This document shows positions 1 to 64,000 of a stretch of DNA of 64,000 nt, in pieces. The notes under the pieces were generated by a model. That model saw only the letters and a program-made list of their open reading frames with translations. It made no database searches and was not told where the DNA came from. Both the position numbers and the translations under genes were made by a program. Numbering within the stretch: the stretch's first letter is position 1; the number at the start of each line of letters is the position of its first letter. This DNA comes from Mycteria americana (lineage: Eukaryota; Chordata; Aves; Ciconiiformes; Ciconiidae): the NCBI RefSeq assembly GCF_035582795.1, contig NC_134365.1:137295077-137359076 (forward strand). Direction: 5' to 3'.

Positions 1-886
1 AACTACATGGTAGCAATGCATGCCATAGACTGCAGTTAACAAACACAATTTAAGAGAGATACAAAGCAAAGATATGTGAAAACATAAAATAAAAAAGAGT
101 AGGGAAGAATGACTTTTTAACACCTCTTCCCTGAGAGCATTTTCCATACTAGCTAAACTGACCCAAATTACCATTTACATCTGGAGAGATATGCTTCAGA
201 GCTGTGTTGTTTTTTTAGAAGAGTATTCTGGTCACCTCAAAATTGTGGTCCCCATTTTGTATCAGTTTGCAAGCTACACTGGAGTTGTAGCTATCTAGAT
301 GAAAAGTGATTTTTTTTTTTTTTTACATTTGTTGAACTGAGAATAAACATGCTTAACTTATCTTAAAACCTATCTATAACTGTTTAGTTCAACTAACGCT
401 TTGGTTTATGTGCCAATGATAAGTACTGGTAATTTCACCAACCCCTAAACGTGCATTAAACTGGTCTACCTTCACTTCTCCAGTCGCTACCCTGCTCTCA
501 CCACACTACGGGAATTTTGCTGCTAAGACTACTGCTTTATTTTTTTTAAAGAGACCCAAAGCAGCACTCCCCGCGTGAAGATGCCTGGGCACGACACACC
601 CCTCGGACAAGCGAAGCTATTCCTTTACTCGAGCCTTCTCCTTGCGTGAAGGCCGCCAGCAGCGATGCGTGTGGGAAGGGGGAGGCCCACACCTCTCCGC
701 TACGGCCCAGGGTACCGCGAGGGAGCGGAGCGGAAGCGGCGGGGGCACTTGGGCCGCGTGGAGCCGCAGAGGCAGCGCGAAGGGCGCTTTCTGGTCAGGT
801 GCGGGCGTGTCCCGGGGCTGGCGGTGCCGGGCCGCCTCCGCCCTGCTCCCCCCACCAACACCAGCGCGCGAGGGCAGGACACTCAC
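1..886 (-). other. SYAP1: SYAP1 intron 1 (partial)
   Basis: Sequence downstream of the SYAP1 exon 1 donor on the minus strand. The part near the exon (about 590-886) is GC-rich CpG island; 1-580 is AT-rich with T-runs near 310-324 and 540-547. I see no further SYAP1 exon and no recognisable repeat here. Confidence 0.7.
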
Positions 887-1118
887 TGCCGAGTCCCTTG
901 GCCTGGCTGAGGAGCGCCTCCGAGTCCACCTGCAGCTCCACCTGCTCCGGGCTCTGCACGGCCGGCTCCACGCCCGCCGCCACGCCCGCCGCTGCTGCCG
1001 CTGCCGCCGCCGCCGCCCCCTCCTCCTCCTCCGCGGAACTGCCCCGTTCCTCAGCCGAGAGCAGCTTCTCCTCGCCTGCCCGCTCCAGCCCCAACCAGCT
1101 GCCCAGGCCGCGCAACAT
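887..1118 (-). CDS. SYAP1: SYAP1 exon 1 (synapse-associated protein 1), N-terminal coding exon
   Basis: The reading frame starts MLRGLGSWLGL and ends LLSQAKGLG followed by a GTGAGT splice donor (exon end A|gtgagt, phase 1), 77 codons plus one base. The opening and the final 'LL-QAK--G' match the start and first-exon end of vertebrate SYAP1, a BSD-domain protein linked in the literature to AKT1 phosphorylation downstream of growth factors. The BSD domain lies in later exons outside the window. Between the conserved ends is a low-complexity acidic and alanine-rich stretch: EEEE near residues 30-33, then about ten consecutive Ala at residues 35-44, encoded by GC-rich triplets. Head-to-head placement with CTPS2 matches mammalian gene order and supports the call. 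Confidence 0.88.
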
Positions 1119-1188
1119 GGCACAGGAGCGGCGGCGGCCGCGCTCGGCCGTTACCGGGCACTCCTAACGCCAAGGGGCGAGCGGCTCT

Positions 1189-1237
1189 GTATGCGGAAGC
1201 CCGGGCTGCCCGCTCCTTCCGCATACGCCACTTCCGG
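1189..1237. promoter_or_regulatory. Cluster of ETS-type (CTTCCG) sites, two as an inverted repeat
   Basis: Positions 1189-1199 (gtatgcggaag) and 1216-1226 (cttccgcatac) are perfect 11-base inverted copies separated by 16 bases. A third ETS core, ACTTCCGG, lies at 1230-1237. ETS/GABP sites are known to be common in bidirectional CpG-island promoters. The cluster sits about 75-120 bases upstream of the SYAP1 ATG and probably near its transcription start. Binding is inferred from the motif only. Confidence 0.5.
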
Positions 1238-1399
1238 CCGCCGCTCTAGCCTGCCTCCGGCGCCAGCGCCGCGGGGGTAGGGCATAGGCGGGGCGGCGGA
1301 GCGGGCGCGCGAGGTGGGAGAGCGCCGCGGGCGGGGGGCGCGCGGGGCCGCGCCGGGGCACCTGTCCCGCGGGAGCGCGCCGGGCGCCCGCGCCCCGCC

Positions 1400-1676
1400 C
1401 GGCTCCGCTGCCCGTGTGGGGGCGGCCGGAGGGCCACTGCCCGCGCCGTGCGCTGCCTTATTCCTCCCTGGCGGGGAAGCGGCGGGCTGGGCTTGCAGGC
1501 GTTCTACCTGCGGCTCGGGGCCGGGCGGCGGTGAGAGGCGCTGCCGCGGGGCTTCGCCTTCCTTGGGGAGGTGCCGCCTCCCCCCCCCCCCCGGGGGTCG
1601 GGCCGCGGGGGCAGCTCGTCTTCGCTCTCGGGCTGCTGGTTGGAGTGTCCGCCTTTAAAGAGAGAAAGGCGGGGCG
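1400..1676 (+). other. CTPS2: Candidate CTPS2 non-coding exon 1 (start uncertain)
   Basis: The CpG island on the CTPS2 side contains a good splice donor, GGGCG|gtaagt, with the exon ending at 1676. An alternative donor (gcg|gtgaga) lies near 1529. The 5' boundary cannot be fixed from sequence. The coding region begins in the next exon at 4623, so this would be entirely 5' UTR. Confidence 0.35.
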
Positions 1677-4582
1677 GTAAGTCGCAGGCCGGCGGCTTGC
1701 AGTGGCTCGGGAGGGGGCAGCCCCCCCCCCCCCCGCCGCGGTCCTTCTCCGCTCCGCCGTCCTGCCGCCCGGCCCGGCCCGGCCCGGCCTCCGCGTAGCG
1801 GCAGCCCTCTGACGGCCCTTCCCGCCCCGCACGTGGGCCGCGGCGGAGCCGCCCGCCGCCGCCTTGAGGCGACGGCCCCCGGCTGCTGGGGCCGGGCAAG
1901 GCAGGGCAGGGCAGGGCAGGGCAGGGGGAGCCCCGCTCCTGGGCTGGGCAGCGCCTTACTTGCTGTAGCGCAGCACGTTCGGGGAGGAGCGCTCCGAAAT
2001 CCCTACTGAAGGCAGCAAGCTCCTGTTGATAAGACGAAACGGAGTAGTTCGTGCTCCTCTCTGCTTGTGCTGATTTCCAGTTCCCAGCAAAATGTTTGCT
2101 TCCAGTATTCTCTTTTCGCTTTCCCTCCCCTAACGTTTCCTTCTCCTTTTACAAGTGACTTCCCAAACCACCTGGCGTTCTTTGTTTCTATTGCAAGTAA
2201 ACGTTGTGTTTCCTTGAACTCCTGGGAAATTGCTGTTCTTGCTTGAAATCATGGCGAGCTTTTCATTTTGGTTCCTGTAAGCAAGGTGATAGGGTTTAAG
2301 AGTTTTGAAGTGGCACATATTCAAGATTTATACCTGTTGAATTAATTTCTTCCTCCCTCCCCTTCTTTTTCTGGAAGTAGCTTTGAAAATGGCTTAGGTG
2401 ATTATGAAATGTTAATGTTGACAACTACATTAGCTGATTTATGAAGGAAGAGTCTGAAACAGAGGAGGTAGGCTCCAAATCTTAAAATCTATGCTAGTAA
2501 AAAAAAGTTACATGTTAAAATTAACTAGTAGGGACAAGTTAATTCCTGATGATCCTTTTCTCCCGATTTAAATACTTTTGATGGTTGTGGTCTTCCTTTT
2601 GTCTATATGGACAAGGAAATAATAGTTTATTAATTCCTATTATCAATCATAAAAGTATTGATAACGAGCATTGTTAAATTCTTGAACTCTGTGTCCTGAA
2701 GATCCAGGTCTTATTTATCTTACTTCAGTATAGTAAGAGGAAGAGCTACAATGATTGTCTACTAGCTACTGCTTACTACCAGCGTTTGAAGAACCATACT
2801 GCTTTGATTTATCCTGAACGCTGTTAGATCATGTCCTGGTGCATGTTGTTTTGAACAAATTAGGTACTTCAGTAAGGAAAGATTTTTCTTGACCCTAGAG
2901 TTTTTGCTCTGTGGTGAGCCATGCTGTCATAGTTCAAAAATTATTCCAGTAATTAGCCTCCACAGCTGCCTGAATGTCAAGTAAATGCAATTATGGGTGA
3001 GATACACACAACATCATTCTGTTTCAGATGGGGTGGAGAAATGGTGGCAAAATCTATGCTTGTGTGAAAGCCAGGTGAAGTGGGAGAATTGCAGGGACGA
3101 CATCAACAGCAGTCGGTGAGAACAGCAGATTATAGCAACAAGAAGGGTGATGAGGAATTTTTAATTAGGATAGTAATTATCAGAATTTTTAGGGGGGGAC
3201 ACTGTCTCCTCATCATCCATTTTAATAGTTCTGGATCCCTTACCATTCATACTTGTACACAGTGCAAGGTGGCATAGGTATATTAGCATCTGTTAGATTA
3301 CCCCCCCCCATCATATGATTTGCCTAGTATTATATTTGAATTTCTTAGTTCATAGCTGGTCCTTTTTTTCAGTTTTAATTATGCAGGTTTCTTATAAACA
3401 TCAACATTTTCAAGAGAGGGAGTTTCTGTATCTGAATAGCCATTGTTGCTTATGCTAGTAGTATTGTAGAGCACTGTGAAATATGATGTTGTATCTGATC
3501 GAGGCTTCAGCACCAAAATATGCATTAACTGTCATGTTCATGTCTTCAGGATATAGCGTTTGTGAGTACTCATAGTTGCAGTTCCTTCTTGTGAGGGATC
3601 GTTTATTTCATGGTCTAGACAGGGAAGCAGAGACTCTGATAAGTTGGCCACGTTGAGGGCCGCATGCTATAGCTCTCAGAGCTACTCTGTCCAGGGTTGC
3701 CGTTCTGAATTCATGATGCTAACGTGTGTCATAACATCACATGTTTCTCTAAATCTGAAACTTTAAACAAATACAATGTTGTTTTCTAGAGCAGCATCAA
3801 CTTTTATTTGCATCATAGTCCAGAGATGCTAGGTGATTCTTTTTCTGTTTTTTTTTTTTCTCTCACAGTAATTACCTGGAGAGGGACAATGGGTAGGCAT
3901 GTGAAGAAAGTACTCTGGGCTCCTGAGCAGTAGTGTACTGTAGTATAAATATGGACATTTTGGTTCAGTTTTTCTTTTCTGGTCTCATGTTCTATTGATC
4001 TGTAGGATATTGTAAGACTTCAGGTGAAATACTCGATACACTGTGAGTTGGACAAGCGAAAGCTGCTGAAAAATGGAGTGGATGGTATACTGATTTTAAT
4101 AGATATTGGAAGCTGCAGTCACTACTTTTGAAGGTAAAGCTACTGGGTGGAGAATGTGAGTGTTCTGGCTAATGTAGCAATGAACAGTCTTTGAGCTAAC
4201 TTCTCAAAGATTAATTTCTTTAGTTTAGAAAGAATCCAGAGTTAGATTCATCTTGCCTAACTTGTGGTTCTAAAAGTTAGCTGGCTGTTCCTGTGACAGG
4301 AGAGGAATAGGCCAGATGAACTGTGCCTCTCTTTGGCATCTCCACAGGGCAGTGTATCAAAGTGGTATTCTGTTTTTCCACTTACTGCAGAGTGGACTTA
4401 GGTGCTCAGCTTACATATTCGTGTATAAGCTGGGAGAGAAGAATCCTACTCCCAGATTCCAAACTGGTGATTTTGTTTTGTGTTTCTGAAGGTCGCTTCA
4501 GCTTAGATTCTTTGCATACTGAGGCTGTGTTCTTCCCTGGCATGCATTTGCATTCATCAGATGAACGTCTTTGTCATTTTAG
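1677..4582 (+). other. CTPS2: CTPS2 intron 1 (presumed)
   Basis: Runs from the candidate exon 1 donor to the acceptor before the first coding exon. After the CpG island ends near 1960 it is unremarkable AT-rich sequence. I recognise no gene or mobile element in it. Confidence 0.45.
1903..1928 (+). repeat. GGCAG tandem array with G-quadruplex pattern
   Basis: Four or more GGG runs are separated by the dinucleotide CA, in a (GGCAG)n array that starts near 1895. Such short, regular loops fit a stable G-quadruplex on the plus (CTPS2-sense) strand, in presumed intron 1. A (CCCGG)n array at about 1768-1788 gives the same potential on the minus strand. Confidence 0.7.
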
Positions 4583-4622
4583 ATTTCCAGCTCGAGATCA
4601 GTGTGCTTGTGCTGATTTTCCG

Positions 4623-4788
4623 ATGAAGTACATCCTGGTAACTGGTGGTGTCATCTCAGGCATTGGCAAAGGGATCATTGCAAGCAGCATTGGCACCATA
4701 CTGAAATCATGTGGTCTACGTGTCACTGCAATCAAAATTGATCCTTACATAAACATAGATGCTGGAACCTTTTCACCATATGAACATG
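4623..4788 (+). CDS. CTPS2: CTPS2 exon 2, coding part (residues 1-55 and first base of Gly56)
   Basis: Encodes [10 protein letters not shown] through SPYEH and ends ACATG|gtacga in phase 1. The exon probably begins at 4583 after tttgtcattttag, giving 40 bases of 5' UTR; a second AG at 4589-4590 is an alternative acceptor. It contains the nucleotide-binding glycine loop and the [10 protein letters not shown] segment. The frame stays open upstream of the ATG back to 4323, through the intron boundary. Confidence 0.96.
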
Positions 4789-7700
4789 GTACGAAGGGCA
4801 GTGCTGTTCCTTTTGCGTAAATATTTGTACTCACAGTAATGTGGTGGGTTTTTTGGTTTGCGCTTTTTTGTTGTTGAAAAACAATAGTATGGTAGCTATT
4901 AGTCATTTTATAATCTATTTGGCAATGCAAGTTTGTTCCTTACTATGTGTTCTCAAGGGCACTGTCTGCTCTAAGTAAAGAGAGGAGAAGCCTGTTTGGT
5001 GAAGATACTTTTATGAGTACACGCTTCCTTCCTATAAAGTACCACTTTATTGGGAAAATCCTAGCTCTAGGCCTTGTTCAGTCAATGCTATCTTCAGTTC
5101 AACTTGAATAAATAAAAAAAAAAAGGAATAGTACTACAAAACTTTTTTGAAACAACTCCTTGACAGTTACTTGTGAATGCTGTTAACCTGGGTGTCAGTT
5201 GTCAGTGCCTCTAGTGTGTCCTCATGAAAGTTAGGTTAAGTTCCCATTTTAGACAATGAAGATCTAGTCAGAATCATCAGTGAAGCTTAGAGACTCAACT
5301 AGTGATATCATTTTAAAGTAGACGCTTAGCTTGGTTAGTTCTTTAGGCTATGTTGGTTATATTGACTACATTGCTGATGAGCTACAAGACAGTCTGACAT
5401 GCATTTATGATTTTGAATGTTCCTTCAGCTGTCTGTCTTGTTACTTGTACATTTATTGAAAACAATGGTTTTCAAAGTTTCAAAGTACCTTCAGCCAATA
5501 GACATTTCTAATTCTTTTTATTTGTCAGATTTTGTCTGCTTACTTTTAGTCTAGACCAAAATTTTTGGAACTGGAGATAAATGTGTTTATCTCCTGAACT
5601 GAAAAAAGACCACTTTGCTTTTTAAGTGGAGGAGGAGCGCACAGCACATCAGGCCTCTCTCAAAAAGCCAAATTTAACTAATCCAGTAGTCATGCACTTT
5701 CAGAAGCGCATCTGGTACTACTTAGGTGGTTGACTGGGGAAGTTATGCCATTGCAGGTGGTAAGACTCCTGCAACGACTTGAGATTGTGAGGATGTGTTC
5801 CTCCCCTGGGTCAGGTACAGGGGAGAGGGGATACTATGGCATGTAATTCCCACATGATTCCCCCCCCCTCCCCCTTTCACTTAAGTGTTTCTTACTGCTT
5901 GTGAAGAAACACTGGCTTGCTGGGTAGTAAGTAGAAATTCACATAAGCCAGAATGGCAAGCCTCTTTTGCTAACATTCTGGCAGAAATATGATTGAGTCA
6001 AAGGATTTTAATTTGGTGATTTCCAGTTAACTAAAGAGGTTTTTTTAATAATGTGGTTTTTTTATTCTTCCAAGGCCTGCTTATGAGAAATGTTGGTTCC
6101 TCTCTATCTGTTGGCTTAAATGATAATTTAGTACAGAGGAGGTACTCAGTGTCTCAAGGGATCAGGCATAAATCTTCCACTCTGTTGTACACTATTAACA
6201 GTCAACAGTTAAGCTATTGACTGGAGTGTTGTGTCTTGGTGGGATATAGGTTTCCATAGTCCACGCTATACCTTCAGGGGGATTGCTTCTTTTTTTTTCT
6301 TGTGCATTAGTCCCATAACTTGTTTAGCTGTTGATTCATTGGGTCATGGCAAAATATTCTGTTTTTTCTGAAGAGTTTTCCAGCCTTACCTCAAGATCTA
6401 GTAACTTCAGTTCCTTCAGAAGTTGACTAGATTCAGAGTTTAGAGGCTCTTTAGAGGTCTAAGAAAAGTCTGAACCTGAAGGATATTTTCATTAGATTTT
6501 TCAGGGTCAGAAATAACCCTCACTGTGGACATAGTGAACCAAATGTACAAGATTAAACAACTGAAGAAGAAACAGTGATTGCGTTTGAAGAAGCATTTAT
6601 GTTCATCATAACTTTACTCCTGATCCAAGCCTTAATCATCAAGATCCAAACAACACAAATTTGTAGTGAAACACTTTGAACATGTGTCATAATTCATGCT
6701 TATAAAAGCACAGTTTTTGGCTCCTTTGTGTAAATTAATGTTTTATTTGTTGCTGATTTATGATTTCTGGAGATTGTTTTCTTCCAGTCAAGGATTGCAG
6801 CATGCTGTTGGAATGCTGATTAAAGATTTTTAAGTCACTTAAATATTTTGGCAATATAACTTAAATTTATTTGCAAAACTATACGTGACTGAGGGATGGG
6901 CATTCAATGTAAAAGTGATGACTTGGATATTAAGTCACACAGAATGACAAAGCAGATTGAGTTGCAGCATGTGCTTTATTGATACATCATTGTGATATGT
7001 CATTTTAAAAAACATTTCTTCAATTTTAAGATAAGTTTGTGGTATTCCTGCTGTCTGTTTAATGATTTCTGATTATTTTGTTGCTTTTCTGTCTGTTTTC
7101 ACTTTCTTTTTTCAGGTGAAGTTTTTGTATTGAATGATGGTGGTGAAGTTGACTTAGATTTGGGAAATTATGAGAGATTTTTGGACATCAATCTCTATAA
7201 AGATAACAACATCACCACTGGAAAGATATATCAGCATGTCATTAATAAAGAAAGACATGGTGATTACCTGGGAAAAACTGTTCAAGGTGATATTTTTAAT
7301 TCTGTGGGTTACTAGTCTATTCAGTCTTCACAAAAAAGTGATCAGCTAGAACAACCTGCTCCTTGCTGCATCATCTTATTCCTTTCCCCTTCCCAAGAGA
7401 TATGGGCATATTCCTGTAATGTTGGGCTCTGGGTTCAAGGAAAGGAGGAACAGACAAAGGAGCTACTAGTTTCCTTTTGACTTTCTGCTCATTTTCCCCC
7501 TTTTGCATGCAAAAACTGGTATATGGGCCTAAAGTAAGATACGCTTGCCTTGTTTGGCTTTGTCTTGTAGTTGTTCCGCACATCACTGATGCAGTTCAGG
7601 AATGGGTAATGAATCAGGCAAAAGTTCCGGTGGATGATGACAGAAAAGAGCCACAAATTTGCGTAATTGAGGCAAGTATGGAACCTTTTAGGATATATAT

Positions 7701-10700
7701 CCACAGTGAACACAAAGAACTATCTTGCTTTCTCTTTGCTACTTACTGTAAAAAGGTCAGACTGAAGTTTTATGGAGAGCAGCAATGCAAAGACACGTTT
7801 TATATTCTTTGATTTGTTCTGAGAATGATAGGCATGGTCTTATCCCTGCAGCTTCTGTTTACTTGACTAAATCCCTTCTAGAATAGTGCTGAAACTGAGT
7901 TGCTTAAGAGTTTATTAATTTATAAAATTAAAGCAGCCAGTTACTGTAATGTGAAGTATCTATTCCAAGATACAGACATTTGACTGAAGCTTTATACTGT
8001 TAATAGTATTGAGAAAACTTGAGTAATACCTGAAATCTCCTATGGTCAGTGGGACAGCCTATAACTTTCTAGCTTTCCATATGGCTTCAAATGTCCATCT
8101 TGTTGCTCATGGTCATGTTTAAAGGAATATATTTAAACACTGTATAAGTTAGTTTCCCACTTTCTGGTTTTATTTTTAAGATCTTTGGAGGCAACTTTGT
8201 TAATCACTTAAACTGTTGATGTTCTGCACGATGAAAAGAATGAGTTTTACCCATCCTTAGTAGGGCATTGAGACAACTGGAGGAGAGGCAGTCAGTAATT
8301 GCTAGTATTACTATTACAGCAGAAAATACAGAAAAAGATTATACCTGAGAATTTGACAGAAGAATATATCATAGATTTAATGCCAGAAGCAACCACCGTA
8401 ATCAATAGTGTTATAAACTTTGTGACCCACGTCACAGAATTGCTCAGTATTTCTTAAGGAGAAGAATCTCCCTTGATTAAAATATACTTATTGGTATAGC
8501 TATAGATCTTTTTTATGATGTGCACAGTGAGAGTCAAACATTTAATTTAAAACAAATGTAAAAACAGCAAATACAGAAGTTGTGGAAGAACATTAATAAG
8601 TGATGGGCTTGTCAGTTCTTTAACTTCAGACTTAATTTTCTGTTTCCTCTATGTAAGGGTTTGGGGTTTTTTTGTTATAGATCCAGCCTGATAAAAATAT
8701 TTTTTTTCAGGACTTTAAGGATAATTGTAGTGTTTTTCTGTGGCAAAATCCTGGAGAAGTTAGACTGAATATGTGTCACATACAAATGTAGTTGTCAGAG
8801 GTTTTTCTGGTACTAGGTGAACACAAATATGCAATTCTGTCAAAACCCACTTGGTGGCACAGAAAGATCATTCTGAAATACTACTTCATTAAGACTTACG
8901 TGCTAAATGCTGCTTTACTCAGCACTTAGTCTACTACAGCTCTTTGTGTCTTCGAAAGACATCTAATTTCTGTCTTTATAAATAACTTTTATCATGGACT
9001 TAGTCTTGGGTTTTGGTTTGGTGATAAATAAAGTCTTTTATAATGTGAAATATTATTTCATGTTGTCCATATGGCATTTATTGATGTTGGAAAGCTATGA
9101 TAATACTGCTACGTGTCTGTATCTTGTTGGTCACAACTGGTCATTAATCTGACAGACAGGAAAATAAAGTTTTTCTGTACAAAAACCTTCACATCAGCAT
9201 AACTACTGATTACTTTTTCACCACTTTGAAGGCAGTGTGAAAGCACATATTATTCAGTAGCACCACACATCTTCCCATGGGAAGCTTATGTATTTGGTGT
9301 AAAGTGAATGTAACAAAACTGGAAAATTGTTTTATGTTTTCCACAGGAAACAAAATGTGCAGAATAGATGAGGTTTCTTTGCAGAGTATGCCTGCAAATT
9401 TCAATTGTCATTTTTTTTTTAAGATAAAAATTTCAGAAAACTTGTTGAATAGGTAAGAGGTAGACTTTTTTTTTTTTCTTTTATTTTTGCTTTCTGCCAC
9501 TCTGACCTATCCAAGCTTTCTTTTTCAGCTGGGTGGAACCATTGGAGATATTGAAGGAATGCCATTTGTTGAAGCATTTAGACAGTTTCAGTTCAAAGCA
9601 AAAAGAGAGAACTTCTGTAATATCCATGTTAGTCTAGTACCACAGGTAAGTTATTAAAATTAATAAAATAGATTTTACTCTGTATTGGGCTTTATATTTG
9701 TTTACTTCTCCCATTAACCCTTTCATGCTGGAGGGTTTTAGAGACAGAGATATGAAACCCAGCCACATTGGGGTGAATAAAGGCCTTGATAATTACTGTA
9801 TTGATGTGAGAACCTGTTTTAATGTTCTAAGTTACAAAAAAAACCCCTTATCAACACTTAATTTGGCTAGAAGGCTAAATATAGTTGTGCTTTGCACTGG
9901 AATGTGCTGGTACATTATGAACCGAGCAAGAAAGGCACTCAGACTCTCTAAGGTATCATGTACAATCCTATTTGTTAGAGCTAACACTATAAGGAGAGAA
10001 CAGTATAAATGCCCTTATGTCCCTCTAGGTCGTGGGAACCCCAGGTGGTGTAGCATTGAACGGCCCTGATGTGCAGCATGCTGGGCAGACCATGTCCATA
10101 GAAGAGATTCTTCCCTTTCGGTCATTTGAGCTAGTAGATAATTTTCTTACAAGGAAACAACTGTATAATTTTTACTGTCAAACAGAATGGATGTTCTCAG
10201 GAGAACTTCTTGCCACGTCCCTAGATAAAGGCAAGGCCACACAGGTGATGTAGTTGCAGGTGCTAAGTGGGAGCTGCCTGCAGGCTCCTCTTTCCTAAAG
10301 ATATTAATTACCAGTCTTTACCCAGGTGGATGGGCCACCTTTACTTAACCCGGAAAAGGAATGTGTATAATTTTATATATGTTCAATAAATAGAACGAGC
10401 TGGCTGAGTTTGTCCTGCAGCCAAGGGATTTGTGCAGCACAGCACAGGCCTGGGCATCCTCAGGTGAACTCTGATGGGGACCACGAGCTCCTCGATGTGC
10501 AATGGTCTACCAGTCAAGACCACTACAACTTTTTGTACAGGGCTAAAAGTACTTTTCCATTAGAACTCTAAATTTTACTTCACAAATAGGTTTTCTTATT
10601 GTTTTAAGAGGTAAGGATTCACTGGGGAGGTTTTGATAGGCAAAGGTTGGTAATGATGATATGATTGCACCTTGTACAGGTAAAAAGAGCATTATTAACC

Positions 10701-13700
10701 ACTGCAGCTATGGATTAGAGGATTGATCAGCAATTGGTAGGATTGATTCTGTGTATTTGAGAACAGAATTATTTATGACATCTGATTATTTCAAGGACAG
10801 TCACTGAAGACTTTGTGCTGTGTTGGACATTCTCCATTTATTAACAAAATCCAACTTTTGGAATATTCTTCTTCTTCTACCTGAGTCAATTATATTGAAA
10901 CTTTTTATCTGAAAGAAAAAAACAAAATAAACCTGACCTAAATTAGGGCCAAGTGGTTTCAGCCACAGAATTTCTTATATAAGTAATAACAGTGGTGCCA
11001 TTTCTGTTTCTGGCATATCGTGGCTCTGTTTGGATACGTTTGCTTCCTGCAAGTGTTATTACTTGCAATGACTTTTCTCTTTTAACCTGTAACTGCTCTG
11101 TTAGTAGATGTTAGTTGCTATTTGAGCTTTCAAAATGTGTCTTTCCAGCCTAACGCCACTGGCGAACAGAAGACAAAACCAACACAGAACAGTGTTCGAG
11201 CGCTGAGGGGTCTAGGCTTGTCTCCAGATTTGGTGAGTCAATAAATACAGATTTTTATTTATAGGTCATCCTGAAGTGTCCTTGCATAACCTGTGTTCAA
11301 AGAATAAGCCTTAGTCTCCCATGAAAGAGAAGAATTTTAGAAGAAATGCAACATATATGCTGCACTGCTTCACTAAAGCCACAGGAAATCAAATTACTCA
11401 AACTGACTTTGTTAACTTAATTCAACTAACTCCTTGCAATATTTTGGGACTATAGCTATGTTCTTCTTCTAAAGGGATCTTTGCAGAAAAATCAGTCTGC
11501 ATTGCTAAAAATAATCTAAAGTCTTGGTTCACTTTGTGGGAAGACCTAGAATGCTTCTGGCTTCTAACATTCTTTCACAAATTTCTTTTTATGCATGATT
11601 AAGAAGAAGCAATCCTACCTTTGAAGTACAGCCTTTAAAAATATTCCTGTTTGGAAATATAAAATGTGTGGGTGAATCTTCAAAGTAAGGTTCCCCAATT
11701 TCTTTCATAGAATCATAGAATAGTTTGGGTTGGAAGGGACCTTTAAAGGTCACCTAGTCCAACCCCCCCACAATGAGCAGGGACATCTTCAACTAGATCA
11801 GGTTGCTCAGAGCCCTCAACCTGACCTTGAATGTTTCCAAGGTTGGGGCATCTACCACCTCCCTGGGCAACCTGTTCCAGGGTTTCACCACATTCATTGT
11901 AAAAAATTGCTTCCTTATATCTAGTCTGAATCTACCCTCTTTTAGTTTAAAACCATTACCCCTTGTCCTATTGCAACAAGCCCTACTAAAAAGTCTGTCC
12001 CCATCTGTCTTATAAGCCCCCTTTAAATATTGAAGGGCCACAATAAGGTCTCCCCGGAGCCTTCTCTTCTCTAGGCTGAACAACCCCAACTCTCTCAGCC
12101 TTTCCTCATAGGAGAGGTGCTTCATCCCTCAGATCATTTTTGTGGCCCTGCTCTGGACCTGCTCCAACAGGTCCATGTCTTTCCTGTGCCGAGGGCTCCA
12201 GAGCTGGACACAGTACTGCAGGTGGGGTCTCACCAGAGCAGAGCAGAGGGGCAGAATCACCTCCCTCGACCTGCTGGCCACGCTGCTTTTGATGCAGCCC
12301 AGGATACGGTTGGCTTTCTGGGCTGCGAGTGCACATTGCTGGCTCATGTCTGGCTTTTCATCCACCAGTACCCCCAAGTCCTTCTCTGCAGGGCTGCTCT
12401 GAATCCCTTCTTGCACCACATAGTATAGTGAACCTAAAGCCAGCAACTTTCACCTCACGCCAGTTGGCAAATGATGACAAATGCTCAACTCTTTCCATTC
12501 TTTCTCCTCAGTGCTCTAGTATGTGCTTATTCCCTGGATGCAGTGTTTGCCTCCCTGGCACTTTTCCTTGGGAGCAGAGAGGAGACATAAGTAGATTTCG
12601 GCTCCCTGTTGTGATACCTGCCATTGGAGACGTTAATGTGCTTGGTCAAGTGTTGATAGCACTGAAGCCAGGGCAGCACAGCTTCAAATGCCTGTACAGC
12701 CCCAGTTCAAACTTATACTCCTGTCTTCCTGAGCTGCAGCTGGTGCAGCTGAAGACACGCTCTGTTTCTAGGTCTGCTTCAGGAACAGAAAAGGATAATT
12801 TTACTCTCTCATGTGAGGCTGCTTGTTAAGTCAAAGGATATTTTTCATACTTGATTCTGGAAGTTGTTGAGCACTTTCCATTCCCATGAAGTCTACTGGG
12901 AGAAAAAGCTTCCTAGCCCTTCTCAGAAATGAGAGTAGTGAGAATAGTCACTGTTCCTGTATAATATTTATATCCTCAAAAAGGAAAAATGGTGCTTAAA
13001 AGGATAATGACACAACTAAATTTTGTGTTGTGCTTCTTTCTGATTTTTTTTTTTGAACTCTTGCATTTTACATTTATCAAAAAGCATGTTTATAACTACA
13101 AAACCAATGGCTTTATAAATAGGCTATGTGAAGGATGTGTTAGGTAGCTTCAAGTTGTTGTGACCTGGGAACTGTAATCAACTTGTGGAGGGAAAGACTT
13201 TTATTAATGCAGTGCTGCTCTATATTCCAAGCTTCAGGGCCTAAATTTCAAAATCTCTCGAGGTCCTAATCGCATATGGAAAGTTGCATGTGATTTTTGA
13301 AGGCCTTTCAAAAATAATTTTGAAGGCCTTTCAAAAATAAATGTGAAGATAATTGCCAGTGCGTGACTTCCCCACCCCCTCCCCCAATTAATTTTAAAAG
13401 CCTGTTAAGTATGTGTGTGTAATAAAAGGAAAACAGACTAATCTAGTCATTTTCTCACATCTTGAGTTCTTGCCTGGGGCAGTTCTGGGACTGCCAGAAG
13501 TGCAGTACTTTTTTTTTTTTTTTTTTTAAACCGCTGCTGTTGACCACTAAAGCATAGAGAGATTACACTCTGAGCAAAGCCTCTTGGTGCTGTTGTAAAG
13601 TTGCTTGGGCACTGCTTCAAGAAAATCTTTAAATGGTTGTTCTCTTGGGCAGGGGCCTAAGGCCAAGACAGCACATGGGGAAGCTCCTAGAACAGCAATC

Positions 13701-16700
13701 AGGAGGGCTTCCTTCATAAGCTGTGCTGCCGGGCTGCCTGACCTAAACTTGGCTAGCCCTGTTCTTAATACCTGCTGCCTCGCTGTCTGGTTCCAGGCTT
13801 CCCTGAGGTGGCATGCTGGGCCATTCTCAGCTGTGTATGTGCAGGAGCCTTTATGTTCTCCATGGGGTGTTCTGAGTGCTTAATTGAATACGCTATATCT
13901 GCAGATATAATCGACTCTGTTACAGCATTTTGAAAACTGATTATATGCTTGTCAGTGCTGCCCTATTCAATTGAATTGTTCCTCATCTTCTTTGTATTAT
14001 GTTTCTTTGAGATGCATCTCCACCACTGTTACTGTAGTTTCGTATTTTAATGCCGGTTCTGATGTTTTTGATTTCTGTGACTCCATTAACTTTAAATTTG
14101 TCTCAGCAACATGGATGATAGATTTCAAAGTGGATCTAATCATGTGCTCATACCATCAAGGTTTATGGATTATGTCTTCAAACAGTACCCAATGTTTAAG
14201 TATAAATTGTGCTTAATTGAATAGAATGTACAAATTGTTTCATAATTCTTTTTTGATTATTAGAATGTGCGCTACTTTTCCCTTATACTTGGCATTGCTT
14301 TTCTATTTCTAGAATTTCTTGCAAGGGTAGGGGAAGTTAATTAGACTTCATCAATATCAGTGTAGCTAAGCTGCATTCTAGCAAGGTGATCAAAGATCAG
14401 CTACAGGTTTCTGAATAAAAAAAGGGCTTAATGCATTAAGTAGTTGCATTTGCTAGAAAGATGGGGAAAATAATGACTGTTGTGGTTTTAACCCCAGCCA
14501 GCAACTAGGCACCACACAGCTGTTTGCTCACTCCCCTCTAGTGGGATGAGGGAGAGAATTGGGAGATTAAAAGTGAGAAAACTCATGGGTTGAGATAAAG
14601 ACGGTTTAATAGGTAAAGCAAAAGCCGTGCGTACAAGCAAAGCAAAGCAAGGAATTCATTCACTGCTTCCCATGGCCGGGCAGGTGTTCAGCCATCTCCA
14701 GGAAAGCAGGGCTCCGTCATGCATAACGGTTACTTGGGAAGACAAACGTCATCACTCCAAACATGCCCCCGTTCCTCCTTCTTCCCCCAGCTGTATATGC
14801 TGAGCATGATGCCATATGGTATGGAATATCCCTTTGGTCAGTTGGGGTCAGCTGTCCCAGCTGTGTCCCCTCCCAGCTCCTTGTGCCCCCCCCCCCCCCC
14901 CAGCCTGCTCGCTGGTGGGGTGGGGTGAGCAGCAGAAAAGGCCTTGGCTCTGTGTCAGCACTGCTCAGCAGTAACTAAAGCATCCCTGTGTTATCAACGC
15001 TGTTTCCAGCACAAATCCAAAGCATAGCCTCATACTAGCTACTGTGAAGAAAACTAACTCTATCCCAGCCAAAAACAGCGCAATGACTTAATTGTTTAAC
15101 AGGATCATGCTACTTTCTGTTACACTTCCAGTATTCAAATAACTTAAGGCAGTAGTAGACTAAGTAATCAATACGCATGTTGAGAGAGCAGTTCTGCATT
15201 TCGAGTTAGTTGCCTGAAGTTACATAATGCAAAAAAACCCCTTCCAACAAACACTAAAACACATGCTTATTTTCTTTCTTGGTAAAAATTGTCAATATTT
15301 TCTAAAATTCCCAAGTTTTACATGAATCAGCAAAATAATAGCAGAATAATTGCACCAGGAAAAAAACCACAAAATTATGAAACAGTTTTCTTATCTTCAG
15401 CCTCCAATATAATATGCAATATAATATGCAATATAATGGCATATTTTGCAATATATTTGCAAATATATTTATATTTTGCAATATATTAAATTGCAATATA
15501 TATTTTATTTTGCAAAATATATTTTATATTTTGCAATATATTAAATTGCAATATAATTGCATAATTCTCCAATATAATATGCAATATAATATGCAAATTA
15601 ATTTGCATATCATGATATGCAAATGAAGAATTATGAAATAGATGCTGAATTACTGAAATAGTAGAAAACATGCATATAAGCTAAGTATTATTGCTCTAAA
15701 TTTAGCTGATAAGATCACAATATTTCTTTTGATTCATCGTATTATTCATACTGACAGAGCTGTTAGACTTTACGTAAAGAGTGTTACAATAGTAGCTACA
15801 AGAAAGGAGAACATGAGGAAGCAGTATTACAGAGAATGCCAAAGAAAGATTAAAGTATGGGCAGGTGACAGATTTACTTCTGCCTTCCTAGCACATATTT
15901 GTGCATGATGATATATCGTAGAACTCCAAAAGAGGGGAAGAGAAAACAGGCACATTTGTTTGTGCTGTGCTTCCAAAGGAGATTAATTTCTTCATGAACA
16001 GTATTGAGGATCTTCTGTTGGTTTGCCTAGTAAATATTTAAGATTTTTCCTTCTGTTATGATAGATTGTCTGCAGAAGTGCAAAACCTATAGAAATGGCA
16101 GTGAAGGAAAAGATTTCCATGTTTTGCCATGTGGAGCCTGAGCAGGTCAGTAGCTTACTGTTTTATTCATCATTACTTAAATATGTGGGAAAGCATACAA
16201 ATATTTCTGTGCATTTCTGTTTTCAGCTTCAGACTGTTTCATTAATATGTAAGTGTTTCTACAATTTTTATCTTGCTGTCATGTATACTATAGCACTTTA
16301 AAAATATTGGGAGTTTATAGGTTAAATTTTATGTCAAACAGTCATTAAGAATTTAAATGCATGTTATGTAAAAAGTTAATAAAAGGAATAGATTTTGAGT
16401 GCATGGTTAATTGCTATACATAGTTGTGAAGACTGTGCAGTTTCAAGCTATGGTTGGTTATTGTCCATAAATCATCTCGAGTGGTTATAAATAACAGATG
16501 AACAAAGTGCGGTTAAAGCTAGGGGTTTTGCTTATGTCCTGTCGTGGTTTGAGGCCAGTTGGCCACTAAGGACCACACAACTGCTCACTCACCCTCCACC
16601 CCCCCTGCCTCGGTGGGATGGGGAAGAGAATGGGGGAAAAGAAACAAACAAAAACAAACAAAAACCCCGTGGGTTGAGATAAAGACAGTTTAATAGGACA

Positions 16701-19700
16701 GCAAAGGAAGAGGAAAATAATAATAATAGTAATAATGAGAAAAGAATGTACAAAACAAGTGATGCACAATGCAATTGCTCACCACCCACTGACCGATGCC
16801 CAGCCTGTCCCTGAGCAGCGATTGCTGCCCCCCGGCCAACTACCCCCAGCTTATATACTGAGCATGACGCCATATGGTATGGAATATCCCTTTGGCCAGT
16901 TGGGGTCAGCTGTCCTGGCTGTGCCCCCTCCCAGCTTCTTGTGCACCTGGCAGAGCATGGGAAGCTGAAAAGCCCTTGACTAGTGTAAGCACTGCTTAGC
17001 AACAACTAAAACAACCCTGTGTTACCAACATTATTCTCATACTAAAATCCAAACCATAGCACTATACCAGCTATTAGGAAGAAAATTAACTCTATCCCAG
17101 CCGAAACCAGCACAGTATCCACCCCTTATTCTATACCATTTACGTCATGCCCAGGTTCTACAATTTCCAATACATTCAATTAATTTAATCCCCATTAATT
17201 TGAAGGATTTAAAAATCCTGCAGAAATGCCTTTGTCGATCTTCTCCAGCCAGGGAGAGACAACTGGAAGTTCAGTCAAACAAAAATGGTGTGTGTTTTTC
17301 TGGCAGTATCAGGCCATGTGTAAGCATGTACATACTGAGATTGCAATTGCAGTTATTACACCAGTCTAACTGGACCAAGAGTCCCACGTTTAACTGAACT
17401 TCCCTAAGAGGTCGCTAACAGGGAGGGAGCTGTCTTCATGGCACTGGGTTTTTTTCCACAGTTCTGCCTTTTAGGGTAGAAGGTCAATAGTGGTACCAGT
17501 CACAGCTTTCGTGACAAGCTGAGTATATGATCCCGAGCAGAGTGCTGCACTCTTCTTGCACTGTTCTGGCTAGCTCAAATGTCTGTCTGCAGCACTCCAT
17601 TGTGTAATATAGGTGTGTCCCTGGCAGTTAGACCCAGTAGACTGAACTGGGGTGCTGCTAGGTGCCGTACTGTGTTGCAGCCTTTTTTTTTTTTTTTTTC
17701 CTTGTCATAACTGCATTCATCAGAATTCTGCAAAGCCATTCTTTAGTCCCCTGTGTGTCTTGAAATCAATGAACCACTTCTGGATTTCAGAAGACGCTGG
17801 CCACTTGTCTATATATTCCCTAGAATGATCCTGGATTTCTTGTGAACTGAAGGATTGGATGCATCATCAGTCTTCTTCCTGGAGCTATGTGCAATGCCAG
17901 CAGAGAAGAAGCTACAGTTTATTTTGTGTCTAGAACTATGGTTTACAATCTCAAGGGGCTCAATCTTTTCAGTCTACCTTTCCCATTTATTTGCTGTCGT
18001 AGAATCACAGAATAGTTGAGATTGGAAGGGAGGTCATCTGGTCCACCCCCCCTGCTCAAGCAGGGCCACCTAGAGCCAGTTGCCCAGGACCGTTATTCAG
18101 GCAGCTTTTGAATATCTCTAAGGATGGAGACTCCACAGCCTCCCTGGGCAGCCTGTGCCAGGGCTCGGTCACCCTCACAGTGAAAAAGTGTTTCCTGAAG
18201 TTCAGAGGGGACCTCCTGTGTTTCATTTTGTGCCCATTGCCTCTGGTCCTGTCACTGGGCACCACTGAAGAGAGCCTGGCACGATCTTTGCACTCTTCTC
18301 TCAGGTATTTCTGTACGTTGATGAGATTTTCCACCCCCACCCCTGAGCCTTCTCTTCTCCAGGCTGAACAGTCCCAGCTCTCTCAGCCTTTCCTCAATTG
18401 AGAGATGCTCCATCCCTTAATCACCTTCATGGCCCTTTGTGAGCCATGGACTCTTTTCTAGTATGTCTGTGGCTCTCTTGTACAGATCATTAATGAAGAT
18501 GTTAAACAGGACTGGACCCAGTACTGGCCCTTGGGGTACTCTGCTAGTTACTGGCTTTCAACTAGACTTTGTGCTGCTGATCATCACCCTCTGGGCCCGG
18601 CCATTCCACCAGTTTTCCTCCCTGTCTGATCATCCTGCCCCTACATGAACAGGTTGTCTATGAGGATCTTACAGGAGACAGTGTTAAAAGCCTTCCTGAA
18701 GTCCAGGTAGACAATATCCACTACTCTCCTCTCATCTGCCAGGCCAGTCACTTCATCATAGAAGTTTATCAAGTTGGTCAAGTATGACCTCCTCTTGGTG
18801 AATCCATGCTGACTACTCCTGATGATTTTCGTATCTTTTGTGTGCCTGGAAATGGTTTCCAGGACTGTCATAACTAGTCCATGAAGACCACGTGCTATTT
18901 TGCCCACAGACTTCCTCTAAGTGGATTTCTTTTTTTAGTTTGCTTTTATCAAGTGAATCCTCCCTCCTCACTTCAGTGTATGTTCCACCAAAACAAAACC
19001 AGTGTCTTCAGCTTGTTTCAGGATTATAAGTCTCCATAGTCAGCATGGCTGTAACCTAGAGCAGCTAGTGATTCTTTCTTAATTCATATCTTTAGGATGG
19101 TAGCTGCCAAGTTTGGAAGAACAGTTGGATAAGCCTTATTCCTACTGTAGGAGGGCTGTGTTTACTGTATTATTTTTGCTGTTGAATGGGCACATAGAGA
19201 GGCATGGGGCAGCATGCATGTGTACTTATGTGATGAACAGAAGTAACTCCAGGATAACTAAGCGAGTATCCTTTACTTCTCGTTATCAGGGAAGAGAATG
19301 CTTGTACTCAGGATTCTGAACTCTGTGTCTTGTGTAAGCCAAGTGCAATGAATGAACTTAACTGCCAGCAGCTTGGACACGGTTTATAAATATGTTCTTA
19401 ACTAAATGGTCCTTGAATGGACTATTCTTATTAATTAATTACATAACCTAATTCACTAACAAACTTCTTGTAGGAGACTGTTACAACCTAATTGGGTCTG
19501 TTTTGTTAGGTTCCATTTGTATTTTTTCTTTCCCAGTTAATAGTCTTCAAGTTTGTGAGAGAGGGAGAAAGAAGTGTTAGCAAGCATGACTGCTTGTGGG
19601 GCCAGATGTTTATATTAAAACTGATGCATTGACAGGCTTGACAAACTATTTTTATATGATAGTGTGATGAAGAAGTGAAACACATTTTTACCTTTTGGGT

Positions 19701-22700
19701 AGCTTTTTCCTTGTAGATTTAGTGGAACCTTAAATATTGGCTGTGCTGCCCTGCCCATTCAAAAGAAAAGTATTTAAAAATTAGAATGTATGTAGAATAC
19801 AAAATGCATGTAGTATGCAAAAAATAAAATGTATGTTTCCTATGAAAAATTTTTAGGTAAGTCTTTTATGTTACGCTTTTTTTCGTTAGGTGATATTTAT
19901 CCATGATGTTTCTTCCACTTATCGAGTACCAATCCTGTTGGAGGAGCAGGGCATCATTAAGTATTTTAAACAGAGGTTAAATTTACCTATTGATGACCAA
20001 CCAAGTGATCTTCTAATGAAATGGAAGAAGATGGCTGACAGGTATTCTAACTCCTGCTGCTTATTTTAGAATTGTTTTAATTCAAGTTAGGTTTTTAGCT
20101 GCTGTGAAGTCACCAAACTGGACTGGGGTCAGTAGCATGCTGCTGGTCAACACTTGTGAATAGTCTGGGTTTAAAAACATTGTCATTTTTGAGATTTTAG
20201 AAGATGTTTTGTGAAGTTAAAGAAAAAGCAAACACAATTAAAATGTTTTCTTTGTGAAAGTTGGTGTAATAACCGAAAAATTTGTTTTTTGTCAGATATG
20301 AAAGGTTGCTGAAGGTATGTTCCATAGCTCTCGTTGGCAAGTACACAAAACTAAGTGATTGCTATGCATCTGTTTTCAAGGCTCTGGAACACTCTGCACT
20401 GGCAATTAATCACAAACTGGATTTAATGGTGAGGATGTTTCTGGATTTTGCTTTCAGGAATACTTTGAATATACTGTGCTAGTTCCCATTGTGTGAGACA
20501 GTTTTAATTCATGTGGAAATTAGAAAATGAATCATGCAGATAAATACAGACTGGCCAAGCATCTCATTTTTTTGAAGAATTGTTTACAGATTTAATTACT
20601 TTATTTGGAACTAAACTTATCTGAAAGGAACACTGCAATTATGCAAAACTGGATCTGATGAAAAAGCAGACTTTACCTGCAAGTTTATATTTACTATCAA
20701 AGGTAGGGTTCACTTGTTCTCATGAGACTGCTTATCATGTTAATGAGATTAGTTTAAAGACAGGAGAAAATAGGTAAATTGGAAAGCAGTTTAGTTTCTT
20801 TTTGAGATCCAGTACTAGAAGCTGTTGCTCTTCATTTCAGTTAATATTCTGACAGCCATCCATTTTATCTTCAGCAGGATTCTAATGATACCAGAATTGG
20901 GCCATAAACTTAGTTTCTCCAAGATGGTAGTTTCTCCAATAAAGGACTATTTAGGGATCTAATTTGTCTCCTTTTACTGAGAATAGAAAGTTCAACTACA
21001 CAGGGAAAAACTGTTACCAGCTTTCTCACTGGTGGAACTGTCAGTTTCTATTGCTGAGTTTTGTTGTTAGGGTTGGCAAGTCAGGGGCAGAGAAGCAGTG
21101 TGGAAGTGTGTATTATTATCACTTAATGGGTACAGAGGGCATCTTAGCAACTTGCAGTAGTAAAACAGTAATAAATGGTCGCAAAGTATCAGCAATGACA
21201 TGCTGCTTTAGAGTGATGATTCATTAAATGATATAAGATAAATTGATCAAAGTGGGCAGTTGTAGGCTGTACTGCACTCACTAGGTTTTGGTCTCTGCCT
21301 GTCTCTGATCGAGGCAAGTTTGTGTGTTTATGCACTTTGGTAACTGCTGAAAATTGCCGAACCCCGTGACCTTTGTTGATCATTTCATTTTTCATGATAT
21401 AAAAAATAGAAGATATTAGAGTGAAAATTTCAGCATGTCAAAAGCTATGCATGGGTTGCTTAGATAATGCTTGTGCAAGGCTGTTTCCACTCAGCTCTAG
21501 AAAGTTTCTTACTGGAACCAATCACTTTTTGATGAGGAAGGTCATTAATATCCAGGATGGCTTAACAGGTCACTAAAGGCAGCAGGCCAAAAGACATAGC
21601 CACCATTCTGTTGTCTCAGTCCATCTACCCCAGAAAGAAACAATGTGAGCACCTAGAACAAGCAGGGGTGCATGTGTACTTCTTTAATGAAGCACAGAGT
21701 AATGAATACATAGAAGTCTTGTTTACAGTGATATTTCCAGTATCTTTTGGGAGAAGATGATAAGTTCCCTAAACCAAGAACACTGAGTACTAAAGAAGGA
21801 ATTTCTCTGGTAACGTACTTCTGTTTGCTTGAGAACACAGGTCACCAGGAATGTATCACCTCAGGTGTTTTCTTTTGAGTGATTTGGTGGAGAAGGTGAC
21901 TAGCCCTGTACCAAGATAGCCCTGTACCAAGATAACCAATTATGTTTTGTACCCTCGCATCACTGCTTGGTTCTGATGGACTGTTAATCAGATGGTGAAG
22001 TAGTTGAAGCAGCTTGTGATGATGTAGAATGTAGTCTTCACCGTGGCTTGCGCTGCTGCGGGCTCTGAAATCACCCTGTTGTTTTCTCACAGTATCATTC
22101 TGCCGCTTGTCAGGCACAGCAGTCGGCTGCAAATCCCTCGTCTTTTGCTTCTCGTTGCTGTCATCCCAGAACCCTTTCAAGTAGGGGAGGCATGCAGAGA
22201 TGCACAAACAAAAGCGAACCTGAACTATTTTTTCTGTAGGACTTCTTTACTGGGAGGAGTGGGTTGATTTATTCTCTGGGGAGGGGGAAGAGGCCCTTCC
22301 TATCAAGAGAAAAGGAAAAAAAACAGAAACTGCTTATCTTAGTGTCCTTCTACTCTTGTCCTCTATAAGGTATGCCGAATGTGGAGTAGTATAGAGACAG
22401 AGAACTGGTTGCTACCTGTCATGTAAAACAGCTAGGGAGCCACTCAAGAAAACAAAATAACTTCATGTTTAATAAGAGGAAATATTTTCTACATACTAAG
22501 GAACTTATGCATAGTGTTCACTGCTAAAAAGTATCTCTGAAATTACAGGGACTGAGCAGAATTCAAGTAAACTTCATGTGTTTATGTGACTAAGAAGCCA
22601 ATTGGTAGGTATAATGGAAAATAAAAAAAACCCCCAACAAATAAAAAACAAAAGCAAGCCCCAAAAATCAACCACCAGAAACAGCTTAGGAAGAAATAGC

Positions 22701-25700
22701 TTATGTTTTAAGGCTTAAGCTGTCTCCTTGCCCTTGAAGGGAAAGGGGAGGAGGTGTTATGGAGGGAAAAAATAAAATAAATATATTTGTAGGAAATAGA
22801 TAAGCTTTCCTCCACGGTAAGTTTTCTTCCACGGTATACATCCACACGTAGCTGGGAAGTACTCAGATCAGTTGGACATACACAAGTCCATGGGACCAGA
22901 CAAAATGCATCCCAGAGTGCTGAGGGAGCTGGCTGGTGTCATTGCGAGGCCACTCTTCCATCAGCTTTGAAGGGTCGTGGCAATTGGGGGAAGTTCTTGA
23001 TGACTAGAAAAGGGCAAATGTCGCACCAATCTTCAAAAAAGGCAAAAAGGAGGATCTGGGGAAATGGCAGGTGGTCAGCCTCACCTCATTCCCTGGGAAT
23101 ATTATGGAGCAAATACTCCAAAAAGTTGTTCCTATGTGCATGAGAAACAAGAAAGTGGGAACAGCCAGAATTAATCCCTGGAGATTTTCAGATCCTGACT
23201 GGAAATGGCCCTGAGCAATCTGCTCTAATTTCACCTGCTTTGAGCAGGGGTTGGGCTAGAGACATCTGAAGGCCCTTTCCAACCTACATGATTGTGTCAC
23301 TCTAAATAGTGTTTTATACTGGCAGCTACATAGTGGGAAATTTTTATGATATGTAAAATAACTGCTTTTAGCGAAAAAGTGAAAGGCACCAAGTCCACAA
23401 ATGCATGGTTAGCTTTGTGTGCAGCTAGCCTTAAGTTCGTTGGAGCTTTTGCATTAAGAAGCATGTGAATCGATGATTGCTGTGTGGTGCTGAAGCGTTA
23501 AAAGACAAGGGCTCCTACTGTACTTCCCTGCATGTGCTAACCTCCTTTTTAGTGTTTTTGTCCAAAGGCTCTCCATATAGTCCTGTGTTCTGAAGGAACT
23601 GCTTAATATTGTATGTGGCATCCAGCTCATAACCTAGCATCCACATATCTGAATGATGAAATGTTGATACTGCTTGAAGTGATAAATGTGCTGGATCAAT
23701 ATGTTTGGCAAGGAAACCATAATTAACTTCAACTGTAATTAGTTTCTCTTTCCAACCTCCCAGCATGATAAAAGTATCCTTTTAGTTTATCCTATAGTAT
23801 CCTACTAGTATAGAATAACAACATCCATAAGTAGTTATTTTTCTGTTGTATTTTTGATGCCTTCTTGAGTGTGGAAAAAGTAGAAAATGTTTGTTAGAAG
23901 GCAATCCTATCTGGAAAAATTCTTCCAGCAATCTTCTTGTTGGTTTCATTTCTCCACACACAAATGAGTTCTGTCATTTCAGATGATCTTGTTTTTATGG
24001 GGGATGGACTCTACAGCAGGATGCTATTAATGATGTTATTCTGAGAAAAAGACTGACAAAACCAAGAATCAAACTCTGATCTTTTGTGTCCCCGGTGCAG
24101 TACATAGCTGCCTCACTCATTTGCTCTATTGGTACCTCAGGAGCCATGCTTATTAATGACAGTAGAGGTTCTAATGTAGTATTTCTAGTAGGACATAGAT
24201 AACGAGTCTGCCTCCCTCTCTACAGTTGATGCTTTCACGTCAGTCCCCAGGAATGTCTTTCTCACAGGCTAGGCAATGTAGGTTTATCCAGTCTGTGATA
24301 AGGTTAGATAAACTGTGGCACCCAAAAGCTGGGAAAGTGAACACCCTGGCCACGTCTCATTTGGATGTCAGGATAAGGTCAGCACTACCCCTTGATTGGT
24401 GCCCTGATTTCCATAGGAAGAAAACTTAGGTACGCAGCTATGGAGCATTCTACAAGTCTGCTCGCCTGGAGGACTGGAAGCAGGCAGGGCTTTGGAGCTA
24501 CGTGCAAAGAAAGGGGCATGGATTACTGCAACTAGAGCAAATACTGGGTCTTCAGTGAAGTTGTTATGGGTTTATTGGAAAATTCACTTGAAACCCTAAT
24601 AGGTTTGTCTTAATGCTATTAAAAAGTTGGTTATATAGTGTATGCTGCTCTTTCTGTGGAAGAAATGACTATTTTACTGCATATTTTTCTGTATTAGTAC
24701 ATAGATTCAACAGAACTTGAACGTTCTACAGAAGCTGAGAACTCAGTGAAATATCACCAGGCATGGCACAAACTGTGCAAAGCAGAGTAAGTGGCATCAG
24801 GTATTCTGTATTCCAAATGCAGACTGTGATATTTATTTCATGTGATCAAAAATGCTTCAGTAAATCATTTCTCAGTGCATCCAAACTTCCATTACTTATG
24901 TAAAGGGTTAGATGTGCATGGTTGGTGACAAGCTTCAGACATAGCAAATTATAGTATCAATTTATATCCTCAAACTCTGCTTACTCTGCTTTAATCTCTT
25001 TAGACAAGTTGCAGTTGTTTGGTTGGTTTGTTGGTGGTTTTTTTTTTTTTGGATAGCTAGACTTTCTTTATAGTGCAGGTCAGTTCTCAAAGATTTTTCT
25101 TTGTCAACATGCATCATAGTGAAAGGCAGTTAGATAAAAGCTTAGTAAATGCTGGTGACACTCTGCAAATGTCTCTGTTAAGAATCATTGCCAGGATTTC
25201 AATTTGTATTTGTAAAGAATGCATTTTGACAACAAACAACATCCCATTTCTTCAGTATTACTTAGTAGACATAAAGTTTTGGTGTTAAGATCCTAGCATA
25301 GTGAATATGTAGCTAGTTTATTTAAGCAATACATATTTAAGTAGTAGGAATTTCACTGTGAAGCATGAGGTTGGTCAGATGAGGATTGGGGTGGGCAGAT
25401 GAGACAAATCTCCAAATTCTGTGTGTTCTGAATGGTCATACAAAACATGCCTTTCGTGCACTGTGCTTGCTTTATTATAACCTCAAAAGTCTTTCTTCAA
25501 TTTGTATGGACTTCCTTTGCTGGCTTGACTCTACAAGTTGGTTGCTTTATATATGGCTGTCATTACAGTGGCATTCTGGTCCCAGGAGGGTTTGGAATTA
25601 GGGGAACAGAAGGCAAACTCCAAGCTATCTCCTGGGCAAGAACAAAGAAAAAACCTTTTCTTGGTAAGACCACTAGAGGCAGAAATTATTGTGTTTTGGA

Positions 25701-28700
25701 GGTGTATAGAAAGCTAATTGATTTGATTTAAAAAAATCCACACCAACAAACACACACTAGGGAGAAATCCTGTCTTAGGGAAGTACATGTGCTGTTGTGA
25801 ATATTTGCCTTGTAAATAAAGCCCAGGGTCATAGTCACGTACTACATCTACTGTATAAGGAAGGAAGAAAAAGACTATCCCTGCTTCTTAGGTTTTATTG
25901 CTATATTCACATTTTATGTGGAGAGTGCTTCTCTGTAATTAAATCAGCATCATTATAGATATAAACCAGTGTGCAGAAAACATAGGTGTCTTTGGACACA
26001 TTTGCTATATTAAATCATTTTTGTTGATTTACTGGTATATTTTATTATGGTAAAGTCTAAAGATGCCATCTGGCCTATAAGCTGAGTGCTGTTTGTGTAA
26101 GTGCCCCTGAAGCTTTGGTTCCTACTCCACATTTCTTACAATTTTGTAAGTGACTACTTTGACTAGTTGCCAAAGCAAAATTTGAATCTGGATATACACA
26201 GTCTCTCAGCTTCTGTTTGTCTTTGTTTTTTTAATTGGTAAACTAGATGGGAGGAAAAAAAACTATTTCTGAAAGGGCTTAAAGCGCATAATTGTGTCAC
26301 ATGTATTTACAGTGTGCCAAGTTTGAAGAGTGAGTTTTACATTGACCAGCCATTTTTGTTTTAGCTTTTTGGTAAGTCTGTGTATATACACTGGGTACCA
26401 AGATTTCTAAGCAGTCAAGTTTAAGACAGAACAGCAGGTACTTTGTCAATCCTGCTCTTTGTCCTGTTAAATTCTGGGGTTTTTGTTTTCTCTTCTAGGA
26501 GTTTGCCTGGGGATGCAATTAGCAGTTGTGGAATTTGCAAGAAACTGTTTGAATTGGAAAGGTGAGCTCAGTATGCTAGCGTGAATATGATTTGCTTAGA
26601 AGAAATTTTATTCTATATGTGAAATGTATATCTATTATTAGAACTATTAAATAGATCCTGTGATCATTAGGTACTTAGCTCTTGCAACATGATCATTTTC
26701 AGCTAAGCACAGTGTGCTACCTTTCTGTACAAGGGAGTAGGAACTCCTGTTACACAGATTGCTTGAAACCTGCTTCTTGATCTAAGGAGCGTAGGAGAAA
26801 GTGTGCTTACAGTTCACCTCTGTAGTCTCTTTCTGGGGTGTGCAGGTGGTGAGGAGTAAAAAGTGAGAAGTGGTTTTCTCACTTGTTTTCATTGGTTGGA
26901 GTAGCCAAACCATAGCCATTTCAGTAGTAGTATGGAGAGATTTAGCTCACCAATGAATTTCTACCACTAAGAGCTGAGAGGAAAATGGTTTGGGAAGTAG
27001 GAAAGGGAGTGTGTGTGACTGAGGTCATATGCTTCCTGAGGTTGCTTCCAAAGTGGTGCAGTATGTGTTTCAACATGTAAGATTGTAGCTTAAATGGAGA
27101 CAAGCCCTAAAATGCCACAGAACTGTTATGATGAGTTTGTAGTGCATGTAGAACAATGGAAATCTACTGTCTTTGTTTTAAACTTATGTTTCAGATGCAA
27201 ATTCTACAGAATTTGACCCAGACACAGAAAACCCTGTTGTAAGTACAGATTTTTTTCTTTTAATAGTCCCTTGCCTTCACCTGCTTGCTTCTGCGGTTTG
27301 CCTTAGCTTTATTTTTGTAATTTTTCTAATAGTTTCCTTGGCTGTGGACTGATGCCGGGAGTAGACAATAACGATTAGGCTGGCTTTACTAGAGAATAAA
27401 ATATAAAGGGAAGCTGGAAAGTGTAGCACGAAGCTATTATCAAAATGTAAATGTATATAAAAGGCTAAGGATTATATAGGAAGCTGTTGAAAAATTCTTG
27501 TCTTTCCTTTATATAAATAGTATAAATAACCACTACACCCCTCCTCCCCCATGCATCTCACAGTCCTCCTTTTGAGAAAAATTTCAATGCTGTAGATATG
27601 ACAGGGCTCTCTCTATCATATGCCAATGGTAGAATTTGAGAGTGGAGTTCTTCCAGGTATCTCCTGGTTCAGAAGAGTATGGTATCACATTGTCATAATT
27701 ACATTGTCATCAAATAACATTGTCATCAGGAGGGGGTGAGTCACCCTTTGGAAGTGCTGGTTTCTCTCAACCCTTATTCTGGGGGTTGTTCACAGTAACT
27801 GTCTCCAATGCAGAGCTCCACACTTAGCTGAAGTCAGGAACATGGATACTTGTCTGCTGCAGCCCTATTGGCAGTTTCTTCTGTTACAAAAATTGTAGTG
27901 TGTATTAGTACAATATATCTAGGACAAAATTTTATTCCACAAGTAATTAACCGAGTGATTTGCAGTTTGCCTTCAAGGGCAAGTAAGGTGTATATGTTAA
28001 AGAGAAAATTATGTGGACGTAAAATTAAGAAAACAATGGAGTGAATGTATGTGTCATAGAAGATTAATACAGCGTTTACAATTGAAGCAGTATGCTTGCA
28101 GTACGTATAATGGATATTCTTTTGTTCTGAGCTACATTAAGGTTCTGAAATTGGTTATTACCAGTCACATTTCAGCATCTTAATCTGACCTTTGACATCT
28201 CAGTTCTGGACAAGAAAAAGATGTAAATCATTCCAAGGGGGAAATTTGCACTATCAATAATTATAACTGCTAAATAATCTGTCTTAGCAGAGTCCATCTT
28301 GTGCTAAAAACTGTTTAGATATTCTATATAATAACAAATCAATAAAAACGATTGGAAGAGAAGCAGATTAGTGAAGCTTGTGAACTACCGAACTGATGTA
28401 GATGTTTCATTATCCAAGAAAGTTAATTGGAAACACCGTATCAGCACTGATAATATCTTGTGATGCCATTGTGTGGTTCAACTGAGTGCTAACTTAGGAC
28501 CAAAGCAGTGTACTGTTCTTTTAGTTCCTGCTCCTTTGGAAACTGAAGAGGGAGAAGAAAGGCACTGGTGAGGCAGTAGTTCTATTTCCTTTTATTTTTA
28601 AGAAAAAGGAAAAAAGACAAAAGTTCAAATACATAGTTTGGTAGGGGAACTCAGGGGTAGCCATAATGCAGCTACTTACATCCCTTCTTAATTTGCTAAG

Positions 28701-31700
28701 CATTCAAATACTCAGAACTGTACTCACCAAAGTTGATAGTTTCTTCTAAAGTACATATAAAATATCTTGGTCTACTTTGCTTTCCCTTTGTCTGCATCTA
28801 TGGAAATTTGAATCTTTTTTATTAGAAATAAAAACTGAGATTGTCAGTAATCATGTAACTCAGAATTAAGCTTCCAAAGGAAAAACAGGTGGCTGAAATA
28901 ATGAGAAATTATATTACTGGCAACTGTCTCTCAATTAAAATAACACAAGTTATTGCACTGTAGAAGAGCATTGCGTTAGTAAAAAGTTTTGAGCATCGTA
29001 AAAGGTTTTTATGTAATGAGGCAATTGTGACTTGTTCTGTTTTGAACAATGAGGAATACACAAGTGAAGGTGCAAATGTAGAGAGTTGCCTGCAATGCTG
29101 AATATGTTTCATTTTAGCTGTTGCTCTATTTCTACTGACTATCATTACAACAATGTTGCTCAACCTGGGTTCTGCAAAAGCACCCATGAGTAACTTTATA
29201 TAGGAGAGAAACCCTGTATAACTCTGTATTGCTTGTTTTGGGGAATATTGGTATCAAGTATATTGGCATGTAAATGACTGCAAGTATTGTAGAGTTAAGA
29301 TTTCAAATACCTTGGAAAAAATAGTAGTCTCTGCATACAAAAAATGGAAGTTAATGACTCAATAATGTAAAACAGGCAAAATTGTGTTTTTAAAATACTG
29401 TAGGGGAAAAAAAATTCCTAAAGCTGAATATCTATGTGATGAAAACTGAAAGGATATGAGACCTAGAATTTGAAAATATTAATAAGCTGTGATTTATAAG
29501 CTGTGTTTGAGAGATTTGAAGTTGCTATTAGATGTTTTCCTTTTGGCTTAAATGTGTAGTCTGAAGGAAAAAAAATGCCCTCTGATAATGGCAGTTATCT
29601 CTATTCACCAGACCATACCATTTACACTATCAAAATACCACCTTAAGGTTTTGGCTTCAATTCCTCTTTAACACAGGTTTGATTTCAGTAGGGAAAATGA
29701 GGGAGGTACATGAGCACTGATCGCAGTCCCTCGAGTTCTTGATCTCATCTTGGTTGATAATTTGCAGGTCATGTTCCCATTATATATTCTTAAGCTTTCT
29801 GCTTTACTTTCTAGCCTTTTGGATATTAATGATAGGTAAATTGTTACTGTTCTTTGCAGGAAGGTAGCTGTTCAGAAAAGTAATGCGTTTGCTTGAGAGT
29901 AGTGCTTCGTATGAGTTTTCTGTTGCAAATGATAATTATAAAATTAACTCCTTTAAAGGGAAACTGTGTAGTCTGTGAACTGCTAATGAACTGGATTCAC
30001 TGGATGGCAAGAGAGTTATTTTTTTTGTTCCATATCCCTCATCTTCCTCCACTATTAAACTTAGATTTTTTTTTTTTTTTTGGATGAGCCTTTTAATGAT
30101 GTTCTTTGTCAATTTTATTGTAACTGCATCTAATGCTGTTTTCTAGAAAAAAAAATACTCTTTCCAGAAATAATTCTACTGCACTTTTTTTTTTTTTTTT
30201 AAATTTAAGAAAGCTAATTTTCATTGTGACCGTTGCTCTTCATGACCTATTGCATCTTGTGTAGGATCATGAAACTTCAGATATTGTACTGGGTAAAATA
30301 AGTGCATTTTCTATGAACACAAGAAATTGTGCAGAAATAGATTTTGCCAGTAGGTGACACTGTTATAACATGTTTGTTTCTTGACGCCCACTTTTCCTAT
30401 TCAGGATGTCAGTAACCTGATTGAATTAAAAAATTTCTAAGGTTGTCTAAGAGGTGAAAAGGAACGTCCTGCTCATGCAAAAACACCTCTTAAAATTCTG
30501 TGATTTTACTTATGTGTGTAAAGTAGCTAACGTAGCATAGTAAGGAAGTGTGTGTGGGGTATATTTAGTTTTGAAGTCAAAGAATATTGTTAATTTAGAA
30601 TAAATTTTTTTCATAAACCAGAAAAAAGTAATATGATTCTCTTTTCTTCCAAGAAACATAACACATTTTAACAACTGAAGGGCTTGTGTAAAAGAATGGC
30701 CCGGGACCCTGTAGAACATTCATATCACGTTTAAATATCATAGTTTTTGAGGCTTCTATTCATGCGTCGCTGGTGTGGAGTAGTATTTTCCTCATTTCAT
30801 GGAGGGGAAATTCAGCAACAGGAACCACTGTAGTATGGGATCTTGAATGCACTTGATAGGCTTTGCAATTAAGTTGAGTCTTTAAGTCCTTAAGTAACTC
30901 TGAGATCTAACTGATTTATCAGGATAATGGATGATGTTGGTGTTAAAATTCAGTCCAAAATTCCAAGTTCTCTAGTAGGATTAGTGCCTAATCCTATTTG
31001 TCTGAATGACTTGTCTTCAAAAATTTCCATTCTTCTCATTTCTCTTCTTTTTCACTAATTTCCTCTTAAAGTAAATAATAATGTCCATGAATTACGTGTG
31101 TGAAAATACATATGTCACAGGGAATCATGCAATGAAAAGGTTAAAACTGCACCAAATAAATGTAATGAATGTTTGAATTGCAACAGCAATCGCTCCGTTC
31201 CTGTATATACTTATGTATTCCCATTTACAAGATTCATAACAAAAGTACATGCGTAAATATAATTTAAAATGAACATGTAATGTTACAGTCATCATACTTA
31301 GCATTGTTGCATTGTTAATGAAAATAAGTACTTTATGTTTTAAAAATTTGAACTGTTTACTGTATGGAAGTGTCGCCTTATGTGAATGATGAAACTGAAC
31401 TGGGAGGAGCATTGGATAGTATACAGTAGGGGACACTCCTCAAATGGAATGAGACATCTTTCCTTTTGCGTGTTTTAGAAACAATTTGATTTGAATTGCT
31501 CTAGAGGTCAAAATAATAGCTCAGGTAAAGCAGGGTTTGTTAAAAGACACTTTCTCAAATGTAGCGTGAAACAGAAACAGGTAGTTCTGAACTAGTTGTG
31601 AGGCAGCTTAGCTGGAAAGTGTGGCTAGTGAACATGCAGGAAACACAAGACAAGATGTACTTTCTTATATGTCAAATCTTTATTCTGTACTTTTAAAAAT

Positions 31701-34700
31701 CATAACATATCTATGGGTTTAGGTGTATGTATAATGTACGTGAACGCCAGGCTCTTCTCCTTCAAAGCAGTGATATTCATTCTTGCAGATGCCTTACTGT
31801 TCTGTACCAGTTAGCTTTTTTACAATCGTCAGAAACTCATCAAAGTTGACACTTTCATCATTAGTTTTGTTCAATGATTTAATTATGTTATCAAGTGAGA
31901 GCTGGTCCTGTTTTTATAGGGAAAGAATGAAAAAAAAAAAAAAAGAGTATGAAATAAATAGATTGCAATGACTATTTTCCTATAAGGAATATTGCCAAGA
32001 AGTGATGCAGTCAGTAACAGTCAGTGTTACTTGAAGGTGTTACTGGTAGTGTTGTATTTACCAGTTCTGCTGGTTAAATGAGAAATACAGTGCCTGCTAT
32101 TGCCTGCCAAAAATGTTAACAAAGATATGATAACCATTTGAGAAGTATCAAGTATTACTCAGACAGATTACTTCAGTCTTATGGGTAAATTTGGAATTTA
32201 GGAAATGGAGCAGGTGGAATAGCTGCAGCATTTACACAGTTACCGATAAAAATTAGTATGCATATGATCTACTGCTTTATTAGGTACTAATTTGGGCCCT
32301 GCATACACTGTTTGAAAACATATCTCTACTTTCATTAGGCTTTGGATCAGGACCTGAGAGTCTCTTTCCCTCCCCTTTACCCCTCTTTACTAGGAATACT
32401 GTATTCACTGTTAAAAAATTCTTGCTAATGTATTAAATCTAGTTTAGGTAATTAGCTCCTTTTATTTGTCGAGCCTGGTAAGAGTGCATGTAATCCTCAT
32501 GCAGTGACTATTCTGATCACATCCCTGATCAGGCTAGTTAAATAATATAAAAATAGTTTTGATTTATAATTTAAATTTTTAAAACGTTTTCTTTCTTCAT
32601 ACTTTATGTCTGTGCATGTTTTGTAATGTCCTGTCCTGCTTTTATGTTGATTTATTATGGTGCCATATATTTCTGCAAACTGAGTAGATGCTTGAAAATG
32701 TCTGATATCCAGACAGAAAACATCAGTATTGCTTTTCCTGAACACTTCCATTTCCACGTATCTGCAAAAATGGGTATGGTGCTAAATTGTCTACAGCTAA
32801 TATAAAAGGCATTATATTTCTTAATTTGCCATCACATTTCCTATTAACTTTTGGCAATTAATTTCTGACATGCTTTTTAAGGGAAAAAACCTTTGTGTTT
32901 TATTACTTTTTTTTTTTTTTTTTAATTAGCCACTTCATGTTAATGAAATGACTAAAATGGATTACTGTAGTTCTCAAAATACTGGATTTTTCTATTGAGG
33001 CACAACTTCTTTCAGACATTTAGCAAAAATTGCTTTTGTCAGCTATCCAAAACACAGTATTTAAGGATTTGTCTAGCAAAAGAATCTAAATTGAATCCCA
33101 ATCTAATTCAGGAAAGGTCTGGCAGAGAATATCTATGAAATCAGAACCTAGATTTTTTTCCAGCTACAGGAAATGGGTATTTCTGTCTCTAGCTTGGTGG
33201 AATCTCTTTTCTTTTCTTGGTGTCTTTCTGGAACGGCAAACCTTCTTTTATTTTGTGATGGTAGGAACTTAACCTAGATAGAAATTGGCTCATGTCTCTT
33301 ATTTTTAAATTTGTCCTACTGATTTACTTGGTTTATAGATTTTTCTATATTATTTTCTAGATTCAAGATGATTTATTTAGACTGAAACAAAAAATATTTT
33401 ATAAAATTCAGATGCAATATTCTAGGTGAAATTTGGCTTACATAAAAAACCCCAAAACCCCCAGCTTCTTAGATTTTTGCATTTTATTTCATAGGGCTTT
33501 GTTATAAACTCCCTACTCAGATACCTGTTTGGAGCTACTGTTCATTAATGTGAATTAACTTTTATAAACTGACCCTTATTTAAGGATTATTTATGGAGAC
33601 AGTGAAACCATTTGGGCACAATAATCTGCCTTGGAACATCATTGCCTGTATTTCCTTTTTCCTATCCATTTCATAGGAAGCACAGTGAATATAATAGGAG
33701 TGAAACTTACCTGCAGGTACTGTGCAAATTTATTCTGAAGTAGATTTTTCAGCCCAGCAAGGGACAGTGCACTGGTGCTACCCTCCATTAAAGCATACTG
33801 GGTAAAATACTTCAGAACGTTATCATTGAGTAAATGTTCCATGTTTCTCAGATGTTGTCTTGAAGGATAACTGCAAACAAAGCAGACAATAACAATCCTG
33901 TGCATCGGAATTTTGCAATACATCTGACACCCTGTTCATTGGTTTACTAACCATGTGAAATGATTAATACTTAACCTAGATGAAAAGAGGTTTGTTTGGT
34001 TTTTTTTTTTTTTTTCTCTAAAACTGGATCAACTCTCCCAAGAAAAAAAATAATCTAAGTTAGGTTCAAAGATTTGAAACACCCAATATGTTTAGGTTAT
34101 GCTTACCTCACTCAAAATCCAGAGCTTTTAAATGTATCCAGCAGAAGTGAGAGTCTGAGAGTGGGGCAACCTTTATAGTTGCTTGCATGCTCCACCCTAA
34201 TTATGAAACTAGCATTTGTCATTGAGTCAGTGCACTAGTTTTATTGTGTTTTCAGTAGTCAAAGGAATAGGATACTTTAGCAGTAGTAATGAGTAATACT
34301 TTTTTTATATCTCTGAAATGTGTCGGCATCAGCATCCACCACCACACTTGATGTAAGTTTATTTGCTCTTTATAGGCCATCCTGGAGAGGTTTTCTCTCT
34401 TAAATTTGTGTATTTTACACTTCAAGATGTACCACACCCAAAGAAGCCTGAAAAAGGCTCCTATGGGGATATGTATAGCATTTGTTATTATAATGGACTT
34501 TTGAAAAGTGGTAAATATAAAATTGTTTTAAAAAGATCCAGATAAATAAAAAAAAATATGAAGAAGCTACTTGCCAGTTGTGTGAGTTGATAATCACCAA
34601 TGCCAAAGCCAGTTCTCCAAATTTTGTGCTATTTCTTAGCACAGGAGAGTAATAAATTTGCTCTGGGATAAAATTTTGGTTGCTACTATTAAGAATCAAA

Positions 34701-37700
34701 ACACTCCATGATGTGAATGGAAAAAGACTGAAGCATTCTAAATTGGAAAGGTGAATCTAAGGTTCTGAAAAACAGTTCCTTCTTGGGAACACCTTCGTAA
34801 CTGAGTATCATGTTCTGTAGGCTGTGAAATCGTGTTCCATTGATGGTCTGTGGGGCATTTTTGAGTGATATTCAGCCCGTGGTTGATGCTTTGTGACCCA
34901 ACACTGCTGGTTTTGCACCTGTTGAGTTGCTGGCTCTGCCTGTGGTTTCTACATGTGGTTTCTAATCTGCCTTATGTCTACTCTTGTTGTTTTTTGGTGC
35001 TCAGCTCCAGGCTCACTTACTAGATCTTTCACCCTTTGCATCACTTACTGATTCTCAGTCATCATTGTATCACTTATAACTCTGAGACAAGAGTTTTGTG
35101 GGTCTGCAGGATATGGGGGGGTTGGAAGGGGTGTTTTTGGAACTGCAGGTGTGTGGGTCTAGGGTTCCATGACAGGTAAGTAGAAGGTTTCCTGAGAAGA
35201 CTAGGCAAGCTTTGCTAGATGAATTATGTAGATATACACCAGATATAGCCTGCTTGCATGTGCTTATACTCACTTCCCGAAGTGTCAGAGAGAAGAGTAT
35301 TAGGAGTCCTCCAGAGATCATATAATTCATTTGTCCCTTTGCTCTAGAGTGGGATCACTGGTATTTATATTGGATGTCTGCTTAACATAGTGCCTTAAAT
35401 AGTGGGGACTCCACAACCTCCTTATCTGGTCCATTCCTTGTGGTTCCTTATCTTACTATTAGACAGTATTACTAATATCCACATGCCTTGCTGCAGTTAA
35501 GCCCTTTGCTTCTCCTGTCTCCACAGACAGGGAGAACAGACCTATTGTCTTCCTTCTTAAAAAGGCCTTTAACATATTACGGAAATCACCTGTCTTCCTT
35601 TTTTGTTCAGAAATCCTTGCTAGTTTAGTCTTCCTTTGGGAGTCCTGCTTCTTGGTTCTCCTCATCTTTTCTTGACTTTCTCCAGTTGGCTCCCATCCTG
35701 CTTGAGATGCCGTGTCCAAAGCTGTGCAGCTCGTTCACCACTCCGGGTGCTCATGACGTTGCAGATTTAAATAGTGCCTGAAGCACTTGTTTGATGAGGA
35801 GACCCTCTATATCATTTTACAGGGAGGTGGCAGACTACAGGTCTTTAATCGTGGAAGACTTTGTCAAGTTTCTTGACACTTTATTTCAAGGTTGTTGTGG
35901 GGAGGACAAATACACTGATTTCAAATTCAGCACAAAAGCTTGGCATTAGCTTGAGGCTCAGAGAACTGGGGTCAGGCATCCCCCAATCTTTGTCCAGTCC
36001 AACTGAGGGATGAAGCTGGAAATGCATTTTCTCCTGTGTTTGCTTTTTGGCTCAAGAGAGAGTCAGGAGCAGATGCTGCTGTCATCACTAGCAGAACTTC
36101 TACTGCTGCTATGGTAGATGGTGGTAGCAGCGCAAGCAAGTCTGGGTGTCCTGGTCTAGAATGCATTGTATGGGTTAGGGCAGGTCCCACAGACTGAAAT
36201 GGGGCATGAACTCTATGGTCGTTCATGACAGTAAAATAATCGTAAGTCCTTTTCTCTTCCTATTCTTTCTGCAAATAGAATGAAAAACAAGCATCTGTCT
36301 CTTTCTCCTTCCATCCTGTTTTCCACCTGTGGTAGGTGGTGAAATTTTAGTGGTAGTGCATGACCAGGTGACGTGCTAAGGCTTCTGCTCCCCATCTGCT
36401 AATTCTCCTTGCCTACAGCTCCTGCTTGTGGTAGCCTCACCATGCTTACTGCTTTATCCCTTTTGGAAGCAGTGTCAGGAAGCTGGTGTGCCTGATGTGT
36501 ATTGTTGACATTACAATATTTGCAAAACTTTTTTTTAAGTATTCAAATGACTTGTGTTTGCTTGTACCAAAGGCACCTCCCTGTCTTGAAGATGTAGTAG
36601 TAAGATGCTTAGTAGTATGGAAGAAGAATTGCATTTCGAGGGATCACAACTCAAGGAATTCAGCACAGTAGCCTTGTTAATTTGTTAAGGGTTTATTAAA
36701 GAACACCACCTAATTGCAAAATAGCATAACCAGTTTTACTGAAACATCTTCCCATGGAAGTGAGTGACCAGTGTCTGGAAATTTAGGTGACGTGCTCAAG
36801 AGTTGTACAAGAGTTGTGTGCCAAATCTGGGGATGAATCCAGATTCCTCAGAGGAGCTTTATTCACAAGGTACTGTAATCTATAAGAGGCTATCTGAATG
36901 AAGGAGTGGCAGAGTTGGTATTTGTAGTTTGATCTCCCAACTCTTTGTCCTCTTCTATCTCACTTAGACCGCAGTGCCCTCCTCCAATAATTCGTGTGAC
37001 ATCTCTGAACTCTGTATCGGAATCAGCAACAGAACTCAGTTTGACAGGCCCGAGTACACTGTCTTTGACAGAAGACCCCTTTGTAAGACATAAGTGCTAT
37101 TCTGAAATAGGTACAGTTTATCCAGCACAACCCAGCAATGGCAGAATGGTATCCAGGGGTAAGGAATTCTGGTTGCTGACCAAGAATTCAGATGAAAGTA
37201 GGGGAAGATAATATATTATATATATATATAATAAGATAATATATTACTGTTGCCACTATTAGATGATGCGTGACTAGCAGATAGCAACATTTATCTATGC
37301 TGAAGAACAGCACTTGGTATCAAGCTTTGATGTCTGTGCAAGCTGACTCCCAGTGTAGAAGCAGCAGTCCAGATTTGGTTACAGTGTTTTGCTGTTCTTT
37401 CTTGGATGTATGAATATATATTGTTCCTGCAGTTTATGACATAATTCAATTGGGTTTGCCCTGGGCTAGAGAAATCATGTTAGTAAGCACCGTATCCTTT
37501 TGGAATTGACATTTTTATTGTAGCTTAGATACAAAGCCATTAGCAAAAAAAGAACTAAGTTGATGATGTGTTGTAAGTCTGTTTAGGGATGCACGTCACA
37601 CACATGTCCCTGTGATGATTGTATGTCATTTTCTTTCAGTGATGGTGTCTGCAGGTTCAATATTTACTCAAAATGGGCTATTGCTGAGTATTACCCCAGT

Positions 37701-40700
37701 AAACTGATCTGCTAGCATGTTTGGAGCAAGCAATTCCAATCACATTGGAGAGTAAGAGAATACAAGCTGCAGGGATGACTGAAGTTTGGGCACCACTGCT
37801 AGTGATAGGAGTGGTGAATCTTACGACATCATGGTCACACTGTCTTCATGCACTTTTAATGATGGATTAAGTGGGATGGTAACTCAGGTGCTATGTCTTT
37901 TGCCTTTGTCACATCCTTCCTGCCACCATTGATGGCTGGGTGGTATGTGAATCTGTGCTCCTTGTTTACCTTAATGTGCTGAACTATAAATTGGGTTGGT
38001 CTGTAAGTGAATTTCTATGCCATTCACTGACACTGTTGGAAGGGACAGGGCACCTTCCACAGGGGTGGGGCTGTCACCTGAGGGCAGCAATTGTCCTGTT
38101 TAATCCTCTGCCGATGGGTTAACGCCCTAACCCTCCAGTATTTTTCCACCTTCTTCCATGTATTTCATTGTAGCAGCACCACTGTTACTTGTACGTGAGC
38201 CTAACTACTTTAAAGCTGGTTGAGGAATTTCTGTGAGGCTTATGTTACAGCCTCACTGCAGTATAGAAATGTCTACTGTCAAGGTGAAGTTGGCTATGAT
38301 TGAGAACATACATTTGTGGATGTTGTGCATTTGGAAAGAAAGAGCAGGAGATGGTTTTGTGCTTAGTATTCACTTATTTCTACTTGTATACTGCTTGTGC
38401 ATCATCTCTAGCTTCCAGACATCAGTCACTAGATCAAAGCCCTTTGTTAACTTTGGTTGTTTTCTGGAGTGGAAGTAGAGAAAGATGAAGGGACAATTTA
38501 AGTAAATTCAGCTGGATTAGGGACTCTGTGGAACATACGATTCCTTATATGATTTGCAAAGAAATCTTGCACAGGTATCAAATAAGCTTGATTTCTTATT
38601 GAGTAAAGAGGCAGAGCAGTATTTGTATAGAACTAATGCTAGTATAAAGAATGTATGTGTATCTATGCCTGTTGTAAAATACCACTCCCCGTGCTGCATC
38701 TGAAGTTAAATGAGATATGTACAGTAATAGATCAGTAGGAATACATTTTTTTTTAAATAGTTCTGCTGTAGATAATTTGCAAATAATAAAAGGAAAGCCG
38801 TGGAGATGCAGATGTCTGCTGCTACCACAATGTGTGTTCATTTTGGCTAGAAGGGCGTTGGTGAGTTCTGCAGAGAATCAGTCCTGCAACTGCAGTCATC
38901 TTCAGACATTCTTGCACTGTCTGCAAAAAGGAAAAGGCTTTAAAGTGGGGATACTGATAGTCAGTCTACTACATGGGATGTTTTTCAAGGTGTATGTTGG
39001 CAGATGTGGGAACTAACTCTCTAGTGCAAATAAGGGAGTTTTGATAGAACTTTTCAATATTGCCAGTGCCATGGGTTCTTACTGTCAGGCTAGGAGGAGA
39101 CAAAGGACAGACTGAGAGAGAAGGAACATCCAGCTAGCAAATTTTCTGAAAAAGATTAAATAATTACAGGTGAGAAGTTCAGCAAACTGCACTACAGCCA
39201 TTGTAGAGAACCTGGTGTTGCTCTGAGGTATGGAACTGTTAGACAAAGTTGAGGATGGGTTGTAAAATCCTTTTTGTATCACAGGTGATGCATTCCTTAT
39301 GTTAAAATTGCCATTGTTTGTAAAACCTCCAGTGGTGACGTGTAAAAGGGTTGTCTCATCTCACAAATTAAACTTGAACGATACGGATTATCCTGACGAG
39401 TTTTTTTCAGGCCTTCCCGTGTTATACTATGACATATACCTAATGAGACGTTGAAGGTGTCTCCCCAAACAGGACTGGGTGGGGCTGCTACAGGGATGAA
39501 TGATTTAATATGCTGTGTTGTTTGTAGTCAGCTTTAAATTGGTGATGTGTTATTCATTGTAACTATATGTGTCAGCTTTTGCTGTCATGTGTACACATCT
39601 GGCAGACAAACTATTATATTGCTGAAACTCCCTGGGATGTAGATACTCTACGTTACACAAGACGGTTTTGAGGGAGAATGTATTTCAAGAAGAGGTTATA
39701 TCCTTCCACTTTCTGAACCTTGGCTTGTGCAGCAGTGCAATAAGTTCATTACTGCGACAGCTGAAATTTACAGTTAGTGTAATTGCTAAAACCCTAAAAC
39801 TTTTTGTTCCTTCCTAAACTTGGGTTTGTTTTTCGGAATTCTTAAGAGCGCTCAAAAATGCATAAATCTCCATTCCGGCAAGGCACATATGGATTTACAG
39901 AGGAGTGATGTTTTCCTGAGTTTCAGGTAGGGCAAAGTAGGTATAAGTAAGGTAATGCTGTGCAAGGGGCACTAGCAAGTTTGTTACTTCCCTGGTGAGA
40001 TTAAGTCTACTCTCAGCTGTCCTCTGACCTTGGAGATGCCTGGACTCTCTAGATGTCTCAGCTGTATCTGAGAACCCTTCTTCATCTTGAAAATGAAATC
40101 AATGAGGAGAGATAGAATTGAGTTCTGTAGTTTGTTTTCAAAGCATTGTTGCTGCTCTTAACAATGCAGACCTGATGGACTGTTCAAAAGAGGTCTAGAG
40201 GTGCACCTAATAAACCACATAATGTAGGAATTACTTGGCACTGAGATGCCTAAATCCCCAAGTGTGAAAATACTAGTAAGAAACTCCTTTGCCCAGCTTT
40301 CTTCTTGCCTAGAAATACCTATAATCTGTTTTCATGCAAGTCCAGGACTACGGTCTGTCAAAGTAATAATCTAGCACAAGCCTACTAGTGAGTCAGAAAT
40401 GACACATCTGGAAGGGCCTAATCCATTATGTATTCTTACAATATATTTAATATTATTTGATAGAAAGGAGCCTGATATAATGTGAGTTAGTGACACCTTC
40501 TTTTAAAGCAAGCCTACAGCTTGAGATGGTATGGTGATGTGATACGATACTCTTGATTTTTTTTTTTTTTTGTGTGTGTGCATGTGGGGAAGATGGGGAA
40601 TCCTGGGTTCTGGCTTCTCTGTATAAAACAGTATTGCCTTTTTACATTAAACAGCAGGAGCTGGGAGAATGAGTATTCTGAATTTTTGACCACATGGGCC

Positions 40701-43700
40701 AGTGTGTGCTCTTGTGTGGATGCCTTTATACACTGGGTAGGGACAGTGGCCCTCAGCACAATTACAATGCTCAAGCCCCTAGAAATTGGGCACTGGGGTC
40801 TTTTATCAGAATTGTGCTGCAACGACCCTGTAGGTCATGGTGACTCTGCTGCAGCTGTGCTGGCCTCGCTGCTGAAGTAGAAAGGAATTGTTGAGACAGT
40901 GCCACGATACTGAGTAAAGGTGCTTGTGCTAGGAAATGACCACCTGTTTCCCTCCAGAAACAGGTAAGTTTGGGCAAAAGAGCAGCAACCATGAGAGGTG
41001 CTCTGAGGGAGAAAGAAATGGAGGTCATTTTGCAAGGCTTCTTTGGTAGCAACCTCTGAATCTCTCTCTTCAACTTCTTTACCTTCAGCACTCTGTAAGA
41101 ACAACGTGATCAGCCTTGCTGGCCTGGTCAGACTCAGCAGCACAAAATGCGGAGGCAGAGAAATAAATAGCGTAGTGGTAAGAACCTTCGAGCTCTCTGA
41201 TTCAGAGAAAGAGGCGCTGATATGCACTGGTTGAGCTCCAATAGTTGCTAAGTCCTAGTCAGAAGTCTGCAAGTGTGCTATGCCACGTAAAATCAGATTA
41301 TTAGTGGTATTCTGGGATATGTTTCATTATCAATGTGAAACATAACAAAAATAATGTTACGAAGTAACCTTTGGCATGTAAATCCCTCATCTATGAGCAC
41401 TTTGATGTGTTGATTTGTAGATATAATAGATATTTGCTAAATTATTTCCAAAGGAAGACTTTCAAAATGTTCTTTAAGTAAATCACCATGAATCACTTTG
41501 TTTCAATTCTCTCTGATAGGAGAATTTGGGACAATGGAAGCAAAAGACTGCTAGAGAAGTCTCCCCCACCCCCTCTTTTGCCCAAGTCAAGAGTTACCCT
41601 GGGACATGAGGGAAAACCAAAGATTAAATCAGAGGGAACTAATCAGGCTTACGAGAAGAGTGGCCGTTGTCTAACTAACAGTATAGAGCAATCAGTTGTC
41701 TCAATATTTTATATGTGATTATGGCCTATTGAAAGAAATGAACCTATTGGTACTTAACGAAAACTGTAGTCAAGAAAGGATAGTGCTTATGTACCTAGCT
41801 TAATTTCAGATTTTCTAATTACCTAATGTGATTACTAAATCAAAGCCAAATTATAATAAATACAGTAAGTAACAGCAGCAGTAGTTTGGAAGTTCTCAGT
41901 TTACACAAATGCATCTAATGAGCAGTTTATAAACAACTGTAAAACAGAACTTCAAAGAAGTGGATTTGCATTTTGTTTTAAACTGAATTTAACAAATTAC
42001 CCATGTCAGTCATAACTCATTTCTCAGTTGTGCTAGTGAGGAACCCAATTATCAATTTGAATGTAAGATTCAACCTTAGAGCCAGTTTCATTTATTTTAG
42101 GTTAGTGACTAGTCTTGCCTTCAACACAGAAGGGCTTTGCTTTTTGTTTTTCTTTGTTTCCTGTAAAACACAGAAGTTCACAGCTAAGCTGTAACAAATT
42201 ACAGCTTTAACAAGTTTCTTAGGGTTCAGACCAAAAGTGGAGAGGATTTTATAAGAAAGTTTTAAGTGTCTTCAGCTTGTAAGGGTGTGCACCAGGTGCC
42301 ATGTGGAGCTCGGCCTTAAGCCAAGCATCAATTTGGAACAGACCTGTGTAACCCCAACATACCTGTGCATGCTATGTGGCCTTCGTATGTCAGAACTGCC
42401 AAAGCATCAAAAAAGGAGAAACATTTGTTTTCCTCTGAGTCATTACTAAAGTTTATTTTTTCCATCACCTCTGCACAATCTCCTTCTATTGTCCATCGCA
42501 TCCTAGGATTAAAAAGCCCTAATATCTAGCTATGAAGAATCTGGAATGATACATTTTAAAATAATGAAAATATCTGTATAAAAGCACTTGGTGATTATTG
42601 CATTGCAGCTAAAAGATAATACAGATTTAATTAGCTGTGGCTTCCATTGGGATTATCGTTTGGCCTGGCTAATTACAGAGAGCCTGTGTAGGGATCAGAG
42701 ATGTAACTTGCCATGAAACTGTTAACATTGGTCTTCACTGATGAGAAGGAAACCCAACAGTTGCCCAAGAGCCTGGCAAAAATACCAAAACCTCAGTGTT
42801 GCTCAATCTGTAAACTGCAAAATAAGTTTTGACAAATCACAGCAGACATGCTGTGTCTGCAAATACTACAGATCAGCAACCATTGCTTTCTTGCACAGCT
42901 TGACTTTGTGCAAAACTTTTTTGTCTTGTGGCAGAAAAATAAACTTTCTCAAAATAATGCATTTTAAGTAGAGATAATTAGAGTTCTTGCAAGGTTTGTG
43001 TTGTCTTGCTGTTTCTCTCACTGTGAATGTGGAATTGTATGTGATAGTGTACAGAAACAGTATGAATTCTGTAACACCAAATTACCGTTTTTGAAATTCA
43101 GTATCATTAGCAACTTCATGTGGTGAATATATTTATATTAGCACCGTCTCACCCAACTTTTTACCTGTGTTTTCTGAGCTGGAACTTAAGTGATAAGACA
43201 CATTTAATTGTCTTCTTGGAGGCATTAGAGAGCCAGTACTTAAGCAAACAACTGAAAAAGTTTCTAAAAATTCTTTCATCAGTGAATGTATTTAATTTCT
43301 TCTTCATTGCACCACATCCTTGCAAACTCAGCAAAACCTGACGTTCAAGTGACAAGTAGCACTGGAGGACCTTTATTTGAGATAACAAATTAAAAGGAAA
43401 GAACCCTGCTTTCCTCTTAGAACCCAGATTGAACTGATGAAATATATTTGTGAACTAAGCACACCTATGGTTATATCACAGGTAGGTAATGTGTTTGGTG
43501 TTCTCTAGTACATTTTATGGTACCACCTTTACTTAAGAAAAACACACTGGGTCTGACCACAGCTCCATCTAGACCAAAGGCCCATTAGGCCCATCACCTG
43601 TCTCCATTGTCATCTATGGGTTATTATCTGTGGAAAATATAGTAGAGCAGGTGTACAGTGATGCTTCCCCAGTATATTTTCTCATTTCCTATGACTTATA

Positions 43701-46700
43701 GCTCAGATGTTTTCAAGCCAGAGAAGACTGGAAGACCTAAACTGCACAGTATAAACTGTGGCCAGCACAGACATAAGAAGTGTTACAATGATACCCTCTG
43801 TTGTGGTCTTTCTTCCTTTTGTAATTGCTAATAATGTTGAATAGCTTTGACTGTTACTGAGTGTTGAACTGACATCTTCATAGAACTATCTGTTGTAGTC
43901 TCAAGGTCTTGTTCCCAAGGGGCTGTGATCAGCTCAAAGTCTGTAACTGTGATGTGAAATTAAGGGTTTTTTTTTATCCCCTGTGCTGGCTTTATATTTG
44001 ATTCTGCTGAATTTCACCTGACATTTTAATCTTTGATCACTAAGTTTCAGAAGGTCCTTTCATGATTCTTTGTAGTAAGCCCTCATCTTTAGCACTCTTA
44101 GTAAATTAGGTGTCATCAGCAGGCTGTCACCTACTGTTCATTCTTTTTTCTTTTTATCAAATAAGTTGAATGTACTATTGCTAGAGCCTTGTTCAGCTCT
44201 ACTAGTGACTTTCCTCCACTGTGAAAAATTGCATTTTCTTCTACCCTTGTACTTTATCTTTTAACTGTATTTTGTGTGTATTAATCCTATAGCTGCTTAG
44301 TTTTTTATAAGTCTTTGATGACATGCGTTACATGCCTTTCTAACATCTGTTAGAAATCAAAGTGGACTTTGATTATCAACCAAATCTCCCTTATCCACGT
44401 ACTTTTCCTCTGAAGAACTTCAGTAGCTAGGTGACAGACAGACAACCTCCCTTTACAAAATCTTTCTTGGCAGTGTCCCAACCTGTTATAGCTGCCCAGG
44501 TGCCCCCTACTTCTACATTTTTGTTAAAGGTTCTGCTAGGTTGCCTGGCACAGACATCAGGTGTTTCAGACTATAGGTCTCTGTATCTCCTTTGAAGCAT
44601 TTGCCTCTTCAGAGTCTTCAGACAAGGCTGATGAGAGGTTATTCACTGCAGTTACTAGATCAGCTATTTCACCCTTCAGTTGCTTCAAAATTGAGTGAGT
44701 ACCATCCATTTCCAGTGATTTCTTACTATCTATTTTGTCTATTTATTTTGTAACCACTTCTTTTAACACTTCAATTTGAGATGGGTGCATCAGAGTCTCC
44801 CATGAAGAAGGTTTTTTGGCTTGGTAATGTCTTTCAAACTCCTTGACAGTGCACACAAGCAAAATGCTCATTTTTTTTTATGCCATGGTCATAGCTTCTT
44901 TGAGTATGAATTCTGTTTTATTTTTTTAATCCTGATAATTGCTTAGCTTTACAATGCCAGATTTTTCTCTTGAAATGAAAATGAATGAAAAATAATTTAG
45001 TTATGCTTTTTACAAGTTGCTTTCTGAATATTTTTGGGGGGATATTGATTTGGTATTTATTTGGTACTTAAAAGTATTTGCGTTTCTTTATCTTCATTTG
45101 GACATAGGTTTAGTTTTTGTGAAGGTTGCCTTCTTGCTGTTAATAACCTCCCACTTTTTTCCTTTTTAAGTTTTTCTTCATAAGAAGGATTTTCCTAAAT
45201 AGAATTGCATGTTACATTTTCAAAAAGTCTTTGACCTTTCCAGTTGTGGCATAAGGAATTATGTGCAACTAATTGTAAATCAAATAGGAAAATTTATGCT
45301 ATGTACAGAACAATTTTCTGGGTGAATTGGACATAGGTGAGTATCTGTCAGTGTCTGATTTAACAAGCAGAGAACTTTTATTTTATGAAGGGCTGTATGC
45401 CCAAATCTGTCTTGGTAACACTGCCATATATTTAAATAGTGTGTCACTTCATACTGAAGTACGGATGCTCCAGGAGTGGTACATACAGCGTTGACAAAGT
45501 ATGGATGTGGAAGGGCCATTCACAAAACAGTTTTGTGCAGGCAGGTAGTACATGTTAGGGCAGAACAGCACTGCTTGCCTTATGGCTTAGATGAGGATTT
45601 CAGGCTGCCACATGTTTTGGTGTGATTCTCCGGCTGGAATGTATTGGCCTCTGGATGTGCTCTGCTCCCTACAGAGAGGAGCACTCAGGTGGCTCCCTTA
45701 AATTATCTGTCTGAAAGTTATGCAGCCAAAGTTATGTGAAGTGATTCCCACACACAGGGACTAACTCAGAAGCACTATGGTAAACTAGTTCCTCTCAGTT
45801 GTCCTGTTTGGCAAGTTAAAAATGCAATATTGATCAATGAAATAAAGTAAACATGGAAGGGGGCTGTCCAGACCCTTTAATACCATGATTATATCGCTGA
45901 ATATAATGCCTCCAAAACACCTCCTCCACACCCTTGCCCCAAAAAAACATCCACGCAAACAAGCTTGCAGAAATTCTGTATTAAAAAAAATTTAAAAATT
46001 AGGAAACATGAAATAAATTACCTGTATACTGCAGTTTATGTTGAAAACTACATGAAATCACCTCCAATATTATGAATGCCATTTCCATAGAAGTTTCTCC
46101 TACTTAGGTAACTGACCAAGTTGCATTAAGACACTGGCCTTGTTAGAAGCTCGCCTGGGAATGTGTGAGTTTCTGTATCATTAGCTGCCTTGTTTCTAAA
46201 GTGTAGGAACAAGATTAGGTGTCACAGGGGTCCTGGTTCTGCTAGGTTAAACAAATCACTTAATCTGCCTTAGTTTTCTCATACCAAATGGAGGTAATGA
46301 AACACACTTGCCTTTGTGAAGTGGCTTGATACCTGCAAAGAAAAGGTCTGTGCAGCAGGTGAGGACTTCCACCCTTTTTGTAACATCCTTGTAGGTATCC
46401 AGGAGTGAGAACTGGAGTTGGACATGTGCCTAAGAGTGCATGGACAGGAAAAACCTGAGGAATTCAAATCAGTTGCATAGTTGCATTGGAGGGTGTATTT
46501 AATGAGATGAGTGGTCTGTTCATTATGTTCTGAACTATGTAATTTTAATTAAAAATAAATAAAAACTATTAGCTGAAGTTTCATTTTTAATAAATACTCT
46601 GCCCCCCTATCAAATTATCTGTTGGAAGTGAGGTAGAAGAATAATACAAAGGTTCTCCCAAAAGGAAGACATTTTTATTAAATGAGGTTTACTATTTTCT

Positions 46701-49700
46701 TAATTCTGTATTTATTTGCCTCCCATCCTTGACTTGCATGTGATAAGATATTCCATACTGTGAAGTTTGGCACTGAACAACAGAAGTGCATTTGCAATGG
46801 ATTCGACAATGATGCACTGTAGACCTGTGCTTTTTAACTAAAAATTGTTTCTCATGCTCTCTGACTCTTCATTGTGCCATCGGAGATGTAAACTATTAGA
46901 GGTGCAGGTGAAGGATAAAAATGGTTTTTCTATGGGCACCATTAAATAACTGATTACTTTGCCTTTGTGAGGTTGTAGCTGTTCTGTGTTGCTTTGTATG
47001 AGCTAGCTGCTGTGCTAGCTGCATGTTGTGTGATACTGTGCCGGTTGGTGACGCAGCCTAGGGCTTTTGCTGTATGGCAATATCTTTTGCTGGTTGCTTG
47101 GTAAACATCTGTAGCATTTGAGTGGATCATTGCATTATCTGTTGAATTGATCTGTACCTGGCCACCCACACTTTTCACAGAGGATGTCTGAATTATGCTG
47201 GGTGTGTTCATCTGATGTCATGCTAATTAAATGCCTACTTGATTTGTGGTAGTATAAAGGGGACATTATTCTATAGCTGTTACTTTCTTAGAAACAATAT
47301 TGGTAAAATATTTCCTGTAGGCTTTCACCATCTTGTTGATAAATAAGAAATGATCTGAAGATCCATTTCTCCTCCTCCCTGACCTTTTTGCTAATGGTTC
47401 TCCACATGCATACACACATCCTCTCTTCTTCTCTCTTCTTACTTCCTCATGTGTATCTCTTCCTATCTGATTATATTTTAAAAGTGTGTGCCATATTCAT
47501 CTCTGAAAATTAATATGTAGATTTGCAATTATAGTTTTATGATCCGTTAGCAAACAAGAACTGCATAGGTATGTCTGTACTGTCATCTTAACTCAGGACC
47601 TCGTAGTTGAATCCAGGTATCCTGGTGGTGTTCACTGGTGTTCACTGGGGGAAGAAGTGATTAACATTTGAGCTCTGCTGATGTAGGTGGCATGGATGCA
47701 ACTGCTCAAGCCACTTGTCTTTTTAAAGGCAGTCTGAACTCAACCCCTGATACCTGTATAAACACCATTAAGGAGAGCAAATTCCAAAGAATTCTTGTCA
47801 TTTGATGTTGAAGGGAATAGAGTTAATGTGCTAGGGGGAGGATCACAAGGAGTGCAGAATTAAATTAAGGTCTGGACAGTGATGTTTATCATGTTTTTGG
47901 AGGAGGCAGCACAGACAAAGCGAGACGGGAAGGATCCTGCTCAGAAGGAAGACATCGTGGTTTCTGCTTGAAATAAAAAAGATTTCACGAATCTTCTACC
48001 AGAATTAAGGTTCTTCCAGGCAAGATGGTTTTTGGCCAGCTGAAGCTTTTCTGAGTGGAAGCAGGAAACTATTAAATGTAATGTAGACCAGGTGACTCAA
48101 AGCATGCCTGAAATGACTAGCAGAGGTAATTAAGGTAATTAATCTCTGCTATGATATTAATATATATCATTCCTTTTGGTTTTCTGAAGCTGATGAGATG
48201 TGTACTATTGTTGGATAAACAGTAATGAAAATGCCAAGGTACTTTTTTGCAAGATATCTAACTGGGAAAAGTTGTATCATTGTAATTACCTTCCTGTGCT
48301 GTCTTCTCCAGCACTTGCTTTAGTTCTTCCAGTTCTCCAGCTGGAATGAGAAATGTTATGATGTATGTGTGGGAGGGAGGATAATGACTCATGGAAGTAA
48401 TCTCCACTACTGCTGTTGATTTCGTGGGGGAAAGGAAATCCCATTACTCATTGCTGGAGAGCTTTCCAGAGGACTAGATGTCCTGTATGCCTAATGAGAT
48501 ATCCAGCATTCAGATTGTTCTCTGTAATTTAGGAAAAGTTACAGGCATGAAAGACCAGATGGGCCAAGGTACTTCTATTGTCTTGGGCATGCCATGGAAG
48601 ACAAGTAGTAGTAGTAAAAATTACAGTGATTGTGCTAGAGGCTTTCTGCGTAGAAATTCCCTGTTAAAGTATGTCTGTTCTGCTATTAGTCCATAAGATT
48701 ATCGTTACTAGAATGTCTCAAATTAGTAAATTAAGTGGGAGGACCACTAAGTAATCGGGTGGCCAACTTCAGTTCTGGAGGTCATTTCATTTTGTATGCT
48801 TTTGTTATGGGGAACAGAATGTTACCAGGTAGTAGAACTGAGGGAACAGGCATGACATTTAAACAGGAGTTAAACCAAACCAGAAACTTCCAAAGAGGAA
48901 GAGAGAAGGAGGGCAATACAAAAATGCATATAAAATATTCCACGATATTGACATAGTAGATATGGATCTGTTTAAACAGTAAAAGTGATCCTGCTTGCCC
49001 TCTAAAAACAGTTACTTTAGCTTGCCCACTGTTGTTCCTGGTTGTGATCCTTTGTGAGATGCCATTTCAAAATGCAAAAATGAAAACAAAGAAAAGAAGG
49101 GGATGGAAGGTAGGAAGAAGCATGACTATACTGTGAATTAGTATGAGAACAACTCTAGCCTTCATTATCTACATCTGTTTTCATTTCTACAAAGTTACAG
49201 CTTAAATGTAAAAGAAGAGTTGAAAAGAAAATAGGCTTGCTCATCAGAACAAATTGCTTCAATTAAAGGTTACAGTGGTTGGCATGAGCTGGTTGTTTTG
49301 TTTGGTTTTGCAGAGTGGACTCAGCTGAGCTGCTTGTTAAACGAATTAGATTTTGGCACTGGGAGTAGAGTAACATTTACTTTCACAACTGTCTGCAGTT
49401 TTCTACCACTTTAGTGGGATTTTTTTGCAAAGATGTACAACCTGCAAAATACCTTGTAGAAGTTTAACATGTTTGCTCAGCAGTGTCTTTAGAACATTTC
49501 AAGGTATTTTCTCACTACTTTGCCTTTACTTGGGATCTTGGATCGTATTGTTGTTTTATTGTTCTTAGAAGTTAAGAGTTAAACATTAGGAATTTTTTTC
49601 TGAGTAAGTGTATTCTTTTTCCTTCTATTCAGCTGATTTTAATAAAATGCTCACCTATCAGAGATACTAATTTAGCTCAGCTAGTAGACAATTCTTTTTG

Positions 49701-52700
49701 ATGTAGAAATGTCAGGTTTTAAATTCTGGTGTCCGTTTCGAAAGGTGCTTAATCGGTCATTAAAGCTCATGGTCTGCCACTGATCTTTGGGTATGATATG
49801 AATGAAGCATGATATCCTAGTTGGAAAGAGTGGTACTGGGCTGCTTCCTACATATTTGTAGCACAGAAATCCTTATGGAGCTAGAATCCTTTATTTCTGC
49901 TTCATTCATTTACTCCAAATTCTAAATAAGGCATTTTCTTGTGGCAGTATCAAGTGATGTGATAGTATATTTTTTTTCCTTCAGTTTAAAACCTCTATTT
50001 AATGATATATGAATCGGAAGTACAGTAACTAAAGGTAGTTGGTGAAATCATCTTGAACTGCATGAAGTTGTTAATCTCAGTCAAGCATGGTTGTCAGATA
50101 ACGTACAAATGATTTATCAGGCTGAATCACAGACAGAATAAAGCCATTTCTCTTAAAACAGAAGTTAAACCACAAAAATTATAGATATGTTTAGGTTTGT
50201 ATTCTTATAACTGACATGGATTTCAAGCTCTAGATAGCATTTGCACTTCTTTCTTTCTTCTGGGAATAGAGCTCTTACTTGAAAACTTCCAGTCTCTTTT
50301 TCAATTTCAAAGTACGGTATTGTACCATTGCCTTACTTTTCTTTTTTCTATTCAAATAGCTATCCTTTCAATAGGATGCTTTTCCATCTCCAATAAATAA
50401 AAGAAATAGTCCACAGATGTATTTTATTTCCATTGCAACAACTGTTATATTTTAGCATGTGCACACACAATTTCAATAAATTCGTGGCAAACGTGTCTTG
50501 GCACCTGTCTTGGCAGGCCTGAAAAAGGAGGAGGGCTTACAAAAATAATTAGAAACAAATGGCTGTGGCTTGCTGTTCTGATTAGCATTTGAGAGAGATT
50601 ACTCAACAGAAATCTTTCAACTGATCCAGGACCTTTCCAGGGATTTCTTCTCAGCTCTGAAGTTGGCTGGGAAGTTTTACACCACAGCAAAAGTACCTTC
50701 CAACTAGAATAAAAATTAAAATAGGGCAATCTGTAATTTTCTACTTGCTGCCCACTCACTTCCTGTCTAAAAGAAATGACTCACTTTCTGCGTCCCTGAT
50801 CATCAAGTACCAAATCACCACTTGGCAGATCTGGAAGATGGACGGGATATCAGGATGATGGGTGACACCGTTCTGTGAGATGGATCAGTGGTTAGAATCC
50901 AGGCAGTCTTTCTTACTCCCAAGTCTGGAAGTGGTCTGATTACGTCAGGGAAATGGGATGGAAAACAGTTGGTAGCTCTCCTCATCTTACTTATGAGGAT
51001 CTTGGAGTTTATGGCAGATGAACAGAATTTCTTCAAGGAATGCTAGGATAGTGCAGGTCGTGGTACTGAGCATTGCCTGGAAGCTGATACCAGAAATTCT
51101 CCTCAGTGAAGGTCTGGAGGAGTGAGCACTTGAAGTAAGCAATTTTCCTGCTTACTTTCCTTGGAGTAAGCAGTTTTTCTTCTGCCTTGCTTGCTGAAGG
51201 CAGAGATAACTCATAATGAAGTGATTCAAACTAACGCTACTTTGTTAATGAATGAGAAATAACTGGAATGGATGCTTGCTCATGTGTGATAACTCAGGGT
51301 AGAGGAAGTACAGAACACGGTGGACAGTTTTGAGGGTAAAACATGTGCTGTGCTTTGTCTCTGCTAAGGGCAATCTCATGTCTCCTTGGCTACTTTGCAT
51401 AGCTTAGCTAGTGGGGCCTGTCTGTGGCTGAGTCTTCCATGGCAGTTGCCTGTAGGATACAGTAATTCTCTTGAGTCAGAGACCATCAAGCATACTACTG
51501 TTTAAACAATCTCAGGCTGTAAGTGTGTATTATCCCTGTCTCATGTTTGTGGCTGGGGTGTTTGATGAAGAGAGCACCAGGCTCTGTCTCCCTCTTTAGG
51601 TTCTTCCCTCTGCTTTAGAGTGCTCAGAGACACAGACTTGCTTCATGCCTTCCTCCTTCTGATATATCTCATGTGCATTTAAGTGAATTTGGTAAGGGCA
51701 GGATTTCACCTACTAGCAGTTTCAGTTGAAGAAGTCCCCCTCAAAGACAGTGACAGAGTTCTGATTTTTTTTAATAGATGTATGTGGTAGGAAGGGAAGG
51801 ATTTCTCCTAGATACAGATGTGCTGATCTTTCTGAAATTATATTAGAGTATTTGGTCATTAATTGTAATGCGAGCTGGACCAGTCCAAAGCCTGAGAACA
51901 AACACTCTTCCACTTTCTTTTAGTTATTCAAGTCTATGGCAAATCCTGCACTTCCTGGCATGGCATGCCTGGCACTCCAGTGTATTTCTATAGCCAGCAC
52001 TGTCTGACCCTGTTCCTTTCAGTAACACTAACAGTCTGAAAATTTCTGCTTGATTAAGTCTTTAAGCTGACTCTGGGACATGTGGTTGGAATAACTAGAA
52101 TGAGTTCTAAAATGCTGTTAAGCAACATCTATATGGGCTTTGCATATCAACATCTCCATTAACTTTCTCAGTTCACTGCACTATGCTTATGAGTGAGTAA
52201 GCACTGTTTGAAAGAAGTTACACCCTTTATAGCTTTTGCTGAAGAAAATGTTACAAAACACTCTGTACCAAAATTTCTGCTTATTCAGGCAGAATCCTTC
52301 ATAGAGAGTTTTTAGGCTTTAATTAAATAAATGGTCTAGAGCAATTACTTAATTCTAAAATAGGAAACAACAAATCTCTGGAAAAGAGGATTGCCCAAAC
52401 TGGAAAATAGTTGACAGTAACATGCTATGGGATTTTAAGAGTTTAAGAAATTTAAGCTGATACTTGTTGGAATATTTGGATACTGTCCTATAGTTTAGTG
52501 AAGAGAGTAGAGGACAGGATTTTTCAAGCTGGTTACTCATATTGCTATGTAGCTGCATGAATCAGCTATTGATGATTTCTGCTTTGATCTTACACGTGAT
52601 GGTGGTCATCTTTTTGAAAACAAACATTACTTCAGTCAGAGTAATGGAGCACTGAATAGTCTGAAATCTGCAAGTGGCTTATGGAAACTAGTTCCATCCT

Positions 52701-55700
52701 AGGGGGCTGAGTGCTTTAGATGGGCAATGGTGGGGTTTGCTTGGAACTAGGATATCTTTGGGGGACAAGGGAGTGGCAGGTATGTGATCCTTGCACCTTC
52801 TTTCAGTAATTGAAAATGTTAAAACCCTGGTTTTGAATGAATGGGGAAAGAGTGCCTTTTTGGTTTACTTGCTAAGTTGGAAGCTATCAGTACCACTCTT
52901 AGTGTTGCGTCTGTCAATTTTTTCTTTAAAATGTTTGTACTATTGTTTCTAAAATGTTATAACATCCCATTTGTAGGTGGCTGGGTCTGTTTACTGATGA
53001 ACTTGTGATTGAAACAGATCAGATCGAACCTAGCAAGTACTGACTAATCCTGCAGAGAAATGATGGAAGAGTGAATAAAAGAACAGATTCCTCTAGTTTG
53101 GGTTGAGTCCTTGTCAGTTTGTGTTGCTGGGGTTTTTTCATAGCTGTGTTGAGCAGGGATTAATATTCATCAGTACCTGTCACTGTATTCCTTGCTCCTG
53201 TCAGCTTTCCTTCTGCACATCTCTTGTGAGCTGAGTGTCTTAGAGCCTCTTTTCAGTGTGCAATTAATCTTTAGGGTTGGGGCTTCTCCTGATGCTTTGA
53301 TGAACGCTTACATGTATAGCAGTCTCTTTCAGCAGTGACAAATCATTTGCTCACCGGACAAGGGCAGAGTAAAAAGGCAAAAAACCCGAAAAACCTGCTT
53401 CCAAAGCTGACTACCAATGAGTTGTTCAAACCAAGTAATGCTCCCCCCCTTCCTTCCCCACCTTTTCCCCCCTCCCCCCCAAAAAACAAACCCCCAAACA
53501 AAACCCAAACAGAAGACCCCCCACCCCGCCCCGTCCCCCACCAAGGTAGCCAAGGTACATGTATTTCTCAAAATGGCATTGCAGGACGTGAGGCAAAACA
53601 AAGACAAAACTTAATGGCCTGGAGTGATTACTAAAATGATAGGTGTTGGGTTTTCAGGGCCTTGGTTGCTCTGTGGGCTTGAGAGGTTTTCTCATTAGCT
53701 TTTATATGTTTCCTAACAACAATGAAATGATCCAAGCAGTAGATTTCTGAAAGAAGATTGCAGTTCATGGGTAGTTAAAGTCACTATTCATCAGTAGCAT
53801 GATTTAATACTGATCAGACGGTTTTATATCTAGAATGTGCTTTGTGTTATGTTGGAGTGATTCATTATTTATTTCATGTTGGCTGTCTTGTGTGTAATAC
53901 GTGATCTCTGTAAAATCCCTGTAGTGTTGGCAGTTTTCAGAGATTTGGGTAAGAAAGACCTAATTAATGCCTTATCTCTTCTTGCACCCTCCCTACTGAT
54001 GCTTTTTGTTGCTTGTGGTGCCTGTTGTTCTGTGCTGTTCTCTGCTCTTCAAAGAACTAATGCATAGTAAGAGCTGATTTATTCTGTGGCAGGAAGCATA
54101 AGCTCTTTGAAGAATCTATTCAGTTGCAAGGTTGCTCAAAATAACTACCACCTGAAGGTTCGTCTTTTATCTGATCAAATAAATTCTGTAAAATGTGGCA
54201 AAATTGCTTTTCTGATGCTTATTACTGTCCTTGGGCTGTAGGGCAGCAGTGCCACTTTGCTTTTGAAGCGTCTTGCACAGACTTTGTTGCAGAGAAACTC
54301 ATGTAATATATAAACATAGAGGGTTGTGCTGTGATAGTTGCGGAAGTTGATCAGAGCCACAGAACATATCAAAAAGCTCTGAGGTATTACTTCATGAGTA
54401 GCTCCTTTCCTCACCTGACTACAAAAATTAATATTTGAAGCCTTGTCTATTTTCTTACTATCGTAAACCTGAAAATCTTGGGGAAGATGGAGAGCTGATT
54501 TATAACGCACATATCAATAACAAAACATGAACATTCACAGTAAACTGCTTGATGTTGAAACTCAATACAGCTGTCATATTGGCAGAAAATCTGCCACAGG
54601 TAGAAATAAGCTTGAACGATTGTATCACGCAATGTTTCTTAAAAGTCACCTCAATTAAGACTTAGCAGACATTAGTGAAAGTTTTAAGGGTTGGATCTTC
54701 TTCCGAATATATGCCCCTGACCACACTAATGTAACTGTTAAGGCAAAGAAGCAGGTCTTTTAGAAGACAAAGATTAATTGGGGAAAAATGCCTGAATCTT
54801 ACCTGCAAGGCCATTTCTCCCATGGAATTTTTGTTGGGCTTGCAGCTCCGTGTCAGGTTCTGACCCAAAGGGCTGCAGAAGCCCTCAGCAGAGCAGATGA
54901 AGCTGTGCTTTCACAGCCTGGCTTCATTCCAGGCTATTATCTAGAGCTTTAGTGGGACTCATGAGCATCTGGTGTTTGTTTTTTGCCTGCTGAAAGAAGG
55001 AAGAGCTGAGAGAGTGGCCATAACCTGTTTGAACTGATATGCTCTGTTTAATGAACAGGAGACCATATATTTGCTAACTGATGTTTTTGAGTCTTCCTGG
55101 AAACACATTTAAGCACAGTAAATGAGTGAAATCTGCTATGGACTGCATAGACAAGTCCACTTCATTTGGAACCATTGTTTTAATTGAGAAGTTTAAGATC
55201 TGGGCAAAGTCCTTCAAGAAGTTACCATCCCACTCATTGTATCCCCATGCTTCCTTCTGGTTATGGCATTGCACTCAAAATGTTTTGACAGAGTATCTTA
55301 GTACAGCAAATAGTGAAAGGTGAAAATAGTGAAATTAATTTTTTTGGGGGTGGGAGGGCGGAACCCCAAACACCTGGGTATTACCATGATTCAGTTAGCA
55401 AAGTTAGACCAAAACATCCTGCCCCAAATTTTTAGGAAGAAAAATCTAAAGCTGAGGTTAGGGGACAGTATTTAGGTGCTTGATACACTTTTGAGAATGC
55501 AGGAATGACTAATCTTGACTTTAGCCTCCAAACTTAAAAAAACTCAAACAAAACCCTCATTGTTTTTCTTGTCATCTGCAAATACTCATTGAACAGCTGT
55601 TAAAGTGAAATTTTTGTAATTGGAAGAGAAGCATATACTTGAAGTACTTGATAGCTGCTTGTTACCACTTCATCTCCATTTGACAAGAGTCAGGAGCACA

Positions 55701-58700
55701 GCTTTAAGGTTATCTGTAGTATGGGTGTAGGCAAGTAAATAACACCTCATGGAAGACTTGTATTTGATTTCAGAGGGTCAGACTGTTTGATGTATACACA
55801 CAGTCTGCTCTATACATTCTAACCGCTTCTGGTGTCTGGTGGTTTTTTGTGGCCACTACTTCAGAAAAAAAGTGAAAGTAAATGGAAGGAAATAAAGTAA
55901 AAGCAGACAATCTCATCGTTTTTGAAGTAATAAGGATTCAGTGAATGATTTTTTTTTTTTTTTTTTTGAGTTTGTGGGGGTTTGTTAGCTGAATGTGCTG
56001 CATGGTCCTCACTGTCGTGATTTGGGAGGTAATGAGAGGATTTGTAATATCCCACTGGTTTGATCACAACTTCTGCTTGTGACATTTTATAATGAGTATA
56101 TAGCTTATAAATAACATTTCGAAGGTATAAGGTTATACAGAGATAATTGCACAGCTGAAATGCATTGGCACAAGGCCAAAGGCTAAGCACTTTCCACCAT
56201 CCCTTCTAAATTGAATAACTTCACTTTATGAAGTGTATCGTCAGAAATTGTTTTCATTACTCCCAGAGGGCAAATTAAGGTTAATAAAAATCTAATTCTA
56301 GATTACCTGTATGTGTGAATATTTGTATTTTTAGAATCTTTCTTTGTCAATTACATTCCTCACTGACTGTGTATATGCGAATACAAGCACATAGGTCATA
56401 GTTTCAGCTCATGTGTTTCTACAATTTTGAACTGTTTTACTTCTCTGAGACAGACTTCCTCTGAACATGATTGTGAGACCCAGCAGGATTTTTCAAACTG
56501 AACAAAACTAAACACGCTCCTTCCACTAAGCTGTTATTTCTCACATCCCCTCAATCCCACCATCCTGAATTCCACTTGATCCACATAGCAGCCATTTGAC
56601 CCATCCGCTTCAGTCCTCAAAACCAGTATTTGTATATCCTCTTCTTTAAATGTTATGTTAAATAGCATATTCTTCATACAAGGCAACCCAGTATTTTGTG
56701 GATTCTTAGGCAATCTGAGAAAGCCTTTAGTAAAGGTGAATTAGGGGGAAGGTTTTTCCACTTTCTCCCTGTGATAAGTTAGTTACGTATATAACCTGAA
56801 ATAGCACACACATGTTGGAGTCACCTCTTTTAGTACTCCGCTTTCACAACATTGTAGTCTTGTTGCAAGTGCCCTCTTCTTTTCTCTTCGCTCTTGCTGC
56901 TCCATGCCCTCCTCTTCTCACCGCTCCCCAAAAAAGAGGACTTCCGCTGCCGTGATAAGACAGCTGTTTCTGCCTCTTAGCATAAGAAAGAACATTGTGT
57001 ATAAAGAACAGTGTAAGAAAGGGCATAGTGTACAGTAATATTTACCTGGGATAATCTTTCAGCCTCTATCACTGTGTGGTTCAGGGGCTTGCTTTTTCAG
57101 AGATGGTGTCTTTATCACCTGGTGGATTTTTTTTTTGTCTATGCATTTATCAGTTTTTAAAAACCTATGTACTCTTATAGCACCAAGAATAGCTTTTGGC
57201 AGAATTATCCTATTACTAACATTTTGGTATCTTTTTTAAAAGAAAGGTCTTTTCCACCCCAAAAATTAAATTACGGAATTAGTAAATTGCTTTTGTTGAT
57301 CTTAACATTAAATGAAAAAGTTTCACACCAGTTAGTTAATATCCTCAGTCTATTACAGTCCCAATACTGAGAACAAAGCATTAGGAAAACCAAAGAGAAG
57401 TTATAATTGGGAATGCTTGGAGAAAAATAAATCATGTTACCATTTATAAATCTATGCAGCCTGTTATGCAATTGTTGCCTTTTTTTTTTTTTTCCTTCTT
57501 TGTTGGATGACACCATGTTTAAACAATTTTTTCTCTACAGGTTATTGACATGCCAGAACACAATCCTGGAGATATGGGTGGAACAATGAGACTGGGGAAG
57601 AGGAGGACTGTTTTCAAAACACAAAATTCTGTTTTAAGTAAGTTACATTTCTGCTCTTATGACTTGCCTTGTGGATAGGAACTCTGTAACATGGCAAAGC
57701 AAAAATGCCAAAGCACATTTTGTTAAAGGACTACAACCTCAAGCAAGCAGTTGGGTGACAGTTTCCCTGAGCTCATTCACTCTGAACCTGTTCCCATATA
57801 CATTTACCCAGGATCAGAATGTAAAGAAAGAATGAGACATCTGGAAGTCCCAGTGAAAAGGTCAGTTAGGGTCCAACGCTTTAAATAAACAATGAGGAAA
57901 CTGTTGAGATAACTGAAATGCATTTTATGGTAGTTTAATTCATTATTTTCTTGGGAAGATTAGGGCGTTTTCGTCCTGTTTTCTTTATGAGTTGATAGGA
58001 CGTGTGAACCAGGGCTTCTTGTTCTACCCCGAAGCCTTTTGGTAGAACTAACCCAAACTCCTACCCGTTATGCTCTTGCCAGACCTAAACATTGCTTGTC
58101 GTGCCCTGGAGTTGCCAGTACACCTCAGCCTTCAGCCTCATCTGGCCTCGCTGCCTTAGTCCTCACCTTGTCTTGACAATGTTTGCTAGTTTGTATTCTA
58201 ATTATAGCCAGGCCCTGCTTAACTCCAGTCTCTGATCCAGCACTGCCCTAGGCCTAGCCCGGCCCTGGAAACAATCTTGTTTTGGGAAAGCAAATTATTT
58301 GTTGTAGGAAAGGAAAATGATTTGCTGTAATGGGATGCTTCAAAAGGCAAAATAAAAGCAACCAGGGTATAGAATAAATGGTTCCATTTGATCGATATGT
58401 ATTTTAAAATTGAAGTAATACTTGTCTCCTATTAGCCTATTATACAGTAGTAATATAAGTGATGCTGAAAATGTGTAAAAAGTGGTTTCTTGTCCATCGA
58501 TAAATATGGGAATATTTCTTATATCGCCCTGCCCCTGACATTGATCTGAGCTACTACTATATTTAGCTATGTTGAACTTACGGAATGTATCCTTCTGAGC
58601 TTTCAAAAATGACATCTACTTCAGCAGGAGGCCAAAGTGTAATACATATGCACATTTAATGAAAAATCTGCCTTTCTAGAGAATGGCCACGCTAATGATC

Positions 58701-61700
58701 TGACTGACCTGGGTGATACTTTGCCTAGGTGTGATATAGGTATGCATATCACAATGCACAAGTTGTTCTGTGACCTAAACACTTCTTGGAAAATTTAATA
58801 AAAATTAATGTGTGTTGTAATTCTTGACCAGTATTATGAGTTGTTTAGATGACCATATTTATCAAAGACTCATAGAAGGCTCTGGTAGTTTACTCAGGAA
58901 AGCTGATTCCTGTGTCTAAGGCTTTACAACTTGAATGGAAATAATGGTTTTGAAAAGGTGGTTCCTTAAAATTAACACATGTACCACTTTCGGTAAAATT
59001 GCAGTACTATCACTCTACAATTTTTAGAGATCTTCTTGGCAGTCTAGTTCTTGTACCAACTCCTAAGCGATGTAGTAATCCTAATGACACTAGGATAAAT
59101 TGAGAGCAAAGTTTGAGCTGTGACTGTAAGTGAGAGATATGATTAAATTCTGGTTTACTGCATATCTCTAACTTACTCCTTGTTGCTCTGGAATGTAGAG
59201 TGTTCCAGATTAGGCTCACAGGACTGCAAGAGTCATTTGGGTAATGCGATCAGGAAAATAGAAAAACAATATTCTCTGTTTGTCATTGGAGGTATTATGC
59301 CAGCTGCCATGCATAATCTATTAAAATGGAACATATGCTACTAAAATGCTTCCTTCATTGCACCTTTTGCATACAACTGTTGTAAACCCCTGAAGGGATT
59401 TTATGTTGCTTGTTCACTTAAACATTTTTTATTTTATTTTTGGCTTTACAATTTAAATTAGTTTAAGCGTGGCCTTCAGATTCTAGTCTACCTAGGCTGT
59501 TTCTGGTCAAGGAATGTTGAATATGAATCCTGAATAAACTCAGGTAACAGTAAATTAAAAGAAACTAGTCATCACTCAGAAAAACAGAAAGCTGGAGTGA
59601 GATGAATAGTGTCTTGTTATGTTTTACATGTGAAATTTTTTTGAGGTTTAAATTACAAGAAATAGTTGTAACAACTATTAAAGCAACACATTAGCATTAA
59701 TTTCTTTTTTGTTGTATATTCAGGGAAACTTTATGGTGATGAAATGTTTGTAGAGGAGCGACACAGGCATCGATACGAGGTAAGCACTGCTAATGTACTT
59801 TGTGCTCAAAAGTTAAAGCTTAAGCAAATCGTGTTTCTCTTGGTAGGCACGATTCTCCTTAAAGCAAATGGGAGATTTCTTACATAAACATAACCCAAAA
59901 TTTAGTAATGGTTAGATATTATAGTTTAGAACGAAAGGAACCTCTGTAAGTCTTCTGGTCCAACTCCCTGTTTGGAGCTGAGACAACTTCAAAATTAGAT
60001 CAGGCTGCTCAGGATATTGTCCCATCTAGTTTTGAATCTTTCTGAGAGAGGTTCCACAACATCTTTGGACAATCTGTTCCAATGCTTAACCACTTCATTG
60101 AGAACCCTTTTTTCCCTTATATCTAATAAGAGATTTCCTTGGGCAGTTTGTCTCTTAGCTCTCAGTCTTGTGCTGTGCATCTCTGAGCAGAGTCTGGCTT
60201 AATCTTCTTTATACTGTCCCATTGGATAGTTGAAGTCAGCAATGAGATTCTCTCTTTGCTTTCTCTTCTCCAGGCTGAACAAATCCAGCTCATCCAGTCT
60301 CTCATCCTATGTTGCGTGTGGTCCAGCCCCCTAACCATCCTGGTTGGACCTCCTATGGACTCGCAACATCTTGTCACTCTCTTTCTTGTACTGAGGGGCC
60401 TGAAACTAGATGCTATTGCAGAGGTGTTCTTGCAAGTGTTCAGTAGAGGGGAATAATGTAGTGTACTGTTTCTGTGGTAGAAGGTGCAATGTCTTAGCAA
60501 AATGGTCTTGGAGAACGATGTCAGAGATTACCTGACTTGACTCCCTGTGAAGTATTTCACAGTCTCACAGTCTTATGAGGAGCGGCTGAGGGAGCTGGGA
60601 TTGTTTAGCCTGGAGAAAAGGAGGCTGAGGGGAGACCTTATCGCTCTCTACAACTACCTGAAAGGAGGTTGTAGAGAGGTGGGGGTCGGTCTCTTCTCCC
60701 AGGTAACAAGTGATAGGACAAGAGGAAATGGCCTCAAGTTGCGCCAGGGGAGGTTTAGACTGGATATTAGGAAATTTTTCTTCACTGAGAGGGTTATCAA
60801 GCATTGGAACGGGCTGCCAGGGAAGTGGTGGAGTCCCCATCCCTGGAGGTATTTAAAGGACGTTTGGATGAGGTGCTTAGGGACATGGTGTAGTGGTGGT
60901 CTTGGCAGTGTTAGGTTTACGGTTGGACTCGATGATCTTAAAGGTCTTTTCCAACCTGTCCAATTCTGTGATTCTGTGATTTGAAAGGTAAAGGCTTATA
61001 ATCCTTAAATACATTGCTCCTTGATTTGGCTTATTTAAAAGCTTAGGTTATGTTCAGGTAGTGCACATTCTTTCATAGTCTAAATGCAGGCAGACTTCAG
61101 GTATCTACAACTCAGAGGCTAATCCAGATCACTTGCTTCCTGCCATCCAACTCTGTAGGCCCCTTGTATAGGTCCACTCCTCTGTTTGAGAACATCTGAG
61201 CAAAGGTGTCTGTGTACTTTCAAAATACTGTCATTCAAGGAGACAGGCAAGAGATGGACTCCTAGAGTTATCTCTGAGGTAGTTCAGAAGGGACCTGACT
61301 CCATCAGTATCTCCAGAGGGGCCTGAGCTATGAGATGTGTGCATGCTACAAACTGATTCAGACAACGTTAAGTTTCTTTAAAAAGCTGTGAGGAGAATGT
61401 GATGGTGGTAAAGGTGCTCAGAGTTTCAATATTAACTGAGTGGTTAGAATGTCACCAAGGAAATGAAACAGCTCACTGCAGAGCTCCTCAGTTTGAAGGA
61501 GGAGCTGAACCACAGCTTGTGTCATAACCACTGAAATGCAGTGTTCAAAGAGGAGGTCAGTCTTTATGCCTACTGTAGTGAGCTGTTTGAAAAATGAGGA
61601 ATGCAAGCTGCTCAGAATCAGGAGGACAGTAAGCGGAAGGGACCCTGTCTTTAATCTTTTGAATGTTAAGTAGTAAGTTCTAAAATTACTGATTCATCTC

Positions 61701-61989
61701 TTATTAAATAAGTATGCCCACTTTTACAAATTTATACCAGAGAGTTGTTAAAACAAGAAAGCAAAAGTTCCCAACTCTTTTCTCAATTCTTTTCATTCTT
61801 TTATGCATACTAAAACATTACAATTAACTACTACTGTTTGTTAAACCAAAAAAGAAATAGAACTACAGTTATTGTGACTTTCAATATTTCAGGTCAACCC
61901 AGAATTGACTCACTGCTTTGAAGAGAAAGGTTTGAAATTCGTTGGCCATGATACGGAAGGGAGCAGAATGGAAATTATTGAACTGGAGA
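4623..61989 (+). CDS. CTPS2: CTP synthase 2, coding exons 2-16 (C-terminus beyond window)
   Basis: CTP synthase makes CTP from UTP, ATP and glutamine in the cytosol (EC 6.3.4.2), the last step of de novo pyrimidine nucleotide synthesis. Fifteen exons join without a frame break into residues 1-515. The synthetase domain (about 1-275) opens [17 protein letters not shown] with the nucleotide-binding glycine-rich loop at 8-17. Acidic residues around D70 and E146 match the magnesium sites of the family. The glutamine amidotransferase domain (about 300 onward) has [10 protein letters not shown] from residue 368 and the nucleophile in GVCLGMQ, Cys399. The His/Glu of the catalytic triad and the variable tail lie past 64000. 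CTPS2 rather than CTPS1 is chosen from paralogue-specific residues ([39 protein letters not shown]) and from SYAP1 lying head-to-head. The start context (ccgATGa) is weak, lacking a purine at -3. Confidence 0.97.
4789..7115 (+). other. CTPS2: CTPS2 intron 2
   Basis: GT-AG intron (gtacga ... tttttcag), about 2.3 kb. Nothing recognisable beyond short homopolymers, such as a C-run near 5861-5875. Confidence 0.85.
7116..7286 (+). CDS. CTPS2: CTPS2 exon 3 (residues 56-113)
   Basis: Acceptor ttttttcag, donor CAAG|gtgata. It encodes [20 protein letters not shown] through GDYLGKTVQ, 171 bases, phase 1 to phase 1. The DLDLG acidic cluster (D68, D70) is the conserved metal and substrate region of the synthetase domain. 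Intron 3 that follows is only 284 bases. Confidence 0.97.
7571..7671 (+). CDS. CTPS2: CTPS2 exon 4 (residues 113-146), followed by a GC donor
   Basis: Acceptor tgtcttgtag. It encodes [12 protein letters not shown] through EPQICVIE. The reading frame and the next exon (LGGTIGD) fix the boundary at GAG|gcaagt, so the donor is GC rather than GT. The rest of the donor matches the consensus well, as is typical for genuine GC-AG introns. Glu146 is the last codon and corresponds to a magnesium-binding Glu of the family. Confidence 0.95.
7672..9528 (+). other. CTPS2: CTPS2 intron 4 (GC-AG)
   Basis: Begins gcaagt and ends tttttcag, about 1.86 kb. No recognisable gene or repeat; AT-rich. Confidence 0.85.
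9529..9645 (+). CDS. CTPS2: CTPS2 exon 5 (residues 147-185)
   Basis: Encodes [20 protein letters not shown] through HVSLVPQ, 117 bases in phase 0 at both ends, donor CACAG|gtaagt. The GGTIGDIE motif is strongly conserved in CTP synthases and lines the active site of the synthetase domain. Confidence 0.97.
9646..11148 (+). other. CTPS2: CTPS2 intron 5
   Basis: GT-AG intron, about 1.5 kb. The section from roughly 9950 to 10530 differs in composition from its surroundings. It has a TATA-like agtataaatg at about 10000 and an AATAAA-type signal near 10384, and may be an unrecognised mobile element. The remainder shows nothing. Confidence 0.7.
11149..11232 (+). CDS. CTPS2: CTPS2 exon 6 (residues 186-213)
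   Basis: Acceptor ctttccag, donor GATTTG|gtgagt. It encodes [20 protein letters not shown] and GLGLSPDL, 84 bases, phase 0. The [12 protein letters not shown] stretch is the conserved substrate-binding segment (UTP and product-CTP region) of the synthetase domain. Confidence 0.97.
11706..12445 (-). mobile_element. CR1 LINE fragment, 3' part of ORF2 and 3' end
   Basis: The plus strand starts with catagaatcatagaat, the complement of the CR1 3' terminal octamer repeat. The minus strand then translates in broken frames to typical CR1 reverse-transcriptase tail segments: [79 protein letters not shown]. The copy is 5'-truncated and carries frameshifts, so it is inactive. Confidence 0.93.
13295..13340 (+). 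repeat. Exact tandem duplication of a 23-base unit
   Basis: Two adjacent identical 23-base units (13295-13317, 13318-13340), each containing the near-palindromic GAAGGCCTTTC core. It lies in intron 6. Confidence 0.9.
14478..15082 (-). mobile_element. Solo LTR of an ERV-L-type endogenous retrovirus, 5-bp target duplication
   Basis: The 605-base element runs from TGTTGTGG to CAGCGCA, with TG...CA ends. It is flanked by a perfect 5-base direct repeat, ATGAC, on both sides; a 5-base duplication is characteristic of ERV-L-type integrations. The sense strand is minus, judged from the TATA-like region (weakened here) and the downstream ATTAAA/poly(A) region. No internal retroviral sequence is present. 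A 14-base C run interrupts it near 14887-14900. It is homologous to the LTR at 16540-17114. Confidence 0.85.
15403..15624. repeat. AT-rich repeat with overlapping perfect palindromes
   Basis: A 220-base block built from TGCAATATA/ATATGCAATATA variants. A segment beginning tccaatataatatgcaatat occurs at 15403 and again at 15568. It ends in two overlapping perfect palindromes, 22 bases at 15589-15610 and 24 bases at 15601-15624. Together they present three octamer (ATGCAAAT/ATTTGCAT) motifs in alternating orientation. No match to a known family is claimed. Confidence 0.85.
16065..16145 (+). CDS. CTPS2: CTPS2 exon 7 (residues 214-240)
   Basis: Acceptor gttatgatag, donor GAGCAG|gtcagt. It encodes [20 protein letters not shown] and CHVEPEQ, 81 bases, phase 0. 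It belongs to the synthetase domain just before the segment that contacts neighbouring subunits. The exon is flanked at 1.0 and 0.4 kb by two similarly oriented LTRs. Confidence 0.97.
16540..17114 (-). mobile_element. ERV-L-type LTR, probably a 3' LTR with adjoining internal remnant
   Basis: TG...CA element of 575 bases, homologous to the solo LTR at 14478-15082. On the minus strand it keeps a clear TATA box (TATATAA at 16857-16851) and an ATTAAA-type poly(A) region near 16690. Just upstream on that strand, the purine-rich stretch aataaggggtgg (about 17117-17133) looks like a polypurine tract, which would make this the 3' LTR of a truncated provirus. No matching 5-base target duplication is found directly at its ends, as expected in that case. 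Confidence 0.8.
17115..17990 (-). mobile_element. Probable ERV internal-region remnant
   Basis: This sequence abuts the LTR on the side where a provirus's 3' internal region should be, beginning with a polypurine-tract-like stretch. No intact reading frame is visible and I could not identify gag, pol or env. The far boundary is unclear because a CR1 copy starts at about 18000. Assignment rests on position and the tract only. Confidence 0.45.
18000..18925 (-). mobile_element. CR1 LINE fragment, reverse-transcriptase domain to 3' end
   Basis: The plus strand begins agaatcacagaatag, the complement of the CR1 3' octamer repeat. The minus strand encodes, in broken frames, [19 protein letters not shown] and [15 protein letters not shown] of the reverse-transcriptase palm. 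[18 protein letters not shown] and the [15 protein letters not shown] tail follow. An internal deletion near 18420-18450 removes the catalytic-centre region. Inactive. Confidence 0.93.
19890..20041 (+). CDS. CTPS2: CTPS2 exon 8 (residues 241-291)
   Basis: Acceptor tttcgttag, donor GACAG|gtattc. It encodes [20 protein letters not shown] through MKWKKMADR, 152 bases, phase 0 to phase 2. It finishes the synthetase domain and enters the linker to the amidotransferase domain. Confidence 0.97.
20296..20428 (+). CDS. CTPS2: CTPS2 exon 9 (residues 291-335)
   Basis: Follows a short 254-base intron. Acceptor tttttgtcag, donor TTAATG|gtgagg. It encodes [20 protein letters not shown] through INHKLDLM. 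The linker helix passes into the first strand of the class-I glutamine amidotransferase domain ([10 protein letters not shown]). Confidence 0.97.
21901..21932 (+). repeat. Exact tandem duplication of a 16-base unit
   Basis: The unit tagccctgtaccaaga is repeated twice without mismatch in intron 9. Confidence 0.9.
22870..23306 (+). mobile_element. CR1 LINE fragment with internal deletion
   Basis: The 5' part reads like CR1 ORF2 (WDQTKCIPE, then [19 protein letters not shown] and [12 protein letters not shown], with breaks). The 3' part jumps to the CR1 tail: gagcaggggttgggctagag followed by ccctttccaacctac and a decayed attgtgtcact end. The middle of the reverse transcriptase is deleted. Old and inactive. 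Confidence 0.88.
24065..24140 (-). mobile_element. Possible tRNA-derived SINE relic
   Basis: On the minus strand a box-A-like segment (ctgaggtaccaatagagc) is followed at tRNA-like spacing by a box-B-like agtttgattc. It is too diverged to name a family, and chance resemblance is possible. Confidence 0.3.
24698..24786 (+). CDS. CTPS2: CTPS2 exon 10 (residues 336-365)
   Basis: Acceptor ctgtattag, donor GCAGA|gtaagt. It encodes [20 protein letters not shown] and QAWHKLCKA plus two bases of residue 365. This is the variable surface stretch between the first strands of the amidotransferase domain; ERSTEAENS shows the divergence usual here. Confidence 0.96.
24787..25568 (+). other. CTPS2: CTPS2 intron 10
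   Basis: 782 bases, GT-AG; nothing recognised in it. Confidence 0.85.
25569..25663 (+). CDS. CTPS2: CTPS2 exon 11 (residues 365-397)
   Basis: Acceptor cattacag, donor TTCTTG|gtaaga. It encodes [20 protein letters not shown] and [18 protein letters not shown] is the oxyanion-loop motif of class-I glutamine amidotransferases. Confidence 0.97.
25664..26498 (+). other. CTPS2: CTPS2 intron 11
   Basis: 835 bases, GT-AG; nothing recognised in it. Confidence 0.85.
26499..26561 (+). CDS. CTPS2: CTPS2 exon 12 with the glutaminase nucleophile Cys399 (residues 397-418)
   Basis: Acceptor tctcttctag, donor GGAAAG|gtgagc. It encodes [21 protein letters not shown], only 63 bases. Cys399 in the nucleophile elbow G-V-C-L-G attacks glutamine to release ammonia for the synthetase site. 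The reconstructed numbering agrees with the human position, which supports completeness of the preceding exons. Confidence 0.97.
26562..27194 (+). other. CTPS2: CTPS2 intron 12
   Basis: 633 bases, GT-AG; nothing recognised in it. Confidence 0.85.
27195..27238 (+). CDS. CTPS2: CTPS2 exon 13, 44-base mini-exon (residues 418-432)
   Basis: Acceptor atgtttcag, donor CCTGTT|gtaagt. It encodes [15 protein letters not shown], phase 1 to phase 0. Very short, and the last exon before the 30.3 kb intron. NSTEFDP is conserved in vertebrate CTP synthases. Confidence 0.95.
27687..27726 (+). repeat. Three spaced copies of ACATTGTCAT
   Basis: Copies at 27687-27696, 27701-27710 and 27717-27726, separated by 4 and 6 bases. 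A small local duplication in intron 13. Confidence 0.7.
31660..31907 (-). other. S100G: S100G-like exon 3 (codons 45-81, stop, 3' UTR)
   Basis: Acceptor cctataaaaacag. Coding from 31907 to the TAA at 31796-31794, then a short 3' UTR with AATAAA at 31684-31679. The 3' end near 31660 is an estimate from the usual 10-30 base spacing to cleavage. Confidence 0.82.
31679..31684 (-). terminator. S100G: AATAAA polyadenylation signal of the S100G-like gene
   Basis: Canonical hexamer on the minus strand, 110 bases past the stop codon. Confidence 0.75.
31794..33842 (-). CDS. S100G: S100G-like (calbindin-D9k family) protein, 81 aa, two coding exons
   Basis: Joining 33842-33711 and 31907-31794 gives an uninterrupted 81-residue protein; mammalian S100G has 79. 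Residues 1-44 ([20 protein letters not shown] to QYLQ) fit the first S100 helix-loop-helix. Residues 45-81 ([20 protein letters not shown], then EFLTIVKKL) fit the second. The linker is as short as in S100G, shorter than in S100A/B proteins, and the C-terminus has a three-residue extension (GTEQ end). The intron is phase 0 at the linker, the invariant S100 position. The expected ligands are largely lost: loop 1 has Gly30 where the bidentate Glu belongs, and loop 2 reads [12 protein letters not shown], with Asn, Thr and Glu replacing the usual first Asp, third Asn/Asp and sixth Gly. Promoter, Kozak context (aacATGg), splice sites and poly(A) signal are all intact. Nested antisense in CTPS2, as mammalian S100G is by my recollection. 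Confidence 0.88.
33711..33870 (-). other. S100G: S100G-like exon 2 (28-base 5' UTR and codons 1-44)
   Basis: Acceptor gctttgtttgcag, donor CTGCAG|gtaagt; both are strong. The ATG at 33842-33840 has A at -3 and G at +4. It encodes the pseudo-EF-hand half of the S100 fold, with the aromatic and hydrophobic helix positions kept (F13, Y16, L32, L35, F39, L43). Confidence 0.88.
34107..34148 (-). other. S100G: S100G-like non-coding exon 1
   Basis: Predicted from the initiator at 34148 to the donor TGAG|gtaagc at 34107, about 42 bases. It contains no ATG. Mammalian S100 genes likewise start with a short non-coding exon. The intron that follows, 236 bases, ends ctttgtttgcag. The start site is inferred from motif spacing. 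Confidence 0.65.
34171..34177 (-). promoter_or_regulatory. S100G: TATA box of the S100G-like gene
   Basis: TATAAAG on the minus strand. It lies 29 bases upstream of a perfect initiator match (TCACTTC, with A at 34148), the canonical spacing, and just upstream of a short spliced exon. Confidence 0.75.
35330..35760 (-). mobile_element. Ancient CR1-type LINE relic
   Basis: The plus strand follows the order seen in old amniote CR1 tails: 'ggggactccacaacctcc', 'ccttgctgcagttaagccc', 'agacagggagaacagacc', 'aaaggcctttaacatatt', 'gactttctccagttggctcc' and 'catcctgcttgaga'. Heavily diverged. Recognised from memory of the consensus, so the boundaries are approximate. Confidence 0.6.
36780..36990 (-). 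mobile_element. CORE-SINE/MIR-like tRNA-derived relic
   Basis: On the minus strand from about 36988 the order is a tRNA-like head (gcactgcggtctaagtgaga), then gggagatcaaactac (box-B position), then 'ccaactctgccactcc'. This is the arrangement of old amniote tRNA SINEs ('ggtctagtggatagagc ... ctctgccactg'). A second similar piece lies at 36780-36860. Diverged. Confidence 0.55.
37201..37255. repeat. TA-rich simple repeat
   Basis: (TA)n run with ATAAG interruptions in intron 13. Confidence 0.8.
43530..44620 (-). mobile_element. Ancient CR1/L3-type LINE relic
   Basis: The plus strand begins 'acacactgggtctgaccaca' and 'ctccatctagacc', continues with 'gaatttcacctgacatttta' and 'ggtcctttcatgattctttg', and later has 'ctccctttacaaaatctttc'. 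This is the collinear order of very old amniote CR1/L3 elements. Many indels; no coding capacity. Confidence 0.6.
46205..46345 (+). mobile_element. MIR/CORE-SINE relic
   Basis: Contains in order 'tcctggttctgctaggt', 'aaatcacttaatctgcctta', 'gttttctcataccaaatgga', 'ggtaatgaaacacacttgcc' and 'tttgtgaagtggcttgat'. This is the recognisable layout of MIR-type SINEs (hydrophobic-like 'caagtcacttaacctctctg ... tcatctgtaaaatgggg'). Confidence 0.7.
49660..49745 (+). mobile_element. Possible tRNA-derived SINE relic
   Basis: A good box A (tttagctcagctagtagac at 49671-49689) is followed at tRNA-like distance by a degenerate box B (ggttttaaattc at 49714-49725). The stem pairing is too degraded for a functional tRNA. 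Confidence 0.35.
53440..53535 (+). repeat. C-rich low-complexity tract
   Basis: Alternating C runs with short A or T interruptions across about 95 bases, almost free of G until its end. Open reading frames here are proline/threonine artefacts. Confidence 0.85.
57541..57637 (+). CDS. CTPS2: CTPS2 exon 14 (residues 433-465)
   Basis: Acceptor ttctctacag, donor TTTTAA|gtaagt. It encodes [20 protein letters not shown] and [12 protein letters not shown] plus the first base of Arg465. MPEH and GGTMRLG are conserved amidotransferase-domain motifs that bind glutamine. Confidence 0.97.
57638..59723 (+). other. CTPS2: CTPS2 intron 14
   Basis: About 2.1 kb, GT-AG. A locally C-rich segment at about 58020-58270 stands out in composition, but I do not recognise it. 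Nothing else. Confidence 0.85.
59724..59779 (+). CDS. CTPS2: CTPS2 exon 15 (residues 465-483)
   Basis: Acceptor gtatattcag, donor TACGAG|gtaagc. It encodes R, then [18 protein letters not shown], 56 bases. ERHRHRYE is the strongly conserved element that contributes to glutamine binding. Confidence 0.97.
59915..60435 (-). mobile_element. Old CR1 LINE fragment, 3' part
   Basis: The minus strand reads, with breaks, [20 protein letters not shown] and [14 protein letters not shown], the CR1 ORF2 tail. The plus strand 'tctggtccaactccctgttt' and 'aaaattagatcaggctgctc' are complements of CR1 3' sequence. More diverged than its neighbour. Confidence 0.85.
60570..60982 (+). mobile_element. CR1 LINE 3' fragment, relatively well preserved
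   Basis: One long frame reads [53 protein letters not shown], then breaks. The 3' end has 'gttggactcgatgatcttaa' and 'aggtcttttccaacctg' and terminates in attctgtgattctgtgatt, the CR1 octamer repeat. 5'-truncated, hence inactive. Confidence 0.95.
61893..61989 (+). CDS. CTPS2: CTPS2 exon 16 (residues 484-516, last coding exon in window)
   Basis: Acceptor aatatttcag, donor GGAGA|gtgagt. It encodes [20 protein letters not shown] and [12 protein letters not shown] plus one base. The next exon should start with the rest of a codon before HP-FVGVQ-HPEF, which carries the catalytic His and Glu. I do not find it before 64000. Confidence 0.96.
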
Positions 61990-62271
61990 GTGAGTGTCTT
62001 ACTTGTCTGTAGTACTTTCCGCATCTGTTAAAACCATGTAAACTATAGGTTGTTAAATGGCATGTAGGCACAATATTTAGCTGTCATAACAGCCAAGATC
62101 ATGATTGGGGGATAGTGCTGACTCCACCTGTGTATTACAATGGGTGAAGATTCAGAGGATGTTAGGAGAAGTCTTACACTTCTCAAGGATTGTGTGTGTA
62201 TTTGATTATCAGGGAGAGACACACTCCTTTTCCAAAAGGTCATAATTCTACCTCAGTGGGATATGGCTCTG

Positions 62272-62860
62272 TAGAATCATAGAGTGATTTAGGAGGTCAT
62301 CTAGTCCAACCCTCTGCTTCAGCACAGGGCTACCTTCAAATATAGATCAGGTTGTTGAAAGCCATATCAGTCAAGTTTTGAGTATCTCCAAGTGGACTTC
62401 AAACCACTCACCACTACTCTTTGAACCCAGCAGTCCAGCCATTTTTTAACACACTTGGTAGTCTACCCATAGTCCATAGCTCCCAACTTGGATGTTAGGA
62501 AACCATATCAAAAGCCTTGCTAAAGTCAGGATAAAGGAAGGCTACTGCTGTCCCTTCATCCAAAGACTGATTGTTCCCAAGCTTGTTGTGCCCAATTGCC
62601 TTCCTGTCCTTCATGTGTCTGGAAATGCCTTAGAGAAGGATTTGTTTCATAATCTTGCCATAAACTGAGGTTAGGCTGACTGTCCTGTAGTTCCCTGGAT
62701 ACTTCTTTTTGTCTTTCTTGAAGAAGGGCATGGTGACTGCCTTTTTCCAGTCATCAGAGACCTCTCATGATCGCCTTGGCCTTTTAAATATAAAAACCAG
62801 CTTCATGATGACAGTGGCCTGCTCCCTAAGAACTATATTCTTAGTCAGGTCCCAATAACT
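62272..62860 (-). mobile_element. Old CR1 LINE fragment
   Basis: The plus strand starts agaatcatagagtgat, the complement of the CR1 3' octamers, then 'aggtcatctagtccaaccct'. Further on are 'atatcaaaagccttgctaaa', 'ccttcatgtgtctggaaatg' and 'gactgtcctgtagttccctg', complements of the reverse-transcriptase region. A gap in the middle shows internal deletion. Confidence 0.87.
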
Positions 62861-62924
62861 AATATATGTTCAGTTTGCTTGAGTATATGAAATATGTATA
62901 CATGCAATATAGCCAAAGTATAAA

Positions 62925-63110
62925 ACATCACTGGGATATATTACCTAGAGAGGCTGTGAAATCTCCATCCTTGCAGATAGAGACCTTCAAAACTTGACTA
63001 GACAAAGCTGTCAGCAACCTGATTTAACTTTGAACTTGATGCTGCTTTGAGCAGGAGGTGGGACTAGAGACCTCCCACAGTGCCTTCCAATCAGTTTGAG
63101 TCTCCTTCAG
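62925..63110 (+). mobile_element. Old CR1 LINE 3' fragment
   Basis: 'ggatatattacctagagagg', 'tgtgaaatctccatccttgc', 'agacctcccacagtgccttc' and 'caatcagtttgagtct' follow the order of the CR1 tail. The terminal repeat has decayed. Confidence 0.8.
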
Positions 63111-64000
63111 TTACCCTCTGTTTAGAATCATAGAAAAAAGTATGAAAATCAAGTAGAAAGCAAACTCCTTTCTTTCACAGAAGTGGTTCAGGTAGATGAG
63201 GGTTTGATACTGTGGAAATCTGGTAGATTTGGACTACTTTACCAAGTAAGACTTGATGTCTTTTCTAAAACGTTCTGAAATACAAAGGAGCTACACTGCA
63301 TATGTTTGTTGAATGCTACACAGAGTAGCTCTTAGAAACAATCCCTTTGATTTTGCTTGATTCTTTGATTAACTTCTTGCTGTTAAGTCACTGTTGGCTA
63401 GATGAGTATCAGGCACTTGAAGATGCAGGCTACCTTACAAAATTTTTTTTTCTTTTCTTATGTGGCCCCTAATTGCCATTGGTTAAGATAAACTCCATGC
63501 ACAGAAACATAAATTTATCATAAGAATACATTATCATCCTATGGGGTGCTATTTGTGAAATGATGCTCCTGAGAATTCATTTTATATACTCCATGGTATG
63601 TTGAACAGTGCTGTAATTTTGAACTAGGGTTTGAATATAGACACCTACTTACAGTGTCAAGCAACTGCACCATAGAGAGTAATCTGAGAGCAAAGGATAC
63701 ATGTGAATTCATAAACTACTAATTGTCATGGTGTTCTTTGCTTAGCTTGTTCCTGATAGATTACCTCTGTTACGCATGCTGATGTTGGGAGGCTATTTTG
63801 TCTGCCCTGCATGAAACAACTTCTATAGAGATCATCGTGAAATAAATCAGGCAGAATTTTTAAATTGCATGTTTCTGTGAAAAGAATGAAAGCATCAGTA
63901 AAACCTGGAATTATTTTGCAGTGGGCTGCAAGGAGACTGATTACTAAAGAAAAACCGTCATCATAGGGAGGAGGGTGGGTTGGAGCAGAAGCCCAGGAAT

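Follow-up and report, generated by a model that had tools for sequence, protein, structure and literature searches.

The 64 kb of Mycteria americana DNA analysed here (the whole stretch, called the window below) contains an S100 gene that lies antisense to CTPS2, within one of its introns. We read it as an orthologue of S100G in which calcium binding is likely to have been weakened or lost, and which is either retained for a calcium-independent role or decaying; we would give this reading a probability of around 0.7.

Gene structure and genomic setting

The gene runs from 34177 to 31679 on the minus strand, and its sequence is read as three exons with a product of 81 residues. The TATA box (TATAAAG, 34171..34177) lies in a stretch resembling one that is translated in the Passer model P0003. 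Exon 1 (34107..34150, 5′ end approximate) is non-coding and is followed by the donor GTAAGC after 34107. Exon 2 (33711..33870) begins at 33870 after the acceptor TTTGCAG and comprises a 5′UTR (33870-33843) and the coding sequence of residues 1-44 (33842-33711), including the pseudo-EF loop. The start ATG at 33842 lies in the context AAACATGG, and the exon ends after 33711 at CTGCAG/GTAAGT. Exon 3 (31679..31907, counted to the end of AATAAA) begins at 31907 after the acceptor AAACAG. It encodes residues 45-81 (31907-31797), including the canonical EF loop (residues 57-68, 31836..31871), followed by a TAA stop (31796-31794) and AATAAA (31684-31679). Exons 2 and 3 are supported by both sequence and alignment; the loop coordinates come from the sequence and its substitutions from the alignment. 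The joined frame has 81 codons, with a phase-0 intron between the coding exons, and the protein terminates at residue 81 without a C-terminal extension. P0003 reads from exon 1 into exon 2 in the frame expected from our join.

The sequence-only reading had proposed a three-exon minus-strand gene for an 81-residue protein, with TATA box, splice consensus, strong start context, stop and AATAAA. This is borne out by the joined frame and by a Pfam S_100 match of 31.4 bits (cut-off 22) that places the product in the S100 family, and every signal was found at its proposed position. It had also counted three matched splice pairs; three exons give two.

Alignment to the host gene scored 858.8 bits for CTPS2 versus 796.1 for CTPS1. 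Plus-strand matches to CTPS2 residues 1 to ~417 extend over 4623..26560 (4623-4790, 7115-7285, within 7531-7797, 9520-9651, 11146-11235, 16065-16148, within 19857-20045, 20294-20428, within 24698-24808, within 25558-25725 and 26489-26560); these are match ends, not splice sites. A small plus-strand CTPS2 exon (27195..27238, bounded by TTTCAG and GTAAGT) directly precedes the intron of ~30 kb that carries the S100 gene, and matches resume beyond it at 57541-57648, 59726-59788 and 61887-61991 (57541..61991, plus strand). CTPS2 exons on the plus strand thus flank the gene on both sides, confirming the antisense nesting that had been claimed. In human, S100G lies antisense within CTPS2 as well. 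A minus-strand open reading frame at 888..1118 (3′ end approximate), head to head with CTPS2, resembles SYAP1 exon 1. A passage on a wallaby virtual map, using opossum markers, gives the order GRPR-S100G-CTPS2 (PMC3170641), and neighbours of S100G are also given in a second paper (PMC8922954).

Strong tblastn matches of 12 S100G queries to the 64-kb window were confined to the two coding exons, and no tandem second copy of the kind present in pigeon was found there. Neither tRNA genes nor Rfam families were found in the 64-kb window. It contains no exact DR3 vitamin D site; one with a single mismatch lies at 34063-34077. There are 31 such one-mismatch sites where 16.5 are expected by chance, and near-identical copies recur at 11747, 18031 and 62294. 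The pattern was therefore dropped as a candidate vitamin D element.

Relationship to S100G of other amniotes

The best matches among single-domain chains are to calbindin-D9k (41.1 bits, versus 32.6 for S100P), and a turtle relative scores 53, compared with 41.8 for the next family, S100A1. Twelve of 27 database proteins (P0001-P0012), S100-G of other birds and turtles and an alligator model, are 67-78% identical over the whole length. Ten are of 81 residues and two have N-terminal extensions, so that all are of equal length once trimmed. Mammalian calbindin-D9k has 79 residues, aligns without gaps over residues 12-77 and has no C-terminal extension; its gene has a phase-0 intron in the linker.

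A phylogenetic tree had been proposed as a check on identity, and all three that were calculated place mammalian, lepidosaurian and turtle, crocodile and bird forms together in a single S100G clade. Support was 99/99 (37 S100G rows, including that of the window, against six human S100 proteins), 97/95 (32 S100G rows against fifteen other S100 proteins) and 100/100, the bootstraps being unsettled in the last two. Carettochelys and four lepidosaurs were present only in the 99/99 tree. Sequences omitted from the trees were Elgaria P0139 (a model without part of loop I, omitted also from the lepidosaur count), Anser P0013 (exon 2 mis-spliced, giving a gap at the position of loop I in the alignment), and chicken P0153, turkey P0155 and P0144 (exon 3 only). 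Secondary movement of an S100A gene into this position was supported by none of the trees.

The linker between the loops has 26 residues in the 18 archelosaur and in 13/13 mammalian tree rows; elsewhere it has 29 (S100A1, B, P, Z and A12), 27 (S100A6) or 24-27 (lepidosaur S100G). This length, together with a host gene that is the same as in mammals, argues against another S100 gene, either S100P/Z-like or S100A, having moved into CTPS2 in archelosaurs. We regard such a transfer as very improbable, the single S100G clade in every tree being contrary to it. In its favour the archelosaur stem branch is long (0.85), two of the three trees (90/81 and 84/73) group mammalian and lepidosaurian S100G apart from archelosaurs, and holding the mammalian and lepidosaurian forms together raised the likelihood (p-AU 0.641). 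Joining archelosaurs with S100P was not rejected by the AU test (p 0.153), but the species-tree arrangement, in which they join lepidosaurs, fits equally well (p-AU 0.547). Because of the S100P result and the position of archelosaurs in those two trees, orthology judged from sequence alone is not airtight. Sequence, trees, linker length and host gene taken together identify the locus as the bird orthologue of S100G.

Relatives were found in lizards, tuatara, turtles, an alligator, birds, a monotreme, marsupials and placentals, and from this span S100G is dated to the amniote ancestor or earlier, as had been suggested. Its presence in birds is not new, contrary to the impression of an unknown gene; the name 'protein S100-G' has already been given by automated annotation in several bird, turtle and lizard species. 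Our literature search found no study of S100G in birds, and no relative was confirmed in the viral and genome contigs searched. A quail study from 2024 still presents D9k as the intestinal calbindin of mammals, with D28k as the counterpart in birds (PMC11672450); the presence of S100G across amniotes is contrary to such a description of D9k as mammalian.

The two EF-hand loops

Loop I lacks the closing Glu of a calcium-binding calbindin, having Gly in its place. Gly is found here in 18/18 archelosaur tree rows (including that of the window), while Glu is present in 6/6 lepidosaurian, 13/13 mammalian and 6/6 human S100 tree rows. Among the matches listed, the alignment has Gly in 14/14 rows of exon 2 only and Glu in 92/92 others; the trees took in 13 of these 92 remaining rows. 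The searches behind it used the best 120 of 447 and the best 120 of 156 proteins, and further S100G rows exist. Judged by alignment, replacement of this Glu by Gly is common to turtles, alligator and birds among the matches listed, and is a difference from mammalian calbindin-D9k.

Loop II has been altered in this species. A canonical loop has Asp 1, Asp or Asn 3, Asp 5, Gly 6 and Glu 12; here there are Asn 1, Thr 3, Asp 5, Glu 6 and Glu 12. The changes relative to the majority of other archelosaurs are D1N, N3T, G6E and S9N, so that the Ser or Thr of position 9 is gone too. Among the matches listed, the canonical loop is kept in 21/21 other archelosaur rows, all with D57 and G62 (N and E here), and the loop also differs from the DKNGDGEVSFEE of 68 of the 92 other rows. 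The Pfam EF-hand_1 score is 16.5 bits, under the cut-off of 25.4, compared with 29.1-39.5 in nine relatives. Asn also occupies position 1 of loop II in the lizard Elgaria (P0139), whose row is missing part of loop I.

There are eight private substitutions, four in the 12 residues of loop II and four in the remaining 69 (Fisher p 0.015, for a test chosen after the loop was noticed and resting on these eight). In simulated neutral paths without stops, at least four of eight changes fell inside loop II in 1.9%.

Loss of Asp 1 and Gly 6 (both invariant in those 21 rows), of Asn or Asp 3, and of the loop I Glu, together with the low EF-hand_1 score, makes it improbable that this is an ordinary calbindin-D9k-type buffer of reduced affinity that still uses loop II. 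Such a buffer would be consistent with an S100 domain score above cut-off and with Asp 5 and Glu 12, which remain, so that weak calcium binding is possible. We conclude that calcium binding by the protein is probably weak or absent, and the expectation of a working calbindin is not upheld.

S100G might instead be decaying, dispensable since calbindin-D28k does the job, with loop II the first to go. Both loops are altered, and the Elgaria model suggests that decay may occur. Among the 27 database proteins identity does not exceed 78%, and annotation there thus covers no close relative. One paper (PMC5324283) detected no S100G in broiler breast muscle. The open frame says little, because 67% of simulated neutral paths to eight changes also stay free of stops. 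Against this, only 4 of 69 residues outside loop II are private (7 in Phalacrocorax and 13 in Carettochelys), and the gene retains an intact TATA box, stop codon, poly(A) signal and splice sites at both introns. Decay as the whole explanation is considered unlikely.

Possible function and significance

Under our preferred reading, an S100G orthologue with calcium binding weakened or lost, the gene would have been inherited from the amniote ancestor inside the CTPS2 intron, on the opposite strand and with its own TATA promoter. The 81-residue chain would still adopt the fold of a small, monomeric S100 unit with four helices; with weak or no calcium binding it would not be a calcium ferry. If it acts at all, it would most likely do so by contacting a partner independently of calcium, much as S100A10 does. 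Of the outcomes under this reading, we put retention for a calcium-independent role at even odds, slow decay of a dispensable gene somewhat lower, and residual weak calcium binding well below either.

The possible likeness to S100A10 is failure to bind calcium, predicted here from the ligand loss in both loops. The changes in the S100A10 loops are different from those here, and S100A10 lies outside the S100G clade. A review of human S100 proteins describes it as the sole family member that cannot bind calcium, and it differs further in forming a heterotetramer with annexin A2 (PMC7461550).

We tentatively suggest that archelosaur S100G was no longer a two-site ferry by the time of the common ancestor, that in this lineage it may have become a second calcium-blind S100 protein, kept by selection for a task that needs no calcium, and that D28k took over calcium transport in birds. 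The pattern suggests why birds rely on D28k: one calcium site was lost early, and the second has seemingly been lost in at least one bird lineage. How birds and mammals differ in calcium transport, a textbook contrast, thereby becomes testable through the S100G proteins, lineage by lineage.

Gene structure and chromosomal setting of the window S100G

The window S100G gene lies on the minus strand, with a TATA box (TATAAAG) at 34177-34171, a short exon 1 whose 3' end is at 34107, exon 2 at 33870-33711 with its ATG at 33842, and exon 3 starting at 31907, followed by TAA at 31796-31794 and AATAAA at 31684-31679. Joining the exons gives an 81-residue frame that is interrupted after residue 44 by a phase-0 intron. 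Rechecking the window sequence reproduced exactly the exon junctions of an earlier sequence-only reading; the three splice pairs it counted are in reality two. Twelve database proteins (P0001-P0012, from the 27 of one protein search) match the product over its full length with 67-78% identity; ten have 81 residues and two have an N-terminal extension. The translation of the Passer model P0003 crosses from exon 1 to exon 2 and keeps the frame of the window join, so the exon joins have some outside support, from gene models and not from reads. The similarity to P0003 extends through the TATA region, where the window carries a stop; this is compatible with a 5' untranslated exon.

CTPS2 exons on the plus strand flank S100G on both sides, and the intron that holds it runs from 27239 to about 57540. 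The host exon peptides to residue 417 score 858.8 bits against human CTPS2 and 796.1 against CTPS1. Human S100G is, we assume, likewise nested antisense within CTPS2. Head to head with CTPS2, and facing it at 1118, is a minus-strand first-exon-like reading frame (888-1118) that we take to be SYAP1; it contains a run of ten alanines. Elsewhere in the window are an AT-rich tandem array whose periods of 19, 34 and 55 overlap (15441-15563), near-identical DR3-like motifs (AGGTCATCTAGTCCA type) repeated at 11747, 18031 and 62294, and pieces presumably derived from CR1 retrotransposon reading frames (11793-12128, 12129-12449, 18056-18382 and 60541-60984). A virtual map of the wallaby using interpolated opossum markers is described as having the order GRPR, S100G, CTPS2 (PMC3170641), and CTPS2 and S100G are given as adjacent entries for a human deletion (PMC8922954).

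Family assignment and age

The window protein scores 31.4 bits with Pfam S_100 (cut-off 22). In a PDB search its top match was an S100P-annexin chimera that contains the domain twice (57.1 bits); the leading single-domain chains were calbindin-D9k (41.1) and then S100P (32.6). For a turtle relative the corresponding scores were 72.2 for the chimera, 53 for calbindin-D9k and 41.8 for S100A1. The linker from the end of loop I to the start of loop II has 26 residues in 18 archelosaur rows (turtles, alligator and birds) and, likewise, in 13 mammalian S100G rows, whereas it has 29 in S100A1, B, P, Z and A12; it is 27 in S100A6 and 24 to 27 in six lepidosaurs.

An S100 tree had been called for by the sequence-only reading. 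The S100G rows separated from the human S100 proteins in trees of 32 versus 15 rows (97/95), 32 versus 6 (100/100) and 37 versus 6 (99/99), each resting on few columns (82-88), with the bootstrap unsettled in both 32-row trees. The human sequences other than S100G were entered by hand. A grouping of archelosaurs with S100P survives the AU test (p 0.153, 32 versus 6 tree). The results are divided on whether archelosaurs and lepidosaurs unite within S100G, as expected from the species phylogeny: this grouping has 75/77 in the 32 versus 6 tree and p-AU 0.547 in the 37 versus 6 set, while the competing union of mammals with lepidosaurs has 90/81 (32 versus 15) and 84/73 (37 versus 6). The window S100G sits beside passerines with modest support (96/76, 37 versus 6 tree).

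Among the matches listed, entries labelled S100-G occur in birds (Sylvia, Passer, Tinamus, Pogoniulus, Pterocles, Phalacrocorax and Eurypyga), turtles and lizards, so that the avian gene is already known to databases; models under other labels occur in pigeon, alligator, goose, tuatara, chicken and turkey, and S100G is also listed in echidna, marsupials and placentals. S100G is therefore at least as old as the amniote ancestor, the date that had been suggested from the window alone. We note that a clear S100G of the turtle Platysternon megacephalum (P0008) is labelled 'neurexophilin-1', a likely misannotation, and that a snake model (P0132, Candoia aspera) fuses two S100A-type proteins into a 212-residue product. 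Two S100G-type proteins of Columba livia (P0028 and P0030) have consecutive locus numbers (Q9966_007614 and Q9966_007615), which suggests a tandem duplication; one has a longer branch and keeps loop II. A literature search found no dedicated study of avian or reptilian S100G among the matches listed, as judged by title and abstract opening. One chicken paper mentions S100G a single time, as undetected in the breast muscle of broilers (PMC5324283). Wheeler et al. 2016 present a figure of S100 orthologues per species that covers S100G and sauropsids, so avian S100G may have been scored there already (PMC5072561).

The calcium-binding loops

A glycine of the window loop I (the N-terminal pseudo-EF loop) aligns, ungapped, with the bidentate glutamate of bovine calbindin, which we take to be E27. 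In the tree rows this position is Gly in all 18 archelosaurs, the window included, and Glu in 6/6 lepidosaurs, 13/13 mammals and 6/6 human S100s. In the wider alignment it is Gly in 16 of 17 archelosaur rows (the mis-spliced Anser row has a gap) and in 14/14 exon-2-only rows; the remaining 92/92 rows among the matches listed have Glu, nearly all being mammalian entries, with four bovine calbindin constructs and two unnamed rows included. The first S100 loop is described as binding otherwise through main-chain carbonyls (PMC13044992), so that loss of the glutamate would leave the archelosaur-type loop I with no side-chain ligand. Separately, lacertid, worm-lizard and tuatara S100G (P0126, P0128, P0129, P0130 and P0131) have Gly early in loop I where mammals have Glu (KGGDP vs KEGDP).

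Loop II (the canonical EF loop, residues 57-68) is altered in the window alone among the archelosaur rows compared: it carries Asn 57, Thr 59, Glu 62 and Asn 65. The 21 others, chicken and turkey included, all keep Asp 57 and Gly 62, with Asn or Asp at 59 and Ser or Thr at 65; Asp 61 and Glu 68 persist in every one of these rows and in the window. EF-hand_1 scores 16.5 bits in the window vs 29.1 to 39.5 in nine relatives (cut-off 25.4). Eight residues are private to the window among archelosaur rows, four of them within loop II (Fisher p 0.015). For the 16 other full rows the number of private residues ranges from 0 to 13, with at most one in loop II. When the window coding DNA was mutated at random in simulation until eight residues had changed, at least four of the changes fell in loop II in 1.9% of the stop-free paths. 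The loop was noticed before testing, so these statistics are descriptive. As 67% of the simulated paths acquired no stop, the open frame is weak evidence of selection.

Fold, calcium and function

The chief rival explanation is that the window S100G is in slow decay. In an S100-G model of the lizard Elgaria multicarinata (P0139), position 1 of loop II likewise carries Asn in place of Asp, and a section of loop I is missing; provided the model is correct, such decay may happen, and this is a possible independent case.

On the reading that we prefer, the window S100G has probably kept its fold, and calcium binding has probably been lost or become very weak. S100A10 is described as the one S100 protein incapable of calcium binding (PMC7461550), and offers a precedent for a useful S100 without calcium binding. 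A calcium-blind window S100G may have a partner. S100G is given as the monomeric S100 of humans (PMC7461550), so any such partner would be contacted by the S100G monomer.
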